Assembly (NCBI RefSeq): GCF_000769405.2
Contig: NZ_CP053440.1
Coordinates: 558,001 to 622,000 of the forward strand
Source of the DNA: Rhizobium brockwellii
Lineage (GTDB): Bacteria; Pseudomonadota; Alphaproteobacteria; Rhizobiales; Rhizobiaceae
Direction of reading: 5' to 3'
Length of the DNA: 64,000 bases
The translations under genes and the position numbers were made by a program. The notes below the pieces were generated by a model, which was not told the origin of the DNA, made no database searches, and saw only the letters and a list, made by a program, of their open reading frames with translations. How positions within the stretch are numbered: the stretch's first letter is position 1; each line of letters begins with the position of its first letter. Shown piece after piece: positions 1 to 64,000 of this stretch.

Positions 1-1986
1 GCGGAGCGGTTCATCGAGGTCGGGCTCGACCCGCTGGTCGAGGTGCTTGGTGATCTCGTGCCCGATCCCGTCGGCTTCGTATTCTACGACCAGCCGGCGG
101 CGGGTTTCTACAAGTGGAGCCAGATCTCCGGTGACCTCGGCAACAGCCTGCTCTATGCGCCAACCCTGCCGGACGCCGTGTCGCGCGGCACAGGCGAAAC
201 CTTCGCCAGGGCCCTGCTGGCGCTGGTGCGTGGCGTCGGGCCTGAAACCCTGCGGCTGCGCGCCCAATTCTACGCCGCCTATTCGGCGCTGATGAACGAG
301 GCCTTCTCCGGCACGTTGCGCCGATGGGCCGAGGGCAGAGGGATCGTCCTCACAGGGCACGAGATCCTGCCGCATGTCAGTTCCTGGTCGCTGAACGGTG
401 GTTTTACCAGCATCGACCCCAGGGTGGCGCTTGCCGTGAATTTCTTCGGCATCGATGCCTACCGGCACGAGACGGCCGTTGATTCCAACAATTTCGTGGC
501 GCAGCTGGCGCCGAAGCTCGGCGACTCCGTTGCCCGTTCGAATGGTCGCAGCCGATGCGTCGTCGAAACTTATGCCAGCGCCGAGCGAACACCCGTGCGT
601 GCCGCCGGGCAATGGGAACTGACCCTGGAGACGATGCGGGCGCAGGCCATCCGGCTTCACTGCCTCGGGACCCGGCAATTCCTCTGGCACGGCGTCTACC
701 AGACGGACGGGCGCGACGACGATCCTACGCCGTTTTCCAATCCACGTTTCGATTTCGGGCCGGGCATCAATTTCGAGCCGTGGTGGAGCTACCACGATCT
801 GTTTGCCGAGGAGACGGCTCGGATTTCCGCCTTCATCGAGGGGGCCACGCCCCGCACGCCGGTTGCGATCCTTTATCCGCTTCAGACCGCCTTCGCGGAG
901 GGGCCGCGCCACAGCCACGCCACCCATATCGGCGCCTGGTGCGAAGGGCTCTTAGCAGAAGGCTGCGACTTCATGTTCGTCAGCGAGGTCGATTTGGCGG
1001 CCGCTACGATCGAGAACGGCCGCCTGCGCGCGTCCGGCCTTGTTTTCGATGCTGTCGTTCTGCCGTCCGTCACCGTGCTCGAGACGACGAAGACCTTGCA
1101 CATGCTCGCCGTCTTCAAGGCGGCGGGTGGTGCTGTCTGGTCTTCAGGCGAGCGGCTCTCCACCGTCTGCGATGGCGCAGCGGGGCGTGCCGTCGGCACG
1201 TCGATCCATCTCGAAGGAATGCCTGGCAGAGGCGACATCACCGCTCTGTTGCAGTCGCTTCGGTCATCGGGTCCAGATCTTGCCTGTCATTCCACGGGCA
1301 GACCCTGGCAATGGGTGGGGTATGAGGCCGCTGGTTGGTGGCGGGTCGTGCTATTCAACGATGGCGCATCGCACCTCATCAGTGAGATTTCCTTCGGCGA
1401 CGGTTTCGCGTGCGAGGTCTGGTCCGCGACGACGGGAGACGTGGGAAAGGCAACCGTCTTCAGCCACCTGACAGTCGCGCTCGCGCCCCAGGAGGTGCAA
1501 TGCATTCGACTGGGCGAGACGACGCAGAAGACCACCGGGCAAGGCCATCTCGAGCACCAGCCGCTCCTTGCCGCGGCTCGTGCCATATCGCTTGTCGACG
1601 GCTGGAGCTTCGCGCCGGGCCCTGACGCGGGATTCGTGCCGATCTCGGTGGTTGCAGGGTGGGAAACGCAGGGTTTTGCCGGTTTCTCCGGTACCGGCAC
1701 TTATCGGCTGGCGCTCGAAATCGGCGATGAGGCCGAGTGGGTTCTCGAATTGCCCGAGGTCCACACGGTGGTCGCGGCGCTGCTCGATGGCCGGCAGATC
1801 GATCGAAGAGGCTGGCGCCCCTACCGCTTTGCTCTGGGGCGGCTGCTTCCGGGCGTCCATTCGCTGGAACTGCGCGTCGCCAACACGGCCGCAAATCGCT
1901 ACTACATCAACACGCCTTATCTCGGTGACACCGCCGACAAGAGCGGCCTGTCCGCCGCACCGAAACTCATCCAGCTGGCAAACTGA
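1..1986 (+). CDS. glycoside hydrolase, GH106-like, 5' end outside window
   Basis: The reading frame is open from the first base, so the start lies upstream; a GTG at 43 is only an internal candidate. About 660 residues are visible. The middle part has the alternating pattern of large rhamnosidase-type hydrolases (FEPWWSYHDLFAEE, then VAILYPLQTAF, then a segment with DFMFVSEVDL and VVLPSV). The last ~130 residues look like a galactose-binding-like beta-sandwich (GTGTYRLALEIG to VHSLELRVAN). By family this would hydrolyse plant or microbial glycosides, possibly alpha-L-rhamnosides. No signal peptide can be judged because the N-terminus is missing. It ends 17 bases before the next hydrolase, so the two are probably co-transcribed. 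The family call is from pattern recognition only. Confidence 0.6.
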   Translation, partial: AERFIEVGLDPLVEVLGDLVPDPVGFVFYDQPAAGFYKWSQISGDLGNSLLYAPTLPDAVSRGTGETFARALLALVRGVGPETLRLRAQFYAAYSALMNEAFSGTLRRWAEGRGIVLTGHEILPHVSSWSLNGGFTSIDPRVALAVNFFGIDAYRHETAVDSNNFVAQLAPKLGDSVARSNGRSRCVVETYASAERTPVRAAGQWELTLETMRAQAIRLHCLGTRQFLWHGVYQTDGRDDDPTPFSNPRFDFGPGINFEPWWSYHDLFAEETARISAFIEGATPRTPVAILYPLQTAFAEGPRHSHATHIGAWCEGLLAEGCDFMFVSEVDLAAATIENGRLRASGLVFDAVVLPSVTVLETTKTLHMLAVFKAAGGAVWSSGERLSTVCDGAAGRAVGTSIHLEGMPGRGDITALLQSLRSSGPDLACHSTGRPWQWVGYEAAGWWRVVLFNDGASHLISEISFGDGFACEVWSATTGDVGKATVFSHLTVALAPQEVQCIRLGETTQKTTGQGHLEHQPLLAAARAISLVDGWSFAPGPDAGFVPISVVAGWETQGFAGFSGTGTYRLALEIGDEAEWVLELPEVHTVVAALLDGRQIDRRGWRPYRFALGRLLPGVHSLELRVANTAANRYYINTPYLGDTADKSGLSAAPKLIQLAN

Positions 1987-2003
1987 CCGGAAGTTACAGA
2001 TCC

Positions 2004-4241
2004 ATGCTACAACATTCGACGATACCCCTGATGCGTGCCTGGAATAGCTGGTCCAACCGGCCGGCCGAAATGGTCTTCCTGCCGCTCGGCGTGCGGATCA
2101 CACCGGTTCTCTATTCGACCCGCAGCAAGACGACATCTGCGATCGAGCCGCGACGCGACACGGTTCGCCTCGGCCGTCACACCATCGACGGCTCGCTGAT
2201 CGAGCTGGAAACCGAGCTCAGCGGCACGACGGTCGCCTTCTCAACGACAAAGACCGACCCCTTCGCCATCCGCGGCAGCTGGAACGGCAAGGTATCGGCC
2301 GAGTGGGGATTGCGATTCTGGCTGACGCTGGCAATCTCCTCAGATGGCGGCGAGGTGGTGGTCCATGACGCGGGCCGCAACATCACGCTGCTGAAGGTCG
2401 GAACGCGCTTCGTGGCGGTCGCGACCGCCGAGGCGCCGGTGCACGTCACCGGCCACGAGACGATCGAGGCGCTGCGGGCCGACTTCGAGGAAAACGGTTA
2501 TTTCTATACCGCCACCCGCAGGAGCGAAGCGCCGTTGATTGCCCTGCGTTTCAATCTTGAGATGATGCGCGAGGGCGCATATGCCGCAGGTGTCGCCGAT
2601 AGTGCCGAACTGGCGATCTCCAAGGCGCAGGCATGCCTTGCCGCCGGCGCGCCAGCTGCGATCGCCGATGCGCAGACCGGCGTGTTCGAGGGCGCGCTCG
2701 ATGCGATGCGTGACGTCGTCGCCTGGAACACCATCTGGGACGAAACCAACGCGCGTTCCTACACCGCGGTCACCCGCATCTGGAACCTCGGGAAATTCGC
2801 CGTCTGGTTCAACGACCAGATTTTCGCCGCCCTTCTTGCAGGCGTGTTCGACGCCGATCTGGCGCGCGAGAACATGGCGACCGCGATGGCCGGCGCAACC
2901 CCGCAGGGTAATATCGCCTGCATCGTCACCTCCAACGATGCCTGGGTCGATCGCACCCAGCTGCCGTTCGGCGCACTGGTCGTCTGGCAGCTCTACCAGC
3001 GGACCGGCGAGCGGTCGATGATCCACGCAAGTTACGAGGCGCTGGTGCGCAATCGGCGCTGGTGGCAGGACAACCGCGATCCGGACGGTTTCGGCCTGCT
3101 GTCCTGTGGCACCTCCGATGTGGGCGAGGGCCTCTACAAGGGGACGGCCTTTGCCGCGCGCAACGAGACCGGCATGGACAATTCCGCGACCCATGACGAG
3201 GCGATCTACGATCCCGTCACCCGGACGCTGTCGACCTTCGATCTCGGCCTCAACTGCGCGGCCGCTCTCGATGCCGAGATGCTTTCGAAAATGGCCGCCG
3301 TGCTCGGCAAGCATGACGATGCCCGCGAATTCGCCGCTCTGGCCGAACGTCAGCGGACGCTGATCTCGCAGACGCTCTGGGACGAGAGCCGCGGCATCTT
3401 CGCCAATCGCCAGCGGCGCGGCGGTTTCGTGCGCTCGCTGTCGCCGACCAGCTTCTACCCGCTGCTGTGCGGCGCCGCGACGCCGGCGCAGGCGGAGCGT
3501 CTGCTCGAGCATCTGAGCGACGAGACGACCTTCGGCGGTGATTTCGTGCTGCCGAACGCAACGCGAGACGATCCGGCCTTCGCCGACAACGTCTACTGGC
3601 GCGGCCGCATCTGGCCGAACGTCAACTATATGGTCTGGCTCGGCCTGCGGCGCTACGGCTTCGTGGCGGCGGCGAGCAAGCTGGCAAGCCAGAGCTACGA
3701 CCTGTTCATGAAGAATTGGCGCGAGGATCGTATCGCCTCCGAAAACTACAATGCCGTCACCGGCGAGGCGATGGACCAAGGCGATACCGATCCATTCTAC
3801 ATCTGGGCCGCCATGCTACCGCTGATGGCTGCCAGTGAGATTGTTGACTTCGATCCGTGGACCGGATGGACGATGCGCCATGCCGGCCGGGATGTGGTGC
3901 TCGGACCTATGGTCTCGCCGTCGGGAACGCTCGAGCTGGTCGTCAAGTCCGGAACCCTGATGATGACATTGAACGGGCGCGCAGCACTGAAGACAGATCT
4001 GCACACTACGCTGTCGCGCATCGTCTTCGCCAACGGGCGGGTGGCCTGCACGATTGCTCCGGTCTCCGAGGCTGGTTTCATCGAGTTGCCAGGCTTGGCA
4101 TTGGGCGATGTTCTTGCCGCCCGTATCAACGGGCAGGACATCAACTATGTGTCGGGCGGCGACGGAATACGCGTCATGATTGCTGAACACGCGGAGGATC
4201 GCCGGCTCGACGTCTATTTTTCATCGTCAAGCGCTCCCTAA
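2004..4241 (+). CDS. (alpha/alpha)6-barrel glycoside hydrolase, GH63/MGH1-like
   Basis: 745 residues. The N-terminal third is a beta-sandwich-like domain and the rest an (alpha/alpha)6 barrel of the GH63/mannosylglycerate-hydrolase-like superfamily. Diagnostic segments are NETGMDNS (about residue 386), GRIWPNVNYMVW (about 534) and SENYNAVTGE (about 577). In this superfamily the Asp of the first and the Glu of the last are the general acid and general base. No signal peptide is seen, so the substrate is probably an imported oligosaccharide or glycoside. The tight spacing to the upstream GH106-like gene suggests one sugar-catabolic operon whose transporter would be left of the window. Substrate cannot be stated from sequence. 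Confidence 0.75.
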   Translation: MLQHSTIPLMRAWNSWSNRPAEMVFLPLGVRITPVLYSTRSKTTSAIEPRRDTVRLGRHTIDGSLIELETELSGTTVAFSTTKTDPFAIRGSWNGKVSAEWGLRFWLTLAISSDGGEVVVHDAGRNITLLKVGTRFVAVATAEAPVHVTGHETIEALRADFEENGYFYTATRRSEAPLIALRFNLEMMREGAYAAGVADSAELAISKAQACLAAGAPAAIADAQTGVFEGALDAMRDVVAWNTIWDETNARSYTAVTRIWNLGKFAVWFNDQIFAALLAGVFDADLARENMATAMAGATPQGNIACIVTSNDAWVDRTQLPFGALVVWQLYQRTGERSMIHASYEALVRNRRWWQDNRDPDGFGLLSCGTSDVGEGLYKGTAFAARNETGMDNSATHDEAIYDPVTRTLSTFDLGLNCAAALDAEMLSKMAAVLGKHDDAREFAALAERQRTLISQTLWDESRGIFANRQRRGGFVRSLSPTSFYPLLCGAATPAQAERLLEHLSDETTFGGDFVLPNATRDDPAFADNVYWRGRIWPNVNYMVWLGLRRYGFVAAASKLASQSYDLFMKNWREDRIASENYNAVTGEAMDQGDTDPFYIWAAMLPLMAASEIVDFDPWTGWTMRHAGRDVVLGPMVSPSGTLELVVKSGTLMMTLNGRAALKTDLHTTLSRIVFANGRVACTIAPVSEAGFIELPGLALGDVLAARINGQDINYVSGGDGIRVMIAEHAEDRRLDVYFSSSSAP

Positions 4242-4254
4242 AGCAAGGCAGTGC

Positions 4255-4283
4255 TTGACAGGTCTCGATTCCTCACAGATAGT
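4255..4283 (+). promoter_or_regulatory. candidate sigma70-type promoter
   Basis: A perfect TTGACA (4255-4260) is followed after 17 bases by GATAGT. It lies just after the hydrolase stop and about 320 bases before the ABC transporter gene, so a long leader would result. A GntR-like box begins at the end of the -10 element, which fits repression. Inference from motif only. Confidence 0.35.
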
Positions 4284-4294
4284 TTGTGTACATA
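4283..4294 (+). promoter_or_regulatory. GntR-like operator half of an inverted pair (site 1)
   Basis: TTTGTGTACATA. The same 12-mer with one change is found inverted at 4483-4494. The core resembles the TTGTATACAA boxes of FCD-type GntR regulators. No GntR gene is present in the window, so the binding protein would be encoded elsewhere. Confidence 0.4.
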
Positions 4295-4482
4295 TAAAAT
4301 AAAAGACTGATGCTAAAGTCAGAGGGTTGAACGAACAGCTTGCAGGAGATCCGTGGATTCATGCCGGCCGCTCAGTGAAGTGATGTGCTGTTCTTGCAGA
4401 AGTGGTATGCCGCTGCGTCGCAGCGCGCGCTTCATTTCGCCGAGACGTCAGCGCCCCACGGACAATGCCCATCTGCTTTTAG

Positions 4483-4494
4483 TATGTATACAAA
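4483..4494 (-). promoter_or_regulatory. GntR-like operator half of an inverted pair (site 2)
   Basis: TATGTATACAAA on the plus strand, i.e. TTTGTATACATA on the minus strand, containing the palindrome TGTATACA. It matches site 1 at 11 of 12 positions in opposite orientation exactly 200 bases away, 113 bases before the binding-protein start. The rest of 4242-4606 shows no convincing gene; a 60-residue frame at 4353-4535 has no family features. Confidence 0.4.
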
Positions 4495-4606
4495 TGATTA
4501 AGCGCGCTTTGGCACGTTGTTTGTTTTCAAGCTAGCCGATCCGTTGAGGTCGATGACCGCGGGTCATGATGGTCCATAACTGTGTATCTTCAAGAGGGGT
4601 GCCACA

Positions 4607-5683
4607 ATGACTGAACTCACCAGACGCAACACAATGAAGTTGATGTCCGCAGCACTGATTGCTGGCGTCAGCATCTCCACCTTGCCGCGCAAAGCCTTTT
4701 CGGCCGGATCTATCACGGTCCTCAACTGGCAGGGCTACGGTACCGACGAAGCCTGGTCGCTGAAGGCTTTCACCGAAAAGACGGGCATCACAGTCGTCCA
4801 TGACTACTACAGCTCGGAATCGGAAATGCTGACCAAGATGCGCACGAATCCGGGCGCCTATGATCTTGTTATCCTCAACGCCGCGCGTTGCGCCCAGGCG
4901 GTTGCCGAAGACCTGCTGCAGCCGATCGATTTCAGCAAGGTTCCAAACGCGTCAACAGTCGACGAGACCCTGCGCGCCAACCCGAACTTCAGCAAGGATG
5001 GCAAGGGTTATGCCGTTCCGTGGGTCTGGGGCATGACCTCGCTTGCCATCCGTGAAGGCATGACCGTTCCCGACAGTTACGCGGTCCTCGCCGACCCGGC
5101 CTATAAGGGCCGTGTTGCCATGGACGACGACGCCATCATCAATGTCGGCGTTGGCGCGCTGATGAGCGGGCAGGACATCAACGATCCCAAGGATCTGGCT
5201 GCTGTTACGGCCGCGCTGAAATCGATCAAGCCGAATGTCAAGTTGCTGTGGTCGACGGAAGATCAGTGGAACAAGTCGTTCGCCGCCAAGGAATTCGACC
5301 TGTCGCTGTTCTGGTCGGGCGGCTCGGTGCGATCCAAGCGCGTTTCCAAACTCCCGGTTCAGTTCGTAGTGCCTAAGGAAGGCGGCGTCGGTTGGGTCGA
5401 TGGTCTCGGTGTTCCGGCATCGGCTCCGAATCCAGAAGGTGCTCTTGCCTTCGTCAACTGGATGATCGATCCGATATTCTATGTCGAATGGGCAACCAAG
5501 ATTGGAGCCCCCGCTTCTTCAAATTCGGCAGCCCTTTCAGCACTTCCTGCCGACGATCTCACCCGCCTGGTACACAAGACCGAATATTTGAAGACCACGT
5601 CCTTTGTCTCGGGCATTCCCGACGACCGGCGCGAAGCCTTCAACAATATCTGGCAGGAAGTGAAAGCCTTCTATGCAGAATGA
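4607..5683 (+). CDS. ABC transporter substrate-binding protein, PotD-like
   Basis: 358 residues. A periplasmic solute-binding protein of the spermidine/putrescine (PotD/PotF) class. It begins with a twin-arginine-like leader (LTRRNTMKLM, then a hydrophobic stretch, with cleavage likely near FSAGS at about 30-34). The mature part starts ITVLNWQGYGTDEA, typical of this class, and contains VPWVWGMTSLAIRE and a late VEWATKIGAPAS segment. First gene of a five-gene set: its last 11 bases overlap the permease. Family members bind polyamines, opines or related amino compounds; the ligand here is unknown. AGAGGGG lies 9 bases before the ATG. Expression is probably controlled from the two GntR-like boxes upstream. 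Confidence 0.85.
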   Translation: MTELTRRNTMKLMSAALIAGVSISTLPRKAFSAGSITVLNWQGYGTDEAWSLKAFTEKTGITVVHDYYSSESEMLTKMRTNPGAYDLVILNAARCAQAVAEDLLQPIDFSKVPNASTVDETLRANPNFSKDGKGYAVPWVWGMTSLAIREGMTVPDSYAVLADPAYKGRVAMDDDAIINVGVGALMSGQDINDPKDLAAVTAALKSIKPNVKLLWSTEDQWNKSFAAKEFDLSLFWSGGSVRSKRVSKLPVQFVVPKEGGVGWVDGLGVPASAPNPEGALAFVNWMIDPIFYVEWATKIGAPASSNSAALSALPADDLTRLVHKTEYLKTTSFVSGIPDDRREAFNNIWQEVKAFYAE

Positions 5684-6587
5684 TCGTCTGATATCAGCGT
5701 CAGAGCGCGGACCTTCGGGTCCGCGCAGCCGGCGCCCACTCCCGCCATGGGTTTCAACGACGGCGCTGCTGCTGCCGACCTATGGGTGGCTGACACTCGC
5801 CGTCTTTCTGCCGCTGCTGACCATGTTCGTGTTTAGCTTCATGTCGGCGACACCGATGGGCAAGGCCCCGATCATCTTTACACTGAAGCAGTACCGCGCG
5901 TTCATCGATCAACCCTATCTGGTCGGGATCGGCATCACGTCGCTGCTGATCGGCTTCTGGACGACGCTATTCTGCGCGGTGCTTGGTTTCCTGGCGGCCG
6001 TGGCACTGGTCCGCTCGACCTTCGGCAAGACGCGAGAGATGTTGTTGATCCTCATTCTCCTGCCATTCTGGACCAACGGTCTTGTGCGCGTCTTTTCGTG
6101 GACCATGGTGCTGCGCGAAAACGGCTTTCTCGACAGTCTGCTGCATATGATTGCTCCGGAAGCGGGTTCCATCGGCTTTCTCTACACGCGCTATGCCGTG
6201 GTGGTTGGTCTTGTTCACGGCTACCTGCCGTACATGATCCTGACCTGCTACATAGCGCTGGTGGCCATCGACGACGCGATCATTGAGGCTGCTTCAAGCC
6301 TCGGCGCGCGCTGGTGGACCATCCTGTTCAAGATTTTGATGCCGCTTGCGGCTCCCGGGCTGATCTCCGGCGCCGTTTTGATCTTCATTCCGGTCATCGG
6401 TTCATTCATGGAACCGCGCATTCTGGGCGGTCGTGTCGGCGTGACCATGGGAACGGTGATCGAGGATCAGTTCACCCAGGCCTTCAACTGGCCTTTGGGC
6501 GCATCGTTGTCCTTTACGCTGCTGGCTGTCGTGCTCGCAATTTTCGCAACCTTCTCCGGTGTCCTGCGCCGCGGAACGGTCGCTTGA
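5673..6587 (+). CDS. ABC transporter permease, PotB-like
   Basis: 304 residues. An inner-membrane permease with about six hydrophobic segments; the first (around residues 28-55, TYGWLTLAVFLPLLTMFVFS) follows a basic cytoplasmic tail. The cytoplasmic EAA loop that docks the ATPase is visible as EAASSLGARWWTILFKILMP (about 205-224). It belongs to the BPD_transp_1 family, PotB/PotH branch. The ATG lies inside the binding-protein gene (11-base overlap), indicating translational coupling. It works with the next permease as a heterodimer. Confidence 0.88.
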   Translation: MQNDRLISASERGPSGPRSRRPLPPWVSTTALLLPTYGWLTLAVFLPLLTMFVFSFMSATPMGKAPIIFTLKQYRAFIDQPYLVGIGITSLLIGFWTTLFCAVLGFLAAVALVRSTFGKTREMLLILILLPFWTNGLVRVFSWTMVLRENGFLDSLLHMIAPEAGSIGFLYTRYAVVVGLVHGYLPYMILTCYIALVAIDDAIIEAASSLGARWWTILFKILMPLAAPGLISGAVLIFIPVIGSFMEPRILGGRVGVTMGTVIEDQFTQAFNWPLGASLSFTLLAVVLAIFATFSGVLRRGTVA

Positions 6588-6597
6588 GGAAGGGATC

Positions 6598-7377
6598 ATG
6601 AAAACGCTCGGTCCAATCTATCTTATCGCCATCCTCATCTTCCTCTACACGCCCATTCTGGTGATGATGGCGATGGGGTTCAACGCTTCGCCACTTTACG
6701 AACTGCCATTCCATTTCTCGCTGCAATGGTACGACGCGCTCTGGGACAACAGCATCCTTCTGACGGCGGGTCTGAACAGCCTGGTGATCGCGAGTATCAC
6801 CGCGGTTCTGGCGACGGCTTTGGGTACCATGGCGTCCGTTGCGCTGTCGCGCCGGACCTTTCGCGGCAGAAGTCTCCTGCAACTGATGCTTCTGCCGCCG
6901 ATTGCCATTCCCTGGCTGATCACCGGCACGGCCATGCTGATCTTCTTTTATTGGACCGGTATCGGGCGCGGCATGCATGCCCTTTTGATCGGCCACGTGG
7001 CACTTGCCATCCCCTACGTTGTTCTGGTCGTCGGCACGGGCTTCAAGACAATCCGCGCCGACCTAGAAGAAGCCGCGATGAGCCTTGGTTCGACACCGGT
7101 TCACGCCTTCTTCTCGGTGACGCTACCGCTGCTTTATCCGAGCATCCTTGGCGCCGCGCTCTTCGCCTTCGCCGTGTCGCTCGACCAGTTCGTGATTTCC
7201 TACTTCCTCGCAACGCCCGGGTACACCACCCTGCCGGTGCAGATCTACTCCTCGATCCGCAAGGGCTTCACCCCTGAAATCAACGCGATTTCCACCGTGC
7301 TTCTGCTCGGCTCGATGACGATCATCCTGATTTTTGCGCGCTTCGCCAAGCCCGGAGACACAAGTGACAAACGTTAA
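6598..7377 (+). CDS. ABC transporter permease, PotC-like
   Basis: 259 residues from the chosen ATG, which has GAGGAAGGG just upstream; a longer frame from 6559 would run back into the preceding permease and is not preferred. It begins with a transmembrane helix (PIYLIAILIFLYTPILVMM) and carries the EAA loop EEAAMSLGSTPVHAFF. PotC/PotI branch of BPD_transp_1. Second permease of the importer, 10 bases after the first. The last 14 bases overlap the ATPase gene. Confidence 0.88.
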   Translation: MKTLGPIYLIAILIFLYTPILVMMAMGFNASPLYELPFHFSLQWYDALWDNSILLTAGLNSLVIASITAVLATALGTMASVALSRRTFRGRSLLQLMLLPPIAIPWLITGTAMLIFFYWTGIGRGMHALLIGHVALAIPYVVLVVGTGFKTIRADLEEAAMSLGSTPVHAFFSVTLPLLYPSILGAALFAFAVSLDQFVISYFLATPGYTTLPVQIYSSIRKGFTPEINAISTVLLLGSMTIILIFARFAKPGDTSDKR

Positions 7378-8413
7378 AGTCAATTCCGTCGCCAAGACCT
7401 ACGGCACCACACCGGTCCTGTCCGATATCACCACCGAGTTCCCCGAAGGCTCTTTCACCAGCCTTCTCGGGCCATCCGGCTCCGGCAAGACCACGCTGCT
7501 GCGCATCATCGCGGGCTTTATCAAGCCCGACCAGGGCGTCGTCACGATCGGCAACAATGATGTCACCGACATTCCGGTCTGGGGCCGTAACATCGGCATG
7601 ATGTTCCAGTCCTACGCGCTGTTCCCGCATATGACGATTGCCCAGAACGTCGCCTTCGGTCTCGAACGCCGGGGCATCAAGGGTGCTGCCGCCCGCAAGG
7701 AAGTCGACCGCGCGCTGGAAATGGTGCATCTGCCTGGCTTTGCCGATCGCATGCCCAAGCAGCTGTCCGGGGGCCAGCAGCAGCGCGTTGCGCTGGCCCG
7801 CGCCATGGTCATCAAGCCGAGCGTACTGCTCCTCGACGAGCCGCTGTCGGCGCTCGATCGGCGCCTGCGCCAGGAAATGCAGGTCGAACTGCTGCGCATC
7901 CAGCGCGAAAGCGGCCTGACGACGATCTTCGTCACCCACGACCAGGAAGAGGCGCTGACGCTGTCCGATAAGGTAGCGATCCTCGACAAGGGCCGCATCG
8001 TCCAGATCGGCGAGCCGGAAACCGTCTATGAGAGACCGCTGACGCGCTTTGCCGCCGAATTCCTCGGCGATTCCAACTTCCTCACCGGCACCGTGGAGAA
8101 CGGCGCTGTGCGTCTCGCCGATGGGACGGTAGTTCAGACCACCGGCACGTTGCCATCGAGCGGCTCGAACGTCACGCTCGCGGTGCGCCCGGAGAAGATG
8201 TCGATCGCATCGGGTCCGACGGTTGGCAACAGCTTGACGGCGCGCATCACCACCGTCATCTACGCAGGTCCCGTGCTGTCCTATCTGCTCGAGACGGCAG
8301 ACGGTCTGCCGCTGAAGCTGTTTGCACAGAACCGCGATGGCAAGGTCCTGAGCGATGGCGACACCATCACCCTGACCTGGGCCGCGGAACACACCGTCCC
8401 GGTGGCCGACTGA
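7364..8413 (+). CDS. ABC transporter ATP-binding protein, PotA-like
   Basis: 349 residues from GTG at 7364, which has GGAGA seven bases upstream; a TTG at 7334 is possible but lacks a ribosome site. Walker A GPSGSGKTT (about 36-44), signature LSGGQQQR (about 134), Walker B LLLDEPLSALD (about 155) and the switch histidine in FVTHDQEEA are all present, so it should be an active ATPase. The last ~90 residues form a TOBE-type domain, usual for the PotA/UgpC group. It energises import through the two preceding permeases. The stop codon shares a base with the next gene's start. Confidence 0.9.
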   Translation: MTNVKVNSVAKTYGTTPVLSDITTEFPEGSFTSLLGPSGSGKTTLLRIIAGFIKPDQGVVTIGNNDVTDIPVWGRNIGMMFQSYALFPHMTIAQNVAFGLERRGIKGAAARKEVDRALEMVHLPGFADRMPKQLSGGQQQRVALARAMVIKPSVLLLDEPLSALDRRLRQEMQVELLRIQRESGLTTIFVTHDQEEALTLSDKVAILDKGRIVQIGEPETVYERPLTRFAAEFLGDSNFLTGTVENGAVRLADGTVVQTTGTLPSSGSNVTLAVRPEKMSIASGPTVGNSLTARITTVIYAGPVLSYLLETADGLPLKLFAQNRDGKVLSDGDTITLTWAAEHTVPVAD

Positions 8414-9012
8414 TGATGGCCCCCGCGCCACTCTCCAGGAATGCGTTGCATGTCGTCATCGACATGCAACGTCTCTTCGCCGAGCAAACGGCGTGGTATA
8501 CGCCAGCGATCGAAGGCATCCTTCCCAATGTGGTGGCGCTGAGCAAAGCGCGGCCCGCTGAGACTGTCTTTGCTCGCTTCATGGTGCCCCAAAATGCCGA
8601 AGGTGCCACGGGCCGCTGGAAGACCTACTATCGTCGCTGGTCATCGGTGACGCTGGATGAGCTCGATATCGCCATGCTGGATCTGGTCGCGCCGCTTACA
8701 GCGATCGCCGCTCCAGGCTCCATCGTCGACAAGGAGACCTATTCGGTCTTTGGCTCGCCCGGGTTTACTGCGCGTTTGCAAGGATCGGCAACGGACACGC
8801 TGATTTTCTCGGGGGTCGAGACCGACGTCTGCGTCTACGCCAGCGTTCTCGATGCGGTCGACGCCGGCTACCGGGTCATCCTCGCCGAGGACGCACTGGC
8901 AAGCGGCGACTTAAAGGCGCACGCCATGGTCATCGAGATCCTGGCGCCAAGGCTTTCGGAGCAGATTGAAATTCTAACGACAGAAGCCATTCTGAAATTA
9001 TGGCGAGAGTAA
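8413..9012 (+). CDS. isochorismatase-family cysteine hydrolase
   Basis: 199 residues. The catalytic triad of the family is visible: Asp in HVVIDMQR (about 17), Lys in VDKETYS (about 107) and Cys in TDVCVYAS (about 140). Members hydrolyse amides, carbamates or vinyl ethers (nicotinamidase, N-carbamoyl amidohydrolase, isochorismatase); nothing here singles out one substrate. Start and the ATPase stop overlap (TGATG), so it is translationally coupled to the importer and probably acts on the imported compound. This makes an amide- or carbamoyl-bearing solute an attractive guess. Confidence 0.8.
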   Translation: MMAPAPLSRNALHVVIDMQRLFAEQTAWYTPAIEGILPNVVALSKARPAETVFARFMVPQNAEGATGRWKTYYRRWSSVTLDELDIAMLDLVAPLTAIAAPGSIVDKETYSVFGSPGFTARLQGSATDTLIFSGVETDVCVYASVLDAVDAGYRVILAEDALASGDLKAHAMVIEILAPRLSEQIEILTTEAILKLWRE

Positions 9013-9067
9013 ATTCGGCAGCGCCATTGCCGGTCACCACGACGAACAGGCAGATTTGAGAGATCCG

Positions 9068-9547
9068 ATGGACGTTCCGTTCAAAGACAAAGGCGGCCGA
9101 CAAAAGACCACAGCGACCGAAGGGCCCGGCCAGCAGGCACAGTATGCGCTTGGCGAGCAGATCGGCTTCTATCTGCGCCAGGCCAACCAGCGGCACGTGG
9201 CGATCTTTGCGAGCCTGATGGCGGAGAAGCTGACCACCACCCAATGGGCGGCGCTGGTCAGGCTGAAGGACCTGCAGCCCTGTTCGCAGGGCAATCTCGG
9301 CCGCGAGACCGCCATGGATATGGCGACCATCAAGGGCGTCGTCGATCGACTGGTGAAGCGTGGCCTCGTTCACACCGCCCCCGACGCGACCGACGCGCGC
9401 CGGCTGGTGCTGACGCTGACGCCGGAAGGCGAGGTGACAGTTGCCCGCAACCTGTCGGTCGCGCTGCAGATCTCGCAGGAAACGCTGAGCACGCTGACGC
9501 TTGCCGAGCGGATGATGCTGATGGAACTCCTTCAGAAGATCTGTTGA
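9068..9547 (+). CDS. MarR-family transcriptional regulator
   Basis: 159 residues from ATG 9068, preceded by GAGAGA; a TTG at 9056 is an alternative. Winged-helix core: TTTQWAALVRLKDL, then LGRETAMDMATIKGVVDRLVKRGLV as recognition region, then the wing TDARRLVLTLTPEGE. MarR dimers usually respond to small phenolic or carboxylic ligands. It follows the cysteine hydrolase by 55 bases on the same strand and precedes the beta-glucosidase by 33 bases, so it may be the local regulator of either block. Confidence 0.8.
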   Translation: MDVPFKDKGGRQKTTATEGPGQQAQYALGEQIGFYLRQANQRHVAIFASLMAEKLTTTQWAALVRLKDLQPCSQGNLGRETAMDMATIKGVVDRLVKRGLVHTAPDATDARRLVLTLTPEGEVTVARNLSVALQISQETLSTLTLAERMMLMELLQKIC

Positions 9548-9580
9548 CACACGCCTGATCCGCAGTACCGGAGACCAATC

Positions 9581-11923
9581 ATGTTCCAGCCGAGCGACGC
9601 CGACATTCGAGCGCTTGTCGATCAGATGACGGTGGCCGAAAAGGTCGATCTCCTGAGCGGGCGTGGCCTGTGGAAGACGGCATCGATCAGCAGGCTCGAT
9701 GTTCCTTCGATCGTCATGACCGATGGGGCCTATGGGGTGCGCTACTCGACCACCCAGATCGACGCCGGCGACAACGACGAAGACAGTCTGCGGGCGTTCC
9801 TCGATCTCGTCGGGCAACAGGGCGACGGATCGGGCGGCATGTTCGGTGCCACCCGTCCAGCCACGTGCTTTCCCAACGGCAATCTGCTCGGCTGTTCCTG
9901 GGATATTGATCTTGCCTATCGCATGGGCGCTGCACTGGCGGCCGAGTGCCAGGATTTCGGGGTTCATCTGCTTTTGGGGCCTGGCATCAACATAAGGCGC
10001 ACGCCGCTGGCCGGGCGGGCCTACGAGTATTATTCCGAGGATCCTGTTATCAGCGGCGACATGGCAGCAGCCGTCATCTGCGGATTGCAGGATAACGGCG
10101 TCGGCGCCTCGCTCAAGCATTTCGCCTGCAATAATTCGGAAATCGAGCGAACCACGACCAGTTCCGATGTCGATGAGCGCGCCCTGCGCGAAATATACTT
10201 GGCAGGCTTCGAGCGGGCCATCGAAAAGAGCGCGCCGTGGACCGTGATGAGCGCCTATAATCCGCTGAACGGCATCCAGGCCGCCGAACATCATTGGCTG
10301 CTGCGAACCGTGCTGCGCGATGAATGGGGCTATGACGGGCTTGTCCTGTCAGACTGGCACGCGATCAAGGATCGTGGCGCAGCACTCGATGCCGGCACCG
10401 AACTCGACATGCCGGAAAGCAAACCCCGCAAGGCGCGTCTCCATGCGGCGATCAACGCCGGCGACGTGGCGCCCGAGGTGATCGATGCGGCTTGCGCCAA
10501 TGTTCTGGCGTTCGTGCGCAAATGCAAGTCGAGCGAGCTGCGCGGCACGCCGGCGGATTTCGGGGCGCATCATGTGCTGGCGCGCGACATCGCGGCGGAA
10601 TCGATCGTGCTGCTGCGCAATGAGGGCCAGGCGCTGCCGCTCGATCCCGGCGGGCCGGGTGAGCTTCTCATTGTCGGCGACGGCGCCGTCACTCCTGTTA
10701 TCCAAGGCTCCGGCTCGGCCACCACCAATCCCTATCGCGTCGACAGTCCGTTCGTTCAGATTGCCGCGCGGGTAGGAGACAGTCTGAAGGTCCGGCATCT
10801 GCCCTTCTCGCCGGTCGCGCAGCCCGACGTGACGGCGTCGATCGCGGCGATCGTCGAAGCCGCGGAGCGTGCCGATGTAGTTGTCGTGTTTGCGGAAAAC
10901 GAGAAGAGCCGTCACGGCGAGGGCAACGACCGCGACACACTGAAGCTCGCCGCCAGCCACGATGCACTCATCACGGCGTTGGCGGCGACAGGTCGCAAGC
11001 TCGTCGTCGTGCTCTCGATGCCAGACACGGTCGAGATGCCATGGATTGGGGATGTCGACGCCGTCCTGGCCAGTTTCTATGCCGGGCAGGGCGGTGGCGA
11101 AGCACTGGCCCGCATCCTGTTTGGCGAGCAGAACCCGTGCGGCAAGCTCTCCGCCAGCATGCCGGTTCGCATGCAGGATATTCCGGGCTGGCACACCTAT
11201 CCGGGCGAGCATGGCCGGCATGTTTATAGCGAGGGCATTTTCGTCGGTTACCGGTTCTACGATCTGAAGGCGATAACGCCAGCCTTTCCGTTCGGACATG
11301 GGCTCAGCTACACCAAGTTCGCCTATGAGGATCTCAGGCTCGATACGCAGGAGATCACGCCCGGCGCCGGCTGCACCGCCTCCCTTACCGTCCGCAACAC
11401 AGGTACGGTTGCCGGCAAGGAAATCGTGCAACTCTATGTCCGGCCGATTAAGCCGGGTCTCAAACGACCCGTCCGTGAGCTTAAGTCTTTCACCAAGCTT
11501 CATCTGGCGCCAGGAGAAGCGAAGAGGGTAACGCTTGGGCTGGCGCAGCGCGATTTCCAGTATTTCGACACGTCGCGTTCGGCTTGGGTTCTTGACGCTG
11601 AGGCTTTTGTAATCGAAGCAGCTGCATCCTCCAGAGACATCCGCTTGTCGATCACCTTGCCATGCAGGTCTGAGGCTCCGGCCCTGCCGACGATTTCGGC
11701 CAATTCTCCGACAGCGCTTGTCTTTGCCCACCCGAACGCCGAGGCCGCTCTCGTTCGTTTCTTCGTCAGCAGGCTTTCGATCTCCGCTGCCGAAGCCATG
11801 GCCCTTCTTGCCAAGACAAAGGGCTCCTTTCTCGGCTTCTACGACACTTTGAGCTGGTATGTCGGAGACAGCGTCAAAGAGGCGGATATTGCCGGAGTCT
11901 TTTCAGAACTAAACCAACACTAG
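9581..11923 (+). CDS. GH3 beta-glucosidase
   Basis: 780 residues. GH3 N-terminal barrel with MTDGAYGVRY and the nucleophile motif GLVLSDWHA (Asp about residue 257); GH3 C-terminal sandwich with GSGSATTNPYRVDSP and FGHGLSYTKF; then a fibronectin-III-like domain (about 590-680, with RPVRELKSFTKLHLAPGE). A further ~90 residues follow, unusual for minimal GH3 enzymes and of unknown role (FVSRLSISAAEAMALLAKTK). No signal peptide, so it is probably cytoplasmic and acts on imported beta-glucosides. It is separated from the two other hydrolases by the ABC importer operon. Confidence 0.9.
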   Translation: MFQPSDADIRALVDQMTVAEKVDLLSGRGLWKTASISRLDVPSIVMTDGAYGVRYSTTQIDAGDNDEDSLRAFLDLVGQQGDGSGGMFGATRPATCFPNGNLLGCSWDIDLAYRMGAALAAECQDFGVHLLLGPGINIRRTPLAGRAYEYYSEDPVISGDMAAAVICGLQDNGVGASLKHFACNNSEIERTTTSSDVDERALREIYLAGFERAIEKSAPWTVMSAYNPLNGIQAAEHHWLLRTVLRDEWGYDGLVLSDWHAIKDRGAALDAGTELDMPESKPRKARLHAAINAGDVAPEVIDAACANVLAFVRKCKSSELRGTPADFGAHHVLARDIAAESIVLLRNEGQALPLDPGGPGELLIVGDGAVTPVIQGSGSATTNPYRVDSPFVQIAARVGDSLKVRHLPFSPVAQPDVTASIAAIVEAAERADVVVVFAENEKSRHGEGNDRDTLKLAASHDALITALAATGRKLVVVLSMPDTVEMPWIGDVDAVLASFYAGQGGGEALARILFGEQNPCGKLSASMPVRMQDIPGWHTYPGEHGRHVYSEGIFVGYRFYDLKAITPAFPFGHGLSYTKFAYEDLRLDTQEITPGAGCTASLTVRNTGTVAGKEIVQLYVRPIKPGLKRPVRELKSFTKLHLAPGEAKRVTLGLAQRDFQYFDTSRSAWVLDAEAFVIEAAASSRDIRLSITLPCRSEAPALPTISANSPTALVFAHPNAEAALVRFFVSRLSISAAEAMALLAKTKGSFLGFYDTLSWYVGDSVKEADIAGVFSELNQH

Positions 11924-11939
11924 ATTGAGGCCCGCAGGA

Positions 11940-12269
11940 ATGACGATCCAGACGAACCTGACTGACCCGCTGCTGACGGCCGAGCACTGGATGGAAGCGG
12001 GCCGAGCTGTTGCGATTGCGACGGTGATCGAGACGTGGGGTTCGGCGCCGCGTCCGGTTGGCAGTCATCTGGTGGTCGATGGTGATGGCAACTTCGAGGG
12101 TTCGGTTTCCGGTGGCTGCGTCGAGGGTTCGGTGGTTACCGCCGCTGCCGAGGTGATTGCCGCCGGCAAGGCGCAGATGCTCGAATTCGGCGTTGCGGAC
12201 GAGACCGCCTGGCGCGCCGGGCTGTCGTGCGGCGGGCGCATCCGTGTCTTCGTCGAGAGGCTGGGTTGA
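11940..12269 (+). CDS. XdhC/CoxI family protein, N-terminal half
   Basis: 109 residues from ATG 11940. It matches only the N-terminal XdhC/CoxI domain: VIETWGSAPRPVGSHLVV, then GSVSGGCVEGSVV, then LSCGGRIRVFVERL. XdhC proteins insert sulfurated molybdenum cofactor into xanthine-dehydrogenase-type enzymes. The Rossmann half is a separate downstream gene whose start overlaps this stop (TGATG), so the two polypeptides probably form one functional unit. This split arrangement is known in rhizobia. Confidence 0.8.
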   Translation: MTIQTNLTDPLLTAEHWMEAGRAVAIATVIETWGSAPRPVGSHLVVDGDGNFEGSVSGGCVEGSVVTAAAEVIAAGKAQMLEFGVADETAWRAGLSCGGRIRVFVERLG

Positions 12270-12964
12270 TGCTCCGCGACAGCCTGCAGCGTTTGAACGC
12301 CGCGCGCCGGAAGCGTCTCGCCGTCGTGCTGCTGACAGATTTTCGGGGAGAAGAGCATATCTTCCTGGAAGGGGATCCGGTCGAGCCGCCATTTGCCGCG
12401 CTCGTCGAAGGCGCCTTTCGGTCTGGCCGCTCGATGGCTTTCAACACGATAGATGCCAGCGGCTTCCTCAATGTCTACATACCTGCCCCGCGCATCGCCG
12501 TCATCGGCGCCGTCCATATCAGCCAGTATCTGACGCCGATGGCAAGGTTGGCCGGCTTCGATGTGCGCATCATCGATCCGCGCACAGCCTTTGCGACGCG
12601 TGATCGCTTTCCCGATGTGCAGATGTGCACCGATTGGCCCGTTGATGCATTGATGGCGGATCCACTCGACTGCTATACCGCCTTAGTCGCACTCACCCAT
12701 GATCCCAAGATCGATGATTTTCCCCTGGCCGAGGCATTGCACACCGGCTGCTTCTATATCGGCGCGCTCGGCAGCCGAAAGACCCACGCAGCGCGGATAG
12801 GCCGCCTTGCCGCATACGGCTTCGGTGCCGATGCGCTTTCGACGATCCATGCGCCGATCGGGCTCGACATCGGCGCATCCAATCCAGCTGAGATCGCCGT
12901 AGCGATCCTTGCTCAGGTCATCAAAGCGCTTCGCACGAGCAGCCGCCAGACGATGCCTGCGTAG
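12269..12964 (+). CDS. XdhC/CoxI family protein, C-terminal (Rossmann) half
   Basis: 231 residues from ATG 12269. It carries the XdhC_C Rossmann domain: IAVIGAVHISQYL, the loop ALTHDPKIDDFPLAEA, YIGALGSRKTHAAR and the C-terminal IHAPIGLDIGASNPAEIAVA. An upstream GTG-type extension from 12227 is not favoured because the ATG couples to the previous stop. It should act with the preceding small protein in maturing a molybdenum hydroxylase. No xdhA/xdhB or cox genes lie in the window. Confidence 0.82.
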   Translation: MLRDSLQRLNAARRKRLAVVLLTDFRGEEHIFLEGDPVEPPFAALVEGAFRSGRSMAFNTIDASGFLNVYIPAPRIAVIGAVHISQYLTPMARLAGFDVRIIDPRTAFATRDRFPDVQMCTDWPVDALMADPLDCYTALVALTHDPKIDDFPLAEALHTGCFYIGALGSRKTHAARIGRLAAYGFGADALSTIHAPIGLDIGASNPAEIAVAILAQVIKALRTSSRQTMPA

Positions 12965-13144
12965 CGCCTATGGAGAGGCTCGCCCTCCGACGATGACGAA
13001 GATGGAAAATAGCTTGCCTGAACGCTAAGCTGCTGCAAGGGGTTGTTTCGAAAACGCATTGCTGCCGAGGTAAAAGCCGCTGCACGTTCGGTACCTCGCA
13101 ACCTGGAGCGGAGGACGCTGCGGCGTTGGTGGATCGGGAAAGAG

Positions 13145-13768
13145 ATGCGAGCAAAGCCGAATGTATCAATCGTCGTGCTGGCGGCTGGCTTGGCAACGCG
13201 CATGGGCTCGAATGGCGGGCACAAGCTGTTGGCCATGTTTGACGGAATGCCGCTCGTGCGTCGCTCGGCTTTGGTCGCCAACGCCAGTACCGCCCTTTCC
13301 ATCATCGTCGTCGTCGGCCATCGGCAAGACGATATCCGCGAGGTTCTCACCGGCCTGCCCGTGCATATTATCGTCAATCCAGACTACCGAGCGGGCATGT
13401 CGAGTTCACTGGCGGCCGGATTTGCCGCTGCTGTAGCCGACGGCGCCGATGGTGTTCTGATCTTGCTTGCCGATATGCCAGGCATTTCTACAGACAATCT
13501 GAATCAGCTGATTGACGCGTTCCAAGTCGCGGACGGCGCGCCAATCGTTTGCGCCGCTTCTGAGGGTATGCCAGGCAATCCGGTAATCTTGCCACGGTCC
13601 CTTAACGACAGCGTTCTCCGCTTGAGGGGCGATATCGGTGCCCGCGACCTGATCAGAACATCGGGGCTGCAGGTCATTGAGGTCGAGATAGGAACCGCGG
13701 CGCTAACCGATGTCGATACCGCCGAGGCGATTGTCGCTGCCGGTGGCATTCCTGTTGAGGACTGCTAA
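13145..13768 (+). CDS. MobA/MocA-like NTP transferase
   Basis: 207 residues from ATG 13145; an earlier TTG at 13043 would add 34 unconvincing residues. The nucleotide-binding loop VVLAAGLATRMGSNGGHKLL is a slightly expanded form of the usual LAAGxSxRMGxxK. LLADMPGI (metal-binding Asp) and GNPVILPRSL follow. By family it transfers CMP or GMP to molybdopterin (MocA/MobA-like). It sits 180 bases after the XdhC pair, as expected for a cofactor set serving xanthine- or CO-dehydrogenase-type enzymes. Confidence 0.78.
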   Translation: MRAKPNVSIVVLAAGLATRMGSNGGHKLLAMFDGMPLVRRSALVANASTALSIIVVVGHRQDDIREVLTGLPVHIIVNPDYRAGMSSSLAAGFAAAVADGADGVLILLADMPGISTDNLNQLIDAFQVADGAPIVCAASEGMPGNPVILPRSLNDSVLRLRGDIGARDLIRTSGLQVIEVEIGTAALTDVDTAEAIVAAGGIPVEDC

Positions 13769-14258
13769 GCGATGCCGCCGCTCGACCCAGCGGATTCTCA
13801 CGGCTTCTGAGCGCCTACGGTGAAGAGTTCCACGTCACCGTGGTCGTCCGTCATGCGGTCTTAGCCCGATCGGGCGCCAGTAATCCGACACGCGGAATTT
13901 TTCATAGCTGTTGAACGAGATCGCCAGCCTAGGTGGGCTCAGATTGCTGGAAGCACTCCTCCCTTCGAGATTTTCATCACGAATTCCACAGTCGAGGCCT
14001 TGTGCAGCCAATCCCGCTTGCGTACCGCAAGATCGCTCCCGATGTCGTCGGCGCTCAGGTCGCCCGCAAGATGGAAAGACGTGGTCGTTAGTTCGAAACC
14101 TGCTCAAGAGCAGGGTTCTGGTGAACCTCTTGCGCTTTTGAAACCATTTGCAATCCCCGGCAATTCGCGCCAATCAATCGACCGCAACGGTGGAGCGCTT
14201 GAAATTCATCAGCGGAAAAACCATCTGACGCGCGACTTCTGCAAAATGGGGATTTTCG
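13769..14258. other. intergenic region, no gene seen apart from a promoter candidate
   Basis: 490 bases between the NTP transferase and htpG. Frames on both strands (for example 13835-14173 minus and 13911-14141 plus) show no family motifs and look like chance frames in GC-rich DNA. The only supported element is the heat-shock-like promoter at 14198-14226. Confidence 0.5.
14198..14226 (+). promoter_or_regulatory. RpoH (heat-shock sigma factor) promoter candidate of htpG
   Basis: CTTGAAA (14198-14204), a 16-base spacer and CCATCT (14221-14226) match the sigma-32 type consensus CTTGAAA / CCATNT closely. It would give a leader of about 25-30 bases before the htpG ATG. htpG is an RpoH target in many proteobacteria, which supports the reading. 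Confidence 0.55.
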
Positions 14259-16151
14259 ATGACGACAGTAGAAGAGCGGCAGCCTGAGCAACATGCATTC
14301 GAAGCCGATGTCAGTCGGCTGCTGCACATGATGGTGCATTCGGTTTATTCCGACAAAGATGTCTTCCTCCGGGAATTGATCTCGAACGCGGCGGATGCCT
14401 GCGAAAAGCTGCGTTACGACTCGATTTCCCAGCCGCAACTCTCGGCCGACGGTATACAGCCGGGAATTCTGGTGACCCTCAATGAAGAGGCGCTGACGCT
14501 TGTCGTCGAGGACAACGGCATCGGCATGAGCCGGAGCGAGATGATCGACGCGCTTGGCACGATCGCGCGCTCGGGGACAAAGGCGTTCATGGAGCGGCTT
14601 GAGGCTGCTAAGGCCGGCGAGAAGGCTGAACTGATCGGTCAATTCGGCGTCGGATTCTATTCCTCATTCATGGTGGCAGACAAGGTCGATGTGATCTCAC
14701 GGCGTGCGGGTCAGGAGGAAGCCTGGAAGTGGTCGTCCGACGGCAAGGGAAGCTACGACATCGTCGCGGCCGATTCCGTCGAGGCGCCGACGAGGGGTAC
14801 CCGCGTCGTTCTGCATCTCATGGAAGATGCAAAAAGATACACCAACAAGTGGACTGTCGAAAAGATCATTCGCGATCAGTCCGGCCACGTACCTGTTCCC
14901 ATTCGCCTCGTCGATAAGGACGCGGCCGAGCCGTCGCAGATCTCCGATGGAGCCGCGCTCTGGACCAAGCAGAAGAGCGAAATTTCCAAACAGGATTACG
15001 ACGATTTCTACCGTGGCGTTTCGGGTCAATACGATGAGCCGCTGACCAACGTGCATTTCCGCGCCGAGGGCCGGCACGAATATACGACGCTGGCCTTCGT
15101 ACCCGGTTCCCAGCCTTTCGATCTGTTTGATCCGGATCGCAAGGGTCGGATGAAGCTCTACGTGAAGCGCGTCTTCATCACCGATGACGCCGAGTTACTG
15201 CCGCGTTACCTGCGGTTCGTGCGCGGTATCGTCGATACGTCCGATCTGCCGCTCAACATTTCCCGCGAGATGATCCAGGAGAGCCCGGTTCTCACCGCGA
15301 TCCGTAAAGGCGTAACCAGCCGAATTCTTACCGCATTGGAGAAAATGGCCGACAGCGAAACCGAGACGTTCGGCATATTCTGGGGCCTCTTCGGGGCAAT
15401 CGTCAAGGAAGGTATCTACGAAGACTTCGAGCGCCGCCCGCAATTGCTCAAGCTGGCGCGTTTCCACACAACGGCTGTCGAAGGCGCGACACGGAGCCTG
15501 ACGGAATACGTGGCAGCCATGAAGGAGGGGCAGTCGTCTATCTATTACATCAGCGGCTCGAACCTGGAGCAGTTGAATGGTTCACCACAGCTCGAGGGCT
15601 TCCGGGCCAAGGGGATCGAAGTGCTGCTTTTGACCGATTCCGTAGACAGCTTCTGGCCCACCAATGTCCCTGATTTCGAGGGCAAGGTATTCAAATCGGT
15701 CACCCAGGGCCTTGCCGATTTGAATGACATCGCCGGCGAGGCAGGCACCGACGAGCAAAAACAGGAAGCCTCTTCCGAGGTTGCCGCTTTCATCGATTTC
15801 GCGCGCGGTGCTCTCGGCCAGGAGGTCGCCGATGTGCGTGTCTCCGGTCGATTGACGGAAAGTGCGGTCTGCCTGGTTGCTTCCGAGCACGGGCCTGATC
15901 GACAACTTGAGAAAATCCTCCAAGGGGCAGGGCGGCTGCAGACGGCTTCGAAGCCCGTTTTAGAAATCAACGCACAGAGCCAGCTCGTCAGAAGCATCGC
16001 ATCGATGGACGATCATGCCTTTCGTGAGGATGCTGCGTGGCTCCTCCTCGATGAGGCCCGCATTCTTGATGGCGATAAGCCGGCGAACCCACGGGCATTT
16101 GCGGAGCGGCAGGCAAGATTGTTTGCCTTGGCGATGGGACACGGCAAATAA
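14259..16151 (+). CDS. htpG: molecular chaperone HtpG (Hsp90)
   Basis: 630 residues, full length for bacterial Hsp90. The GHKL ATPase domain shows ELISNAADACEKLRYDS, VEDNGIGMS, GTIARSGTKAFM and GQFGVGFYSSFMVADKV. The middle domain has LPLNISREMIQESPVL, and the C-terminal dimerisation domain ends without a eukaryotic MEEVD tail, as expected. It is an ATP-dependent cytosolic chaperone for late folding of client proteins. It stands alone, with a heat-shock-like promoter about 30 bases upstream. In rhizobia htpG can be chromosomal or on large replicons, so it does not decide the replicon type. Confidence 0.97.
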   Translation: MTTVEERQPEQHAFEADVSRLLHMMVHSVYSDKDVFLRELISNAADACEKLRYDSISQPQLSADGIQPGILVTLNEEALTLVVEDNGIGMSRSEMIDALGTIARSGTKAFMERLEAAKAGEKAELIGQFGVGFYSSFMVADKVDVISRRAGQEEAWKWSSDGKGSYDIVAADSVEAPTRGTRVVLHLMEDAKRYTNKWTVEKIIRDQSGHVPVPIRLVDKDAAEPSQISDGAALWTKQKSEISKQDYDDFYRGVSGQYDEPLTNVHFRAEGRHEYTTLAFVPGSQPFDLFDPDRKGRMKLYVKRVFITDDAELLPRYLRFVRGIVDTSDLPLNISREMIQESPVLTAIRKGVTSRILTALEKMADSETETFGIFWGLFGAIVKEGIYEDFERRPQLLKLARFHTTAVEGATRSLTEYVAAMKEGQSSIYYISGSNLEQLNGSPQLEGFRAKGIEVLLLTDSVDSFWPTNVPDFEGKVFKSVTQGLADLNDIAGEAGTDEQKQEASSEVAAFIDFARGALGQEVADVRVSGRLTESAVCLVASEHGPDRQLEKILQGAGRLQTASKPVLEINAQSQLVRSIASMDDHAFREDAAWLLLDEARILDGDKPANPRAFAERQARLFALAMGHGK

Positions 16152-16561
16152 AGGTTCACTACGGATCTTGGTCCATTTGGGCCGAGGTCCCTTATGCGTA
16201 TCAAGACCAACTGCCCCGTTCGTGATCTCTTCGACCAGGCGGTCGAAAATTGGTACGCGAACCGAACTCCGGCGCAATTTCCCGATAGTCGGCGATGTTA
16301 TAACCGATATGGGACATCGGTGAGCTGTGGCATGTTGGAAGTGTGTCCTCTCTCGGAATCAGTATCAGCCAAGGGAGGGCGTTTGGAAGCGGCAACGTTC
16401 GCTCCATATGAGCCCACTGGAGCCTCTTGTCGTCTCAGCTCCCGTGGCTCCGGTGTCGCCGGGGTATGGACCAACGGCGCAATAGTCGTTATTTCCACGC
16501 CATGTTGCGATGCTGAAAACGTCGCTGAAACATCACCGCAGATACCCAAGGCTCTTTTAAA
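16152..16561. other. intergenic region, nothing recognised
   Basis: 410 bases between htpG and the SyrB-like gene. Frames at 16194-16565 (plus) and 16298-16549 (minus) have no recognisable motif. No terminator with a T-run was found directly after htpG. Confidence 0.4.
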
Positions 16562-17224
16562 GTGAAAAAAGTGCAGCGCAGCTTTGCCGTCGAGTACAAA
16601 TCAGGTCGGCGAAAACTCAACTCCAAACCGAGCTCGATCTGGGCAGACACGGATCTCAAGTCCGTTGCGCAAGATATGCAGGACGAGGCAATGCCATTTA
16701 TGTCATTGTCTCCTCAGGCACGAAGCACCGCAATGCTTGTATCCGAAGAAGAACAGGCCGGGCCATTATTGACACTGCCGATCGAGCAAGAGACAAATGC
16801 ATCGGCTTTACAGGAGACCATAATGGCCGACGAAAAAGATACGACAACCCATGCTGACACGCCGGCCGCAGCCGCGCCCGATGTTCCGAAGAAGGTGCGC
16901 AAACCTCGCGCCAAGAAGGTGGTGCCTGAAACCGCCTCAGCCGCCGCTTCTTTGCAACCGGCAGCGGCTTCGGGTGCCAAAGCTGGAAAGCAGACGAGAG
17001 GACGCAAAGCAAAGCCTGACGAAGGGACGACGAGTGCCAAGCGTGTACCTGTCAAACGTGCTCCGAAGGCTGTGTCGATAGCGGCTGCACCGTCGGTGGC
17101 GGCAGTTGATGAGATCGCGGATCTTCTGCAGCTCGAAGAGGAAAACCAGAGACTGCGCAAGCTGCTGGCGGAGAAGCTCCGCGCTGAAAATGCCGATCTG
17201 CGAAAGCGACTCAACCTCGGTTGA
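16562..17224 (+). CDS. SyrB-like regulator (long form, internal start at 16823 likely used)
   Basis: 220 residues from GTG 16562. The first ~45 residues (SFAVEYKSGRRK and SIWADTDLKSVAQDM) match the head of rhizobial SyrB2-like proteins. From residue 88 (MADEKDTTTHAD) the sequence looks like SyrB itself: an Ala/Lys/Arg-rich linker and a C-terminal heptad segment LLQLEEENQRLRKLLAEKL. The ATG at 16823 has AGGAG eight bases upstream, a much better ribosome site than the GTG, and would give 133 residues. SyrB in Sinorhizobium represses syrM in the symbiosis regulatory circuit; whether this copy does so is unknown. It may be two overlapping reading units or a fusion. Confidence 0.7.
   Translation: MKKVQRSFAVEYKSGRRKLNSKPSSIWADTDLKSVAQDMQDEAMPFMSLSPQARSTAMLVSEEEQAGPLLTLPIEQETNASALQETIMADEKDTTTHADTPAAAAPDVPKKVRKPRAKKVVPETASAAASLQPAAASGAKAGKQTRGRKAKPDEGTTSAKRVPVKRAPKAVSIAAAPSVAAVDEIADLLQLEEENQRLRKLLAEKLRAENADLRKRLNLG
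16811..16825 (+). promoter_or_regulatory. ribosome binding site deciding an internal SyrB start
   Basis: AGGAG at 16812-16816 is correctly spaced before ATG 16823, in frame within the longer SyrB-like gene. It implies that a short SyrB form of 133 residues is made, alone or in addition to the long form. Confidence 0.5.
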
Positions 17225-17280
17225 TCGGCAGCAGACGGTCAAGCGCTGGCCGCATTCTCATGCTTATTGAAGTTTAGATT

Positions 17281-17313
17281 TTGGCGGCGGTTCGTTCTGC
17301 CGCCAACGTTTTT
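17281..17313 (+). terminator. intrinsic terminator after the first SyrB-like gene
   Basis: Stem TTGGCGGC (17281-17288) pairs perfectly with GCCGCCAA (17299-17306) around a 10-base loop and is followed by CGTTTTT. It lies 56 bases after the stop, so the two SyrB-like genes are probably separate transcription units. Confidence 0.65.
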
Positions 17314-17355
17314 GCTCGCAGTTTGCATACGCAGTAGAATTCGAGGTCGAATAAA

Positions 17356-17907
17356 ATGGCGTCTCCATGGAAACTTCTTGCTGGGCTGGTGTCACGGCGA
17401 CGCCCGCAGAAGCAAGAGCAGGACTCGACCGATGATGTGAAGCCGGACGTATCAGCCATCGTCGAGCCGACTGAAACGGCAACCGACAACCGGTCGAAAG
17501 CCGCAGACCGCGCGGCCAACGAAAAGCCGGTCACTCACGAACAACACAAGGCGGTGTCGCATCATGCCGAAGAAGCGGTAAGCAGTGTTGATGACACGGC
17601 AGATGTCGAAAGCGCGACGCGTGAGAAAGCGGTTGATCCGGCCTTGTCCAATGAGGCCGACGTAGCCGGGCAGCCCTCACCAAAAGCATTGCCAGTAGGC
17701 GAAGGTCGAACGCGAAAGCGCAGCAGGCGGAGCAACAAAGCGAAAACGATTGCTGTCGTTCTTCCACCTTCTCCAGGCGCTACCGCCGTTTCTGACGACG
17801 CAGTCAGCCTGGATGGAGAAATCAGGCTGCTCCGGGATCAGCTGGCGACGAAGCTTAGGCTGCAAAACGCACAACTGAAGAGGATGCTGGATCGGTTCCA
17901 GCGCTGA
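17356..17907 (+). CDS. SyrB2-like rhizobial protein
   Basis: 183 residues. The start MASPWKLLAGLVSRRRPQ is basic, followed by a long charged and Ala-rich low-complexity region and a basic cluster (RTRKRSRRSNKAK). The C-terminus has a heptad-like segment EIRLLRDQLATKLRLQNAQL ending KRMLDRF, equivalent to the tail of SyrB-type proteins (the preceding gene ends LRAENADLRKRL). It is a paralogue in the same family, arranged in tandem. Function is unproven; a DNA- or protein-binding regulatory role is assumed from SyrB. Confidence 0.65.
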   Translation: MASPWKLLAGLVSRRRPQKQEQDSTDDVKPDVSAIVEPTETATDNRSKAADRAANEKPVTHEQHKAVSHHAEEAVSSVDDTADVESATREKAVDPALSNEADVAGQPSPKALPVGEGRTRKRSRRSNKAKTIAVVLPPSPGATAVSDDAVSLDGEIRLLRDQLATKLRLQNAQLKRMLDRFQR

Positions 17908-18661
17908 AATTGCCATTTCGTTCGTACCCAATCGCGGCCATTGTGCCTTGGCTAGGAGCGGGTATGAGCTGCGTTGCTCGCGAACTGGATAAGGTCTGGT
18001 TGGCCTGCCGCCCGAATGAGAGAGAGCAAGCAGCGGGGCTTTCATACGGCTGTGCTCAATTCCGATTCCGCCTGCCTTTGCCGAAATAACTCTGCGGTCC
18101 CTTCGTCTCCACCATCAGCCCGGCTGACCGGTTGGCAGTGACGTGAAGTCACCCCCCGGTGAGGTTGCCCGACCACAGTCCCACGAACATTCCGCCATCT
18201 GGCGACAATTGCAAAGGCCACCTCGCGCTCTTCGACGGACATCGATGAGAGAGTTTGAAGCGACATACTTCCGGCTTTGCTTGCCTCGCCAAACAAGAGC
18301 GCGATCGATCGTTGCCAGCCGGCTGTTAAGCCCATTCTCGCGCCATGCCTCGATGTTCATCGCTCAGGATGACGATCTTGATTGGCGCGTGATGTTGTAT
18401 CGCACTCGGTTCCATTGCGATGTGTGCGACGGAATACCGGCTCACGGATTTGCCCTGTCCGCCTCCGCTTAACCTTCCACTTGAATTGCGGCCATCGCGT
18501 CCTGCCCCGGCTTTTGGTCCTGCCAGGCTCGCGCCGCCCGCAACGGCCTTGCCGTCCTCCACTGCGTTTCGGCCCTGCGGGTGCAGGCAGCGCTTGCAGC
18601 CCGGCTTTCGGACCGCCGTAGCAGGTCGCGATGGCCGCGACCTCGAAACGGAGGTTCAAAC
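17908..18661. other. long region without a supported gene
   Basis: 754 bases upstream of the ArdC-type gene. Short frames exist on both strands (18042-18335 minus, 18143-18472 plus, 18326-18562 minus) but none shows a fold, a ribosome site or family similarity I can name. The composition stays GC-rich. It may hold the ArdC promoter or decayed plasmid genes; I see nothing definite. Confidence 0.4.
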
Positions 18662-19582
18662 ATGAGCAGGCAACAAACCAATCAACGATCCGATATCTAC
18701 AGCCGCATCACCACCAAGATCATCGCCGATCTCGAACAGGGTGTGCGGCCATGGACCAAACCCTGGACGACGGGACATGCGGGAAGTGAGGTCAGCCGGC
18801 CACTGCGCCACAACGGCCATCCCTACACCGGGATCAACGTCCTGCTCCTCTGGTCGCAAGCCATCGCCCGCGGCTTTGCCTCATCGAGGTGGATGACGTT
18901 TCGCCAGGCAATCGAACTCGGCGGCGCCGTTCGCAAGGGCGAAACCGGCACAACCGTCGTCTTCGCCAGTTCGTTCGTCCGCACCGAGACGACCGAGACG
19001 GGCACCGAGATCGAACAGGATATTCCATTCCTCAAAGCCTACACGGTGTTCAACACCGATCAGATCGCCGGTCTTAACGGGCGCTTTGACGACATCGCAC
19101 CTCACCAGGATCCGATGAGCCGCATCGGCAATGCCGGCCGCTTCTTTGCCAATACCGGGGCGCTGATCCGCCACGGAGGATCGGCTGCCTATTATGCCAC
19201 TCACCGTGATTACATCCAGATGCCATGCCTGGATGCCTTCCGGGACGATGCCGCCTATGTCGCCGTCCTCAGCCACGAGATCACGCACTGGACCGCCGCA
19301 CCGCGACGGCTGGATCGCGATCTCAGCCGCTACGCGAAAGACCGGAGCGAACGCGCCCGCGAAGAGCTCATTGCCGAACTCGGCAGCTCATTTCTCTGCG
19401 CCGATCTTGGCATCGTCCCCGAGCTCGAACCGCGCCCCGACCACGCAAGCTATCTCGATGGCTGGCTGAAGGTTCTCCGCCACGACAAGCGCGCCATCTT
19501 CTCGGCTGCGGCACATGCGCAGCGCGCCGTCGACTACCTGCATTCCTTGCAGCCGGAGCTCGACGAGGAGGAGGCGGCGTGA
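18662..19582 (+). CDS. ArdC-type antirestriction / zincin-like protein
   Basis: 306 residues from ATG 18662, preceded by CGGAGG. The N-terminal ArdC domain binds single-stranded DNA in studied homologues (segments IYSRITTKIIADLEQGVRPW, GINVLLLW and SSRWMTFRQA). The C-terminal part is a zincin-like metallopeptidase domain with the zinc motif HEITHW (about 205) and a later EELIAELGSSFL that supplies the third ligand. ArdC proteins protect incoming plasmid DNA from restriction in the new host. The gene stands alone, with no relaxase or tra genes in the window, so it marks mobile or plasmid DNA rather than a complete transfer region. Confidence 0.85.
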   Translation: MSRQQTNQRSDIYSRITTKIIADLEQGVRPWTKPWTTGHAGSEVSRPLRHNGHPYTGINVLLLWSQAIARGFASSRWMTFRQAIELGGAVRKGETGTTVVFASSFVRTETTETGTEIEQDIPFLKAYTVFNTDQIAGLNGRFDDIAPHQDPMSRIGNAGRFFANTGALIRHGGSAAYYATHRDYIQMPCLDAFRDDAAYVAVLSHEITHWTAAPRRLDRDLSRYAKDRSERAREELIAELGSSFLCADLGIVPELEPRPDHASYLDGWLKVLRHDKRAIFSAAAHAQRAVDYLHSLQPELDEEEAA

Positions 19583-19590
19583 GCCGCCTC
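19571..19590 (+). terminator. hairpin over the ArdC stop codon
   Basis: GAGGCGGC (19571-19578) and GCCGCCTC (19583-19590) form a perfect 8-base stem whose GTGA loop contains the stop codon; TTCCTC follows. No long T-run, so intrinsic termination is only possible. The remaining bases up to 19880 hold no gene I can support. Confidence 0.4.
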
Positions 19591-19880
19591 TTCCTCAACT
19601 GATGAAATGCTCGCATGATCAGGCCGCCTCCCGGGCCTTCCCAGGCCATACGTCTTCAAAGCTGCCGGCTATGAGGTTGAATAAATGGACACGCTTTAGC
19701 CCGCAAATCGCTCTCGGGCTTGTTAACTGCATGAATCGATCTTCTTGAATGCGGTCGCGATAGCTGCCGTTGCGCGGGCCATGGAATTTTTTTTGGAATG
19801 ATGTCGGCTGCTGGATGGCTCATCCGTCTTTCAATCATGACGACGCTAAATCCTCACACCGAATTACGAAAGGGACTGAA

Positions 19881-20354
19881 ATGGCCAAGAACACGATCTG
19901 CCTTTGGTTTGACAAAGATGCCGAGGAAGCCGCAAAATTTTATGCCCAGACCTTCCCTGACAGCGCCGTCGGAGCGATTATCCGTGCACCCGGCGATTAT
20001 CCGGATGGAAAAGTCGGCAACGTCTTGGTTGTCGAATTTACTGTTGCCGGTGTTTCGTGCGTGGGATTGAACGGCGGTCCAACCTTCAAACACAATGAAG
20101 CTTTCTCATTCCAGATTTCGACCGAAAACCAGGAGGAAACCGACCGATACTGGAACGCCATCGTTGGAAATGGCGGACAGGAAAGCGAGTGCGGGTGGTG
20201 CAAGGACCGTTGGGGAATTTCGTGGCAGATCACGCCGCGCGTTTTGATGGATGCGATGCGAGCTGGCGGTATTGAAGCAAAGAGAGCTTTCGACGCGATG
20301 ATGAAGATGCAGAAGATCGACGTCGGGGTGATTGAAGCGGCCGTTCGAGGATAG
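19881..20354 (+). CDS. PhnB-like VOC family protein
   Basis: 157 residues from ATG 19881, preceded by AAAGGGA; the longer frame from 19770 is not preferred. A single 3-demethylubiquinone-methyltransferase-like (PhnB/YdeN-type) VOC module: NTICLWFDKDAEEAAKFYAQ, then FTVAGVSCVGLNGGP, then the fingerprint ESECGWCKDRWGISWQITPR. Members are small dimeric glyoxalase-fold proteins; most have no proven substrate. Ends convergently with the AraC gene, 90 bases away. Confidence 0.8.
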   Translation: MAKNTICLWFDKDAEEAAKFYAQTFPDSAVGAIIRAPGDYPDGKVGNVLVVEFTVAGVSCVGLNGGPTFKHNEAFSFQISTENQEETDRYWNAIVGNGGQESECGWCKDRWGISWQITPRVLMDAMRAGGIEAKRAFDAMMKMQKIDVGVIEAAVRG

Positions 20355-20444
20355 CGTCGCCGGCGGACGAGGATGGTGCCTCAAAGCGGCGATTGGGGAT
20401 GCCGAATTCAGTCTATTCGAAACGGAGCTCTCTGCTCGGCTGGA

Positions 20445-21386
20445 CTATACGTTTCGCCGCCAATTGCCAGGCGTTGCGCCAACGACACTGGAGAAAACCC
20501 TTGTGAAATGACTTTGATCGGCGAAGCCGCAGGCGATGGCGACTTCGGCGAGCGGAGCATTTGAAGTGCGCAGCAGGGTGCGGGCGCGATCTATTCGTTG
20601 GCTGACAAGCCATTGATACGGTGTCATGCCCGTCGTCTCGCGAAAGGCGCGAATGAAATAGCCGCGAGACAGATTGCAGGCCTGCGCCACTTGCTCGATC
20701 GAGATGTCCCCTTCAAGGTTTTCGAGAAGCAGACTTTTCGCCAAATGCTCGTGCATGCGCGACAGGCTTCGTGATCTGTTGGGGGTTGCAACGGACCGGC
20801 CGCCATAGCGTTGAACCAGATAGGTCCCGATGGCAGTAGTCATCTGGTCGATGAACAGCGCGCTGGCTTCCTCCGGTTTTTCGAGTGCCGGGATCAGCGC
20901 CCGAGCGAGGTTGGCAAGCACGATGTCTTTCGAGGCGGTTTCGGCCGCGAGCGAGGTGATGCCGGACAGTTCAGCACCATCTGCGATCCTGATGAGAGCC
21001 GCAGGCGAGATTTCGAACAGGAGAAAATCGAAAGAACCGCTGAGATCCGCTTTGTAGGCCTCGGCCAGATCGCGAATGTAGATCGAGTTCTCCGCAAAGT
21101 CGTGGGTCGTCACATGATGTTGGTGTTGGATTTGCCGCGTGTGACCGCCGATCGAAGAGACACCGACAACGAACCCGCGGTCGCTTGCCGATGTCATGAC
21201 CTGATCGAGCCGCACGACGCTCGTTCCCTTGCGAAAGACCGCAATATCGGAACCTGCCAGCGCCTGGTCGATCGACAACTGTTTTAGAGCACATCCGAAA
21301 GTGTCGGTTGCCGTTGCGCCGAGTGATTTCACGTGACTGCCGGAAATAGGAACCAAGACGCTAAGCTTTCGTTTTTTGAAGACCAA
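20445..21386 (-). CDS. AraC-family transcriptional regulator
   Basis: 313 residues. The C-terminal 100 residues hold the two helix-turn-helix units (ISIEQVAQACNLSRGYFIRA and APLAEVAIACGFADQSHFTR) and the closing GATPGNWRR. The N-terminal ~200 residues are a cupin-like sensor of the AraC-binding type, without a recognisable ligand. It is divergent, 166 bases from the chosen start of a second AraC gene which shares its domain plan, so the two look like diverged paralogues. It may control the adjacent VOC or hydrolase genes; unproven. Confidence 0.85.
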   Translation of the reverse strand: MVFKKRKLSVLVPISGSHVKSLGATATDTFGCALKQLSIDQALAGSDIAVFRKGTSVVRLDQVMTSASDRGFVVGVSSIGGHTRQIQHQHHVTTHDFAENSIYIRDLAEAYKADLSGSFDFLLFEISPAALIRIADGAELSGITSLAAETASKDIVLANLARALIPALEKPEEASALFIDQMTTAIGTYLVQRYGGRSVATPNRSRSLSRMHEHLAKSLLLENLEGDISIEQVAQACNLSRGYFIRAFRETTGMTPYQWLVSQRIDRARTLLRTSNAPLAEVAIACGFADQSHFTRVFSSVVGATPGNWRRNV

Positions 21387-21552
21387 TCTCGCGGCTCAGC
21401 CCTTCAGCGCAGCCTTCTGCAAAATCGCAGAATCTCGTCGACGAGAATGCTTTTGTTCAAGATAGATGCTTCGAAGATGTATAGGAACTCTCAAATCGTG
21501 GCATCACGACGGTTGGGCTATACCGTTCCCAGCCCGGAGGATCGAGACACAT

Positions 21553-22455
21553 TTGAGTGAAGCGTTGGCGGTCGGCGACAGGATTGCAGCATGTTTTGGC
21601 ATCGATGCGGCGAGGGCCTTGGTCATCAGGCCTCTTCGCGAGGCGAAGCTTTCTGTCGTTCATCTTGACCACGTTTATGGAGATGCGCATCCTGTCTTCC
21701 TTCCGGCCGATGATGCCTTCCTGGTGATGCTTTATCTCGTCGATGTCGATCATCGCGACATTTGTCCGGACCAGACCGTCGCAGCTTTGAAGACCTATCC
21801 CAAAGGTTCTGTCTGTCTCATCAGTCTGAGGTATGGCGCCGCGATCTCGATTGGCGGTCATTTCGAGGCGCTTGCCTTTCATATCCCGAGCTCGCACTTT
21901 GCCGAGCTCGCCGAGGAGGCAGGCGAACCGCGCGTCGATGACCTCGCCACCTGCCGAGGGATAGACGATCAAGTGATCCGCAATATTGGTGGGGCACTGA
22001 TGCCGATGTTCGACATGCCGGACGAAGTCAGGGATCAACTGCTTCCCCATATAGGGCTGGCGTTAAACGCGCATCTCGCCCATCGTTACGGACGCTCACC
22101 GGCACAGCGACTGTCGGCCAGCGGTCGGCTGTCTCCCATGCAGGAGAAGCGCATCAAGACGTACGTGGTCGCAAATCTGTCGGCCAACATCACCGTCGAT
22201 CAGATCGCCGAAGCGACCGGTTTTTCAGTGGATGAGCTCCGTTCAGGCTTCTTGAATACAACCGGGCAGTCCGTTGTCGAATGGATGTCGGCGTACCGGA
22301 TGACCAGGGCTAAATCACAGCTGAGCAGGACCGGTGATACCATCGCCCAGGTGGCCGCGACGTGCGGTTTTGCTGATGAGGACGCATTCATCGACACCTT
22401 CTCCCCGACTGTGGGAATGGCTCCGGCGGAGTGGCGCTCACGCAACCGCCACTAG
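21553..22455 (+). CDS. AraC-family transcriptional regulator
   Basis: 300 residues from TTG 21553, chosen because GGAGG precedes it; an ATG at 21466 gives 329 residues but has no ribosome site. C-terminal double helix-turn-helix: ITVDQIAEATGFSVDELRSG and DTIAQVAATCGFADEDAFID, ending VGMAPAEWRSR. The sensor domain resembles that of the divergent AraC gene (compare ALAFHIPSSHFAEL here with FLLFEISPAALIRI there). Likely an autoregulated or cross-regulated pair. The gene is followed by a hairpin with a T-run. Confidence 0.82.
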   Translation: MSEALAVGDRIAACFGIDAARALVIRPLREAKLSVVHLDHVYGDAHPVFLPADDAFLVMLYLVDVDHRDICPDQTVAALKTYPKGSVCLISLRYGAAISIGGHFEALAFHIPSSHFAELAEEAGEPRVDDLATCRGIDDQVIRNIGGALMPMFDMPDEVRDQLLPHIGLALNAHLAHRYGRSPAQRLSASGRLSPMQEKRIKTYVVANLSANITVDQIAEATGFSVDELRSGFLNTTGQSVVEWMSAYRMTRAKSQLSRTGDTIAQVAATCGFADEDAFIDTFSPTVGMAPAEWRSRNRH

Positions 22456-22470
22456 GCGAGTTGAAGCTGG

Positions 22471-22494
22471 CGCGGCGCTGCACCGCGATTTTTT
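22471..22494 (+). terminator. intrinsic terminator after the rightward AraC gene
   Basis: CGCGG (22471-22475) pairs with CCGCG (22483-22487) and is followed by ATTTTTT. It is 15 bases beyond the stop codon. Confidence 0.55.
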
Positions 22495-22566
22495 CCCTCG
22501 ACCCCGGTTTCAAGGAAAAGCGCCGATAACGTCATGGTGAAGACAGCTTTAGACGCGATGTGCGCG

Positions 22567-22598
22567 GTCCGGATGCGGCACTGAAGCCGCACCCGGAC
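22567..22598. terminator. strong hairpin between convergent genes
   Basis: GTCCGG-A-TGCGGC pairs with GCCGCA-C-CCGGAC around ACTGAA: twelve pairs with one mismatch. It lies six bases beyond the stop of the leftward alpha/beta hydrolase. There is no T-run on either side, so it may act as a transcript-stabilising or bidirectional stop. Confidence 0.45.
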
Positions 22599-22603
22599 TG
22601 ACA

Positions 22604-23440
22604 TCAGGCTTCGATGAACGCCAGCAGATCGGCGTTCAGGACGTCGGCATGGGTGGTCAGCATGCCGTGCGGATAGCCCGTGTAGACTTTCAAGGTGCCG
22701 TTCTGCACCAGTTTTGCAGATAGCCGGCCGGCATTGTCGATCGGCACGACTTGATCGTCGTCGCCATGCATGACGAGGGTCGGAACGGTGATCGCCTTCA
22801 GGTCTTCCGTCTGGTCGGTTTCGGAGAAGGCCTTGATTCCATCGTAATGGGCCTTGGCGCTGCCCATCATGCCCTGCCGCCACCAATTCTGGATGACGCC
22901 CGGGTAGACCTTCGCGTCGGCCCGGTTGAAGCCATAGAACGGACCGGTGGGGAAGTCGATGAACAGCTGCGCGCGGTTTTCGGTGACGCCCTTGCGAATG
23001 CCGTCGAACACTTCCAGTGGAACGCCACCTGGATTTGTCTCGGTCTTCAGCATCAGCGGCGGTACGGCGGAAACCAGAACCGCCTTGACGACGCGCCCGG
23101 CCGGCTGGCCGTATTTTGCGACGTAGCGGGCGACTTCTCCCCCGCCGGTCGAATGGCCGATATGAACGGCATTCTTCAGATCGAGCGCCTCGACGACAGC
23201 GAAGGCGTCGGCGGCATAGTGGTCCATGTCGTGTCCGTCGGAAACCTGTGCCGAACGGCCGTGACCCCGACGGTCATGTGCGACGACGCGGTAACCCTTC
23301 GACAGGAAGAACAGCATCTGCGCGTCCCAGTCGTCCGACGAAAGCGGCCAGCCATGGTGGAAGACGATCGGCTGGGCATCCTTCCGCCCCCAATCCTTAT
23401 AAAAGATCTCGACGCCGTCCGTGGTGGTGATGTAGCCCAT
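22604..23440 (-). CDS. alpha/beta hydrolase, chloroperoxidase-like
   Basis: 278 residues, full length for cofactor-free haloperoxidase/esterase-type hydrolases. Starts [18 protein letters not shown]. Catalytic triad: Ser in GHSTGGGE (about 97), Asp in MHGDDDQVV (about 225) and His in [10 protein letters not shown] (about 256). The oxyanion motif [11 protein letters not shown] is present. Likely an arylesterase or peracid-type enzyme; substrate unknown. Last gene of the leftward block downstream of the DUF1275 gene (61 bases). Confidence 0.88.
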
Positions 23441-23501
23441 TCGCTTGTCTCCTTGATTGAGGTGGGGTGGAAAACGTTGGCCGCCGATCGCGGGTGAGCA
23501 G

Positions 23502-24188
23502 CTATTTTGCGTCGCCTTCCGGCGTCTCGATCTCCGCGATCAGCGCCAGGAGACCGAGCAGCGGCGGGATCGCAAGGCACCAGATGCCAAGCCACATGAA
23601 GGCCGCGGCCGCGACACCGCAGCCGCTGGCGAATGCGCAGACGCTCGTCAGCATCTTGATCATCCGCTTCTTGGCGGCACTTTTCGCTTCCAGGCTTTCC
23701 CCGCGAATGACATCAGCCAAATCGATCATGATCTGGGTGGTGTTGCCGGTCATCATCGTCGTCGGTGGTGCCTTCGCCAGATGGATTTTATGCGCGGCGT
23801 TCTGGATCGCCATCGCTGCCACGAGCACCATTCCCGTCAGGATCGCCGGCCATCCGTCCCCCTTCGGGAAAGGACCAAATGAAACCGCAAGGGCCGCTGC
23901 AACGATAAGCAAGAGCAGCTTCACCCTCATCATCGTGCTTAAAACCGGGTATTTGCGCCTGGCGAGCCAAAAGCTCGCCAGTCTGGTTACAAGAATGACA
24001 GCGCAGAAGACCGGCAGAGCAAGAAGCTTGGCGATAATCCCGGACGTGCCGAGCACAACGGCCGCGCCGAATGTCACGAAATTCCCTGTGACATGCGCCG
24101 TGAACAGCCCCTGAAGCGCCAGAAAGCCTGCTGTGTCGACGTATCCGGCGTCGAAGCTCAAGACCGTTGCAAGAGAGATTTTTTTCAT
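23502..24188 (-). CDS. YoaK/DUF1275 family membrane protein
   Basis: 228 residues with six hydrophobic segments. The opening [20 protein letters not shown] followed by [12 protein letters not shown] is the signature of the DUF1275 (YoaK) family. The role of this inner-membrane family is not established. The basic C-terminal half has [14 protein letters not shown] between membrane segments. It lies in the leftward block of small detoxification-type genes. Confidence 0.85.
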
Positions 24189-24439
24189 ACGTGCTTTTCC
24201 TTTGCCGTCTCGCCGCGGGAGAATCTCGGCTTGGCGCCGAGATAGCTTTTATTCTGGCCGCCGGCCTGGCGGATCGTTTCGCCGACGTCGTAACAAATGG
24301 TCTCGATGGCACCCGTCAGGCTGGCATTGAAGGCGTTGTCCACGCACACCTGGATAATAGCGCCCCTCGATGTGCCGCCGCGCGCCACGTTGCCTGAAAC
24401 GGCGATGCTCGGTTGGACGTCGACGGCATCCTTGGTCGT
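24185..24439 (-). other. unassigned open frame, possible gene remnant
   Basis: An open frame of about 85 codons on the minus strand follows a TGA and reads VQPSIAVSGNVARGG, then SRGAIIQVCVDNAFNASLTG and AIETICYDVGETIRQAGGQ, ending just past the YoaK start. The segment looks protein-like rather than random, but the only start is a GTG at 24388 and I recognise no family. It fills most of the 279-base gap before the VOC gene. Could be a small gene with an unusual start or the tail of a lost gene. Confidence 0.25.
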
Positions 24440-24467
24440 CCGCCGTCACACCAGGCCGAGCGGCCGG

Positions 24468-25376
24468 TCATTCCGAGACAAGCGGTGCGTGGATCTCGGC
24501 GATGTATCCGCCGGGGAACTGAACGATGGCTGCCTGACGCTTGTCCGACTCATAAGGCTGGACGAGCACGGTCGCGCCGGAAGCGGTGGCCTTCGCGAGG
24601 GTTGCATCGAGATCCTTCACCGCGTAACCGGTGGTCTCATAGCCAAAAGGGTAGGGAAGATGGCCATCGGTCACGAGGACCGACATGTTGCCGAAGTCCG
24701 ATGTGATCCGGACGCGCCGGTAGGTGTCACTCTGGCGACCGATCTCGACGCCAGGTGCCCTTCTGTCGTCGGAGACGATCTTGCCCTTCGAGAAGGTCAG
24801 GAAATCATTAATGAAGGCGCCGACGGAATCCTTTGAAACATATATCCTGTTTTCGGGGACCGTATCGAACTTGGGATAGTCCGGCGCCTTGGTGTGCCAG
24901 TAGAGCTGCATGTTGACGCCGCCCGGCCATTGGATGACGGCATCGCGGCCGATCGGATCAGGGAAGGCTTCGACAATGACCGAGGCCCCGGCATTTCGAG
25001 CATCCCGGATCGCCTGGTCCAAGTCCGTCACAAGATATCCTGTCCGTTCCTTGCCGAAGGGATGGGGGATCGGCGTCTTGAAGCCGAACAGCGAGACTGT
25101 GCCTGCGGGCGTTTGGATCAGTTGAGAAGTCGTGCTGCTCGGTGTCGGCGTCACCGTGGCGACGATCTGCTTGGTCGATGCACCGCCGAACGTGGCGACG
25201 AAACTCGCCGCGAAGGCATCGACGTCGGTTACCGGAACATAGACATGAGTGGTGTCGTATTGCGCGCCAACCGCCACGTTCTTGCCGGCAGCCCCTGCGG
25301 CTGTAGCAAAAGAGGCCATGATCGTAGCGACGGCAACGGCAACGGCGAATTTCAATCCAGCTGATGGAAAGGTCAT
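24468..25376 (-). CDS. exported VOC/glyoxalase-like protein
   Basis: 302 residues with a clear Sec signal peptide (hydrophobic FAVAVAVATIMASFATAAGA, cleavage near residue 30), so periplasmic or secreted. Two glyoxalase-like repeats follow: the first from HVYVPVTDVDAFAASF to AVIQWPGGVNMQLYWHT, the second from RIYVSKDSVGAFINDF to AAIVQFPGGYIAEIHAP. An exported VOC protein is uncommon. Part of the leftward block controlled from the LysR side or from its own AT-rich upstream region (25440-25500). Confidence 0.8.
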   Translation of the reverse strand: MTFPSAGLKFAVAVAVATIMASFATAAGAAGKNVAVGAQYDTTHVYVPVTDVDAFAASFVATFGGASTKQIVATVTPTPSSTTSQLIQTPAGTVSLFGFKTPIPHPFGKERTGYLVTDLDQAIRDARNAGASVIVEAFPDPIGRDAVIQWPGGVNMQLYWHTKAPDYPKFDTVPENRIYVSKDSVGAFINDFLTFSKGKIVSDDRRAPGVEIGRQSDTYRRVRITSDFGNMSVLVTDGHLPYPFGYETTGYAVKDLDATLAKATASGATVLVQPYESDKRQAAIVQFPGGYIAEIHAPLVSE

Positions 25377-25439
25377 GGATACATCCTCATGGTTAGGTCG
25401 GTTCCGGCGGGCATCTGTCAGTGAAGGGATAGTGGCTCA

Positions 25440-25500
25440 GGCGTTAGAATTGAACAATTACAATAATTCTGCCGATTGAATTGCCGATTTTGCAATAATG
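25440..25500 (-). promoter_or_regulatory. AT-rich upstream region of the VOC gene
   Basis: A conspicuously AT-rich stretch in GC-rich surroundings, with GAATT/AATTC arms (about 25448-25470) and a TTGCAATAA motif (25491-25499) that also occurs in front of the LysR gene at 30604-30612. It could hold the promoter of the exported VOC gene and a binding site of the same LysR regulator. Motif-based inference only. Confidence 0.3.
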
Positions 25501-25676
25501 GGGACACGGAAGTCTGGTCGGACAGATAGTTTTGATGGCTGGTTATCGGCGATTTTGCGCGCCATTTCCTGGAGGTCGAGTTCATGCTTGAGCTGTCGCA
25601 TGACGGCCTCGTGGATCTCGCCAGCTCGGTGCGTCCTCAAGATCTCAGCCCGACCGGCTTTGTTGGCCGCAAGGAC
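25458..25676 (-). pseudogene. probable C-terminal remnant of a Na+/H+ antiporter
   Basis: The minus-strand frame reads VLAANKAGRAEILRTHRAGE, then IHEAVMRQLKHELDLQEMA. This pattern (arginine-rich helix, then GEI-x-EAVMRQLxxELDLQE) is the typical cytoplasmic end of CPA1-type sodium/proton antiporters. No membrane segments precede it: upstream in the same frame are about 18 meaningless codons and then the DoxX stop. It is therefore read as a fragment left by a deletion. Similarity is from memory and needs a search. Confidence 0.4.
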
Positions 25677-25730
25677 GGCTGAGAAATGGAGGGATTTGAC
25701 GTCATCATGGCAGGCATCGGACGATGCGCT

Positions 25731-26162
25731 CTATTTTCCTCTCGCGCGTCTGCGCAGGTCGACAAGAGCAACGAAGACGAAGGCACCGCTAAGACCGACG
25801 TGCTCGAAGAAGCCGTTCATGGCTGCCGAATGCTCGAATCCGGCCGGGATCTCCCAGAACCGCAGGGCAAGGATTGTCGCCATCAAGGTGAATATCGCCA
25901 AGGCAAGAGCCCCCAGCCAGCGCAAACGCCCCGAAAGGATGAGGGCGGACATGGCGAGTTCGAAGATCGGCACGCCGACTGCAAAAAGTGGCGCCGGAGC
26001 CAGCCCGAAATGGTTCATCTCGGCGACTGCCCCCTGGAAGTCGAAAACCTTCGTCAGCGGACCCTGGATGTAGGCGGAGCAGAGCGCGAGCAATGCCAGG
26101 AATTCGGCGACGGAAGCCTTGCCGGCGAAGCTGCCGGTTTCTTGAGCATGTATGGTCGTCAT
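25731..26162 (-). CDS. DoxX-like membrane protein
   Basis: 143 residues with four hydrophobic segments, starting FLALLALCSAYIQGPLTKVF and then NHFGLAPAPLFAVGVPIFEL, as in the DoxX/DUF417-type group. These small inner-membrane proteins occur in redox and electrophile-response operons; no enzymatic role is established. Its start follows directly on an isochorismatase remnant (10 bases), suggesting that a deletion brought it under an older operon's control. Confidence 0.75.
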   Translation of the reverse strand: MTTIHAQETGSFAGKASVAEFLALLALCSAYIQGPLTKVFDFQGAVAEMNHFGLAPAPLFAVGVPIFELAMSALILSGRLRWLGALALAIFTLMATILALRFWEIPAGFEHSAAMNGFFEHVGLSGAFVFVALVDLRRRARGK

Positions 26163-26172
26163 AGGAGTATCC

Positions 26173-26368
26173 TCAAAACACCTGTGATCGGGCCGACGTC
26201 GAAGCGATCATCGGGAGCTTGAATGCCTTCGCTGCCCTTGCCAGTGCGACCATGGCGCTGAGAAGGAACTGACGATCCGTCGATCCGACGCCAAAAGGCG
26301 AGACCGTCGTGTTGATCGATCATCTGAACGGCTGGCTGAGCCGGTTCAAGGAGTGGAATAGCGGACAT
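26173..26368 (-). pseudogene. isochorismatase-family gene remnant with frameshift
   Basis: From ATG 26368 the frame reads EPAQPAVQMIDQHDGLAF, the start of a YcaC-like hydrolase with its Asp. At a run of four T (26293-26296 on the plus strand as AAAA) the frame must shift by one base to continue as GVGSTDRQFLLSAMVALARA, then AKAFKLPMIASTSA, before a TGA. This matches the first ~60 residues of the family and of the intact paralogue at 28812-29501. The Lys and Cys of the triad and the last two thirds are missing, so it is a broken duplicate. Confidence 0.65.
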
Positions 26369-26470
26369 GATTTCTCCGGGCTGAGGCCATTTCGCCTGGC
26401 CTCGAGGTTCGTCGGGAAGCCCCTCTACAGATCGTGCCGCAAAGGGAGCTTGTATCGGTAGACCGCGTTC

Positions 26471-28453
26471 TCACACGGCCCAGCAGGAGCAGCCAAGGGC
26501 GCCAAAGAAGCCCTTCAGGTCGGCGATCGGCAGCTTCGATGTCCAGGCACCGGCATGATCGTGGCCATGGACACCGCAATCGCTGGCGCAGCCGCAGGAG
26601 GCGATCGCCGTACGGCGCAGCGAGTGTCTGCCTGCACCATCGGGCTCGCCCCAGGCCGCATAACCGCCGAACTTGCGAACTGGTGACCAGTCCGGCATGG
26701 CGGGCGGGATATCGCTCTGATCCAGGGCGGCAAAAGTGCCGGCACCGTAGACGATCTTGCCGCCCACCATGGTGAGTTCCGACGTCAGGAACGAAATCTC
26801 GTCCTCGGCGCAGGCGAAGAAGTCCTTGTCCGGGACGACGAGATCGGCAAACTGGCCCTTTTCGATGCGTCCCTTCTTACCCTCCTCGTTGGAGAACCAG
26901 GTGACCTTTTCGGTCCACATCCGCAGCGCTGTCTCACGGTCGAGACAATTGGCACGCGGGTAGAGCTGCATGCCGCCGACAGTCTTGCCGGTGACCATCC
27001 AGGACAGCGAGACCCAGGGGTTATAGGAGGCAACGCGGGTCGCATCCGTGCCGGCCGAGACGTTGACACCTTTGTCCAGCATGCGCCGGATCGGCGGAGT
27101 GGCTTCGGCGACACCGTGGCCGTAGCGCTCGACGAAATATTCGCCCTGATAGGCCATACGATGCTGGGTGGCGATGCCACCGCCGAGTGCTGCGATGCGA
27201 TCGATCGAGCGTTCCGAAATCGTCTCGGCATGATCGAAGAACCAGTTCAGGCCTTCGAGCGGGATATCCTTGTTGACCTTCTCGAAGACGTCGAGTGAGC
27301 GGCTGATCGTTTCGTCATAGGTGGCGTGAAGACGCCACGGCCAGCGGTTTTCGGCTAGCACCCGAACGACGTCTTCCAATTCCCCTTCCATTTCCGGCGG
27401 CATGTCCGGGCGGGGCTGGCGAAAATCCTCGAAGTCCGCGGCGGAAAACACCAGCATCTCGCCGGCGCCGTTGTGACGGAAATAATCGTTGCCTTGCTTG
27501 TATTTGACCGAGGCCGTCCAGTTGAGGAAATCCTCTTTCTCCTGCTTCGGCTTCTGGGTGAAGAGGTTGTAGGCGAGGCGGACCGTAAGCTGGTCCCCGT
27601 CAGACAGTTTCTGGATGACCGCGTAGTCGTCCGGGTAGTTCTGGAAACCGCCGCCGGCATCGATGACGCCGGTGATGCCCAGGCGGTTCAGTTCCCGCAT
27701 GAAGTGGCGGGTCGAATTCACCTGATAGTCGAAAGGCAGTTTCGGTCCCTTGGCGAGTGTCGAATAGAGGATGCCGGCGTTCGGCTTGGCCAGCAGCAGG
27801 CCGGTCGGGTTGCCGTTGGCGTCGTGCGTGATCTCGCCGCCAGGCGGGTTGGGCGTGTCCTTCGTGTAGCCCACGGCCCTGAGTGCCGCGCCGTTCAGCA
27901 AGGCCCGGTCGTAGAGGTGCAGCAGGAAGACCGGCGTGTCGGGCGCGACGGCATTGATCTCCTCGATGGTCGGCAGGCGCTTTTCGGCGAACTGGTGCTC
28001 GGTGAAGCCGCCGACGACGCGCACCCATTGCGGAGCGGGTGTGATGGCCACCTGCCGCCTCAGCATGTCCATGGCGTCGGCAAGCGAACGGACGCCGTCC
28101 CAGCGCAGCTCCATGTTAAAGTTGAGGCCGCCGCGCACGACATGGGTATGGTTGTCGATCAGGCCGGGAAGCACGCGCTTGCCCTTGAGGTCGACGATCT
28201 TTGTATCGCGCCCGGCCAGCGCCATGATCTCGCTGTCGCTGCCGACCTCCAGGAACAGACCGTCCTTGACGGCGAGCGCCGTGGCGTTCGGATTTGTACG
28301 ATCAAGCGTCGTGATCAACCCGTTGTGAAGGACGATATCGGCGTGCATGGCAGCGGCTCCGGTCGTGGAGGGATCGGCGGCATTGGCCGGCGAAAACAGG
28401 TTTGAAAAGGCGAGGCTCGATGCAGCGCCCAGGAATGTGCGGCGCGTCGTCAT
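26471..28453 (-). CDS. exported YtcJ-like amidohydrolase with Cys/His-rich tail
   Basis: 660 residues. Tat-type leader (TTRRTFLGAASSLAF, cleavage near ANA at 25). Amidohydrolase_3 (YtcJ-like) fold: composite domain with NGLITTLDRTNPNATALAVK, the metal motif LPGLIDNHTHV (about 101), and AGTDATR in the last third. Residues from about 615 form an unusual tail with CGCASDCGVHGHDHAG and a final GALGCSCWAV, probably a second metal site. Substrate is unknown; related enzymes hydrolyse amides or formamides. Its start shares a base with the XapX stop (ATGA overlap). Confidence 0.85.
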   Translation of the reverse strand: MTTRRTFLGAASSLAFSNLFSPANAADPSTTGAAAMHADIVLHNGLITTLDRTNPNATALAVKDGLFLEVGSDSEIMALAGRDTKIVDLKGKRVLPGLIDNHTHVVRGGLNFNMELRWDGVRSLADAMDMLRRQVAITPAPQWVRVVGGFTEHQFAEKRLPTIEEINAVAPDTPVFLLHLYDRALLNGAALRAVGYTKDTPNPPGGEITHDANGNPTGLLLAKPNAGILYSTLAKGPKLPFDYQVNSTRHFMRELNRLGITGVIDAGGGFQNYPDDYAVIQKLSDGDQLTVRLAYNLFTQKPKQEKEDFLNWTASVKYKQGNDYFRHNGAGEMLVFSAADFEDFRQPRPDMPPEMEGELEDVVRVLAENRWPWRLHATYDETISRSLDVFEKVNKDIPLEGLNWFFDHAETISERSIDRIAALGGGIATQHRMAYQGEYFVERYGHGVAEATPPIRRMLDKGVNVSAGTDATRVASYNPWVSLSWMVTGKTVGGMQLYPRANCLDRETALRMWTEKVTWFSNEEGKKGRIEKGQFADLVVPDKDFFACAEDEISFLTSELTMVGGKIVYGAGTFAALDQSDIPPAMPDWSPVRKFGGYAAWGEPDGAGRHSLRRTAIASCGCASDCGVHGHDHAGAWTSKLPIADLKGFFGALGCSCWAV

Positions 28454-28743
28454 CAGCTTTTCCCCGGCATCGGATCGTCATGGGGCGGGTTCACCGCCAC
28501 CACGTTTTGCCCGCCCTTCGGGAGGTGCCCGAACATGTGCGGCTTTACCTGGTGAAGCCAGGAGACGGCGGCAGGCTCACGAGCCCAGATGCTTTTTGCC
28601 AATGGCACGAGCTGCTCGCCGACAAGAATTCCAAGCAGCCCGATGAGCGCGACGACAGGCGGGGCAGGCGAGCGGACATTGAGGAGGCTGTAGATCACGC
28701 CAACCAGCAGGCCGGCACCGAGTGACAGGAGATAGACTTTCAT
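28453..28743 (-). CDS. XapX domain membrane protein
   Basis: 96 residues. Starts MKVYLLSLGAGLLVGVIYSL and continues RSPAPPVVALIGLLGILVGE, which is the XapX domain (two membrane helices). The C-terminal half (VKPHMFGHLPKGGQ) is soluble. Small inner-membrane protein of unknown function, common next to isochorismatase-type and amidohydrolase genes. Coupled by overlap to the amidohydrolase downstream. Confidence 0.82.
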   Translation of the reverse strand: MKVYLLSLGAGLLVGVIYSLLNVRSPAPPVVALIGLLGILVGEQLVPLAKSIWAREPAAVSWLHQVKPHMFGHLPKGGQNVVAVNPPHDDPMPGKS

Positions 28744-28811
28744 GGAGAAGACCTTCGCTTGAGAAGCAATTTGCTCCGGCAGTTGGCGCACGACCGGAGC
28801 AATGCTCGCAT

Positions 28812-29501
28812 CTACTTGGCAGGGTTCGGGCCGATCCGCTTGCCATGGCTGACCCGCTCGGCGCCGCCGTGGACGTGGGTGACGGCATAGTCGATACCCA
28901 TGCCGTAAGCGCCGGAATGCTCCTTCACCAGCGACGTGACCGCGTCGTAGGTTTCCTTGCGGGCCCAGTCGCGCTGCCATTCGAGCAGGACCTGCTGCCA
29001 GGTGACCGGAACGACGCCGGCCTGTACCATTCGGTCCATCGCATATTTGTGGGCATCGACGGACGTGCCGCCGGATGCATCCGCCACCATGTAGATTTCG
29101 TAGTCGGTATCGTACATGCAGGAGAGCGCGAAGGTGGTGTTGCAAACCTCCGTCCAGAGGCCAGCGACGACAATCTTCTTGCGGCCATCGGCAGCGTGCT
29201 TGGCCAGCGCGTCGCGGACGTTCTGGTCGTCCCAGGAATTCATCGACGTGCGCTCAAGGATATCATTGTCCGGGACGACAGTGAGCAGTTCCGGGAAAGT
29301 GTTGCCCGAAAAGCTGTCGGTCTCGACGGTGGTGATAGTGGTCGGGATGTTGAATATCCTCGCCGCCTTGGCAAGACCGACAACGTTGTTCTTCAAGACC
29401 TGGCGGTCGATCGACTGAACACCGAAGGCCATCTGCGGCTGCTGGTCGATGAAGATGATCTGACTGTTCTGCGGGGTGAGGACCTGAAGCTTGCTGGACA
29501 T
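28812..29501 (-). CDS. YcaC-like isochorismatase-family hydrolase
   Basis: 229 residues. Catalytic Asp in IIFIDQQPQMAFGVQSIDRQ (about 18) and Cys in VAGLWTEVCNTTFALS (about 120). The sequence is of the YcaC type, which forms octameric rings and has unproven substrates. It sits between the ring-cleaving dioxygenase (95 bases upstream) and XapX (68 bases downstream) in one leftward operon. A broken relative of it lies at 26173-26368. Confidence 0.88.
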   Translation of the reverse strand: MSSKLQVLTPQNSQIIFIDQQPQMAFGVQSIDRQVLKNNVVGLAKAARIFNIPTTITTVETDSFSGNTFPELLTVVPDNDILERTSMNSWDDQNVRDALAKHAADGRKKIVVAGLWTEVCNTTFALSCMYDTDYEIYMVADASGGTSVDAHKYAMDRMVQAGVVPVTWQQVLLEWQRDWARKETYDAVTSLVKEHSGAYGMGIDYAVTHVHGGAERVSHGKRIGPNPAK

Positions 29502-29596
29502 CTCGTGTCTTCCTTTGACTAGGTTGATGGTAGGTAATGGGGCAGGGAAGGCGGCACGTCTTGAAAGTTATGCCGCCGTATTGTTGGAAAGCGACC

Positions 29597-30529
29597 TCAG
29601 GCGGCGAGCGGGGTCAGGCCGGCTTCGATCTGGTCACGATAGGGCTCGTAGCGTGCCGGCAGTTTCAAGACCTCGCCAAGATGTGCCGTGTCTTCGTCCC
29701 TGTCGAAACCGGGTTCGTTGGTGGCGATTTCGAAGAGCACGCCGCCCGGAGTGCGGAAGTAGATGGCCCAGAAATAATCTCGGTCGATTACCGGCGTGAC
29801 CTGGTAGCCCGTGTCCATCAGGGCCTTGCGGACTTCGAGTTGCTTTGCGCGGTTCTCGACGGCGAAAGCGATGTGATGCACCGAGCCCGCGCCCTGCCTT
29901 GCAAAAGGCGTTTTCGGAAGGACCTCGAGGTCGATCGTGTCCGCACCATTGCCGCCGGGCATGATGAAGCGGGTCACCTCACCATCCGTTTCGGCGCGCT
30001 GGTAGCCCATGAAACCGAGCAGTTCGGACGTGGCAGCGGCGTCATGCAGGCGGAACTTTGCACCGGTGAAGCCGCGGATTCCGACGCTTTCGTCGATGCC
30101 GGCGCCGTCCCAGGCCTTGCGACCGTCGTTTTCCGCTTCGACAAGGGCAAACCCTTCGCCGTCAGGCCCCTTGAACAGGAGGCGGGCAGCGCCGAAGGCA
30201 GTGTCGGTATGAAGGTTGCCGGCTCCCTTTGCAGACAGGCGATCCTGCCAGAACGAGAGCGAGCCCCTGGGGACTGCGAACTGCGTTTCGCTGACTTCGC
30301 CAACGCCTGCGCGGCCGCGCATCACATCGGGAAAAGGGAAGTAGGTCATGACTGTGCCGGGAGTGCCGTTCTCGTCACCGTAGTAGAGGTGGTAGACCGC
30401 CGGGTCGTCGAAGTTCACGGTCTTCTTCACACGGCGAAGCCCGAGTGCGTCGGTGAAGAACGCATTGTTCTGACGGGCGTCCGAAGCCATCGAGGTGACG
30501 TGGTGCAGCCCTTTGATATCCTTGATCAT
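29597..30529 (-). CDS. ring-cleaving dioxygenase, MhqO/LinE-type VOC protein
   Basis: 310 residues with two VOC modules. Metal ligands are suggested by GLHHVTSMASD near the start, VHHIAFAVEN in the second module and LFEIATNEPGFD near the end. The family cleaves hydroquinone-type rings or serves quinone detoxification (MhqA/MhqO in Bacillus). First gene of the leftward operon, divergent from the LysR regulator with 118 bases between, so it is the most likely direct target. Confidence 0.88.
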   Translation of the reverse strand: MIKDIKGLHHVTSMASDARQNNAFFTDALGLRRVKKTVNFDDPAVYHLYYGDENGTPGTVMTYFPFPDVMRGRAGVGEVSETQFAVPRGSLSFWQDRLSAKGAGNLHTDTAFGAARLLFKGPDGEGFALVEAENDGRKAWDGAGIDESVGIRGFTGAKFRLHDAAATSELLGFMGYQRAETDGEVTRFIMPGGNGADTIDLEVLPKTPFARQGAGSVHHIAFAVENRAKQLEVRKALMDTGYQVTPVIDRDYFWAIYFRTPGGVLFEIATNEPGFDRDEDTAHLGEVLKLPARYEPYRDQIEAGLTPLAA

Positions 30530-30600
30530 GATGTTTTCCTTTCATCGCCGATGTCGTTCGTTGTGCGTGCTTGAAATCTAGTTCGCTTGCCTGCTGTCCG

Positions 30601-30630
30601 GAATTGCAATAAATATTTCGAGTGAATTGC
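30601..30630. promoter_or_regulatory. LysR operator candidate in the divergent promoter
   Basis: GAATTGC occurs twice as a direct repeat (30601-30607 and 30624-30630) flanking the AT-rich AATAAATATTT. ATTGCAAT is itself a palindrome. It is the only structured part of the 118 bases between the dioxygenase and LysR starts. A TTGCAATAA motif recurs at 25491-25499. Confidence 0.4.
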
Positions 30631-30647
30631 TCAGGATGAAATAATAA

Positions 30648-31547
30648 ATGAACGACTACAGGGCGCTTAGGACGTTCTTGATGGCTGCGGAAAAGCGCAA
30701 CTTCGCGCAAGTCGCGCGGGAGCTCGATATGACACCAGCGGCGGTCACCAGAGCGATTGCCGCACTCGAGAACGAGTTGGGCGTGCAGCTTTTCGTGCGG
30801 ACGACACGGCAGGTTTCATTGACGACCGACGGCGCGATCTATGCAGCCCAGATCAAGCCGGCGATGGAAGCATTGGAGAATGCACGCACTGACCTCATGA
30901 ACACGCACAAGGCCGACCATGGTCGCCTGCGGATCAGTGCGCCGACCTGGTTCGGGCAGCAGGCTCTGCCCCCGATCCTGGCCGGTTTCAAAGAGTTATA
31001 TCCGAAGATAAGTTTTGAGATTTCACTCGCTGACGGGCTGGTCAACATTATCGACGACGACTACGACCTCGCGATCCGGATCTCCGCGGCGCCGTCCGAT
31101 AAGTTCACGATCTGGAGGAAAATCAGCATGGTCCGGCGTATCCTGGTGGCTGCGCCAGGTAGCCGATTTACGGAGATGAAGCATCCAAGCGAGTTGACCC
31201 CTGACGACTGTCTTGCATATAGCGGCGAGAGCAGGCGGGAAAACTGGGTATTGTCGGACGGTAGCGGCAGTGCCAACATCTCAGCGGGGCGGGCGTTCAG
31301 CGCCAACAGCGGCGAAGTCCTGGCGAGCATGGCGGCCGACGGGGTCGGTGTCGCCATGCTGCCGAAGTTCCATGTCGCCGAGTATCTGCGCACCGGGCGG
31401 CTGGTTCATATTCTGAAAAACTGGTCGCCGCCGGATCTGTGGCTGACGCTCTATTATCCGCCATACCAGTCGCTGCCGCCGCGCATCGCGTCGTTCTCTA
31501 AGTTCTTCGAGCAGCAGGTCCCTGCGTTCATGACCGCTATGGACTGA
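30648..31547 (+). CDS. LysR-family transcriptional regulator
   Basis: 299 residues. N-terminal winged helix: MNDYRALRTFLMAAEKRNFA, then QVARELDMTPAAVTRAIAAL and VQLFVRTTRQVSLTTDG. The periplasmic-binding-protein-like effector domain begins near residue 90 (LRISAPTWFGQQALPPILAG). It is of the CrgA/DmlR-like group. Being divergent from the ring-cleaving dioxygenase operon, it is the probable regulator of that operon, with a quinone or phenolic inducer by analogy. Confidence 0.9.
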   Translation: MNDYRALRTFLMAAEKRNFAQVARELDMTPAAVTRAIAALENELGVQLFVRTTRQVSLTTDGAIYAAQIKPAMEALENARTDLMNTHKADHGRLRISAPTWFGQQALPPILAGFKELYPKISFEISLADGLVNIIDDDYDLAIRISAAPSDKFTIWRKISMVRRILVAAPGSRFTEMKHPSELTPDDCLAYSGESRRENWVLSDGSGSANISAGRAFSANSGEVLASMAADGVGVAMLPKFHVAEYLRTGRLVHILKNWSPPDLWLTLYYPPYQSLPPRIASFSKFFEQQVPAFMTAMD

Positions 31548-32088
31548 GTTGCCGCAAACTCCTGCCGGACCGAACGGCGTTCTTCGAAGGCGCCAATCCA
31601 GGCAACCGGGACCCAAGGCAGGTTTCATCCGGCGCCGCCTTCTCGGTGGACCGCATGGCATGACGATCCAGAGATCAAGATCCAGCGCACAGCATGCGGA
31701 CCAGGGAAGGGTCGCGGCTTGCAAGGGTCACTTGGCAGATCCCATATCGAAGCCGGCTCGGATGGCTGCGAGTTGCGCCGGATTGTTGTGTGTGCGGAGG
31801 GCAAAAGACGGCCGCTCGAATATGGCGCTATTTCCGCCGATCAACCGCAGCGCCGGTGCAGCGGTATGGACGCCAGCGCACTATGAGGCAGCCTGCATTG
31901 AACGGGTAGCTTGGTTCTCGCAAGGTCCACGTTTCAGGCTGAAATTGACCGCTTGCACTGGCCAGTGATCAAGCAATGACGCAATCTCCTATTTTTGTGC
32001 TGCCGCACGGATCTTGCGATCCATCTCGAAAGTTCTTAGGTCACCGGAGGTTTTGCATTCTGCAAACTCCGTGTTCGAGAAGACCGAG
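31548..32088. other. region without a recognised gene
   Basis: About 540 bases between LysR and the ABC ATPase. A 139-codon frame (31549-31968, plus) starts directly at the LysR stop, lacks a ribosome site and has no family features, so I do not call it. The ABC ATPase may start at 32014 instead of 32089, which would use the last part. Confidence 0.4.
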
Positions 32089-32748
32089 ATGATCCTCACC
32101 CTCGCAGGCGTTAGAAAATCCTATTCCACTGCGGAGAGCCCGATTGAAATCCTGAAGGGCGTCGATCTGGAAGTCGCTGCGGGCGAAAGTGTTGCTCTAA
32201 CCGGAGAGTCCGGCAGTGGCAAAAGCACATTGCTGCATCTGGCAGGCGGGCTCGACCGTGCAGACAGCGGCTCGGTCGTAATGGATGGCAGCGATCTGGG
32301 GCTATTTGCAGAAAGCGAACGGGCCCGATACCGGAGAACGAAGGTCGGCTTGGTTTTTCAACAGTTTAACCTCATCCCATCACTGAGCGTCGCAGCCAAC
32401 ATCTCGTTCCACGCCAAGCTTGCAAACCGGTACGATCACGCTTGGGAAAGGCAGTTGATCGAGAAATTGGGGTTGGAAGAATACACCGCCCGATATCCCG
32501 AGCAACTTTCCGGAGGCCAACAGCAGCGCGTTGCAATCGGGCGAACCTTGGCTGCTCGACCTCCTCTCGTCCTTGCGGACGAGCCAACGGGCAACCTGGA
32601 TGAGCAAACAGGCGATGTAGTCCTCGATCTGATGCTCAGCCTGGCCCGGACGGTGGGATCGGCTCTGCTTCTCGTCACCCACTCCACGAGGCTTGCAGGG
32701 CGTCTGGACCGAACGGTGGTCCTTCGCGGTGGGAAGATTGCCGAATGA
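32089..32748 (+). CDS. ABC transporter ATP-binding protein, LolD/MacB type
   Basis: 219 residues from ATG 32089 (a start at 32014 would add 25 residues that do not align with the family). Walker A GESGSGKST, signature LSGGQQQR, Walker B PLVLADEPTGNLD and the switch histidine in LLVTHSTR are intact. The DEPTGNLD form and short length are typical of LolD/MacB/FtsE-type mechanotransmitters. Overlaps the permease by four bases. Works with the FtsX-like permease and the secreted lipocalin-like protein that follow. Confidence 0.9.
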   Translation: MILTLAGVRKSYSTAESPIEILKGVDLEVAAGESVALTGESGSGKSTLLHLAGGLDRADSGSVVMDGSDLGLFAESERARYRRTKVGLVFQQFNLIPSLSVAANISFHAKLANRYDHAWERQLIEKLGLEEYTARYPEQLSGGQQQRVAIGRTLAARPPLVLADEPTGNLDEQTGDVVLDLMLSLARTVGSALLLVTHSTRLAGRLDRTVVLRGGKIAE

Positions 32749-35147
32749 ACTTCGTCGCATTCGCAGCCCTGCTGTCACACTGGCGTCGGAGACCTCTCCA
32801 GCTTCTGACGCTGGTCATGGGGATTGCGCTGGCGACAGCTCTCTGGTCCGGCGTTCAGGCTATCAACGCCGAGGCGAGGGCGAGCTATGCCCGGGCGGCT
32901 TCGGTTCTGGAGCAAGGCAACCTCCGGCAGATCGTCGCCAAGGACGGTGACGGCATAGCGAGCGAGGTCTATGGCAGCCTGCGTCGAGCGGGTCTGAAAG
33001 TTTCGCCCGTGATCGAGGGCAACTACCGCTTCGGAAGCATAAGGATCAGATTGGTTGGTATCGAACCTCTGACGATGCCAAGGGACACCCGGAACCAGAC
33101 CGTCGCCAGAAGTCTAGACCTATCCGGCTTATTTTCAGCCAGTGGACAGTTGCTTGTGTCGAGCGCGACTGCAGAGCGGCTCCGTGGCAGTACCGACATG
33201 AGCGTCAAAATCGATGGTAAAGTTCCTGACGGTGCTGCCTTCGTCGACATATCGGTCGCCGACAGGTTGCTCGACAAGCACGGGAAGATCGACCGCCTGG
33301 TGGTCGCGACCGATCAAAGGATCACCGCCGACGCAATCGATCCGGCGGGATTGACGATCCGCGAACCGGGTGAACAACCAGACGTCGCTCGCCTCACAGA
33401 CAGCTTCCACCTCAACCTTACGGCTTTCGGCTTCCTTTCGTTCATCGTCGGGCTCTTCATCGTGTATTCGGCCACGGGCCTGACCTTCGAACAGCGTCGA
33501 GGCACTTTTCGTACACTCAGATCTCTTGGTGTCTCGCTTCGAGCATTGATCACGGTGCTCTTGATCGAGCTTTCGATGCTGGCGCTGATATCGGGCTTGA
33601 TCGGCGTCATGCTCGGCTACGTCATAGCATGGCTCCTGATGCCGGGTGTCGCCGCGACCCTCAGGGGCCTCTACGGTGCGAATGTGTCAGGCTCGCTATC
33701 CATTCGGCCGGAGTGGTGGTTGGCTGGACTGGCGATTGCTCTCGGAGGAACCGCTGTCTCGTCTGCCCAGAGCCTGTGGCGGGTTTGGAAGCTGCCGATT
33801 TTAGCTGCCGCCCAGCCGCGAGCGTGGGCAAGAGAGTCGGCCAGATCGCTTGCCTTTCAAGCGGGAACGGGCGGAGTTCTGCTGATTTTGGCTGCTATCC
33901 TGGCGATAGCCGCGTCCGGGCTGGTGGCGGGTTTTGCGACACTTGGCTGCCTGCTTCTTGGAACAGCTCTGGTGCTACCTGGACTTCTTGCGGTCATCCT
34001 GACCAAAGCGCAGCATTTGGCACGAAGCGCCCTCATGGAATGGTTCTGGGCCGACACCCGCATACAGCTTCCCGGCTTGTCGCTGGCTTTGATGGCTCTG
34101 CTGCTGGCATTGTCGGCAAACATCGGCGTCGGCACGATGGTATCGAGCTTCCGGCTGACTTTCATCGGATGGCTGGATCAACGCCTGGCCGCCGAGCTTT
34201 ACGTGACTGCCAAGGATGAGAAGGAAGCTGCGCGTCTCCGAGTCTGGCTTCCACCACGCTCAACGGCGGTCTTGCCCATCTGGAGCGTCGACGCCGAGGT
34301 GCTTGGTGAACAGACCCAGATCTTTGGCGTTGCGGACGATTCGACCTACCGGGAGCACTGGCCGTTGATCGCTTCCGACAACGACGTTTGGGCAAGGATC
34401 GCCGCCGGGCAGGGTGCTCTGATCAACGAACAGATGTGGCGTCGCGGCAAAGCCAAGATCGGCCAGCCGTTGGTCATGCCAGGAGGCTGGAGCGCAACTG
34501 TGGTCGGCGTGTACTCGGACTATGGAAATCCGAATGGGCAAGTGATAGTCGGGGTCAAAACGCTCGTCGATCATTACCGCGAGGTCCCGAAACTTCGCTA
34601 CGGTGTCCGAGTTGCTCCCGAGCAAGCCCACGATCTCAAGCGTCGGCTGGTCGAGGAGTTTGGCCTTCCGGATACCGCCATCGTTGACCAGGCGTCACTT
34701 AAGCGGCAATCGAGAGCCATCTTCGATCAGACGTTCAAGGTGACCGGCGCGTTGAACGTCCTCACCCTTGCTGTGGCAGGGTTTGCCATGTTCTCAAGTC
34801 TCCTGACGCTGTCTGGTATTCGGCTTCCGCAACTCGCGCCTGTATGGGCAATGGGTGTACGGCGACGGGATCTGGCGCTCTACGAAGTTGCCCGGACACT
34901 TGCACTCTGGCTGGCGACATTTATGGCTGCCATACCGGTCGGTCTTACCCTGGCGTGGGTCCTGCTTGCGATCGTGAACGTGGAGGCTTTTGGTTGGCGA
35001 TTGCCAATGATGGTGTTTCCAATGGACTGGTTTTGGCTGGGAGCAATTGCTCTTGCTGCTGCATTGCTGTCGGTGCTGGTGCCGGTTCGGCGTCTGGCCT
35101 CGATCAATCCTGCGGACCTGCTGAGGATTTTCGCCAATGAACGTTAG
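32745..35147 (+). CDS. FtsX-like ABC transporter permease
   Basis: 800 residues, the large two-FtsX-domain form. A first membrane helix (LLTLVMGIALATALWSGVQA) precedes a periplasmic domain; membrane triplets are seen near 225-310 (FGFLSFIVGLFIVYSATGLT) and at the C-terminus (from about 665, LTLAVAGFAMFSSLLTLSGI, to VPVRRLASINPADLLR). Such permeases do not import; they transmit force to periplasmic lipoprotein or peptide substrates. The stop overlaps the lipocalin-like gene by 11 bases. Confidence 0.87.
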   Translation: MNFVAFAALLSHWRRRPLQLLTLVMGIALATALWSGVQAINAEARASYARAASVLEQGNLRQIVAKDGDGIASEVYGSLRRAGLKVSPVIEGNYRFGSIRIRLVGIEPLTMPRDTRNQTVARSLDLSGLFSASGQLLVSSATAERLRGSTDMSVKIDGKVPDGAAFVDISVADRLLDKHGKIDRLVVATDQRITADAIDPAGLTIREPGEQPDVARLTDSFHLNLTAFGFLSFIVGLFIVYSATGLTFEQRRGTFRTLRSLGVSLRALITVLLIELSMLALISGLIGVMLGYVIAWLLMPGVAATLRGLYGANVSGSLSIRPEWWLAGLAIALGGTAVSSAQSLWRVWKLPILAAAQPRAWARESARSLAFQAGTGGVLLILAAILAIAASGLVAGFATLGCLLLGTALVLPGLLAVILTKAQHLARSALMEWFWADTRIQLPGLSLALMALLLALSANIGVGTMVSSFRLTFIGWLDQRLAAELYVTAKDEKEAARLRVWLPPRSTAVLPIWSVDAEVLGEQTQIFGVADDSTYREHWPLIASDNDVWARIAAGQGALINEQMWRRGKAKIGQPLVMPGGWSATVVGVYSDYGNPNGQVIVGVKTLVDHYREVPKLRYGVRVAPEQAHDLKRRLVEEFGLPDTAIVDQASLKRQSRAIFDQTFKVTGALNVLTLAVAGFAMFSSLLTLSGIRLPQLAPVWAMGVRRRDLALYEVARTLALWLATFMAAIPVGLTLAWVLLAIVNVEAFGWRLPMMVFPMDWFWLGAIALAAALLSVLVPVRRLASINPADLLRIFANER

Positions 35148-36207
35148 GAAGTCGGCATCTGTCGTGATAGCGGCGGCTATGATCTGCGCGAGCGGTCAGG
35201 CATTTGCGCAAGGCTTCGCCGGGTTGGGATCGGATGCGCAAGGTTTTGCGATCCCGGAGCGGGGTTCTGTTCTTTCTTTCCCCGCCGATCATGGCGCTCA
35301 TCCTGATTATCGCATTGAGTGGTGGTATGTGACCGCCAATCTCAAAGACGAGGATGGCAGACAATATGGAGCGCAGTGGACGCTGTTTCGCTCTGCGCTG
35401 GCTCCGGGAGACAAGGCAGGTTTCGCGGATCCGCAGATCTGGGCCGGGCACGCGGCGATCACCACTCAAGGTCATCAGTACGTCGCTGAGCGCTTGGGGC
35501 GGGGAGGCGTCGGGCAGGCAGGCGTTGCCGCAAGACCATTTCGGGCTTGGATAGACGACTGGCGGATGGAGGGTAGCGAGCAAACCGGCTCGGACGCCTT
35601 TGGCAACCTTTCAGTCTCTGCGGGCGGGCCGGACTTCAGCTACACCTTAGACCTCAAGGCCGACGGCCCGCTCGTTCTTCAGGGGGAAAACGGCTTTTCC
35701 GTGAAGTCGGCGAACGGACAGGCGAGCTACTATTACTCGCAGCCTTTCTATGAGGTGGCGGGAACGATCACGACATCCGGAGCGCCGGTTAAGGTCACGG
35801 GCAAAGCCTGGCTGGATCGGGAGTGGTCGTCGCAGCCGCTTGCGTCCAATCAGACGGGGTGGGATTGGTTCTCACTGCATCTGAATTCCGGCGACAAGCT
35901 GATGGCTTTTCGCCTTCGTGATGACAAGGACGGGTTTATCTCCGCGAACTGGATATCGGCGGATGGACGAACGACACCTTTGTCGAAAGACGACGTCCAA
36001 CTGGAGCCGACGCGGAAGGCAACAGTCGATGGGCGCCGGATGCCGGTTGAGTGGCGCATACGCGTGCCGAGTAAGTCACTTGATATTACGACGAAACCGC
36101 TGAACGAGCAGTCTTGGATGGCGACCTCTACGCCTTATTGGGAGGGGCCGATCAACTTCACAGGCTCCACGTCAGGTGTCGGATATCTTGAAATGACCGG
36201 CTATTAG
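35137..36207 (+). CDS. secreted CrtC/AttH lipocalin-like protein
   Basis: 356 residues with a Sec signal peptide (SVVIAAAMICASGQAFAQ, cleavage about 25). The mature protein is a two-lipocalin-like AttH/CrtC domain: HPDYRIEWWYVTANLKDEDG near the start, GKAWLDREWSSQPL and GWDWFSLHLNSGDKLMAFRL in the middle, and a YWEGPINFTGS end. Named after carotenoid 1,2-hydratase, but no carotenoid genes are here. Overlap with the permease shows it belongs to the ABC system; it probably binds a lipid in the periplasm. Confidence 0.88.
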   Translation: MNVRKSASVVIAAAMICASGQAFAQGFAGLGSDAQGFAIPERGSVLSFPADHGAHPDYRIEWWYVTANLKDEDGRQYGAQWTLFRSALAPGDKAGFADPQIWAGHAAITTQGHQYVAERLGRGGVGQAGVAARPFRAWIDDWRMEGSEQTGSDAFGNLSVSAGGPDFSYTLDLKADGPLVLQGENGFSVKSANGQASYYYSQPFYEVAGTITTSGAPVKVTGKAWLDREWSSQPLASNQTGWDWFSLHLNSGDKLMAFRLRDDKDGFISANWISADGRTTPLSKDDVQLEPTRKATVDGRRMPVEWRIRVPSKSLDITTKPLNEQSWMATSTPYWEGPINFTGSTSGVGYLEMTGY

Positions 36208-36346
36208 CTGCTACGTCTCACACGTAGGTAACAGCTCCTACGTCGAACGGTGCGAACCGGTGGAAATCGCCCGGACCCGGGCAGTGCGTTGGAACTATGA
36301 AACTGTTTGGTACGTTTTTCGGCCCGCCAAAAGGAGCTTTAGCGAC

Positions 36347-36565
36347 ATGAACATGGCCTCGAAGATTGTGAAATCCCCTGTTGCCCGGTCCGTCGGCGGC
36401 TTGCTTGCGGAAGCTCGCGCGGCTCGCGGCTATTCGCTGGATGACGTTGCAGAAACCACTGGTCTGACTGTGGCCGAAGTGACAGCTCTGGAAAACGACA
36501 CGGATTTCGACGCGTCAAGGATACGAAGGACCGCGGCCGCTCTAGGGGTTTTAGACAAGATTTGA
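36347..36565 (+). CDS. small XRE-type helix-turn-helix protein
   Basis: 72 residues from ATG 36347, which has AAGGAG ten bases upstream. Nearly the whole protein is one HTH domain: SVGGLLAEARAARGYSLDDV, then AETTGLTVAEVTALEN, then SRIRRTAAALGVL. Likely a DNA-binding regulator of the Cro/C1 class, lacking any sensor domain. No neighbour looks like an obvious toxin partner: the J-domain gene lies convergently downstream. Confidence 0.7.
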   Translation: MNMASKIVKSPVARSVGGLLAEARAARGYSLDDVAETTGLTVAEVTALENDTDFDASRIRRTAAALGVLDKI

Positions 36566-36639
36566 AAGGCGCGTCGCGCACTACACAGCTTTTTCACGGC
36601 AGCGTCTTTCTGTTGACCCGCAGAGACTGTGTCTCCGAT

Positions 36640-37248
36640 TTAGCAGAACCCGTTCAACTTGAGGATTTTATGGGCGTCGATTGCCGCCTGGAGCTCAGCT
36701 TCCGAGTTTCGATCTCCTCGGTTGGCGTCTGGATGATGTAGCTTGAGCATCTGCTTATAGCGGCGCCTGATCTCCTCGGGCGTCGCGTCCTGCGAAAGGC
36801 CGAGCGTTTCGAAGGCTTTCGCTTCCAATACCTTGAGCTTACGTCGCTGGAGATCAGTTTTCGTTGCCTGATGTTGGGCAGCACTTTTGCGTGCATTAAG
36901 GGCTTTTGCCGTCCCAGAGCGGACGGTCGAAGGAAGCGGCATCTCTGTCGCATGATCAACGCGGGTCCCCCACGTCTTACGGCTGCCGCTTGCTGCTTCC
37001 CTCTGATAGCGGGCGGTCACCGGATCAGACAGATTGCTCGCGAAATTATATCCCTTATTGTATTCTCTCGCATGTTGCGGGCAGAACACCAGGTACAAAC
37101 CCTCCGCATCTCGCCCAACGGGCGCACGATTGGTGCCGCCGCTTTCGCAACCGTCCCACTGGCATTTCGACTGGTAAGGCTCGGGGGGAGGAGCTGATTT
37201 TTTGCTCGTTGGCCTCAGGCCGACAAAAATTTTCGAATCAAACGTCAT
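36640..37248 (-). CDS. J-domain protein with N-terminal Cys/His motif
   Basis: 202 residues. The C-terminal ~65 residues are a J domain (AFETLGLSQDATPEEIRRRY, then LKLHHPDANRGDR with the HPD tripeptide), so it should stimulate a DnaK ATPase. The N-terminal part has CQWDGC and later FCPQHAREYNKGYNF, a probable zinc knuckle with two spaced Cys pairs/His. This C-terminal-J layout is known for a small alphaproteobacterial DnaJ-like family; the client is unknown. Confidence 0.82.
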   Translation of the reverse strand: MTFDSKIFVGLRPTSKKSAPPPEPYQSKCQWDGCESGGTNRAPVGRDAEGLYLVFCPQHAREYNKGYNFASNLSDPVTARYQREAASGSRKTWGTRVDHATEMPLPSTVRSGTAKALNARKSAAQHQATKTDLQRRKLKVLEAKAFETLGLSQDATPEEIRRRYKQMLKLHHPDANRGDRNSEAELQAAIDAHKILKLNGFC

Positions 37249-37650
37249 CGCGCGTTATATGGCGGTTTTCATCGAACCGGCAAGCTGCCACGCGGTCGGT
37301 CGGCCCGGCTATAATCTCCTAATCCGGTCAAATTGGACAATGCTGCGGCTGCCCTTCGAGCAATCGTGGTGATCATCAGGCCGCCTCGCAGCAGGGCGCA
37401 AATAGGAAACTGGTACATCATCTCGTTCGATTTGACGCGGGCAACTCAGTCCAATTGAGAGGTTTTCAGTCATCCTTTAGCTGCGAAACCTCCGACCCTT
37501 AAATCGCTGGCAGAGCTTACCTCTAGCCCCATTCGCGATCGTGCCCATGAAACAGTGACGACAGAGACTTTAGGCAATCGGCATTCCAAGGCTTGATCAT
37601 CAACGCGTGTGGATCTAATGAGGCGCGTTAGCGATCCTGGGAGTTTTAGA
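37249..37650. other. region between divergent genes
   Basis: 400 bases between the J-domain and S21 genes. It holds a perfect TATAAT at 37310-37315 without a clear -35 partner. No gene is supported. Confidence 0.35.
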
Positions 37651-37890
37651 ATGCAGGTTCTGGTACGTGACAACAACGTTGAGCAAGCGCTCCGTTTTTT
37701 GAAAAAGAAGTTGCAGCGCGAGGGCGTATTCCGGGAGGCCCGACTTCGGGAGCGTTTTGAAAAGCCCTCCGAAAAACGTGCTCGTGAGAAGGCCGAGGGA
37801 ATCAGGCGTGTCCGTAAACTCGCTCGGAAAAAGCTTGAGCGGGAAAGCGGTATTTCGGCCCCCAAGAAAGCAAGAGCTTCTGGTCGCTAA
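37651..37890 (+). CDS. rpsU: ribosomal protein S21
   Basis: 79 residues from ATG 37651; an in-frame ATG at 37609 would add 14 residues that do not fit. Starts [20 protein letters not shown] and ends in a strongly basic tail ([17 protein letters not shown]), diagnostic for S21. It binds the small ribosomal subunit during initiation. Rhizobiaceae often carry several rpsU copies, usually near cold-shock genes; here no csp gene is adjacent, so this is an isolated extra copy. Confidence 0.92.
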
Positions 37891-38200
37891 AGGGGATCGA
37901 ATGACGGATGTTCTGTCCGTCGAGGATAGGACTTCTTGTGTCCGAGACATTCCTTTCCAACACGCCGTACCGAGTTGAAACTGGTCGAAAGCGTCGACGC
38001 CCCTGGCGCCGTTTTATCAAACGCGGTGTGCAACCCGACACGGCGGCTGACTGCAGAACAGCTCGCCGCGCTTCAGGGGCCGATCCAGAGGATAGCGGCG
38101 TCTCAAGCATGTCCCGCATTACTGCGCGGTTGCGATCACGACATGCGGAAAACCAAAGACCTATAGCGCCGTCAGCCAATCTGAAAGACTGCGAGGCGCT
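37891..38200. other. region without a recognised gene
   Basis: 310 bases between rpsU and hpaI, which converge. Frames on both strands lack family features. I see no intrinsic terminator. Confidence 0.35.
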
Positions 38201-39013
38201 TTAGTAGACCTTTGCCGTGTCGGAACTTCCGGTGATGGTCGCGCCACCTTTTCGAAAATCGGAGAGCTGGCGTGAAGCGCCGTTCGCCAGCAGGCTGACA
38301 TCGTTTCCAATGGCGACGAAGGTGGCTCCAAGTTCCACATAGCGCCTGGCCAGCGCCTGGTCGGCGGTCAGGATACCCGCGGCCTTGCCGTGCGCCTGGA
38401 TACGGATCAGCGCCGCTTCCACCGCCTGTTGCACCTCGACATCGCCGGGCCTGCCGAGATGGCCCATGTCGGCGGCAAGATCGGCTGGTCCGATAAAAAC
38501 GCCGTCGACGCCGTCGGTGGTGGCGATGTCATCGAGTGCGGCCAGTCCGGCGCGACTTTCGATCTGCAGCAGCAGGCAAATCTCCTCATTGGCCGTCTGC
38601 AGATAATCGGGAATGCGGTTGAATGCCGAGGCGCGGGCGAGGGCGGCGCCCACCCCACGCATACCATGCGGCGGATAACGCACGGCGCGCACCATCGCCT
38701 TCGCCTGATCGCCGCTCTCGACCATTGGCACCAACACGGTTTGCGCGCCGATATCGAGGATTTGTTTCAAGAGCCAGGCCTCGCCGATCGGCGCCCGTAT
38801 GATCGGATGGCTCGGCGAACCCTTGAGCGCCTGCAATTGCGCCATCATCAGAGGGATATCGTTCGGCGCATGCTCGCCATCGATCAACAGCCAATCATAG
38901 CCGGCATCACCCAGTATTTCGGCCGCATAGGGATTGGCGAGCGCGAGCCAGAGTCCCATCTGCGAACGCTTCTCCATCAAAGCCGCTTTGAAGGTGTTTT
39001 TTGGGGCCGGCAT
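38201..39013 (-). CDS. hpaI: 4-hydroxy-2-oxoheptanedioate aldolase
   Basis: 270 residues, usual length. HpcH/HpaI class II aldolase: WLLIDGEHAPNDIPLMMAQL holds the catalytic His and metal-site residues; LLLQIESRAGLAALDDIA gives the metal-binding Glu and VFIGPADLAADMG the Asp. It splits 4-hydroxy-2-oxoheptanedioate into pyruvate and succinate semialdehyde, the last carbon-cleaving step of homoprotocatechuate breakdown. Last gene of the leftward hpaG-hpaH-hpaI set, 11 bases after hpaH. Confidence 0.92.
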   Translation of the reverse strand: MPAPKNTFKAALMEKRSQMGLWLALANPYAAEILGDAGYDWLLIDGEHAPNDIPLMMAQLQALKGSPSHPIIRAPIGEAWLLKQILDIGAQTVLVPMVESGDQAKAMVRAVRYPPHGMRGVGAALARASAFNRIPDYLQTANEEICLLLQIESRAGLAALDDIATTDGVDGVFIGPADLAADMGHLGRPGDVEVQQAVEAALIRIQAHGKAAGILTADQALARRYVELGATFVAIGNDVSLLANGASRQLSDFRKGGATITGSSDTAKVY

Positions 39014-39024
39014 GGGGATCTTTC

Positions 39025-39828
39025 CTATGCGAAATAGCTGCTGACGGTGCCGTAGGATCCGAAATCGGCAACGATCGTATCGTTGTGACGTGCTTCGATC
39101 GGGCGAATGAAGGAGCCGGCAAGGACGATCTGGCCCGCCTCGATGCCATCACCATATTCAGCCAATCGATTGGCAAGCCAGGCAACGCCGCGCGCCGGCT
39201 GGTTGAGCACTCCGGCACCAAGCCCGGTTTCCTCGACCTCGGCGTTGCGACTGACAATTGCGCCCATCCAGCGCATGTCGACAGTGTCGGGTCGCGCCAT
39301 GCGCCCGCCGAGCACGATACCGGCATTGGCCGCATTGTCGGAAATCGTGTCGACGATGGTGCGAGCCTTCTTTGTTCCGGGATCGACCCTGAGGATGCGC
39401 GTATCGAGGATTTCCAGGGCCGGGGTGATATAGTCCGTGGCGTTCAGCACGTCGAACACGGTGACGCCGGGGCCTTTCAGCGGAGCCTTCATGATGAAGG
39501 CGATCTCAGCCTCGATCCGCGGCTGGATGAAGCGGTCGGCAGGGACCGTCGCGCCGTCCTCGAACAGCATGTCATCGAACAGCACGCCGGAATCCGGCGT
39601 GTCGATGTTCAGGGCATATTGCATCGCCTTTGAGGTCAGCCCGATTTTCCACCCGATCACCTTGCGCCCGGCAGCGATCTTCTTCGTGACCCAGGCCGAC
39701 TGCACGGCATAGGCGTCGTCCATCGTCATATGCGGATATTTGAGCGACAGAAGCCCCGTCTGTTCGCGCGTCCGCTCGGCGATGTCGAGACGCTCTGCCG
39801 CCTGCCTGATCTCATCTGAAGTCAGCAT
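39025..39828 (-). CDS. hpaH: 2-oxo-hept-4-ene-1,7-dioate hydratase
   Basis: 267 residues from ATG 39828, the usual HpaH length; a longer frame from 39894 runs into hpaG. Belongs to the hydratase/decarboxylase family (MhpD/HpaH): VIGWKIGLTSKAMQYALNID and EAEIAFIMKAPLKGPGVTVF are characteristic. It adds water to 2-oxohept-4-ene-1,7-dioate to give the aldolase substrate. Its start is one base from the hpaG stop, so translation is coupled. Confidence 0.92.
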   Translation of the reverse strand: MLTSDEIRQAAERLDIAERTREQTGLLSLKYPHMTMDDAYAVQSAWVTKKIAAGRKVIGWKIGLTSKAMQYALNIDTPDSGVLFDDMLFEDGATVPADRFIQPRIEAEIAFIMKAPLKGPGVTVFDVLNATDYITPALEILDTRILRVDPGTKKARTIVDTISDNAANAGIVLGGRMARPDTVDMRWMGAIVSRNAEVEETGLGAGVLNQPARGVAWLANRLAEYGDGIEAGQIVLAGSFIRPIEARHNDTIVADFGSYGTVSSYFA

Positions 39829-39829
39829 C

Positions 39830-40699
39830 TCACACCTCGTCAGCGATCGCGTTGCGCAAGATGCCGATACCATCGGCCTCGACCTCGACGACATCGTCGG
39901 GCTTCAGCCAGATCGGCGGATCGAAGCGGGCACCGGCACCGGTTGGCGTGCCGGTGACGATCACATCGCCGGGAACCAGCGTAGTGAAGGTCGAGATGTA
40001 GTTGATGATCTTGCGGAAGGAAAAGATCATCCGGCTGGTGCGGTCGCTCTGGCGGACTTCTCCGTTGACGCGGGTTTCGAGCTTGATGTCGGCGATCTGC
40101 GCCTCGTGCGTGAACGGGATCAGCCAGGGGCCGATCGAGCCGGTGCGGTCGAAATTCTTGCCCTGGGTGACGTTGAACTTGGCATGGCGGACCCAGTCGC
40201 GGATCGTGCCTTCATTGCAGAGCGACAGCGCCGCGATGTGGGACAATGCTTCAGCCTCGGGAATGCGCCGGCCGCCCTTGCCGATGACGATGACGATTTC
40301 GCCTTCATAGTCGAGCTGCGGGCTTTCCGGCGGTCGGATCAGCGGCTGATCGTGGCCGGTAAACGAGCGCGGGAAGCGGATGAACAGGGAGGGATTGGAA
40401 GGCGCGGCCTGCCCATCCTTGTATTCCTCGTTTCGGTCGGGGAAGTTTACGCCGACGCAGATGATCTTCTCCGGGCCGGGAACAGGGATTTCATAACGGA
40501 TGTCCGACGCCGGAAAATCGGGCTCCAAGCTCGCCGCTTCCTCAGCGAGCTTCAATAGCACGCCGTCGGCTATCACCTCGCGTAGCGTTGGCCACTTCGT
40601 GCCATGGCGGGCGGAAAGGTCAATAATTCCATCTCCCGCAAGAAGGCCGTATCCACTGTGGCCGTTGCGGGTAAAGCTGACAAACTTCGGGTGCGACAT
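39830..40699 (-). CDS. hpaG: single-domain FAH-family decarboxylase/isomerase
   Basis: 289 residues. One fumarylacetoacetate-hydrolase domain: VGVNFPDRNEEYKDG, FTGHDQPLIRPPESPQLDYE and EGEIVIVIGKGGRRIP carry the His and metal-binding Glu residues. In E. coli HpaG is a 429-residue two-repeat enzyme that decarboxylates and isomerises; here there is only one repeat and no second FAH gene in the window. Position before hpaH and hpaI supports this role, but a generic acylpyruvase-like activity cannot be excluded. Confidence 0.75.
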   Translation of the reverse strand: MSHPKFVSFTRNGHSGYGLLAGDGIIDLSARHGTKWPTLREVIADGVLLKLAEEAASLEPDFPASDIRYEIPVPGPEKIICVGVNFPDRNEEYKDGQAAPSNPSLFIRFPRSFTGHDQPLIRPPESPQLDYEGEIVIVIGKGGRRIPEAEALSHIAALSLCNEGTIRDWVRHAKFNVTQGKNFDRTGSIGPWLIPFTHEAQIADIKLETRVNGEVRQSDRTSRMIFSFRKIINYISTFTTLVPGDVIVTGTPTGAGARFDPPIWLKPDDVVEVEADGIGILRNAIADEV

Positions 40700-40719
40700 C
40701 GTTTTTCTTCCTGTTCAGT

Positions 40720-42174
40720 TCAGCCGATGCCGCCGAGGCAGACATATTTGATTTCGGTGAATTCCTCGATGCCGTATTTCGAGCCCTCGCGGCCAAGACC
40801 CGACAGTTTGACGCCGCCAAACGGCGCTTCCGCCGTCGAAATCAGCCCGGTGTTGACCCCGACCATGCCGTACTCCAGTGCCTCGGCGACACGAAACACC
40901 CGAGCCAGATCCTTGGCGTAGAAGTAGGAGGCGAGGCCGAACTCGGTGTCGTTCGCCTGCTCGATGACGTCGGCCTCGTCCTTGAAACGGAACAGCGGCG
41001 CCAGCGGCCCGAAGGTTTCTTCGCGCGCCACCGCCATGTCCTTGGTGACGTCGCCCAGGATGGTCGCTTCGAAGAATGTGCCACCAAGCGCATGTGGCTT
41101 GCCACCCTGCAGGATGCGCGCACCCTTGCCCAAGGCATCGGCGATATGCTCCTCGACCTTGGCAAGGGCTGCCTTGTCGATCAGCGGTCCGAGGATGACG
41201 CCTTCGTCAAAGCCGTTGCCGGTTTTCAGCTTGCCGACGGCCGCCACCAGCTTTTCTGCAAAGGCGTCATAGACGCCGTCCTGTACGTAGACCCGGTTGG
41301 CGCAAACACAGGTCTGGCCGTTGTTGCGGTATTTGGCAATCAGTGCGCCTTCGACCGCAGCATCGAGATCGGCATCGTCGAAGACAATAAACGGTGCATT
41401 GCCGCCGAGTTCCAGACCGAGTTTCTTGATGGTCGGGGCGCTCTGCTTGTAGAGCTCGGTGCCGATTTCGGTGGAGCCGGTGAATGTCAGCTTGCGCACG
41501 ACTGGATTCGAGCTCATTTCGGCGCCGATGGCCGCGGCCGAGCCGGTGATGACGCTGAAAAGGCCCTTTGGCAGGCCGGCGCGTTCGGCGAGAATCGCAA
41601 TCGCGATCGCCGAAAACGGTGTCTGAGAGGCGGGCTTCAAGACCAGGGCGCAGCCGGCGGCGAAGGCCGGGCCCGCCTTGCGGGTGATCATCGCGTTTGG
41701 GAAATTCCACGGCGTGATCGCCGCAACAACACCGATGGGCTGCTTCATCACCATGATGCGCTTGTCGGGCTGGTGGCCGGGGATCAAGTCGCCATAGATG
41801 CGACGACCCTCCTCGGCGAACCATTCGATGAAGCTTGCGCCATAGACGATTTCGCCAGTCGCCTCGGCCAGCGGCTTGCCCTGTTCGAGCGTCAGGATGC
41901 GGCCGAGGTCTTCCTTGTTCTCGATCATCAGATCGAACCATTTACGAAGGACGGCGCAGCGGTCCTTCGCGGTGCGGGCAGCCCAACCCTTCTGCGCCAG
42001 GCGGGCGGCCTCGATGGCCGTCCTGGTCTCGGCGGCACCAAGCTTTGGCACGAGACCGATGATCTCACCGGTCGCCGGGTTGTTCACCTCGATCGCGTTT
42101 TTCGGATCCGCCTCGATCCACATCTCGCCGACAAGTGCTGCTTGGCGGAATAGCGAAGGGTCTTTCAGAAGCAT
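40720..42174 (-). CDS. gabD: succinate-semialdehyde dehydrogenase
   Basis: 484 residues, full-length ALDH. Catalytic Cys in [14 protein letters not shown] (about 288), general base Glu in [17 protein letters not shown](P) segment [20 protein letters not shown]. The [13 protein letters not shown] and [20 protein letters not shown] segments place it in the GabD group. It oxidises the succinate semialdehyde made by HpaI to succinate, closing the pathway. It lies 20 bases upstream of hpaG in the same leftward run. Confidence 0.9.
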
Positions 42175-42197
42175 TGTGTTGGTCCTGTCTTTAGAGT

Positions 42198-43613
42198 CTA
42201 GCCAGCGTTCGGCATTCTCGCCGCGACTTCGGAAATGACGTCAAAGGCGGTGTCGACGTCACTTTCCGTCATCTCGAACTGACCCGCCTGAAAGCGGATC
42301 GCTACCTGACCGTCCACCCGGGTTTGGGTCAGATAGATGCGACCGTCGTCATTGATCGCGTTCACCAAAGCAAGGTTATGGGCGTCGAGATCTTTTGCGC
42401 CAAGGTGACGGAATGAAAACAGCGAAAAGGCTGGCTCGGTGACGATCTCGAAATTGTCGCCAGCACGTAGGCGTTCGCAGAGTTTTGCAGACCAGTCCAC
42501 GTGGTTGCGGATCATTGTTCTCAGGCCGTCCAGTCCGTGAAACCGCAATAAAAACCATAACTTCAGAGCCCGGAAGCGGCGGCCGAGCGGAACCGTCCAT
42601 TCCGAATAGTTGATGATGCCGTCGCGACCATGGGTTTTCAGATATTCCGGCTGAATGGCAAGCGTGCGCACGAGGTCGGCTGGATTTCGAATGAAATGGG
42701 CCGAACAATCGAACTGCGCGCCCAGCCATTTGTGCGGGTTGAAGACCACGGAATCTGCCTCTTGGACACCCGCCCACAAATGGCGGAATTCTTCGCAGAT
42801 CATCGCCGATCCTGCCCAAGCCGCATCGACATGGACATAGAGGCCGTGTCGACGAGCGATCCGCACCACATCGGCAATGTCGTCGCAGGCACCGGTGCTC
42901 GTGCCGCCCGTGCAGGCGATGATGCCGGCCGGCACATACCCGGCCTCCATGTCTTTTACGATTGCCGCTTCCAAGGCGTCGCAGTCCATGCCCCGCAATG
43001 CGCCGCGAGCGGGAATACGCACGAGATTATTCTCGCCGATGCCGGATACCCAGATCGCCCGGTCTATGGACGTGTGCACCTGATCAGAAGAATAAATGCG
43101 TAGTTGCGGATTTCCGCTAAGGCCCGCCTTGTTTCCATTCCAGTCGAGGGCGCGTTCGCGCATGACGAGCACCGCCGAAAGCGTGGCAGAGGAGGCAGAG
43201 TCCTGAATGACGCCGGCAAAACCCTCTGGCAGTCCGATCGCCTGTCGCAGCCAATCGAGAACTCTTGTCTCAAGCTCGGTAGCAGCCGGAGAGGTTTGCC
43301 AGAGCATGCATTGCGCCGCCATTGCCGTCACAAGATATTCCGCAACGACCGACACGGGCGCCGCGTTGGCAGGAAAATAAGCAAAAAAGCGCGGATGTTG
43401 CCAATGCGTCATCCCTGGCAGGATGATATTTTCGAAATCGGCAAAGATGGCGTCCATGTCTTCGCCGGTTTGCGGTGGCTGCATCGGCAACCGCGCGGCG
43501 ATCTCACCGGGCGCGGTCTGCGCACGCACAGGCCTGTCACGAAGAGATGCCCTATAGGCGACGCCCCAGTCCGCGGCCTTGCGCGACCATTCGGCAAAAT
43601 CTGTCCCGTTCAT
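42198..43613 (-). CDS. aromatic-L-amino-acid decarboxylase (PLP group II)
   Basis: 471 residues from ATG 43613, which has GGAG nine bases upstream (an upstream TTG is less likely). Group II PLP decarboxylase: PLP lysine in SVVFNPHKWLGAQFDCS, the stacking/His region VHVDAAWAGSAMICEEFRHL, and the N-terminal HPRFFAYFPANAAPVSVVAE that lines the aromatic pocket. Substrates are Tyr, DOPA, Phe or Trp, giving CO2 and the arylethylamine. Lying between hpaD and gabD, it most plausibly makes tyramine or dopamine for this pathway. Confidence 0.85.
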   Translation of the reverse strand: MNGTDFAEWSRKAADWGVAYRASLRDRPVRAQTAPGEIAARLPMQPPQTGEDMDAIFADFENIILPGMTHWQHPRFFAYFPANAAPVSVVAEYLVTAMAAQCMLWQTSPAATELETRVLDWLRQAIGLPEGFAGVIQDSASSATLSAVLVMRERALDWNGNKAGLSGNPQLRIYSSDQVHTSIDRAIWVSGIGENNLVRIPARGALRGMDCDALEAAIVKDMEAGYVPAGIIACTGGTSTGACDDIADVVRIARRHGLYVHVDAAWAGSAMICEEFRHLWAGVQEADSVVFNPHKWLGAQFDCSAHFIRNPADLVRTLAIQPEYLKTHGRDGIINYSEWTVPLGRRFRALKLWFLLRFHGLDGLRTMIRNHVDWSAKLCERLRAGDNFEIVTEPAFSLFSFRHLGAKDLDAHNLALVNAINDDGRIYLTQTRVDGQVAIRFQAGQFEMTESDVDTAFDVISEVAARMPNAG

Positions 43614-43643
43614 TGATCGCTCCGCTAGGATCAATTTACACGT

Positions 43644-43669
43644 CTGACCGCGGTTTCGGCCGCGATCAG
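43644..43669 (-). terminator. hairpin between hpaD and the decarboxylase gene
   Basis: CTGACCGCGG and CCGCGATCAG form a 10-base stem with one mismatch around TTTCGG. There is no T-run, so partial attenuation or mRNA processing between the two genes is more likely than full termination. Confidence 0.35.
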
Positions 43670-43694
43670 AACAAATGAGTATTCTGCCTGCCGG

Positions 43695-44675
43695 TCAGGG
43701 CGCGACGATCGGCTGGGCCTTGAGGATCGAATCTACCACACGGGCGCCAGCAAACAGGCTTCCTTCCTCGAACCAGGATTTCGGCGCGGGAGCACCCCAT
43801 AGCGTCTGGCGCTGCGGATCCTTGAGATCCCATTTGATCGGTTCCAGGTCGGGATCGACCGTCTGATAATCCGAGCAATAGATCTCGATGCGGTGGCCAT
43901 CGGGATCGCGGATGTAGAGGAAGAAGGCATTGGATATGCCGTGCCGGCCGGGTCCGCGCTCGATATTGGGCAGCCAACCGGTGGTCGCCATCAAATCGAG
44001 CAGGTCGATGATATTGAGCGGCGTCGGAACCCAGAACGCGGTGTGATGCAAACGTGGACCGCGACCATTGGTAAACGCAATGTCGTGGACGCCACCCTTG
44101 CGGTGCGTCCATGCAGCCCAGAGCTTGCCGGTCTCCTCGTCGGCGGTGTATTCCGTCACCCGGAAGCCGATCTCATTGTAGAAGGCGACGCTTTCGTCGA
44201 CATTCGGTGAGAAGCAGTTGAAGTGATCGATTCGAAGCGGTTTCACGCCTCTGTAGAGGGCATATTTCTGGTGGATCGGCGGCAGGCGATCCATCTTGGA
44301 ATAGAATTCCAGCGGAATGCCGTGCGGATCGCGCGTGCGGAACGTGCGCGACTGGTAGGGCCGCTCGACCCATTCGACCGGAAGGCCCTTGCCCTTGAAG
44401 AAATGCTCCGCCTTATTGAGGTCCTCGTCGGAGAACACCTTGAAGCCGAGATCGCGTGCTTCGGCAGCGGCTTCTTTCTTCAGGACGATGCAGTGATGCC
44501 CTCGTTCCTCGAGCGCACGCAGATAGATCGTGTCGGCCGTCTCGTCGGTCACCTGCAAGCCGAGCGTGTCGACGTAGAAGGCTCGCGATTTCGCAAGATC
44601 GGTCACGGCAAGTTCGACATGGCTGAGGCGCACGATGTTAAAAGGCGGACAAAGATTGGGTGTGGGCAGGGGCAT
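43695..44675 (-). CDS. hpaD: 3,4-dihydroxyphenylacetate 2,3-dioxygenase
   Basis: 326 residues from ATG 44675, preceded by GGAGGAG; the longer frame to 44795 overlaps hpaE's end and is rejected. Two VOC modules: RLSHVELAVTDLAKSRAFYV in the first; iron ligands in RIDHFNCFSPNVDES, PRLHHTAFWVPTP and HRIEIYCSDYQT in the second. Extradiol (type I) Fe(II) or Mn(II) enzyme that opens homoprotocatechuate to 5-carboxymethyl-2-hydroxymuconate semialdehyde. Follows hpaE by 38 bases. Confidence 0.93.
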   Translation of the reverse strand: MPLPTPNLCPPFNIVRLSHVELAVTDLAKSRAFYVDTLGLQVTDETADTIYLRALEERGHHCIVLKKEAAAEARDLGFKVFSDEDLNKAEHFFKGKGLPVEWVERPYQSRTFRTRDPHGIPLEFYSKMDRLPPIHQKYALYRGVKPLRIDHFNCFSPNVDESVAFYNEIGFRVTEYTADEETGKLWAAWTHRKGGVHDIAFTNGRGPRLHHTAFWVPTPLNIIDLLDLMATTGWLPNIERGPGRHGISNAFFLYIRDPDGHRIEIYCSDYQTVDPDLEPIKWDLKDPQRQTLWGAPAPKSWFEEGSLFAGARVVDSILKAQPIVAP

Positions 44676-44713
44676 GGGGTTCTCCTCCAAATTCAATAGG
44701 ATGTACGGTGCAC

Positions 44714-46231
44714 TCAGCCGCCGAGTTTCTGGATCGCATGCGCCTTGGTGGCGAAAGCAACGTTCTTGGTCTCCATGTAGAAATCGAAGGACCAATCGCC
44801 GCCGTCACGGCCGATGCCGGAGTTCTTGACGCCGCCGAAAGGGGTCGGCAGATGGCGAACGTTTTCCGAGTTCACCCAGATCATCCCGGCTTCCAGGGCA
44901 TCGGTGAAGCGGAAGGCGCGGGTGACGTCCGAAGTCCAGAGGTAGCCGGTGAGGCCATATTGCACGTCGTTGGCAAGCGCCAGCGCATCGTCCTCGTCCT
45001 TGAAGGCGATCGCGGTCAGAACCGGTCCGAAGATTTCTTCCTGCGCGATACGCATTTGGTTGTTGGCGCCGGTGAAGAGAGTGGGGGATACGTAACATCC
45101 GCCACCCGGTCCTTCGAATTTCGTGCCGCCAGCGGCAACCGTCGCGCCGCCGGCTTTGCCGATCTGGATATACTCCAGGACCTTCTTTTCGTGCACGGGG
45201 TGGATCAGCGGACCGACCACAGTTTCTGGATCAAGGGGGTGGCCGACCTTGATGCGCTTGGCCTTCTCGGCGACCATCGCCGTGAAGCGGTCGTAGATGT
45301 TTTCCTCCACCAGCAAGCGGGAAGACGAGGTGCAGCGCTCGCCATTCAGCGAATAGATCATGAAGACGGCAGCATCGGCGGCACGTTCAAGGTCTGCATC
45401 GGCAAAAACGATCACGGGATTCTTGCCGCCGAGTTCGAAATGTACCCGCTTCAGCGTGTCGGCGCCTTGTTTCATGATCATCGAGCCGGTGCGGCTTTCG
45501 CCGACGAAGCCGATCGCTCTGATGGCGGGATGCTCGGTCAGCGCCTTGCCGGCGTCCTCGCCGAGGCCGTTGACGAGATTCCAGACACCCTTCGGCAAGC
45601 CCGCCTCTTCGGCGATCTCGACCAACAGCCGTGCCGTCAGCGGTGAAAACTCCGCCGGCTTGTGGACGATCGTGCAGCCGGCAGCGAGCGCCGGTGCTAT
45701 CTTCCAGGTCGACAGCATGAAGGGTGTATTCCATGGCGTAATGACGCCCACTGGTCCGATCGGTGCACGGCTGGTGAAGTTGACTTGACCATCCGCACGC
45801 AGCGTTTTGCCGTCACGGGCTTCCACGGCGCGGTCAGCGAAGAAGCGGAAGTTCTCGGCTCCGCGAAGGGCTGCCTTCGCCATGAATTTCAGCGATTGAC
45901 CGGTATCCATGCATTCGACGAACGCGATCTCTTCGGAACGCGCTACGATCGCGTCGGCAATCTTATGAAGAAGTTTCTTGCGCGCGTCGCCCGACATCGC
46001 GGCCCAGGCAGGAAAGGCAGCTTTTGCGGCTTGTGCCGCCCGGTCCACATCCGCTGCCTTGCCGTGTGCCACCTTTGCCAAGACCTTCAGATCGACCGGA
46101 GAGATGATGTCGAACGTGGTGCCATCGGCTGCAGGGATTGCTTCGCCAGCGATATGGTTCAGGACGCCGTCTTTACGAAAGCGAGCCAAATAGGCTTCGG
46201 CCTTTGCGATGTTTTCTTCCAGTGTCGACAT
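44714..46231 (-). CDS. hpaE: 5-carboxymethyl-2-hydroxymuconate semialdehyde dehydrogenase
   Basis: 505 residues from ATG 46231. ALDH fold with Cys in YSLNGERCTSSSRLLVEE, Glu in VHFELGGKNPVIVFAD and ITPWNTPFMLSTWKIAPALA. The ending SFDFYMETKNVAFATKAHAI with a Leu-Gly-Gly terminus is the HpaE pattern. It oxidises the ring-cleavage semialdehyde to 5-carboxymethyl-2-hydroxymuconate. Second gene of the leftward hpaF-hpaE-hpaD operon, 43 bases after hpaF. Confidence 0.93.
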   Translation of the reverse strand: MSTLEENIAKAEAYLARFRKDGVLNHIAGEAIPAADGTTFDIISPVDLKVLAKVAHGKAADVDRAAQAAKAAFPAWAAMSGDARKKLLHKIADAIVARSEEIAFVECMDTGQSLKFMAKAALRGAENFRFFADRAVEARDGKTLRADGQVNFTSRAPIGPVGVITPWNTPFMLSTWKIAPALAAGCTIVHKPAEFSPLTARLLVEIAEEAGLPKGVWNLVNGLGEDAGKALTEHPAIRAIGFVGESRTGSMIMKQGADTLKRVHFELGGKNPVIVFADADLERAADAAVFMIYSLNGERCTSSSRLLVEENIYDRFTAMVAEKAKRIKVGHPLDPETVVGPLIHPVHEKKVLEYIQIGKAGGATVAAGGTKFEGPGGGCYVSPTLFTGANNQMRIAQEEIFGPVLTAIAFKDEDDALALANDVQYGLTGYLWTSDVTRAFRFTDALEAGMIWVNSENVRHLPTPFGGVKNSGIGRDGGDWSFDFYMETKNVAFATKAHAIQKLGG

Positions 46232-46274
46232 GCTTTTCTCCGATGTGTCCTGCTTGCGGTCAATCACTGCGGCG

Positions 46275-46667
46275 CTAACCGTCTGTCTTGCGCAGGCGCG
46301 GGTGGATGGCGTTTTTCTTCCAGCTTAGCGCCGGGTCGATTTCGCGGATTTCGAGGGTGAGGGCGAAGTGCGGCGTCTCGAACAGCTTGCGGAGGTGTTC
46401 CGTGACGGCGGTGAAGATCGCTTCGCCGGTCCTACGCTTGTCCTCCTGGCTACGACCTTCGCCAATACGAAAGGACATATCGATGAAGGCGTTTTCATCG
46501 AGCAGATCGGCAATCGCATAGGCTTCGCACCGGATGGCGCGCACCCGCACGGCACCGGTCTCGAACAGACCCGTGCCGAGAATCTCGGCGTGGACAACAC
46601 GGCACAGCGCGTCGAAGTCCACTTTTCCGTCGAGATTAGCCGAATAATCCATGGTGAAATGCGGCAT
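46275..46667 (-). CDS. hpaF: 5-carboxymethyl-2-hydroxymuconate isomerase
   Basis: 130 residues from ATG 46667, preceded by GGGAGGA. Tautomerase-superfamily CHMI: after Met removal it begins with the catalytic Pro (MPHFTMDYSANL). SFRIGEGRSQEDKRRTGEAI and a terminal DPALSWKKNAIH are family marks. It isomerises the HpaE product to 5-oxopent-3-ene-1,2,5-tricarboxylate. First gene of the leftward operon; the palindromic operator lies 28 bases upstream of its start. Confidence 0.92.
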   Translation of the reverse strand: MPHFTMDYSANLDGKVDFDALCRVVHAEILGTGLFETGAVRVRAIRCEAYAIADLLDENAFIDMSFRIGEGRSQEDKRRTGEAIFTAVTEHLRKLFETPHFALTLEIREIDPALSWKKNAIHPRLRKTDG

Positions 46668-46694
46668 CGTTCCTCCCCGCGCCACGACCTCAGT

Positions 46695-46714
46695 ATATTT
46701 AACATGTTAAATAT
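46695..46714. promoter_or_regulatory. perfect 20-base palindrome, HpaR operator candidate
   Basis: ATATTTAACATGTTAAATAT reads the same on both strands. On the minus strand it covers a -10-like TAACAT that lies 17 bases from TTGACA (46732-46727), so a bound MarR dimer would block hpaF transcription about 30 bases from its start. It lies 71 bases before the HpaR gene, allowing autoregulation. Closely related sites occur at 53761 and 60161. Confidence 0.75.
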
Positions 46715-46732
46715 TTTGTCGGCTCTGTCAAG
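46704..46732 (-). promoter_or_regulatory. promoter of the hpaF-hpaE-hpaD operon
   Basis: TTGACA (46732-46727), 17-base spacer, TAACAT (46709-46704) on the minus strand. The expected start point gives a leader of about 30 bases with the GGGAGGA ribosome site of hpaF. The -10 element sits inside the palindrome. Confidence 0.55.
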
Positions 46733-46785
46733 GGCATCGTGCCGGCCACGTTGCGCGGTTCAAGAAATTGATCCATAGAACCCTT

Positions 46786-47259
46786 ATGACCAAACAATCC
46801 CCTGACGATAACGGCATCATGCAGGATGCCCTGCTGCCCCGCGATACGCGCCGCTCGCTGCCGATTGCGTTGCTTCGGGCGCGTGAAGCGGTGATGGGGC
46901 ACTTCCGGCCCATGCTGGCGCTGCATGATGTGACGGAACAGCAATGGCGCGTCATTCGCATTCTGGCAGAGGCCGGAACACTGGATGCATCGGAGATGGC
47001 GGAACGGGCCTTTATTCTTGCTCCGAGCTTGACGCGGATCATTCGCTCTCTCGAGGAGCGCGGCGTCATCACCAAGAGCAAGGATGCTGAAGACGGCCGC
47101 CGGATACTGTTGCAGATCACAGCCGCAGGGCTGAAAATCATCAACGAGGTCAGTCCCGACAGCCGGACGATTTATACTGCGCTTGAGCAGCGGTTCGGCC
47201 GCGAGCGCATCGATACCTTGCTCGACATGCTCGACGAACTGGCGACGCTGAACAAATAG
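46786..47259 (+). CDS. hpaR: homoprotocatechuate pathway repressor, MarR family
   Basis: 157 residues from ATG 46786 (an upstream TTG-type start at 46768 is less likely). HpaR pattern: LPRDTRRSLPIALLRAREAV, then HDVTEQQWRVIRILAEAG, recognition helix region SEMAERAFILAPSLTRIIRS and wing AEDGRRILLQITAAG. HpaR represses the meta-cleavage genes and is released by 4-hydroxyphenylacetate or its dihydroxy form. It is divergent from hpaF across the palindrome. Confidence 0.9.
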   Translation: MTKQSPDDNGIMQDALLPRDTRRSLPIALLRAREAVMGHFRPMLALHDVTEQQWRVIRILAEAGTLDASEMAERAFILAPSLTRIIRSLEERGVITKSKDAEDGRRILLQITAAGLKIINEVSPDSRTIYTALEQRFGRERIDTLLDMLDELATLNK

Positions 47260-47273
47260 CACGGCCTCCGCTC

Positions 47274-48281
47274 CTATCTGCTGGCGCCGAGGCCATCTGC
47301 CAGCGCCAGAGCGTCGGCTACATAGCGCTGAAGCCGCTCTGCCGCATCCGGCGCGTCAATTCGCTGACCGATCCAGCCGATATACGTGATGCTGCGCAGA
47401 ACCATGAAGAGTGGCAGGGTTTCAATGGCGCTGTCCGGCAGCGACCGCACGCCGCGATATCCCTCGATCAACGCTGCTTTGATGAGTTCGTAGTGCGGCT
47501 CGTCGCGATTCTTGAACAAGGCTGTGGCGAGGTCGAACATTCGCCAGCCGTAGCCGGCATCGTCAAAGTCGATCAATTCGACATGATCGCCGTCTATGAG
47601 CACGTTTTCCCGAACGAGATCGGCATGGATGAGACCATAGTCGAGATGGCGGAGTGCATCGGTTTTCTCCCGCAGCAAAAGCCTGAGATTCGATAATTGC
47701 ATCGCCTGATTCGGCGACAGTCCCGCACAATCCCAGAATCGGCCCCAAAGCGGCTGCCTGCCAAGCAAACCGTTGCCGTCCCATGCCGGGCGGCGGAAGT
47801 TGGCCGGTGGTCTCCAGGCATCGGTGGCGGTGTGCAGCCGGGCCATGGCTTCGCCCAGCAAGCGGAAAATCACGACGAGGCGCTCACTGGAATGCACGAG
47901 AAGGACGCCCGATTGGCCGAGTGGGCTGCCGGTCATCCAGCTGACGATGTCGGCGTATTGGTCACCGAACTCAGGATTTGCGTCAAGCGCAACGATTTGG
48001 CGTCCATCCGGCGTGGAAACTGGTGCCGGAACGCGCAAGCCGGCCTCGCGCAAGGCTGCCATCCAGGAGAGTTCCGAAACCAAAGCAATTTCGTTGCGAT
48101 AGCCGGGCCGGTGCAGCCGCAGGGCTGCAGGCTCGCCGTTCCTGAGCGTCACCCGGAACACCGCATTCTCCCGGTATTTCAGGAGCTGGGGTGTCTGGGC
48201 GCCCAACTCCCAGCTGCCAAGGGCTTCGCATGCGCGCGCACTCAGCGCCTTCATGAAAGGGATGGATTCATGTTCCGACAT
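47274..48281 (-). CDS. APH-fold small-molecule kinase (hydroxylysine-kinase-like)
   Basis: 335 residues from ATG 48281; the earlier frame to 48383 overlaps the phospho-lyase. Aminoglycoside-phosphotransferase fold: catalytic loop LIHADLVRENVLIDGDHVEL with Asp and Asn, and metal-binding LIDFDDAGYGWRMFDLATAL. It starts 9 bases after a class III phospho-lyase-like gene. In vertebrates the APH-fold hydroxylysine kinase HYKK and the class III enzyme PHYKPL work in series, and bacterial kinase/lyase pairs act on amino alcohols. A role in phosphorylating an amino alcohol is therefore inferred; true antibiotic resistance is unlikely in this context. Confidence 0.75.
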   Translation of the reverse strand: MSEHESIPFMKALSARACEALGSWELGAQTPQLLKYRENAVFRVTLRNGEPAALRLHRPGYRNEIALVSELSWMAALREAGLRVPAPVSTPDGRQIVALDANPEFGDQYADIVSWMTGSPLGQSGVLLVHSSERLVVIFRLLGEAMARLHTATDAWRPPANFRRPAWDGNGLLGRQPLWGRFWDCAGLSPNQAMQLSNLRLLLREKTDALRHLDYGLIHADLVRENVLIDGDHVELIDFDDAGYGWRMFDLATALFKNRDEPHYELIKAALIEGYRGVRSLPDSAIETLPLFMVLRSITYIGWIGQRIDAPDAAERLQRYVADALALADGLGASR

Positions 48282-48289
48282 GGCCACCG

Positions 48290-49573
48290 TCACAATCCGG
48301 ACAAAACGTCGTCGAGCGTGGAAAGCATCAAATCGGCATTCTCCTTCGAAAATGGCATGGGTGGTCGGATCTTGGTCGCGCATTGATGCACCCCGATCTT
48401 GCCCATTAGGACGCCGCGCGCCCGCATGTCATTGATGACCTTCGTGGCGATGTCCGGCGCTGGGGTCTTTTTCTCACGGTCGAGAACCAGCTCCGCCCCG
48501 AAGAACAGGCCGCTGCCACGCACGTTGCCGATGACGTCATGTTTTTTGGATAGGCGTTTGAGGCCGTCTTGCGCATAGGCGCCGACGGCACGGGCGTTTT
48601 CCATCAGCCCTTCATCTTCGATCACGTCGAGGACCGCCAGGGCCGCAGCACAGGAAACCGGATTGCCGCCAAAGGTATTGAAATAGCGAAAGGCCTTGCG
48701 GAAGGCGTTCAGCGTGTCGGCATTGGCGACGACGCCGCCGACCGGATGGCCGTTGGCCATCGGCTTGCCGAGCGTCACCACGTCGGGCACGAAGCCTGCG
48801 CGCTGGTGGCCCCACATATGGCCGCCAGTGCGCCCGAAACCCGGCTGCACCTCGTCGGATATGACAAGCCCTCCCGCCTTGTGCACGGCAGTGATTGCCT
48901 TGTCGAGAAAGCCCGTCGGCAGGTCGGGAAATCCCTCATTGGCAAAGAACGGGCAGATGATGAGCGCCGAAAAGCCGTGCGGGCTGCTCTGCAGCGAGGC
49001 GATCGCCTTTTCCACTTCAGCGGCGAAAGCCTCCGCAAAGGCTTCGCCGGGCATACCACCCAGCGGCCGATAGCTGTCGGGCGCCGGCACGTGGCGGACA
49101 TGGCCGCCGAAGCCGCCGACCGGGGGCATGCGGGTAGAGAGCTGCGACACGGCCGCGGTATTGCCGTGGTAGGTATGGTTGGTCGCGATAACACCGGTCT
49201 TTCCCGTAACCGCCTGCGCCATACGCAACGCGATGTCGTTAGCTTCACTGCCGGTGCAGGTCATGATCGCAGTATCGAGGCTCTTGTCGAATGTCATCGT
49301 CAGCCGCTCGACATAGTCGAGGATGCCTTCATGCAGATAGCGCGTGTGGGTATTCAACGTCGACGCTTGCCGGGTGATCGCGTCGACCACGCGTGGGTGG
49401 CAGTGGCCGACGTGCGGCACATTGTTGTAGCAATCGAGATATTTCCGGCCGTCGGCATCCCACAGCCAGACACCTTCTCCACGCACCAGTTGCACGGGTT
49501 CGTCATAAAAGGTGGACATGTTTCGGCCAAGAAGGCGCTCGCGACGGGCGAGAAGTGCTGCGTTTTCCGCCAT
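48290..49573 (-). CDS. class III PLP enzyme, ethanolamine-phosphate phospho-lyase-like
   Basis: 427 residues. Segments almost identical in pattern to human ETNPPL/PHYKPL: YLDCYNNVPHVGHCHPRVVD, TGSEANDIALRMAQ, VISDEVQPGFGRTGGHMWG, the PLP lysine in VTLGKPMANGHPVGGVV, FNTFGGNPVSCAAALAVLD and IRPPMPFSKENADLM. These differ from ordinary omega-transaminases. The family eliminates phosphate and ammonia from O-phospho amino alcohols, leaving an aldehyde. Pairing with the kinase immediately downstream supports this. The natural substrate is unknown; beta-hydroxylated arylethylamines are suggested by the hpa genes around it. It follows the next upstream aminotransferase with no gap. Confidence 0.78.
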   Translation of the reverse strand: MAENAALLARRERLLGRNMSTFYDEPVQLVRGEGVWLWDADGRKYLDCYNNVPHVGHCHPRVVDAITRQASTLNTHTRYLHEGILDYVERLTMTFDKSLDTAIMTCTGSEANDIALRMAQAVTGKTGVIATNHTYHGNTAAVSQLSTRMPPVGGFGGHVRHVPAPDSYRPLGGMPGEAFAEAFAAEVEKAIASLQSSPHGFSALIICPFFANEGFPDLPTGFLDKAITAVHKAGGLVISDEVQPGFGRTGGHMWGHQRAGFVPDVVTLGKPMANGHPVGGVVANADTLNAFRKAFRYFNTFGGNPVSCAAALAVLDVIEDEGLMENARAVGAYAQDGLKRLSKKHDVIGNVRGSGLFFGAELVLDREKKTPAPDIATKVINDMRARGVLMGKIGVHQCATKIRPPMPFSKENADLMLSTLDDVLSGL

Positions 49574-49574
49574 G

Positions 49575-50936
49575 TCATTTGCCTCCCGCGGCAGCTGTCA
49601 GGCCTGCCTCGAGTGCGGCGAGGATCCGATCTACACCGGCCGTGGTGATGATAAGCGGCGGCGAGATGATCACGTTGGAGCCGGAGGTACGCACCATCAC
49701 GCCGGCGTCGTAGGCCGCGTCTTGCAGGCGCTGGACCACATCCTTCGGCGCGCCAGTCTTTGCCGCGCGATCCGTCACCAGTTCCAGCGCGCACATCAGC
49801 CCTTTGCCGCGCACGTCGCCGATCAGTTCGTGTTTTTCCTTCAGTCTGTTCAGACCGGCCAGCAGTTCGTTGCCGCGCGCGCCTGCATTGGCGGCCACGT
49901 TGAGGCGCTTGGTTTCCTTGAGTGTCGCCAGCGCCGCCGCTGCACCCACAGGGTGGCCGGAATAGGTGTAGCCATGGCCGATGGTGCCGACGGTGTTCTT
50001 GTTGGCCTCGAAGGCTTCCGCGATCTTGTCGGAAATCATTACGGCACCGAAGGGATAATAGCCGTTGGTAATCGCCTTGGCGGTCGACATCAGGTCGGGC
50101 CTGGTGCCCCACAGGCGTGATCCCGTCCAGGCGCCGGTGCGACCAAAGGCCGTGATAACCTCGTCGGCGATCAGAAGAATGCCGTTCTTGTCGCAGATGG
50201 CACGCATTAGCGGCATGAAGGTTTCGTGCGGCACCATGATGCCGCCGGCACCCAGAACTGGCTCCATGATGAAGGCGGCGATCGTATCGGCGCCCTGGAA
50301 GGCGATCTCGTCTTCGAACTGACGACCGATGGCCGCGGCGATTTCCGCCGGATCGTCGGTGCCGAAGGGATTGCGGTAGCCATAGGGAGCCGCCAGGTGC
50401 GAAACGCCCGGGAGCAGCGGCTCGTAGTTGCGACGGTTGTTGGCATTGCCGTTGACGGAGGCGCCGCCGAAATGGGTCCCATGATAGCCTTTCTTCAGCG
50501 CCACGAATTTGGTGCGCTCCGGCTGGCCGTTGACCTTGTGGTATTGGCGGGCAAGCCGCAGGCAGGTCTCCACCGAATCCGAACCGCCGGAAGTGAAGAA
50601 GGATCGGCTGAGGCCGTCTTCCTTGAACCACTCAGCCAGTTCGTAAGACAGTTCGATCAGCGGCGGATTGGTGGTGCCGCGAAAGGCGGAATAATAAGGG
50701 AGTTCCTCGAGCTGGTCACGGATGGCCTGTTTGATCGGATCGCAGGAATAGCCGAGGTTGACGTTCCAGAGCCCCCCGACGCCATCGAGCACCGTCTTGC
50801 CGTCGATATCGGTGATTTCGACACCGGAAGCCGCCCTGATGATGCGCGGCGGATTGGCCAACATGTCGGCGGGGTGCGCCATCGGGTGCCAGACATGACG
50901 GGCGTTGTTTTCGGTCAGAAAATTGGTTTCGCGCAT
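49575..50936 (-). CDS. class III omega-aminotransferase
   Basis: 453 residues from ATG 50936. Omega-amino acid/amine:pyruvate transaminase type: WHPMAHPADMLANPPRIIRA, FFTSGGSDSVETCLRLARQY, KKGYHGTHFGGASVNGN, LLIADEVITAFGRTGAWTGS and the PLP lysine in STAKAITNGYYPFGAVMISD. It would move the amino group of an amine (tyramine, dopamine or similar) to pyruvate, releasing an aryl acetaldehyde. Adjacent to the phospho-lyase-like gene (1 base) and overlapping region with the HAD gene upstream is minimal, so all are co-translated. Confidence 0.85.
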   Translation of the reverse strand: MRETNFLTENNARHVWHPMAHPADMLANPPRIIRAASGVEITDIDGKTVLDGVGGLWNVNLGYSCDPIKQAIRDQLEELPYYSAFRGTTNPPLIELSYELAEWFKEDGLSRSFFTSGGSDSVETCLRLARQYHKVNGQPERTKFVALKKGYHGTHFGGASVNGNANNRRNYEPLLPGVSHLAAPYGYRNPFGTDDPAEIAAAIGRQFEDEIAFQGADTIAAFIMEPVLGAGGIMVPHETFMPLMRAICDKNGILLIADEVITAFGRTGAWTGSRLWGTRPDLMSTAKAITNGYYPFGAVMISDKIAEAFEANKNTVGTIGHGYTYSGHPVGAAAALATLKETKRLNVAANAGARGNELLAGLNRLKEKHELIGDVRGKGLMCALELVTDRAAKTGAPKDVVQRLQDAAYDAGVMVRTSGSNVIISPPLIITTAGVDRILAALEAGLTAAAGGK

Positions 50937-50953
50937 ATCGCAGTCCTCTTCGT

Positions 50954-51604
50954 TCAAAGTCCAAGCATGGAAAGGGCGCGGGCATAGCCGTCCGCGGGCC
51001 GGGTAACGTCGAAATGGACGTTGGGAAGCTTGACGACGTCGGCGCCCTCAATGTTCTTCAACTGATCGTCGACGAAGACGCAGGCTTCGCGCGGAAGCCC
51101 GACCTCGGCGATCACCTGTTCATAGGCGCGCGCATCCGGTTTCAGGATCTTGGTGTAGGTGGCATCGACGATAACGTCGAAGAGATCGATCAGCGGGAAA
51201 CGCTTGCGAAATTCGACACCGTAGAAAAGATCAAGTTCATTCGAAAGGATGGCGAGCCGCAGGCCGGCGGCCTTGGCGCGGGTGATGGCGTCTGCCGCCT
51301 CCGGACGCAGCACGAGATCGGCATCGGCGCCGCGCGCCCGCTGGACGAAGGTCTTCATGTCGGTCCAATCCTCACCGACCAGCCGGCCGACTTCCGCGGT
51401 CCGTGTCATCCAGTAGTCGCGTTCGGTGATCTCACGGTTCTGCATCGCTACCCAAAGTGGATCGGTCGTCGTGTCGAACGGACCGCGCCAGGTGAGTGTG
51501 CCAGCGGCAAGGCCAAGCGCCCGCTCGGTGACGTCGTGCGTTTCGAACAGCGTGCGGGTGACGACGCCGCCGAAATCGAGAATGAGTGCGCGATCACCTG
51601 TCAT
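50954..51604 (-). CDS. HAD-superfamily hydrolase
   Basis: 216 residues from ATG 51604. Motif I LILDFGGVVTRTL with the nucleophile Asp (the second Asp is replaced by Gly, as in some HAD-IA members, so phosphatase activity may be altered). Motif II LAILSNELDLF, Lys in YTKILKPDARAYE, motif III CVFVDDQLKNIEGA. The start overlaps the UPF0261 stop (ATGA). In this operon it could remove phosphate from a side product of the kinase, or act on another phosphorylated metabolite. Confidence 0.8.
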   Translation of the reverse strand: MTGDRALILDFGGVVTRTLFETHDVTERALGLAAGTLTWRGPFDTTTDPLWVAMQNREITERDYWMTRTAEVGRLVGEDWTDMKTFVQRARGADADLVLRPEAADAITRAKAAGLRLAILSNELDLFYGVEFRKRFPLIDLFDVIVDATYTKILKPDARAYEQVIAEVGLPREACVFVDDQLKNIEGADVVKLPNVHFDVTRPADGYARALSMLGL

Positions 51605-52872
51605 GGCCTGCCTTCCGGGATGATGCCCTGTGCAACCCACGCATCGAATACGGCAAGGGCTTTTGTGGAGAATTGGGAGGAGTTGATGTGGCCATCGACC
51701 TCATGCAAGTCGACGGATTGGGGGAGGGCCCGGCGCATCGCGTCGATAAAGGCTGAAAGGCCTTCCGGATCATGCAGTGGTTCGCCCAGCTGGTCCCACT
51801 CCTGAATGCCTGCAAGCGGCAGGATCAGGGCGACCGGCGCCTGCGCGCCGCCAAGTTTTTCTCCGATCAGCGCAGCCGTCGCCCGGCGTCCTTCCGGCGA
51901 GGTGGTGACCGAGCCGATCAGCCGGTTGTGTGCGTGATAAGGTCGGTCGGCAAGTGCCGCCGGCAGCGGCTGCCACGCGGGCAGGTCAACCATATCGACG
52001 GCGCCGGGCGCAACGATCTGCGGTATGCCTGCGCGGCCCGCATTTTCCATGCGGTCCGGACCGGAGGTGACCACGGTGCCATTCTGGTGGTTGACGACTT
52101 CCTGCATGCAGAAGTCGAACACCGCGGCAAAGCCTTTCTGCGAGGCGATCGCCTCGAAGGCCCGTCCGCCCATGCCGGTCGAGTGGAATACTGCGACCTC
52201 ATAGCCGCGTTTTTCGAGTTCCGGCTTCAAGTGTTTCATGTATTTGAGGCAGGTGGAACCGAGGGAGGTCATTCCGATCAACGGCCGCTCCGCCTTGGGC
52301 TTCACGCAGGAACGGGCGGCCCCGACGACGGCACCGCAGGCCTGGGAAAGCACGGCGCGGCAGATGTCGTTCAATCCGTAAAGTCCGCCGGCCCAAAGTA
52401 TCATCATCAAGTCCGGGGCGATGCGCTCCGGCGGCACGAGATGCGAATAGGCAATCGTCGAGACCACGAATTTGGGAACGCCGAGCGGCAGGGCAGCTGC
52501 CACGTCAAGCGCGAGGTCCGTGCCCATCGAGCCGCCGAGAACAATGATGCCATCGGCCTTTCCGGTCGCATGCAAAGTTCCGACGAGAGCCGCAGCGCCG
52601 GTTGACATCAGCCTCATCGCTGAATTTTCGTCGCCGCTGCCGATGATCGCTTCGATCGATGTTCCCGCCGATTTGGCGATGTCGTGCCGGGAATAATCAG
52701 GCGTATAAGGCGGATCTGACAGGATACTGACGTCGACCATAATCGGTTTTGCGCCAGCATCGCGGATGATGCCCGCCATGAACTGAAGCTCGTCGGACTT
52801 GGTGTCGCCGGTTCCAATCACAAGGATGCTGGGTGGACGTGATTGTTCTGGCGAAGGCTCTGCTGGGCTCAT
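51601..52872 (-). CDS. UPF0261 / Tm-1-like ATP-binding protein
   Basis: 423 residues. ILVIGTGDTKSDELQFMAGI at the start, then GGSMGTDLALDVAAALPLGV and LIGMTSLGSTCLKYMKHLKP, match the Tm-1-like ATP-binding domain (UPF0261). Plant Tm-1 joins this domain to a TIM barrel; bacteria usually keep the barrel as a separate gene next door, but no such gene is in the window. Function in bacteria is unknown. It sits 11 bases after the IclR gene and overlaps the HAD gene, so it belongs to the amine operon. Confidence 0.82.
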   Translation of the reverse strand: MSPAEPSPEQSRPPSILVIGTGDTKSDELQFMAGIIRDAGAKPIMVDVSILSDPPYTPDYSRHDIAKSAGTSIEAIIGSGDENSAMRLMSTGAAALVGTLHATGKADGIIVLGGSMGTDLALDVAAALPLGVPKFVVSTIAYSHLVPPERIAPDLMMILWAGGLYGLNDICRAVLSQACGAVVGAARSCVKPKAERPLIGMTSLGSTCLKYMKHLKPELEKRGYEVAVFHSTGMGGRAFEAIASQKGFAAVFDFCMQEVVNHQNGTVVTSGPDRMENAGRAGIPQIVAPGAVDMVDLPAWQPLPAALADRPYHAHNRLIGSVTTSPEGRRATAALIGEKLGGAQAPVALILPLAGIQEWDQLGEPLHDPEGLSAFIDAMRRALPQSVDLHEVDGHINSSQFSTKALAVFDAWVAQGIIPEGRP

Positions 52873-52883
52873 TCAACCGATCC

Positions 52884-53657
52884 TCATGTTTGCGTTTTTG
52901 TTCCCGAAGGCCGCTCCGGCCCGTAGTATTTTTCTGAGATGCGTTTGGCTGTGTCGACGACGGCTGCGCCGAAGTTTGCCAGAGTGGCTGTGCGCGCGCG
53001 CGCCAGCGGCGCCGCGATGGTGACTGAGCCGATCGGTTGACCGGCCGGCGAAAGAATGGGAGCTCCGGTGCTGACGACGCCGACCTCGAGACCCTGGCTG
53101 CTGATCGAAAATCCGCGCGCGACCGTTTCGTCTATCATTTTGCGGACGGCGGCCGGATCGGTCACGGTGTGCTCGGTAAAAGCGTCCAGTGGCTGCAACA
53201 GGGCCGACTCGATGTAATTTTTTTCGGAGAAGGCCAGATAGGCGAGGCCCGACGCCGTAGCGTGGAAAGGCAGGCGCGTGCCGATCTCGACGATGACCCG
53301 GTGCGCGCGCGGTGAGTCCTCGACGTGGATCGTTGAAAGTGTGCTGCCGCTGAATTCGGCGAGATGAACAGTTTCCTCAGACTTTTCAGCGAGCTCCCTT
53401 ACGAAGGGGATGGCGACCCGCAGGAACGGAAAGCGCGCCTCACGAATCCGCGCCAGGCGAACCGGCGCTGAACCGATCCTGTATCTGCGCGTCTCCGGAT
53501 CCTGCTCAACGAAGCCATGCTTTTCCAATTCGACAAGCAGGCGGCGGGCCGTCGCCTTGTCGAGGTCGCAGAGACGGGCGATATCGGTCAATCCCGCTTC
53601 GTGGTTGAGTTGCGACAGGCTGTCCAGCAAGGACAGTGCTTTTCCGACGGTGCTCAT
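52884..53657 (-). CDS. IclR-family transcriptional regulator
   Basis: 257 residues. N-terminal winged helix: MSTVGKALSLLDSLSQLNHE, then AGLTDIARLCDLDKATARRL and HGFVEQDPETRRYRIGSAPV. C-terminal effector domain with GTRLPFHATASGLAYLAFSE and GVVSTGAPILSPAGQPIGSV. First gene of the leftward amine operon, and divergent from the permease/ALDH genes; a symmetrical site in between (53824-53842) is the expected operator. The ligand is probably an aromatic amine or its product. Confidence 0.9.
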   Translation of the reverse strand: MSTVGKALSLLDSLSQLNHEAGLTDIARLCDLDKATARRLLVELEKHGFVEQDPETRRYRIGSAPVRLARIREARFPFLRVAIPFVRELAEKSEETVHLAEFSGSTLSTIHVEDSPRAHRVIVEIGTRLPFHATASGLAYLAFSEKNYIESALLQPLDAFTEHTVTDPAAVRKMIDETVARGFSISSQGLEVGVVSTGAPILSPAGQPIGSVTIAAPLARARTATLANFGAAVVDTAKRISEKYYGPERPSGTKTQT

Positions 53658-53760
53658 GCGGTCTCCTCTTTTTGTCCGGTCGCCGTTCGATACCGGTCGG
53701 TGTTACGGGCACCTGTCTGGGTCATCACCGTCGATGTCCGGCCCTCCATGCCGGCCAAAC

Positions 53761-53780
53761 TACTTAACATGCGAAATAAC
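53761..53780 (+). promoter_or_regulatory. HpaR-like operator copy between iclR and the permease
   Basis: TACTTAACATGCGAAATAAC matches the hpaF palindrome at 14 of 20 positions (core TTAACATG, AAATA). It abuts TTGACAGG (53781-53788), as does the copy at 60161. A repressor bound here would touch the -35 region. Confidence 0.55.
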
Positions 53781-53823
53781 TTGACAGGTGTAGCCGTTAT
53801 TTGCAAGTCTATATTTGAAGCAG

Positions 53824-53842
53824 TGGTTCAATATATGAACCA
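53824..53842. promoter_or_regulatory. IclR operator candidate (inverted repeat)
   Basis: TGGTTCAATATATGAACCA: perfect 7-base arms TGGTTCA/TGAACCA around five A/T bases, the size and symmetry expected for an IclR-family dimer site. It lies 167 bases upstream of iclR and 138 upstream of the permease. The remaining divergent region shows no gene. Confidence 0.65.
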
Positions 53843-53979
53843 TATGCGCTGACCTGCGCGCGGCCAAGAGCAAAAGAAAAAACGCGGCAGATTAGTCCGG
53901 TTCGAAATGACGGCGGTTTGGGAGGATGCGTTTTCCCGGAGCGCAATCGGATAGTTGCAACAAGGGGAACTTGAGCAAA

Positions 53980-55431
53980 ATGGACAATCAATTCTCAACA
54001 GGCGCAGATGAAAACCAGCTGCGCAAGAACAGTCTCGGCGTCGGCGCCGTGACATTTCTGGTGGTTTCGGCCGCAGCGCCGCTGACGGCGGTCGCCGGCG
54101 GTGTGCCTCTGTCGATGATGCTCGGCAATGGGCCGGGCATCCCGCTGACCTTTCTGCTGGTTACGGCGATCCTCGTACTGTTTGCGGTCGGCTACGTCGC
54201 CATGGCGCGCCACATCCGCAATGCCGGTGCCTTTTATGCGTATACCGCGCAGGGTCTCGGCGGCATGATGGGCGGTGCAGCCGCCCTCATCGCCATCCTT
54301 GCCTACAATGCCATGCAGATTGGCGTTTTCGGTCTCTTCGGTGCGGCAACCGCAGGGTTCTTCGCGGGCATCGGCCTTGAATTGCCATGGTGGGTCTGGA
54401 CCTATATCGGCATCGCCGTCGTCGCGGTCTTCGGCTATCGGCGCGTTGATCTGTCGGCCAAGATATTGACGGTCCTCGTCATTCTTGAATATGTCGTCGT
54501 GCTGGTCATCGACGCCGCTATCTTGCTCAAGGGCGGTGACAGCGGCATCTCGGCCGTACCCTTCACGCCCGCCGCCTTCATGAGCGGAACGCCGGCAATC
54601 GGCATTCTCTTCTGCTTTGCAGCGTTCATCGGCTTCGAAGCCACCACGATATACAGCGAGGAAGCCCGCGAGCCGCACAAGACCGTGCCGCGCGCGACCT
54701 ATATCTCTGTCCTTATTATCGGCCTCTTCTACATGCTCACCTCATGGCTGATGGTCAACGGCGCCGGCGCCGACAAGCTCGTTCCCGAACTGCAGGGCCT
54801 GGCCGATCCTACGACCTTCCTCTTCGGGCTTGCCGAACGCTATGTCGGTCACTGGATCGTCCCGGTCATGAACGTACTCTTCATCACCAGCCTGTTTGCC
54901 GGCGTGCTCGCCTTCCACAATGGCGTTGCCCGCTACATGTATGTCGCCGGCCGCGAAGGTCTGCTGCCGAAGTCTGTTGGTGTCACCCACCCTGTCTTCC
55001 AGAGCCCGCATGTCGGTTCGGTGATCCAGACGATTGTCGCCGCTCTCGTCATCGCGCTCTTCGCCTTTACGGGGCAGGATCCCGTGCTTGCCCTCTTTTC
55101 GTGGCTCACCAATGTCGGCACGCTTGCCATCATTCTGCTGATGGCCTTCACCGCATTCGCCATCGTCGCCTTCTTCAGCCGCAATCCTGGCCTTGAGGGC
55201 AACGTTCTGGTGACCAAGATCTTGCCGGTGATCACCGGCATCATCCTGCTGGGACTAGTCTACTATATCACGGTGAATTTCGGCGCGATCGCCGGCGCAA
55301 GCGGTGTGCTCGCCGTGCTTCTGCCGGGGCTGGTGGTGATTGCCGCCATTGTCGGCTTGATGGCAGCTGCCCGTCTGAAGTCGGAAGATGCTGCCGGTTT
55401 TGCCCGGCTCGGCGCCGGACAGGAAGCCTGA
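53980..55431 (+). CDS. APC-family amino acid/amine permease
   Basis: 483 residues from ATG 53980 with AAGGGG upstream. About 12 membrane segments. Opening NSLGVGAVTFLVVSAAAPLT, then VAGGVPLSMMLGNGPGIPLT, and the conserved GFEATTIYSEEAREPHKTVP in the cytoplasmic loop are typical of the APC superfamily (YfnA/amine-permease branch). It probably brings an aromatic amine, amino alcohol or amino acid into the cell for the operon. A hairpin separates it from the aldehyde dehydrogenase. Confidence 0.88.
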   Translation: MDNQFSTGADENQLRKNSLGVGAVTFLVVSAAAPLTAVAGGVPLSMMLGNGPGIPLTFLLVTAILVLFAVGYVAMARHIRNAGAFYAYTAQGLGGMMGGAAALIAILAYNAMQIGVFGLFGAATAGFFAGIGLELPWWVWTYIGIAVVAVFGYRRVDLSAKILTVLVILEYVVVLVIDAAILLKGGDSGISAVPFTPAAFMSGTPAIGILFCFAAFIGFEATTIYSEEAREPHKTVPRATYISVLIIGLFYMLTSWLMVNGAGADKLVPELQGLADPTTFLFGLAERYVGHWIVPVMNVLFITSLFAGVLAFHNGVARYMYVAGREGLLPKSVGVTHPVFQSPHVGSVIQTIVAALVIALFAFTGQDPVLALFSWLTNVGTLAIILLMAFTAFAIVAFFSRNPGLEGNVLVTKILPVITGIILLGLVYYITVNFGAIAGASGVLAVLLPGLVVIAAIVGLMAAARLKSEDAAGFARLGAGQEA

Positions 55432-55445
55432 CATAAATGGATCAT

Positions 55446-55469
55446 GATGGCGGACGCCGGTCCGCCATC
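55446..55469 (+). terminator. hairpin between permease and aldehyde dehydrogenase genes
   Basis: GATGGCGGAC pairs perfectly with GTCCGCCATC around GCCG (10-base stem). CTCTTTCGTG follows instead of a pure T-run, so it may reduce read-through rather than stop it. Confidence 0.45.
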
Positions 55470-55489
55470 TCTTTCGTGAGGAGATTGAG

Positions 55490-56968
55490 ATGCAGGACAA
55501 GATCGACCGCCTCCGCTCGAGCGTCGTCTCGCCGCAATCGCTGTTCATTGGCGGCGAGTGGCGTACACCTTTAAGCGGCGCGACAATGGATGTCATCTCG
55601 CCGATCGACGGATCGAAATTGACGACTATCGGCGATGCCGGGGCGGCGGATGTCGATCTCGCCGTTAGGGCTGCGCGCGCCGCTTTCGAGAAGGGAGCGT
55701 GGTCGAAGGCAGCTCCCGGCGAGCGCAAGAAAATCCTGTTCCGGATCGCCGAACTGATCGAGCGTGACGCGCTGGAAATGGCGGTTCTCGGCGTGCGCGA
55801 CAACGGTACGGAAATCAGTATGGCCCTGAAAGCCGAGCCCGGCAGCGCCGCCGCCACCTTCCGCTATTACGCCGAAGCCCTCGACAAGGTCTACGGCGAA
55901 ATTGCACCCACCTCCGAAAGCGTTCTCGGCCTCATTCACCGCGAGCCCGTCGGCGTCGTCGCCGCTATCGTGCCGTGGAATTTCCCGATGATGATCGGCG
56001 CCTGGAAGATCGCGCCGGCGCTGGCAGCCGGCAACTCGGTGGTGCTGAAGCCCGCCGAAGGCGCATCGCTCAGCCTTCTGAAACTGGCGGCGCTGTGTGC
56101 TGAAGCCGGCTTGCCGGAGGGAGTGCTCAATGTTGTCACCGGCCGCGGCACGGTCGCCGGCGAGGCGATCGGCCTGCATGGCGATATCGATGTTCTCGTT
56201 TTCACCGGCTCCGGCAGCGTCGGCCGCCGGCTGCTCGAATATTCGGCGCGCTCCAACCTGAAGCGGGTCTATCTCGAACTGGGCGGCAAATCGCCCAACA
56301 TCGTCTTCGCCGATGCGCCGGACCTCGAACAGGCCGCCAAGGTCTCGGCATTCGGCATCTTCAGAAACTCGGGACAGGTCTGCGTTGCCGGGTCGAGACT
56401 CCTGGTCGAGCGGTCGATCCACGAAGCCTTCGCAGAACGGATTTCAGCTATTGCCGGGAGGATAAAGGTTGGTGATCCGCTGTTGCTCTCGACGGACTCC
56501 GGCGCCATCTCCAGCGAGATACAGCTCGAGAAGGACCTCGGTTTCGCTGATCAGGCGTTGTCCGAAGGTGCAAGACTGAGAACCGGCGGCGGGCGCATTC
56601 TTCAAGACACCGGCGGGTTCTACATGCAGCCAACCGTGTTCGAGGTGACGCCGCAGATGACGCTGGCCAAAGAGGAGGTTTTCGGGCCGATCCTCTCCAT
56701 CATTCCCTTCGATGACGAGACGGATGCGCTTAACATTGCCAATGCCACACCCTATGGCCTCGCTTCAGCCGTGTGGACCAGCAACCTGTCTCGCGCCCAT
56801 CGCATGGTGCAGGGGGTCAAGGCCGGCGTCGTCCACGTCAATACCTATGGCGGCGCCGACAACACCGTGCCGCTCGGCGGCATCCGCCAGTCGGGCAACG
56901 GCCACGACAAGTCGCTACACGCCATGGATAAGTATCACAATCTGAAGACGGCGTGGATCCAGCTCTAG
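55490..56968 (+). CDS. NAD(P)-dependent aldehyde dehydrogenase, PuuC/phenylacetaldehyde-type
   Basis: 492 residues from ATG 55490 with GAGGAG upstream. Catalytic Cys in RNSGQVCVAGSRLLVE (about 297), Glu in YLELGGKSPNIVFA, Rossmann segment IVPWNFPMMIGAWKIAPALA. Near relatives are gamma-glutamyl-aminobutyraldehyde and phenylacetaldehyde dehydrogenases. Placed with the amine permease and opposite the aminotransferase/phospho-lyase operon, it likely oxidises the resulting aldehyde (e.g. 4-hydroxyphenylacetaldehyde) to the acid used by HpaB. Confidence 0.88.
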   Translation: MQDKIDRLRSSVVSPQSLFIGGEWRTPLSGATMDVISPIDGSKLTTIGDAGAADVDLAVRAARAAFEKGAWSKAAPGERKKILFRIAELIERDALEMAVLGVRDNGTEISMALKAEPGSAAATFRYYAEALDKVYGEIAPTSESVLGLIHREPVGVVAAIVPWNFPMMIGAWKIAPALAAGNSVVLKPAEGASLSLLKLAALCAEAGLPEGVLNVVTGRGTVAGEAIGLHGDIDVLVFTGSGSVGRRLLEYSARSNLKRVYLELGGKSPNIVFADAPDLEQAAKVSAFGIFRNSGQVCVAGSRLLVERSIHEAFAERISAIAGRIKVGDPLLLSTDSGAISSEIQLEKDLGFADQALSEGARLRTGGGRILQDTGGFYMQPTVFEVTPQMTLAKEEVFGPILSIIPFDDETDALNIANATPYGLASAVWTSNLSRAHRMVQGVKAGVVHVNTYGGADNTVPLGGIRQSGNGHDKSLHAMDKYHNLKTAWIQL

Positions 56969-57050
56969 CTTAGTCGAACACTTTGCTGAGAGCAGGGGTC
57001 GCAGTTGAAATTTGGGACGCATCTGAAGTTAAAGCTTCCGCGCGCAGCCC

Positions 57051-57085
57051 ATTCGCTGTCAGCAGCAACGCGGCTGACAGCGAAT
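57051..57085. terminator. 13-base perfect inverted repeat between convergent genes
   Basis: ATTCGCTGTCAGC (57051-57063) and GCTGACAGCGAAT (57073-57085) flank AGCAACGCG. It is placed between the aldehyde dehydrogenase (plus) and hpaC (minus; stop at 57090), so a bidirectional terminator or mRNA end is likely even without a T-run. Confidence 0.6.
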
Positions 57086-57089
57086 ACCT

Positions 57090-57602
57090 TCAACCTCCGA
57101 AGCTGCCAATTTGCGTCGGGACATGAACGTAATTCCGGTCAAAATACAGTAACGCATTGCCATCGGGGCGGGATCGGATGCCGGCGATCCGCCCGATGAA
57201 AATGTGATGGCTGCCGACAAGTCTTGCCTCAGACAGCTCGCAATCAAATGAGACGATCGCATCCGCGAGAGCATCCGTACCTGAAGGCATTGCGACCCAA
57301 TCCGCAGAGGCGTAACGCGCCTCCATATCGGCGGTTGCTCCGGCGAATTTCCCGGCTAGCTCTCTGTGGTCGTGACTTAATACGTTCACGCAAAACCGGT
57401 GGTTTTCCAGAAACAGTGCAGTTTGGGCGGATCGGCTATTCATGCAGACGAGCAGCGTCGGCGGCTCATCCGTGACGCTGCACATGGCCGTGGCGGTGAA
57501 CCCGCCGCGACCGGCGGGACCATTGGTGGTGATGACGTTGACCGGCGCGCAAACGCGCGCCATGGCGTTGCGGAACTCGGTTTTGGAAAAGGCCTCCTCC
57601 AT
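57090..57602 (-). CDS. hpaC: 4-hydroxyphenylacetate 3-monooxygenase reductase
   Basis: 170 residues. Flavin reductase domain: FRNAMARVCAPVNVITTNGP, then GRGGFTATAMCSVTDEPPTL, LFLENHRFCVNVLSHDHREL and the end DRNYVHVP. It reduces FAD (or FMN) with NAD(P)H and passes it, freely diffusing, to HpaB. Starts 10 bases after hpaB on the same strand. Confidence 0.92.
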   Translation of the reverse strand: MEEAFSKTEFRNAMARVCAPVNVITTNGPAGRGGFTATAMCSVTDEPPTLLVCMNSRSAQTALFLENHRFCVNVLSHDHRELAGKFAGATADMEARYASADWVAMPSGTDALADAIVSFDCELSEARLVGSHHIFIGRIAGIRSRPDGNALLYFDRNYVHVPTQIGSFGG

Positions 57603-57611
57603 GGTCGCCTC

Positions 57612-59174
57612 CTATTCAGCAGCGGACTTGAACTGGTCTGCATTGCCGATCGGCGGCAACCAGGTATCGCCGGTCCAGCCGTTCTCGTCGTAGTCGCTCA
57701 TGCAGGTATCGACCAAGGCCTCCATTTCGCGCAACCGTCCGCCACGCTCGGCCCCCTTCAGCACCTGAAGCCGGACTTCTTCCGGCGCTCCGGCATAGTT
57801 CAATTCGTAGAGCGCATGCCGTCCGCCGAACTCGGTTCCGGTTGCGTCCCACAACAGCTTCATGATCTTGATGCGTTCGATATGGCCCATGTCGTTGGAG
57901 CCGCGCACATACTGGCCGAGATAGCGGTCGATCTCCGGATTGCCGAAATCCTTGGCCGAGGACGGCAAATAGATCAATCCCGAGGCGACGACCTTGCGGA
58001 CTGTCTCGATGACGCGAGGATAGGCTTCCGACATGAAAGTGCGATAGGCGAGAGCCGCTTCCAGGTTGGGCAGCACTGCGCCGTTCGCCCAGGGGATCGG
58101 ATTGTAGGCCATGGCGTTGGAGAAGCTCCAGAACATATGGCGCAACGCGATGGCTTCACCAAGTGCGGCCTGATTGCCGCGAAAGGCATCGCCGCCGGTC
58201 GCCCGCAAAGCCTTGGCGAGCAGACCCGCCAGGAAGTCGAGTTTGACGGCGAAACGCGTGCAACCCTGGAAGCAGTAGCCGTGCATGAAGCCGGAAGCGG
58301 GATGGAAGGACAGGATCTTCGGCGCATCGCGCAGGACCAGCACGTCCTCCCAGGGGATGAAGACGTTGTCCAGAACCAGGATGGCATCGTTCTCATCGAA
58401 GCGGGAAGAGAGCGGGTAGTCGAACGGCGTGCCGACACGATTTGCCGTTTCCTCATAGGAGACGCGGCAGAACATCTTGATGCCGGGCGCATTCATCGGG
58501 ACGATGAACATCACCGACAGCGACGGGTCTTCCGTGACCGTCGCCGAGCTCTGTGCCAGGAAATTGTAGTGCGTCAGAGCAGAGGACGTCGCCACCACCT
58601 TGGCGCCCGAGACGTAGATGCCGGCGTCGGTTTCCTTGGTGATATGAACGAATACGTCTTTTACGGCATCCGCCGGCTTGTGGCGGTCGATCGGTGGGTT
58701 CACGATCGCGTGGTTCATGAAGAGAGCCGCTTCCTGGGCACGCTTGTGCCAGGCGAGTGCGTTGTCCTTGAAGGGACCGTACCAGTCGGCATTGGCGCCC
58801 AGCGTATTCATCAATGCTGCTTTGTAGTCGGCGGTTCGGCCCATCCATCCATAGGACATGCGGGCCCAGTCGGCGATCGCACCCTGTTGAGCGACGAGAT
58901 CGGCGGAGGACTTTGCAACACGGAAATATTTGTGGGTGTAGCCCCCAGAGCCGGTGTCGGTGGGCGATGTCAACCGTTCCTTGGTCTTTTCCGCATGTAG
59001 CGCATCGTAAAGCCTGGCGAGCGAGCGGGCGGAATTGCGCATCGAGGGATGCACGGTCACGTCCTTGACACGCTCACCATTGATGTACACCTCCCGCCCG
59101 TCACGCAGGGATGCCAGATATTCCTCACCGGTGAAGGGCCGCTTGGTATCGGCCCGGAAATCTTCTGATCGCAT
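57612..59174 (-). CDS. hpaB: 4-hydroxyphenylacetate 3-monooxygenase oxygenase
   Basis: 520 residues from ATG 59174, identical in length to E. coli HpaB; the longer frame to 59249 is rejected. HpaB family marks: RPFTGEEYLASLRDGREVYI, HAIVNPPIDRHK, KETDAGIYVSGAKVVATSSA, ENDAILVLDNVFIPWEDVLV and RGSNDMGHIERIKIMKLLWD. FADH2-dependent ortho-hydroxylation of 4-hydroxyphenylacetate to homoprotocatechuate. Divergent from the AraC regulator HpaA (98 bases between). Confidence 0.95.
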   Translation of the reverse strand: MRSEDFRADTKRPFTGEEYLASLRDGREVYINGERVKDVTVHPSMRNSARSLARLYDALHAEKTKERLTSPTDTGSGGYTHKYFRVAKSSADLVAQQGAIADWARMSYGWMGRTADYKAALMNTLGANADWYGPFKDNALAWHKRAQEAALFMNHAIVNPPIDRHKPADAVKDVFVHITKETDAGIYVSGAKVVATSSALTHYNFLAQSSATVTEDPSLSVMFIVPMNAPGIKMFCRVSYEETANRVGTPFDYPLSSRFDENDAILVLDNVFIPWEDVLVLRDAPKILSFHPASGFMHGYCFQGCTRFAVKLDFLAGLLAKALRATGGDAFRGNQAALGEAIALRHMFWSFSNAMAYNPIPWANGAVLPNLEAALAYRTFMSEAYPRVIETVRKVVASGLIYLPSSAKDFGNPEIDRYLGQYVRGSNDMGHIERIKIMKLLWDATGTEFGGRHALYELNYAGAPEEVRLQVLKGAERGGRLREMEALVDTCMSDYDENGWTGDTWLPPIGNADQFKSAAE

Positions 59175-59272
59175 GTCGTCCTCCCTTGATGTGAGACAAA
59201 TGCTAGTCCTTGCGTTCGCCTCCCACCATGGACAGAATAGGGAAATCACTTGTACTTTTTACGGCGGCCAGC

Positions 59273-60163
59273 ATGAACGACATCGTCCCAAGTTTCTTTG
59301 TCTACGGCGAACCGGATCGCCCTTTGGAGATCGGGTTTCTTCATGTCGAAACGGTGATGGCGCGCGCAAATCTCCATTTCGGCCAGGTTCGAGCCCATAA
59401 GCATGATCGGATGATGCAGGTCACTTTCTGGACCAGCGGCAACGGATCCTATTTCATAGAAGATCAACGTTTGGACTTTTTGGCACCTGCCGTCAGCTTT
59501 GTGCCGAGCGGCGTCATCCACGGCTTCAACGTCGATCCGCTTGTTTCAGACGCGGTCGTCGTGTCGATCGCAGACAGTCTGCTGCCGTCGATCGCCGGTC
59601 AGACAACGCTGCCGCTGGATCGCCCGGTGATGGTGACGGGGCAGGGCGCGGAAGCGTTCTGGGAGAGGCTTCGGCGGACCATGCAACTAATTCTGGAGGA
59701 GTACTCCGAGGGGAGAGGCCAGGCCGATACGATCCTTTCACCATTGGTTGCCGCCATGCTGACCCAGATCGGACGCCTGGCGTCCGACGCGCCGATGCTG
59801 GCACAATCGCCACAACGCCTGCTTGCTGGTGACCTTCGACGGCTGATCGACCGGCATTTTCGTGAGAACTGGCCCGTTGCGCGCTACGTTTCGAGCCTCG
59901 GCACCACGCCGCATCTTCTTGCCAAGGCCGGGCACATGGCTTTCGGCCAGGGCGTCAAGGACATGATCGCCGAGCGCCGCCTGCTCGAGGCCAAACGGCT
60001 GTTGCTTTTCACCATCCGATCGCTCGAGGACATAGCTTACGAGGTGGGCTTGAAGGATGCCGCTTATTTTTCGCGCTTTTTCCGCGCGCAGACCGGTATG
60101 CCGCCCAGTGAATGGCGGCGGCAAAACATAGCTGGTGAGAGGAGTCGGGATAACGGCTTCTAG
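59273..60163 (+). CDS. hpaA: 4-hydroxyphenylacetate activator, AraC family
   Basis: 296 residues from ATG 59273, the length of E. coli HpaA; starts at 59228 or 59210 would add residues. N-terminal cupin with GQVRAHKHDRMMQVTFW (HxHD, as HRHDQ in HpaA). DNA-binding end: YVSSLGTTPHLLAKAGHMAF and RSLEDIAYEVGLKDAAYFSR, ending PSEWRRQ. It activates hpaBC in the presence of 4-hydroxyphenylacetate. The stop codon lies inside an HpaR-like site. Confidence 0.85.
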   Translation: MNDIVPSFFVYGEPDRPLEIGFLHVETVMARANLHFGQVRAHKHDRMMQVTFWTSGNGSYFIEDQRLDFLAPAVSFVPSGVIHGFNVDPLVSDAVVVSIADSLLPSIAGQTTLPLDRPVMVTGQGAEAFWERLRRTMQLILEEYSEGRGQADTILSPLVAAMLTQIGRLASDAPMLAQSPQRLLAGDLRRLIDRHFRENWPVARYVSSLGTTPHLLAKAGHMAFGQGVKDMIAERRLLEAKRLLLFTIRSLEDIAYEVGLKDAAYFSRFFRAQTGMPPSEWRRQNIAGERSRDNGF

Positions 60164-60180
60164 TTAACATGTGAAATATA
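60161..60180 (+). promoter_or_regulatory. HpaR-like operator copy before the feaR-like gene
   Basis: TAGTTAACATGTGAAATATA matches the hpaF palindrome at 16 of 20 positions and the 53761 copy closely. It abuts TTGACAGG (60181-60188). The first three bases are the hpaA stop codon. It suggests HpaR control over the feaR-like gene, ALDH and GMC oxidase. Confidence 0.6.
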
Positions 60181-60306
60181 TTGACAGGGCGATCGATCTT
60201 CGCCACTCTTTCAGTTTACCGGTCTCAGGTGTTGCCGCCTTTTTGCGCTTGTGGGAGAGTCGCGCGAGACGGACATGTCGTTGACTGACACTGTTGGGAG
60301 GCAGAG

Positions 60307-61278
60307 TTGGAGCTCTTGAACAATCAGGCCCTGATGCAACACGCATGGGCAACCGTTCCCTATGATCAATGGACCAGTGATCTCCAATCGATCTGCGGCA
60401 ACTTCAATCCGAAAGCAATGGAGAGCGGCAAGGCCGTAACGGGGGCAGCCCGGCGTATCGATGTCTGCGGTATGGAGTTCGCCCATGTTTCCAATGATCT
60501 CGATCGCGTCCATCGAGATTGGGATGACATTCGCCGAGACGCCAACGAACACCTTTTTCTCATCATGCAACTCGAAGGGTCCTGTGGTCTCGAGCACGTC
60601 GGCCTCCAGGCAGTCCTGGATGTCGGTGATTGCATTCTCGTCGACTCGACCCGGCCGACGACATTCCATTTCGGCGGGCAGTTCAGCAATCATCTGTCGC
60701 TGCATTTGCCACGCCAGATCATGTATGCCGAAAGCCCGATTGATTTCGACATTGCCCGCAAACTCGAGGCCCTTGACCCGATGGCAATGATGCTGCGTGC
60801 GCTGGTGGCGAAGATCATGTCCAATTCGGCATCGGATGCCGCGTCCGCCAATCTGCGGTACCTGATGTTCAATGCGACGCGACAGGCCTTCGTCTCAAAC
60901 GGCGACGCCATGTCCGCTCTCAACGACAGCGCTTCGCGGCGGCTGGAAATGGTCGACATACTGATCGACCGACACCTGACCGAGAGCGATCTCAGCGCCA
61001 AGTGGCTGGCGACACGGATCGGGGTATCCATCCGCACGTTGCAGCAGGATTTTCAAGGTATCGGCATGACCTGCACCACGGTCATCCGCGACAAGCGTTT
61101 GCGCCTCGTGCGTGAAAAGATTGCGCAGATCAAAGATCAAAGAAGCCCAAGGACGATCGCGGAAGTCGCCTATTCGGCCGGCTTCAATGATATTTCCTAT
61201 TTCAATCGCAGCTTCAAGGATCTGTTCGACTGCGCGCCGACCGATCTGCTCAGGCCGGTGACATCAACCGCACAATAG
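60307..61278 (+). CDS. feaR: FeaR-like AraC-family activator
   Basis: 323 residues from TTG 60307, which has GGGAGG five bases upstream; ATG 60334 (314 residues) lacks a ribosome site. The N-terminal half follows E. coli FeaR: YDQWTSDLQSICGNFNPKAM, then LFLIMQLEGSCGLEH and DCILVDSTRPTTFHFGG. C-terminal HTHs: LSAKWLATRIGVSIRTLQQD and RTIAEVAYSAGFNDISYFNR. FeaR activates phenylethylamine/tyramine oxidation genes, which fits the downstream dehydrogenases. Confidence 0.8.
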   Translation: MELLNNQALMQHAWATVPYDQWTSDLQSICGNFNPKAMESGKAVTGAARRIDVCGMEFAHVSNDLDRVHRDWDDIRRDANEHLFLIMQLEGSCGLEHVGLQAVLDVGDCILVDSTRPTTFHFGGQFSNHLSLHLPRQIMYAESPIDFDIARKLEALDPMAMMLRALVAKIMSNSASDAASANLRYLMFNATRQAFVSNGDAMSALNDSASRRLEMVDILIDRHLTESDLSAKWLATRIGVSIRTLQQDFQGIGMTCTTVIRDKRLRLVREKIAQIKDQRSPRTIAEVAYSAGFNDISYFNRSFKDLFDCAPTDLLRPVTSTAQ

Positions 61279-61404
61279 TGCGGTTTGAATAGTTGATGAG
61301 CCGACGGCCTGTTGCGTTTCAGACCAAGTCGCGGCGCGCTCCTGCCCAAGACGGCTTTCTTTTGCCCCGTCATACTCCTTCCAAAGCTCAGGGAGGAGCC
61401 AATC

Positions 61405-62811
61405 GTGAAGCAGTACAGTCTGTTCATCGGCGGAGCACGCATCGAGACCGCAACCTATGCCGAAGTTCGCAGCCCATCGACCGGCGAAATCGTCGGTCAG
61501 ATGCCGCTGGCGACGGCGGCGGATCTCGACCATGCCGTTGCCGCCGCCTCAGTCGCCTTTCGCACTTGGGGCCAGGGGTCGGAAGAAGAGCGCCAGGCCG
61601 CCTGTCGCGCTATTGCCGAAAAGATCGCAGCCAATGGCGAGGAACTTGCACGCCTTTTGACGTTGGAGCAGGGCAAGCCTCTCAATGGTCTCGGTTCCCG
61701 GTTTGAAATAGGCGGTGCACTTGCGTGGACACGCCATACGGCAGAGCTGAATCTGCCCATCGAAATCCTGCAGGACGACAATGAAGGGCGTGTCGAATTG
61801 CATCGCAAGCCGATTGGCGTCGTCGGTTCGATCACACCCTGGAACTGGCCGGTGATGATCGCTTGCTGGCATATCGTGCCAGCGGTGCGAGCCGGCAATA
61901 CGGTCATCATCAAGCCGTCGCCGCTGACGCCACTTTCGACGATCCGTCTTGTCGAGATCATGAATGAAGTGCTGCCGCCCGGCGTCGTCAATGTCATCAC
62001 CGGCGAAAACAGCATTGGTGCAGCACTTTCCGCCCATGACGGCATCGCCAAGATGACCTTCACAGGCTCGACCGAGACCGGCAAGAAGGTCATGGCTTCG
62101 GCTGTCGCGACGTTGAAACGCCTGACGCTCGAGCTTGGCGGCAATGATGCTGGTATCGTTCTTCCCGATGCCGACCCTGCGCAGATCGCCGAGGGCCTGT
62201 TCTGGGGAGCCTTCATCAACAACGGCCAGACCTGCGCAGCGCTGAAGCGCCTTTATGTCCACGACAGCATTTATGAAGACGTCTGCGCACGGCTTGCCGA
62301 CTACGCCGGCAGGATCGTGATCGGCGACGGCCTCGACGAAACCAGCATTCTTGGCCCGGTCCAGAACGAAATGCAGTTCAACAAAGTTCGCGAACTTGTC
62401 GATGATGCGCGCGCCAATGGCGGCCGAATTCTCGCCGGCGGCACGCCGATCGATCGGCCGGGTTACTTCTATCCGATCACGCTTGTTGCCGACGTCGATC
62501 ATGGTGTTCGTCTCGTCGACGAAGAGCAGTTCGGGCCGGCACTGCCGATCATTCGTTACACCGATATCGATGAGGTCATCGCCCGCGCCAACACCAATCC
62601 TGCCGGGCTTGGCGGCTCTGTCTGGTCGGCGGACGCCGAAAAGGCCAAGCGCTATGCAATGCAGCTCGAATGCGGCTCGGTATGGATCAACAAGCACGGA
62701 ACGATCCAGCCGAACGCCCCCTTCGGCGGCGTCAAACAATCGGGCATCGGTGTCGAGTTCGGCGCCGAAGGGCTGAAGGAATTCACCACAATCCAGACGG
62801 TGTTGAGCTGA
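61405..62811 (+). CDS. aldehyde dehydrogenase, probable aryl-acetaldehyde type
   Basis: 468 residues from GTG 61405 with GGGAGGAG upstream. Catalytic Cys in FINNGQTCAALKRLYV, Glu in LTLELGGNDAGIVLPDADP, Rossmann segment ITPWNWPVMIACWHIVPAVR. Its position behind a FeaR-like gene suggests phenylacetaldehyde or 4-hydroxyphenylacetaldehyde as substrate, though sequence alone cannot exclude other aldehydes. The GMC oxidase gene starts 3 bases after its stop, so the two enzymes probably act in series. Confidence 0.85.
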   Translation: MKQYSLFIGGARIETATYAEVRSPSTGEIVGQMPLATAADLDHAVAAASVAFRTWGQGSEEERQAACRAIAEKIAANGEELARLLTLEQGKPLNGLGSRFEIGGALAWTRHTAELNLPIEILQDDNEGRVELHRKPIGVVGSITPWNWPVMIACWHIVPAVRAGNTVIIKPSPLTPLSTIRLVEIMNEVLPPGVVNVITGENSIGAALSAHDGIAKMTFTGSTETGKKVMASAVATLKRLTLELGGNDAGIVLPDADPAQIAEGLFWGAFINNGQTCAALKRLYVHDSIYEDVCARLADYAGRIVIGDGLDETSILGPVQNEMQFNKVRELVDDARANGGRILAGGTPIDRPGYFYPITLVADVDHGVRLVDEEQFGPALPIIRYTDIDEVIARANTNPAGLGGSVWSADAEKAKRYAMQLECGSVWINKHGTIQPNAPFGGVKQSGIGVEFGAEGLKEFTTIQTVLS

Positions 62812-62814
62812 GCC

Positions 62815-64000
62815 ATGGCGAACTTCGACTATATCATCGTCGGTGGCGGATCGTCCGGCTGTGTGTTGGCAAACCGGCTCTCCGAGAACCCGGAAAATAA
62901 GGTCCTGCTGATCGAATCCGGTCGGCGTGACACGGACCGCTGGATCCATGTTCCAGCGACCTTCTTTAAGGTTCTCGGCAAGGGTGTCGACATTCACCCC
63001 TATGCCTCCGAGCCGGAGAAGGGCCTCAACGGCCGCGCTTGCATTACCCCGCAGGGAAACGTGCTCGGCGGCGGCAGTTCCGTCAATGCGATGATCTACA
63101 TCCGTGGCCACAGGAACGACTACGATACCTGGTCGCAAATGGGGTGTCACGGCTGGTCCTACGACGATGTGCTGCCGGCTTTCCGATCGCTTGAGAATAA
63201 CGAGAGCCTCAGTGGCGAATTTCATGGCCGCAGCGGCGGCCTGCACGTCTCGAACCCTCGTCACCGCCATCCACTGAGCGAAGCCTTCATTCAGGCAGCC
63301 ACGGAAGTCGGCATTCCGTATAATCCGGACTTCAACGGTGCGGACCAGGAAGGCGTCGGGTTCTATCAGAGTACGACTTACCGTGGGCGCCGCTGGAGTT
63401 CCGCGCAGGCGTTCCTGCGCGACGCGGAGATAAGGCCGAACGTCACGATCCTGACTGAACGCAAGGTCGCCCGCATCCTGTTCGAAGGTCGCCGGGCGAC
63501 GGGTGTCGCGTTGCAGGACGGCACCATATTCACCGCTTCCAAGGAAATCGCCCTGACGGCGGGTGCGATCGCGACACCCAAGATCCTGCAGCTTTCGGGC
63601 ATTGGCGAGGCCGAGCATCTCCGCTCTCACGGCATTAATGTGGTGGCCGACCTGCCGGGCGTCGGCGCAAACTATCAGGATCATCTCGAAGCGCCGGTTC
63701 AAGGCGAGACCCACGAGCCGATCTCCATCCTCGGGCATGACAGTGGGATTCGCGCCGCCGGACACATGGCGCGCTACCTGCTGTCGCATCGTGGCCTGCT
63801 TTCGTCGAACGTCGTCGAATGCGGTGGTTTCGTCGATACGGCCGGCACCGGCCAGCCGGATGTTCAGTTCCATGTCCTGCCGGTTCTTGTAGGCTTCGTC
63901 GACCGCGACCCCGAACCCGGTCATGGTCTCAGCATCGGCCCCTGCTACCTCAGGCCGCGCTCGCGCGGCACCATTCGTCTCAGAAGCGCCGACCCAAATG
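62815..64000 (+). CDS. GMC-family alcohol oxidase/dehydrogenase, 3' end outside window
   Basis: At least 395 residues; the frame is open to the last base. FAD-binding fold YIIVGGGSSGCVLANRLSEN at the start, GMC signature 1 in QGNVLGGGSSVNAMIYIRGH (about 80), signature 2 in LTAGAIATPKILQLSGIG (about 248). The active-site His pair would be in the missing end. Choline-dehydrogenase-like, FAD-dependent, oxidises alcohols to aldehydes. Coupled to the ALDH, it could feed aryl-ethanols such as tyrosol into the hpa pathway. Confidence 0.9.
   Translation, partial: MANFDYIIVGGGSSGCVLANRLSENPENKVLLIESGRRDTDRWIHVPATFFKVLGKGVDIHPYASEPEKGLNGRACITPQGNVLGGGSSVNAMIYIRGHRNDYDTWSQMGCHGWSYDDVLPAFRSLENNESLSGEFHGRSGGLHVSNPRHRHPLSEAFIQAATEVGIPYNPDFNGADQEGVGFYQSTTYRGRRWSSAQAFLRDAEIRPNVTILTERKVARILFEGRRATGVALQDGTIFTASKEIALTAGAIATPKILQLSGIGEAEHLRSHGINVVADLPGVGANYQDHLEAPVQGETHEPISILGHDSGIRAAGHMARYLLSHRGLLSSNVVECGGFVDTAGTGQPDVQFHVLPVLVGFVDRDPEPGHGLSIGPCYLRPRSRGTIRLRSADPN

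What the first reader, a model, noticed from the sequence alone, without database searches (positions are those of the whole stretch)
47274..53657. Kinase plus phospho-lyase operon beside a full hpa pathway: candidate route for beta-hydroxylated arylethylamines
Seen: a leftward, overlapping set of iclR, UPF0261, HAD, omega-transaminase, ETNPPL/PHYKPL-like class III enzyme and APH-fold kinase. Known: ETNPPL/PHYKPL enzymes eliminate phosphate and ammonia from O-phosphorylated amino alcohols, and HYKK-type kinases make such phosphates; biochemical work described amino-alcohol phospho-lyase activity on phenylethanolamine-type compounds. Inferred: octopamine or noradrenaline is phosphorylated and eliminated to (di)hydroxyphenylacetaldehyde, then oxidised and degraded by HpaB-I. 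The gene set as a unit is not one I know to be described.
Basis: partly seen in the sequence, partly recalled or inferred. Interest (0 to 1): 0.85.

Follow-up and report, generated by a model that had tools for sequence, protein, structure and literature searches.

The report
Kinase–lyase branch of an hpa pathway
A soil bacterium carries, wired into its pathway for eating 4-hydroxyphenylacetate, a kinase and a phosphate-removing lyase that probably break down octopamine- or noradrenaline-like amines; the substrate is still a prediction, but it can be tested directly.

Summary
The operon is real. Six leftward genes (iclR, UPF0261, HAD, class III transaminase, phospho-lyase, APH-fold kinase) lie between hpaBC and hpaR-hpaF-E-D-G-H-I; a divergent permease–aldehyde dehydrogenase pair travels with them. 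The lyase is nearest to solved phospho-lyases, the kinase to a solved aminopropanol kinase. The hpa link is not chance. In a sample of 151 genomes of the window's family, all 13 with a close lyase have HpaD (34 of 151 overall). Kinase and lyase also sit beside hpa genes, in other gene orders, in Rhodobacteraceae, and a distant pair sits near an hpc cluster in Sphingobium. A HpaR-operator-like site occurs at three places in the 7.1-Mb genome, all in this window: before hpaF, before this operon and before a FeaR-like gene. A DOPA-decarboxylase-like gene in the hpa operon favours aromatic amines. Against: in the Rhodobacteraceae sample the co-occurrence is weak and many kinase–lyase genes lie away from hpaD; many relatives lack the site before the set; no assay identifies the substrate. 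Best reading: a HpaR-controlled phosphorylation–elimination route for beta-hydroxylated arylethylamines, a known reaction type in a setting I did not find described.

The parts
47274..48281 (-). APH-fold amino-alcohol kinase (likely start 48281; the longest ORF starts at 48383)
48290..49573 (-). PLP-dependent amino-alcohol O-phosphate phospho-lyase (class III aminotransferase fold)
   Evidence: Best PDB sequences 5g4i phospholyase 414 bits and 6tor ethanolamine-phosphate phospho-lyase 356 bits; next class III enzyme 204 bits
49575..50957 (-). Class III transaminase (PRK07481 type), candidate for non-hydroxylated arylethylamines (ORF as listed)
   Evidence: NF005683 753.6 bits, cut-off 575; nearest solved sequences 6s54 (430 bits) and 5lh9 omega transaminase (417 bits)
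50954..51640 (-). HAD hydrolase, role unknown (ORF as listed)
   Evidence: PF00702, PF13419
51601..52872 (-). UPF0261 (Tm-1-like) protein, role unknown
52884..53657 (-). IclR-family regulator, first gene of the operon
   Evidence: PF09339, PF01614
53764..53778 (+). HpaR-operator-like site TTAACATGCGAAATA in the divergent promoter region
   Evidence: One of three such places in the whole genome; a match with at most one mismatch in the same gap in 37 of 39 rhizobial loci
53825..53841 (+). Palindrome GGTTCA-N5-TGAACC, likely IclR operator (inferred)
   Evidence: Only perfect match in the window, 0 of 100 shuffles had one; perfect match in the same gap in 35 of 39 rhizobial loci
53926..55431 (+). 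APC-type amino acid/amine permease
   Evidence: PF13520 1.3e-26
55490..56968 (+). Aldehyde dehydrogenase (PuuC/StyD-like), candidate arylacetaldehyde dehydrogenase
   Evidence: PuuC 536 bits (cut-off 850), StyD 456 bits (cut-off 800)
57090..57602 (-). HpaC-like flavin reductase
   Evidence: HpaC 154.6 bits (cut-off 206), RutF 181 (cut-off 255)
57612..59249 (-). HpaB-like 4-hydroxyphenylacetate 3-monooxygenase
   Evidence: HpaB-2 755 bits (cut-off 885)
46768..47259 (+). HpaR regulator
   Evidence: TIGR02337 169.9 bits, cut-off 121.2
46696..46713 (.). HpaR-operator-like palindrome TATTTAACATGTTAAATA between hpaR and hpaF
   Evidence: palindrome-like site before hpaF in 40 of 41 rhizobial loci at up to two mismatches
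46275..46685 (-). hpaF-like isomerase
   Evidence: NF011605 87.6 bits, below cut-off 215
44714..46267 (-). hpaE
   Evidence: TIGR02299 776 bits, cut-off 638
43695..44795 (-). hpaD
   Evidence: TIGR02295 426 bits, cut-off 321
42198..43634 (-). Aromatic amino acid (DOPA/tyrosine-type) decarboxylase inside the hpa operon
   Evidence: Best PDB 7xin DOPA decarboxylase 377 bits, 6eei tyrosine decarboxylase 325
40720..42174 (-). Succinate-semialdehyde dehydrogenase (GabD)
   Evidence: NF008415 854.6 bits, cut-off 828
39830..40699 (-). hpaG-like FAH-family protein
   Evidence: TIGR02303 154 bits, below cut-off 276
39025..39894 (-). hpaH
   Evidence: TIGR02312 438 bits, cut-off 351.5
38201..39013 (-). 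hpaI
   Evidence: TIGR02311 403 bits, cut-off 368.8
60164..60178 (+). Third HpaR-operator-like site, upstream of a FeaR-like gene

Best explanation
The operon is an upper branch of the 4-hydroxyphenylacetate (hpa) regulon for aromatic amines. A beta-hydroxylated arylethylamine (octopamine or noradrenaline type) enters through the APC permease (inferred). The kinase phosphorylates its beta-hydroxyl with ATP (inferred from the aminopropanol kinase fold). The PLP lyase eliminates phosphate and ammonia to give a (di)hydroxyphenylacetaldehyde (inferred from the phospho-lyase family). The divergent ALDH oxidises this to 4-hydroxy- or 3,4-dihydroxyphenylacetate (inferred), which HpaBC and HpaD-I degrade (known pathway; genes shown here). 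The transaminase probably gives the same aldehydes from tyramine or dopamine, which the decarboxylase in the hpa operon could supply (inferred). HpaR, through the shared operator-like site, and the operon's own IclR are the likely regulators (inferred). Shown here: gene content, synteny in several lineages, co-occurrence, and the shared site.
For: Lyase next to solved phospho-lyases, well above other class III enzymes; kinase next to an aminopropanol kinase. Kinase and lyase match the two ends of the same long family models PRK06148 and PRK06149. 40 of 42 named rhizobial loci hold the lyase with at least two hpa core genes. Other gene orders beside hpa: Rhodobacteraceae L061-L063, L068, L069, Phaeobacter porticola (L128 and L094, the same plasmid), G073 (L130), and G460 (L129), where lyase and kinase directly follow hpaF-E-D-G-H-I with no transaminase, HAD, UPF0261 or IclR match in the 19-kb stretch. 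A 50%-identical lyase with a kinase lies near an hpc cluster in Sphingobium. Window's family: HpaD in 13 of 13 genomes with a lyase of at least 65% identity, against 34 of 151 overall, p 5e-10; 0 of 4 with only 50-55% lyases. Class-wide: 5 of 7 against 7 of 385. TTAACATGNNAAATA at three places in 7.1 Mb, all here, reversed control 0. In rhizobial relatives a match with at most one mismatch lies in the permease/iclR gap in 37 of 39 loci and before hpaF in 17 of 41; at two mismatches before hpaF in 40 of 41. DOPA-decarboxylase-like gene in the hpa operon.
Against: No substrate was tested. In the Rhodobacteraceae sample the association is weak (lyase 51, HpaD 50, both 24 of 149 genomes, p 0.017; within 20 kb of hpaD in 6). 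Two close-lyase genomes in the class sample (G437, G172) have no HpaD match. TctABC replaces the APC permease in P. porticola, and a TRAP permease lies near the G460 cluster; such systems usually carry organic acids (recalled). The operator pattern was drawn from the sites themselves. Of 26 further loci scanned, 13 show no match at two mismatches, 12 of them with the set, and 7 show it only at hpaR. The decarboxylase is in only 13 of 42 rhizobial loci and not in the nearest relative L009. HAD and UPF0261 have no assigned step.
Confidence: 0.55

Rival explanations
1. The pair serves N-methylated arylethanolamines (synephrine or adrenaline type): a demethylase, where present, frees the primary amine before phosphorylation and elimination; in Rhizobium a demethylated product is used.
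For: A DAO–GCV_T oxidase resembling sarcosine/dimethylglycine dehydrogenases lies in the cluster in L126, L134, L135 and L070, and an OYE-family oxidoreductase in L134, L070 and, cut by the stretch end, L135. The genomes of L134 and L135 (G021, G066) have HpaD.
Against: Only 4 loci carry the oxidase; none is the window's. The other two genomes (G437, behind L126; G548, behind L070) have no HpaD match.
Confidence: 0.12
2. Kinase and lyase act on small amino alcohols (ethanolamine or 1-amino-2-propanol), as their nearest solved relatives do, and the hpa neighbourhood is secondary.
For: Nearest solved enzymes: phospholyase 5g4i, ethanolamine-phosphate phospho-lyase 6tor and aminopropanol kinase 6ef6. 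Kinase–lyase pairs with a lyase 68-71% identical exist without the set or hpa matches in the stretch (L049-L051, L053, L058); their neighbours read like housekeeping genes (my reading, no family scan).
Against: 13 of 13 co-occurrence with HpaD in the window's family, the shared operator-like site, arrangements in several lineages, and the aromatic amino acid decarboxylase. Acetaldehyde or propionaldehyde would have no use for hpa.
Confidence: 0.18
3. The unit degrades a hydroxylated aromatic amino acid or another aromatic amine (such as 3,4-dihydroxyphenylserine after decarboxylation), with the lyase acting on a substrate not considered here.
For: Decarboxylase in the hpa operon (13 of 42 rhizobial loci; also L068, L069); organic-acid-type transporters in relatives.
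Against: The decarboxylase is absent from most rhizobial loci that keep the kinase–lyase unit.
Confidence: 0.1
4. The class III enzyme is only a second transaminase and the kinase serves detoxification.
Against: Sequence score separates the enzyme from transaminases (414 and 356 against 204 bits); a kinase match lies on the same strand in 78 of 80 loci.
Confidence: 0.05

Closest known systems
Amino-alcohol kinase / phospho-lyase modules (ETNPPL, PHYKPL with HYKK; A1RDF1 phospholyase 5g4i)
   Same: Same two enzyme families, same predicted chemistry (phosphorylate the alcohol, eliminate phosphate and ammonia to an aldehyde)
   Different: Tied to an aromatic ring-cleavage regulon instead of lipid head groups or hydroxylysine (roles recalled)
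Microcompartment-associated aminopropanol kinase (6ef6)
   Same: Nearest solved kinase, 33% identity
   Different: No shell protein among the genes scanned around the operon; hpa regulon context
4-Hydroxyphenylacetate (hpa/hpc) meta-cleavage pathway
   Same: HpaR, HpaD, HpaE, HpaH, HpaI over curated cut-offs; HpaB/C/F/G-like genes present
   Different: Carries a candidate upper branch from amines through a phosphorylated intermediate
Phenylethylamine/tyramine route (TynA amine oxidase, FeaB, FeaR; recalled)
   Same: Makes arylacetaldehydes from arylethylamines; FeaR-like and StyD-like genes adjoin
   Different: In the operon a transaminase and a kinase–lyase pair stand where that route has an amine oxidase

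Membership tests
Amino-alcohol O-phosphate phospho-lyase (ETNPPL/PHYKPL/A1RDF1) | Closer in sequence to solved phospho-lyases than to transaminases | tested here: met
   414 and 356 bits against 204 for the next class III enzyme
Amino-alcohol O-phosphate phospho-lyase (ETNPPL/PHYKPL/A1RDF1) | Releases phosphate, ammonia and aldehyde; no transamination | not testable with these tools
   needs enzyme assay
Amino-alcohol kinase (6ef6 type) | APH fold with best match to aminopropanol kinase | tested here: met
Amino-alcohol kinase (6ef6 type) | Phosphorylates an amino alcohol | not testable with these tools
   needs enzyme assay
Microcompartment aminopropanol pathway | Shell proteins encoded with the kinase | tested here: not met
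   None among the operon, flanking and hpa genes scanned; the rest of the genome was not searched for them
hpa meta-cleavage pathway | HpaR, D, E, H, I over curated cut-offs | tested here: met
hpa meta-cleavage pathway | HpaB, HpaC, HpaF, HpaG equivalogs | tested here: inconclusive
   Family matches, but below the equivalog cut-offs
HpaR regulon | Shared operator with the hpa operon | tested here: inconclusive
TynA/FeaB phenylethylamine route | FeaR equivalog with amine oxidase TynA | tested here: inconclusive
   FeaR-like gene at 178 bits, cut-off 199; no amine oxidase named among the scanned genes next to it; genome not searched for TynA

The most novel reading that the evidence does not exclude
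An undescribed, HpaR-controlled bacterial catabolic route for octopamine, noradrenaline and kin, in which the side-chain hydroxyl is phosphorylated and removed with the amine by a PLP lyase, with UPF0261 (a fold seen with a bound phenolic ketone) as an unassigned extra enzyme; present in rhizobia and Rhodobacteraceae and, in part, in Sphingobium.
Probability: 0.45. Interest if true: 0.75.

Novelty: new variant of a known kind. Interest (0 to 1): 0.62.

Why it matters
If true, it gives a gene-level route by which plant-associated and marine bacteria consume octopamine-type amines and catecholamines: plant amides of octopamine and tyramine, animal neurotransmitters and drugs share this skeleton (recalled). 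It gives a substrate class to a bacterial branch of the ETNPPL family for which I found none in the papers searched. It places UPF0261, a family named as uncharacterised in Pfam, in an aromatic pathway. It predicts a regulon that a gel shift or a growth test can check quickly.

Tried and rejected
Homogentisate dioxygenase (HmgA) as an alternative ring cleavage in genomes without HpaD: over the cut-off in 6 of the 9 HpaD-less genomes and also in G544, which has HpaD; uninformative. HpcB-type dioxygenase in the family of G346: no match in 21 genomes and no positive control there, so the Sphingobium case rests on three plasmids with lyases 97-100% identical, of which one was read for context. HpeHI phenol kinase as an explanation for UPF0261: rejected, it is rifampin-phosphotransferase-like (PMC12167813, PMC9618137, passages). 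VceA/VceB as a link for UPF0261: no support (passages of PMC11837543 and PMC9618137; PMC12607616 passages). Clade-specific lyase positions (F209, F215, F295) could mean a more aromatic pocket, but without coordinates I do not use them as evidence. Papers on A1RDF1, the aminopropanol kinase, E. coli HpaR and hydroxylysine kinase are not held; what I say of them beyond database names is recalled. PMC8154272: passages.

The lyase identity classes (65%, 62%) were chosen after seeing the hits; E-value limits differ between searches (HpaD 1e-110 in families, 1e-90 in the class, 1e-70). The tree (125 sequences, FastTree, midpoint root, support values not printed) left out 13 in-genome paralogues or duplicates (L002-L008, L097-L102) and, by its rule, lyases under 40% identity. 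One search's criterion finds the kinase within 250 nt in 70 of 80 loci; searches show a kinase match on the same strand in all but L044 and L084.
Full report
What is there. They are almost contiguous. The kinase's longest ORF overlaps the lyase by 94 nt; the internal ATG at 48281, 8 nt after the lyase stop, is the likelier start. Across a 268-bp gap lie a divergent APC permease and an ALDH. hpaC- and hpaB-like genes follow, then an HpaA-like AraC regulator; to the left are hpaR, hpaF-E-D, a DOPA-decarboxylase-like gene, gabD, and hpaG-H-I. So the unit sits inside an hpa cluster.

Conservation of the unit. Of 80 named loci with a relative of the lyase, 42 are rhizobial by name and identity. Of these, 40 hold at least two hpa core genes in the stretch fetched; the transaminase is in 41, HAD, UPF0261, iclR and permease in 39 each, the ALDH in 38. 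The exceptions are a 5.4-kb contig that still shows hpaR and hpaF (L012) and L044. Of the 38 other loci, five meet the same hpa criterion, with a different gene order (L061-L063, L068, L069); the others do not, some being short contigs.

Further arrangements. G460 (L129) has hpaF-E-D-G-H-I-lyase-kinase in one run with no match to the transaminase, HAD, UPF0261 or iclR. Phaeobacter porticola (L094; L128 is the same plasmid) has hpaD-E-F, hpaR, UPF0261, ALDH, TctABC, iclR, transaminase, an MBL-fold protein, lyase and kinase. G073 (L130) has the whole set convergent to hpaB-C, hpaR and hpaF-E-D-G-H. Sphingobium sp. TomTYG72 has a 50%-identical lyase and a kinase, 5.7 and 4.6 kb from an hpc cluster with HpaR. 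In a tree of 125 lyases the window's falls with its close relatives and the Sphingobium lyase lies outside that group (support not printed).

Co-occurrence. Window's family, 151 genomes: HpaD in 34; lyase of at least 65% identity in 13, and all 13 have HpaD (hypergeometric p 5e-10). Four genomes with only 50-55% lyases have none. Lyase and hpaD are within 7 kb in 7 of the 13, far apart on one contig in 1, and on different contigs in 5. Class sample, 385 genomes: HpaD in 7; lyase of at least 62% in 7, of which 5 have HpaD; none of the other 29 lyase-bearing genomes has it. Family of G481 (Rhodobacteraceae), 149 genomes: lyase 51, HpaD 50, both 24, Fisher p 0.017; within 20 kb in 6 genomes. So the tie is strong in the window's family and weak in Rhodobacteraceae. 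Of 26 genomes behind named non-rhizobial loci, 19 have HpaD: by my sorting, 12 of the 14 whose locus carries the set (at least two of transaminase, UPF0261, iclR), and 7 of the 12 whose locus has the kinase–lyase pair alone.

Shared regulatory site. The iclR/permease gap contains TTAACATGCGAAATA and the palindrome GGTTCA-N5-TGAACC. The pattern TTAACATGNNAAATA has four matches at three places in the whole 7.1-Mb genome, all in this window: a perfect palindrome between hpaR and hpaF, the iclR/permease gap, and the gap before a FeaR-like gene; the reversed control has none. In 42 rhizobial loci (848 kb) there are 60 matches with at most one mismatch, palindromes counted on both strands: 37 between permease and iclR/UPF0261 and 23 before hpaF or hpaE, none elsewhere; one shuffle of each locus gave none. 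By locus, the permease/iclR gap has it in 37 of 39, the pre-hpaF gap in only 17 of 41 (counting L020). With two mismatches allowed a site lies before hpaF in 40 of 41 (all but L020, whose exact site lies outside the 900-nt limit used), typically a variant such as TTAACGTGTTAA. The GGTTCA palindrome is in the gap in 35 of 39.

Outside these loci the picture is mixed. Of 26 further loci, six have the exact site at hpaR (L061-L063, L068, L069, L071); P. porticola and G460 have weaker ones there. Six have a match of one or two mismatches before the set or the lyase (L052, L060, L070, L071, L130 and the Sphingobium locus L096). Thirteen have none at all, twelve of them with the set (L055, L057, L066, L074, L076, L077, L080, L081, L094, L126, L134, L135). 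The E. coli hpaR-hpaG gap has TTAACATATTAA, one mismatch from TTAACATGTTAA; 23 of 200 shuffles also gave a match at up to two mismatches, so this is weak. All this fits a HpaR operator without proving it. The pattern was made from the sites, so its rarity is not a fair p-value, and rhizobial loci are related.

Why aromatic amines. The hpa operon contains a group II decarboxylase nearest to DOPA and tyrosine decarboxylases. It keeps the aligned His (DQVHTS) and Tyr (QPEYLK) that I recall as typical of decarboxylases rather than aldehyde synthases. Relatives of it are in 13 of 42 rhizobial loci (not in the nearest, L009) and next to hpa genes in L068 and L069. The transaminase, ALDH, permease and FeaR-like neighbour fit amines. 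Four relatives carry an N-demethylase-like protein in the cluster. The UPF0261 model matches a UPF0261 protein solved with acetovanillone, a phenolic ketone. Kinase–lyase chemistry needs a hydroxyl on the carbon next to the amine-bearing one; with hpa downstream, the simplest such substrates are octopamine, noradrenaline and their kin. This last step is inference.

Against. No assay. TctABC stands in for the permease in P. porticola, and genes that read like it in others (no family scan); a TRAP permease lies near the G460 cluster. Kinase–lyase pairs with a lyase 68-71% identical stand without the set. Two close-lyase genomes, G437 and G172, have no HpaD match. HAD and UPF0261 have no step.

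Literature. Seven searches on the enzymes and the pathway and three on UPF0261 and acetovanillone showed no description of the gene set or of an octopamine/noradrenaline phospho-lyase pathway in bacteria. I saw listings, some capped (20 of 23, 20 of 74, 15 of 217, 12 of 24), and the library holds only openly licensed papers. PMC8154272 (passages) names ethanolamine-phosphate phospho-lyase and one close relative as the only such lyases documented among class III enzymes before its own.

Verdict. Ordinary enzymes and a known reaction type, in a conserved regulon setting that I did not find described and that makes a specific, testable pathway prediction.

Noticed in passing
window 42198-43634: DOPA/tyrosine-type decarboxylase inside the hpa operon, also in 13 of 42 rhizobial loci and in L068/L069
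   Followed up: partly
window 59210-62811 and L149 1816-9825: HpaA-like AraC regulator, FeaR-like regulator, StyD-like ALDH, then beyond the window a GMC oxidoreductase, a branched-chain-type ABC transporter, an SDR and a second FeaR-like gene; a HpaR-operator-like site precedes the first FeaR-like gene, so it may be another aromatic branch
   Followed up: partly
L126, L134, L135, L070: DAO–GCV_T (sarcosine/dimethylglycine dehydrogenase-like) protein with kinase, lyase and UPF0261
   Followed up: partly
L094 11185-13113: Phenol-hydroxylase-type FAD monooxygenase directly after the kinase on the Phaeobacter porticola plasmid
   Followed up: no
L060, L063, L066, L068, L069, L071: A glutamine-synthetase-like gene (my reading of the sequence; no family scan made) near the cluster, possibly a gamma-glutamyl-amine synthetase
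   Followed up: no
G000:C1:4706019-4707290: Second, 37%-identical lyase in a 985-residue open frame, possibly a kinase-lyase fusion (domains not scanned)
   Followed up: no
window 18581-19582: ArdC-type anti-restriction protein (ArdcN plus zincin-like domain), a possible sign of mobile DNA
   Followed up: no
window 2004-4241 and 9581-11923: MGH1-like and GH3 glycoside hydrolases, with a solute-binding protein at 4607-5683
   Followed up: no
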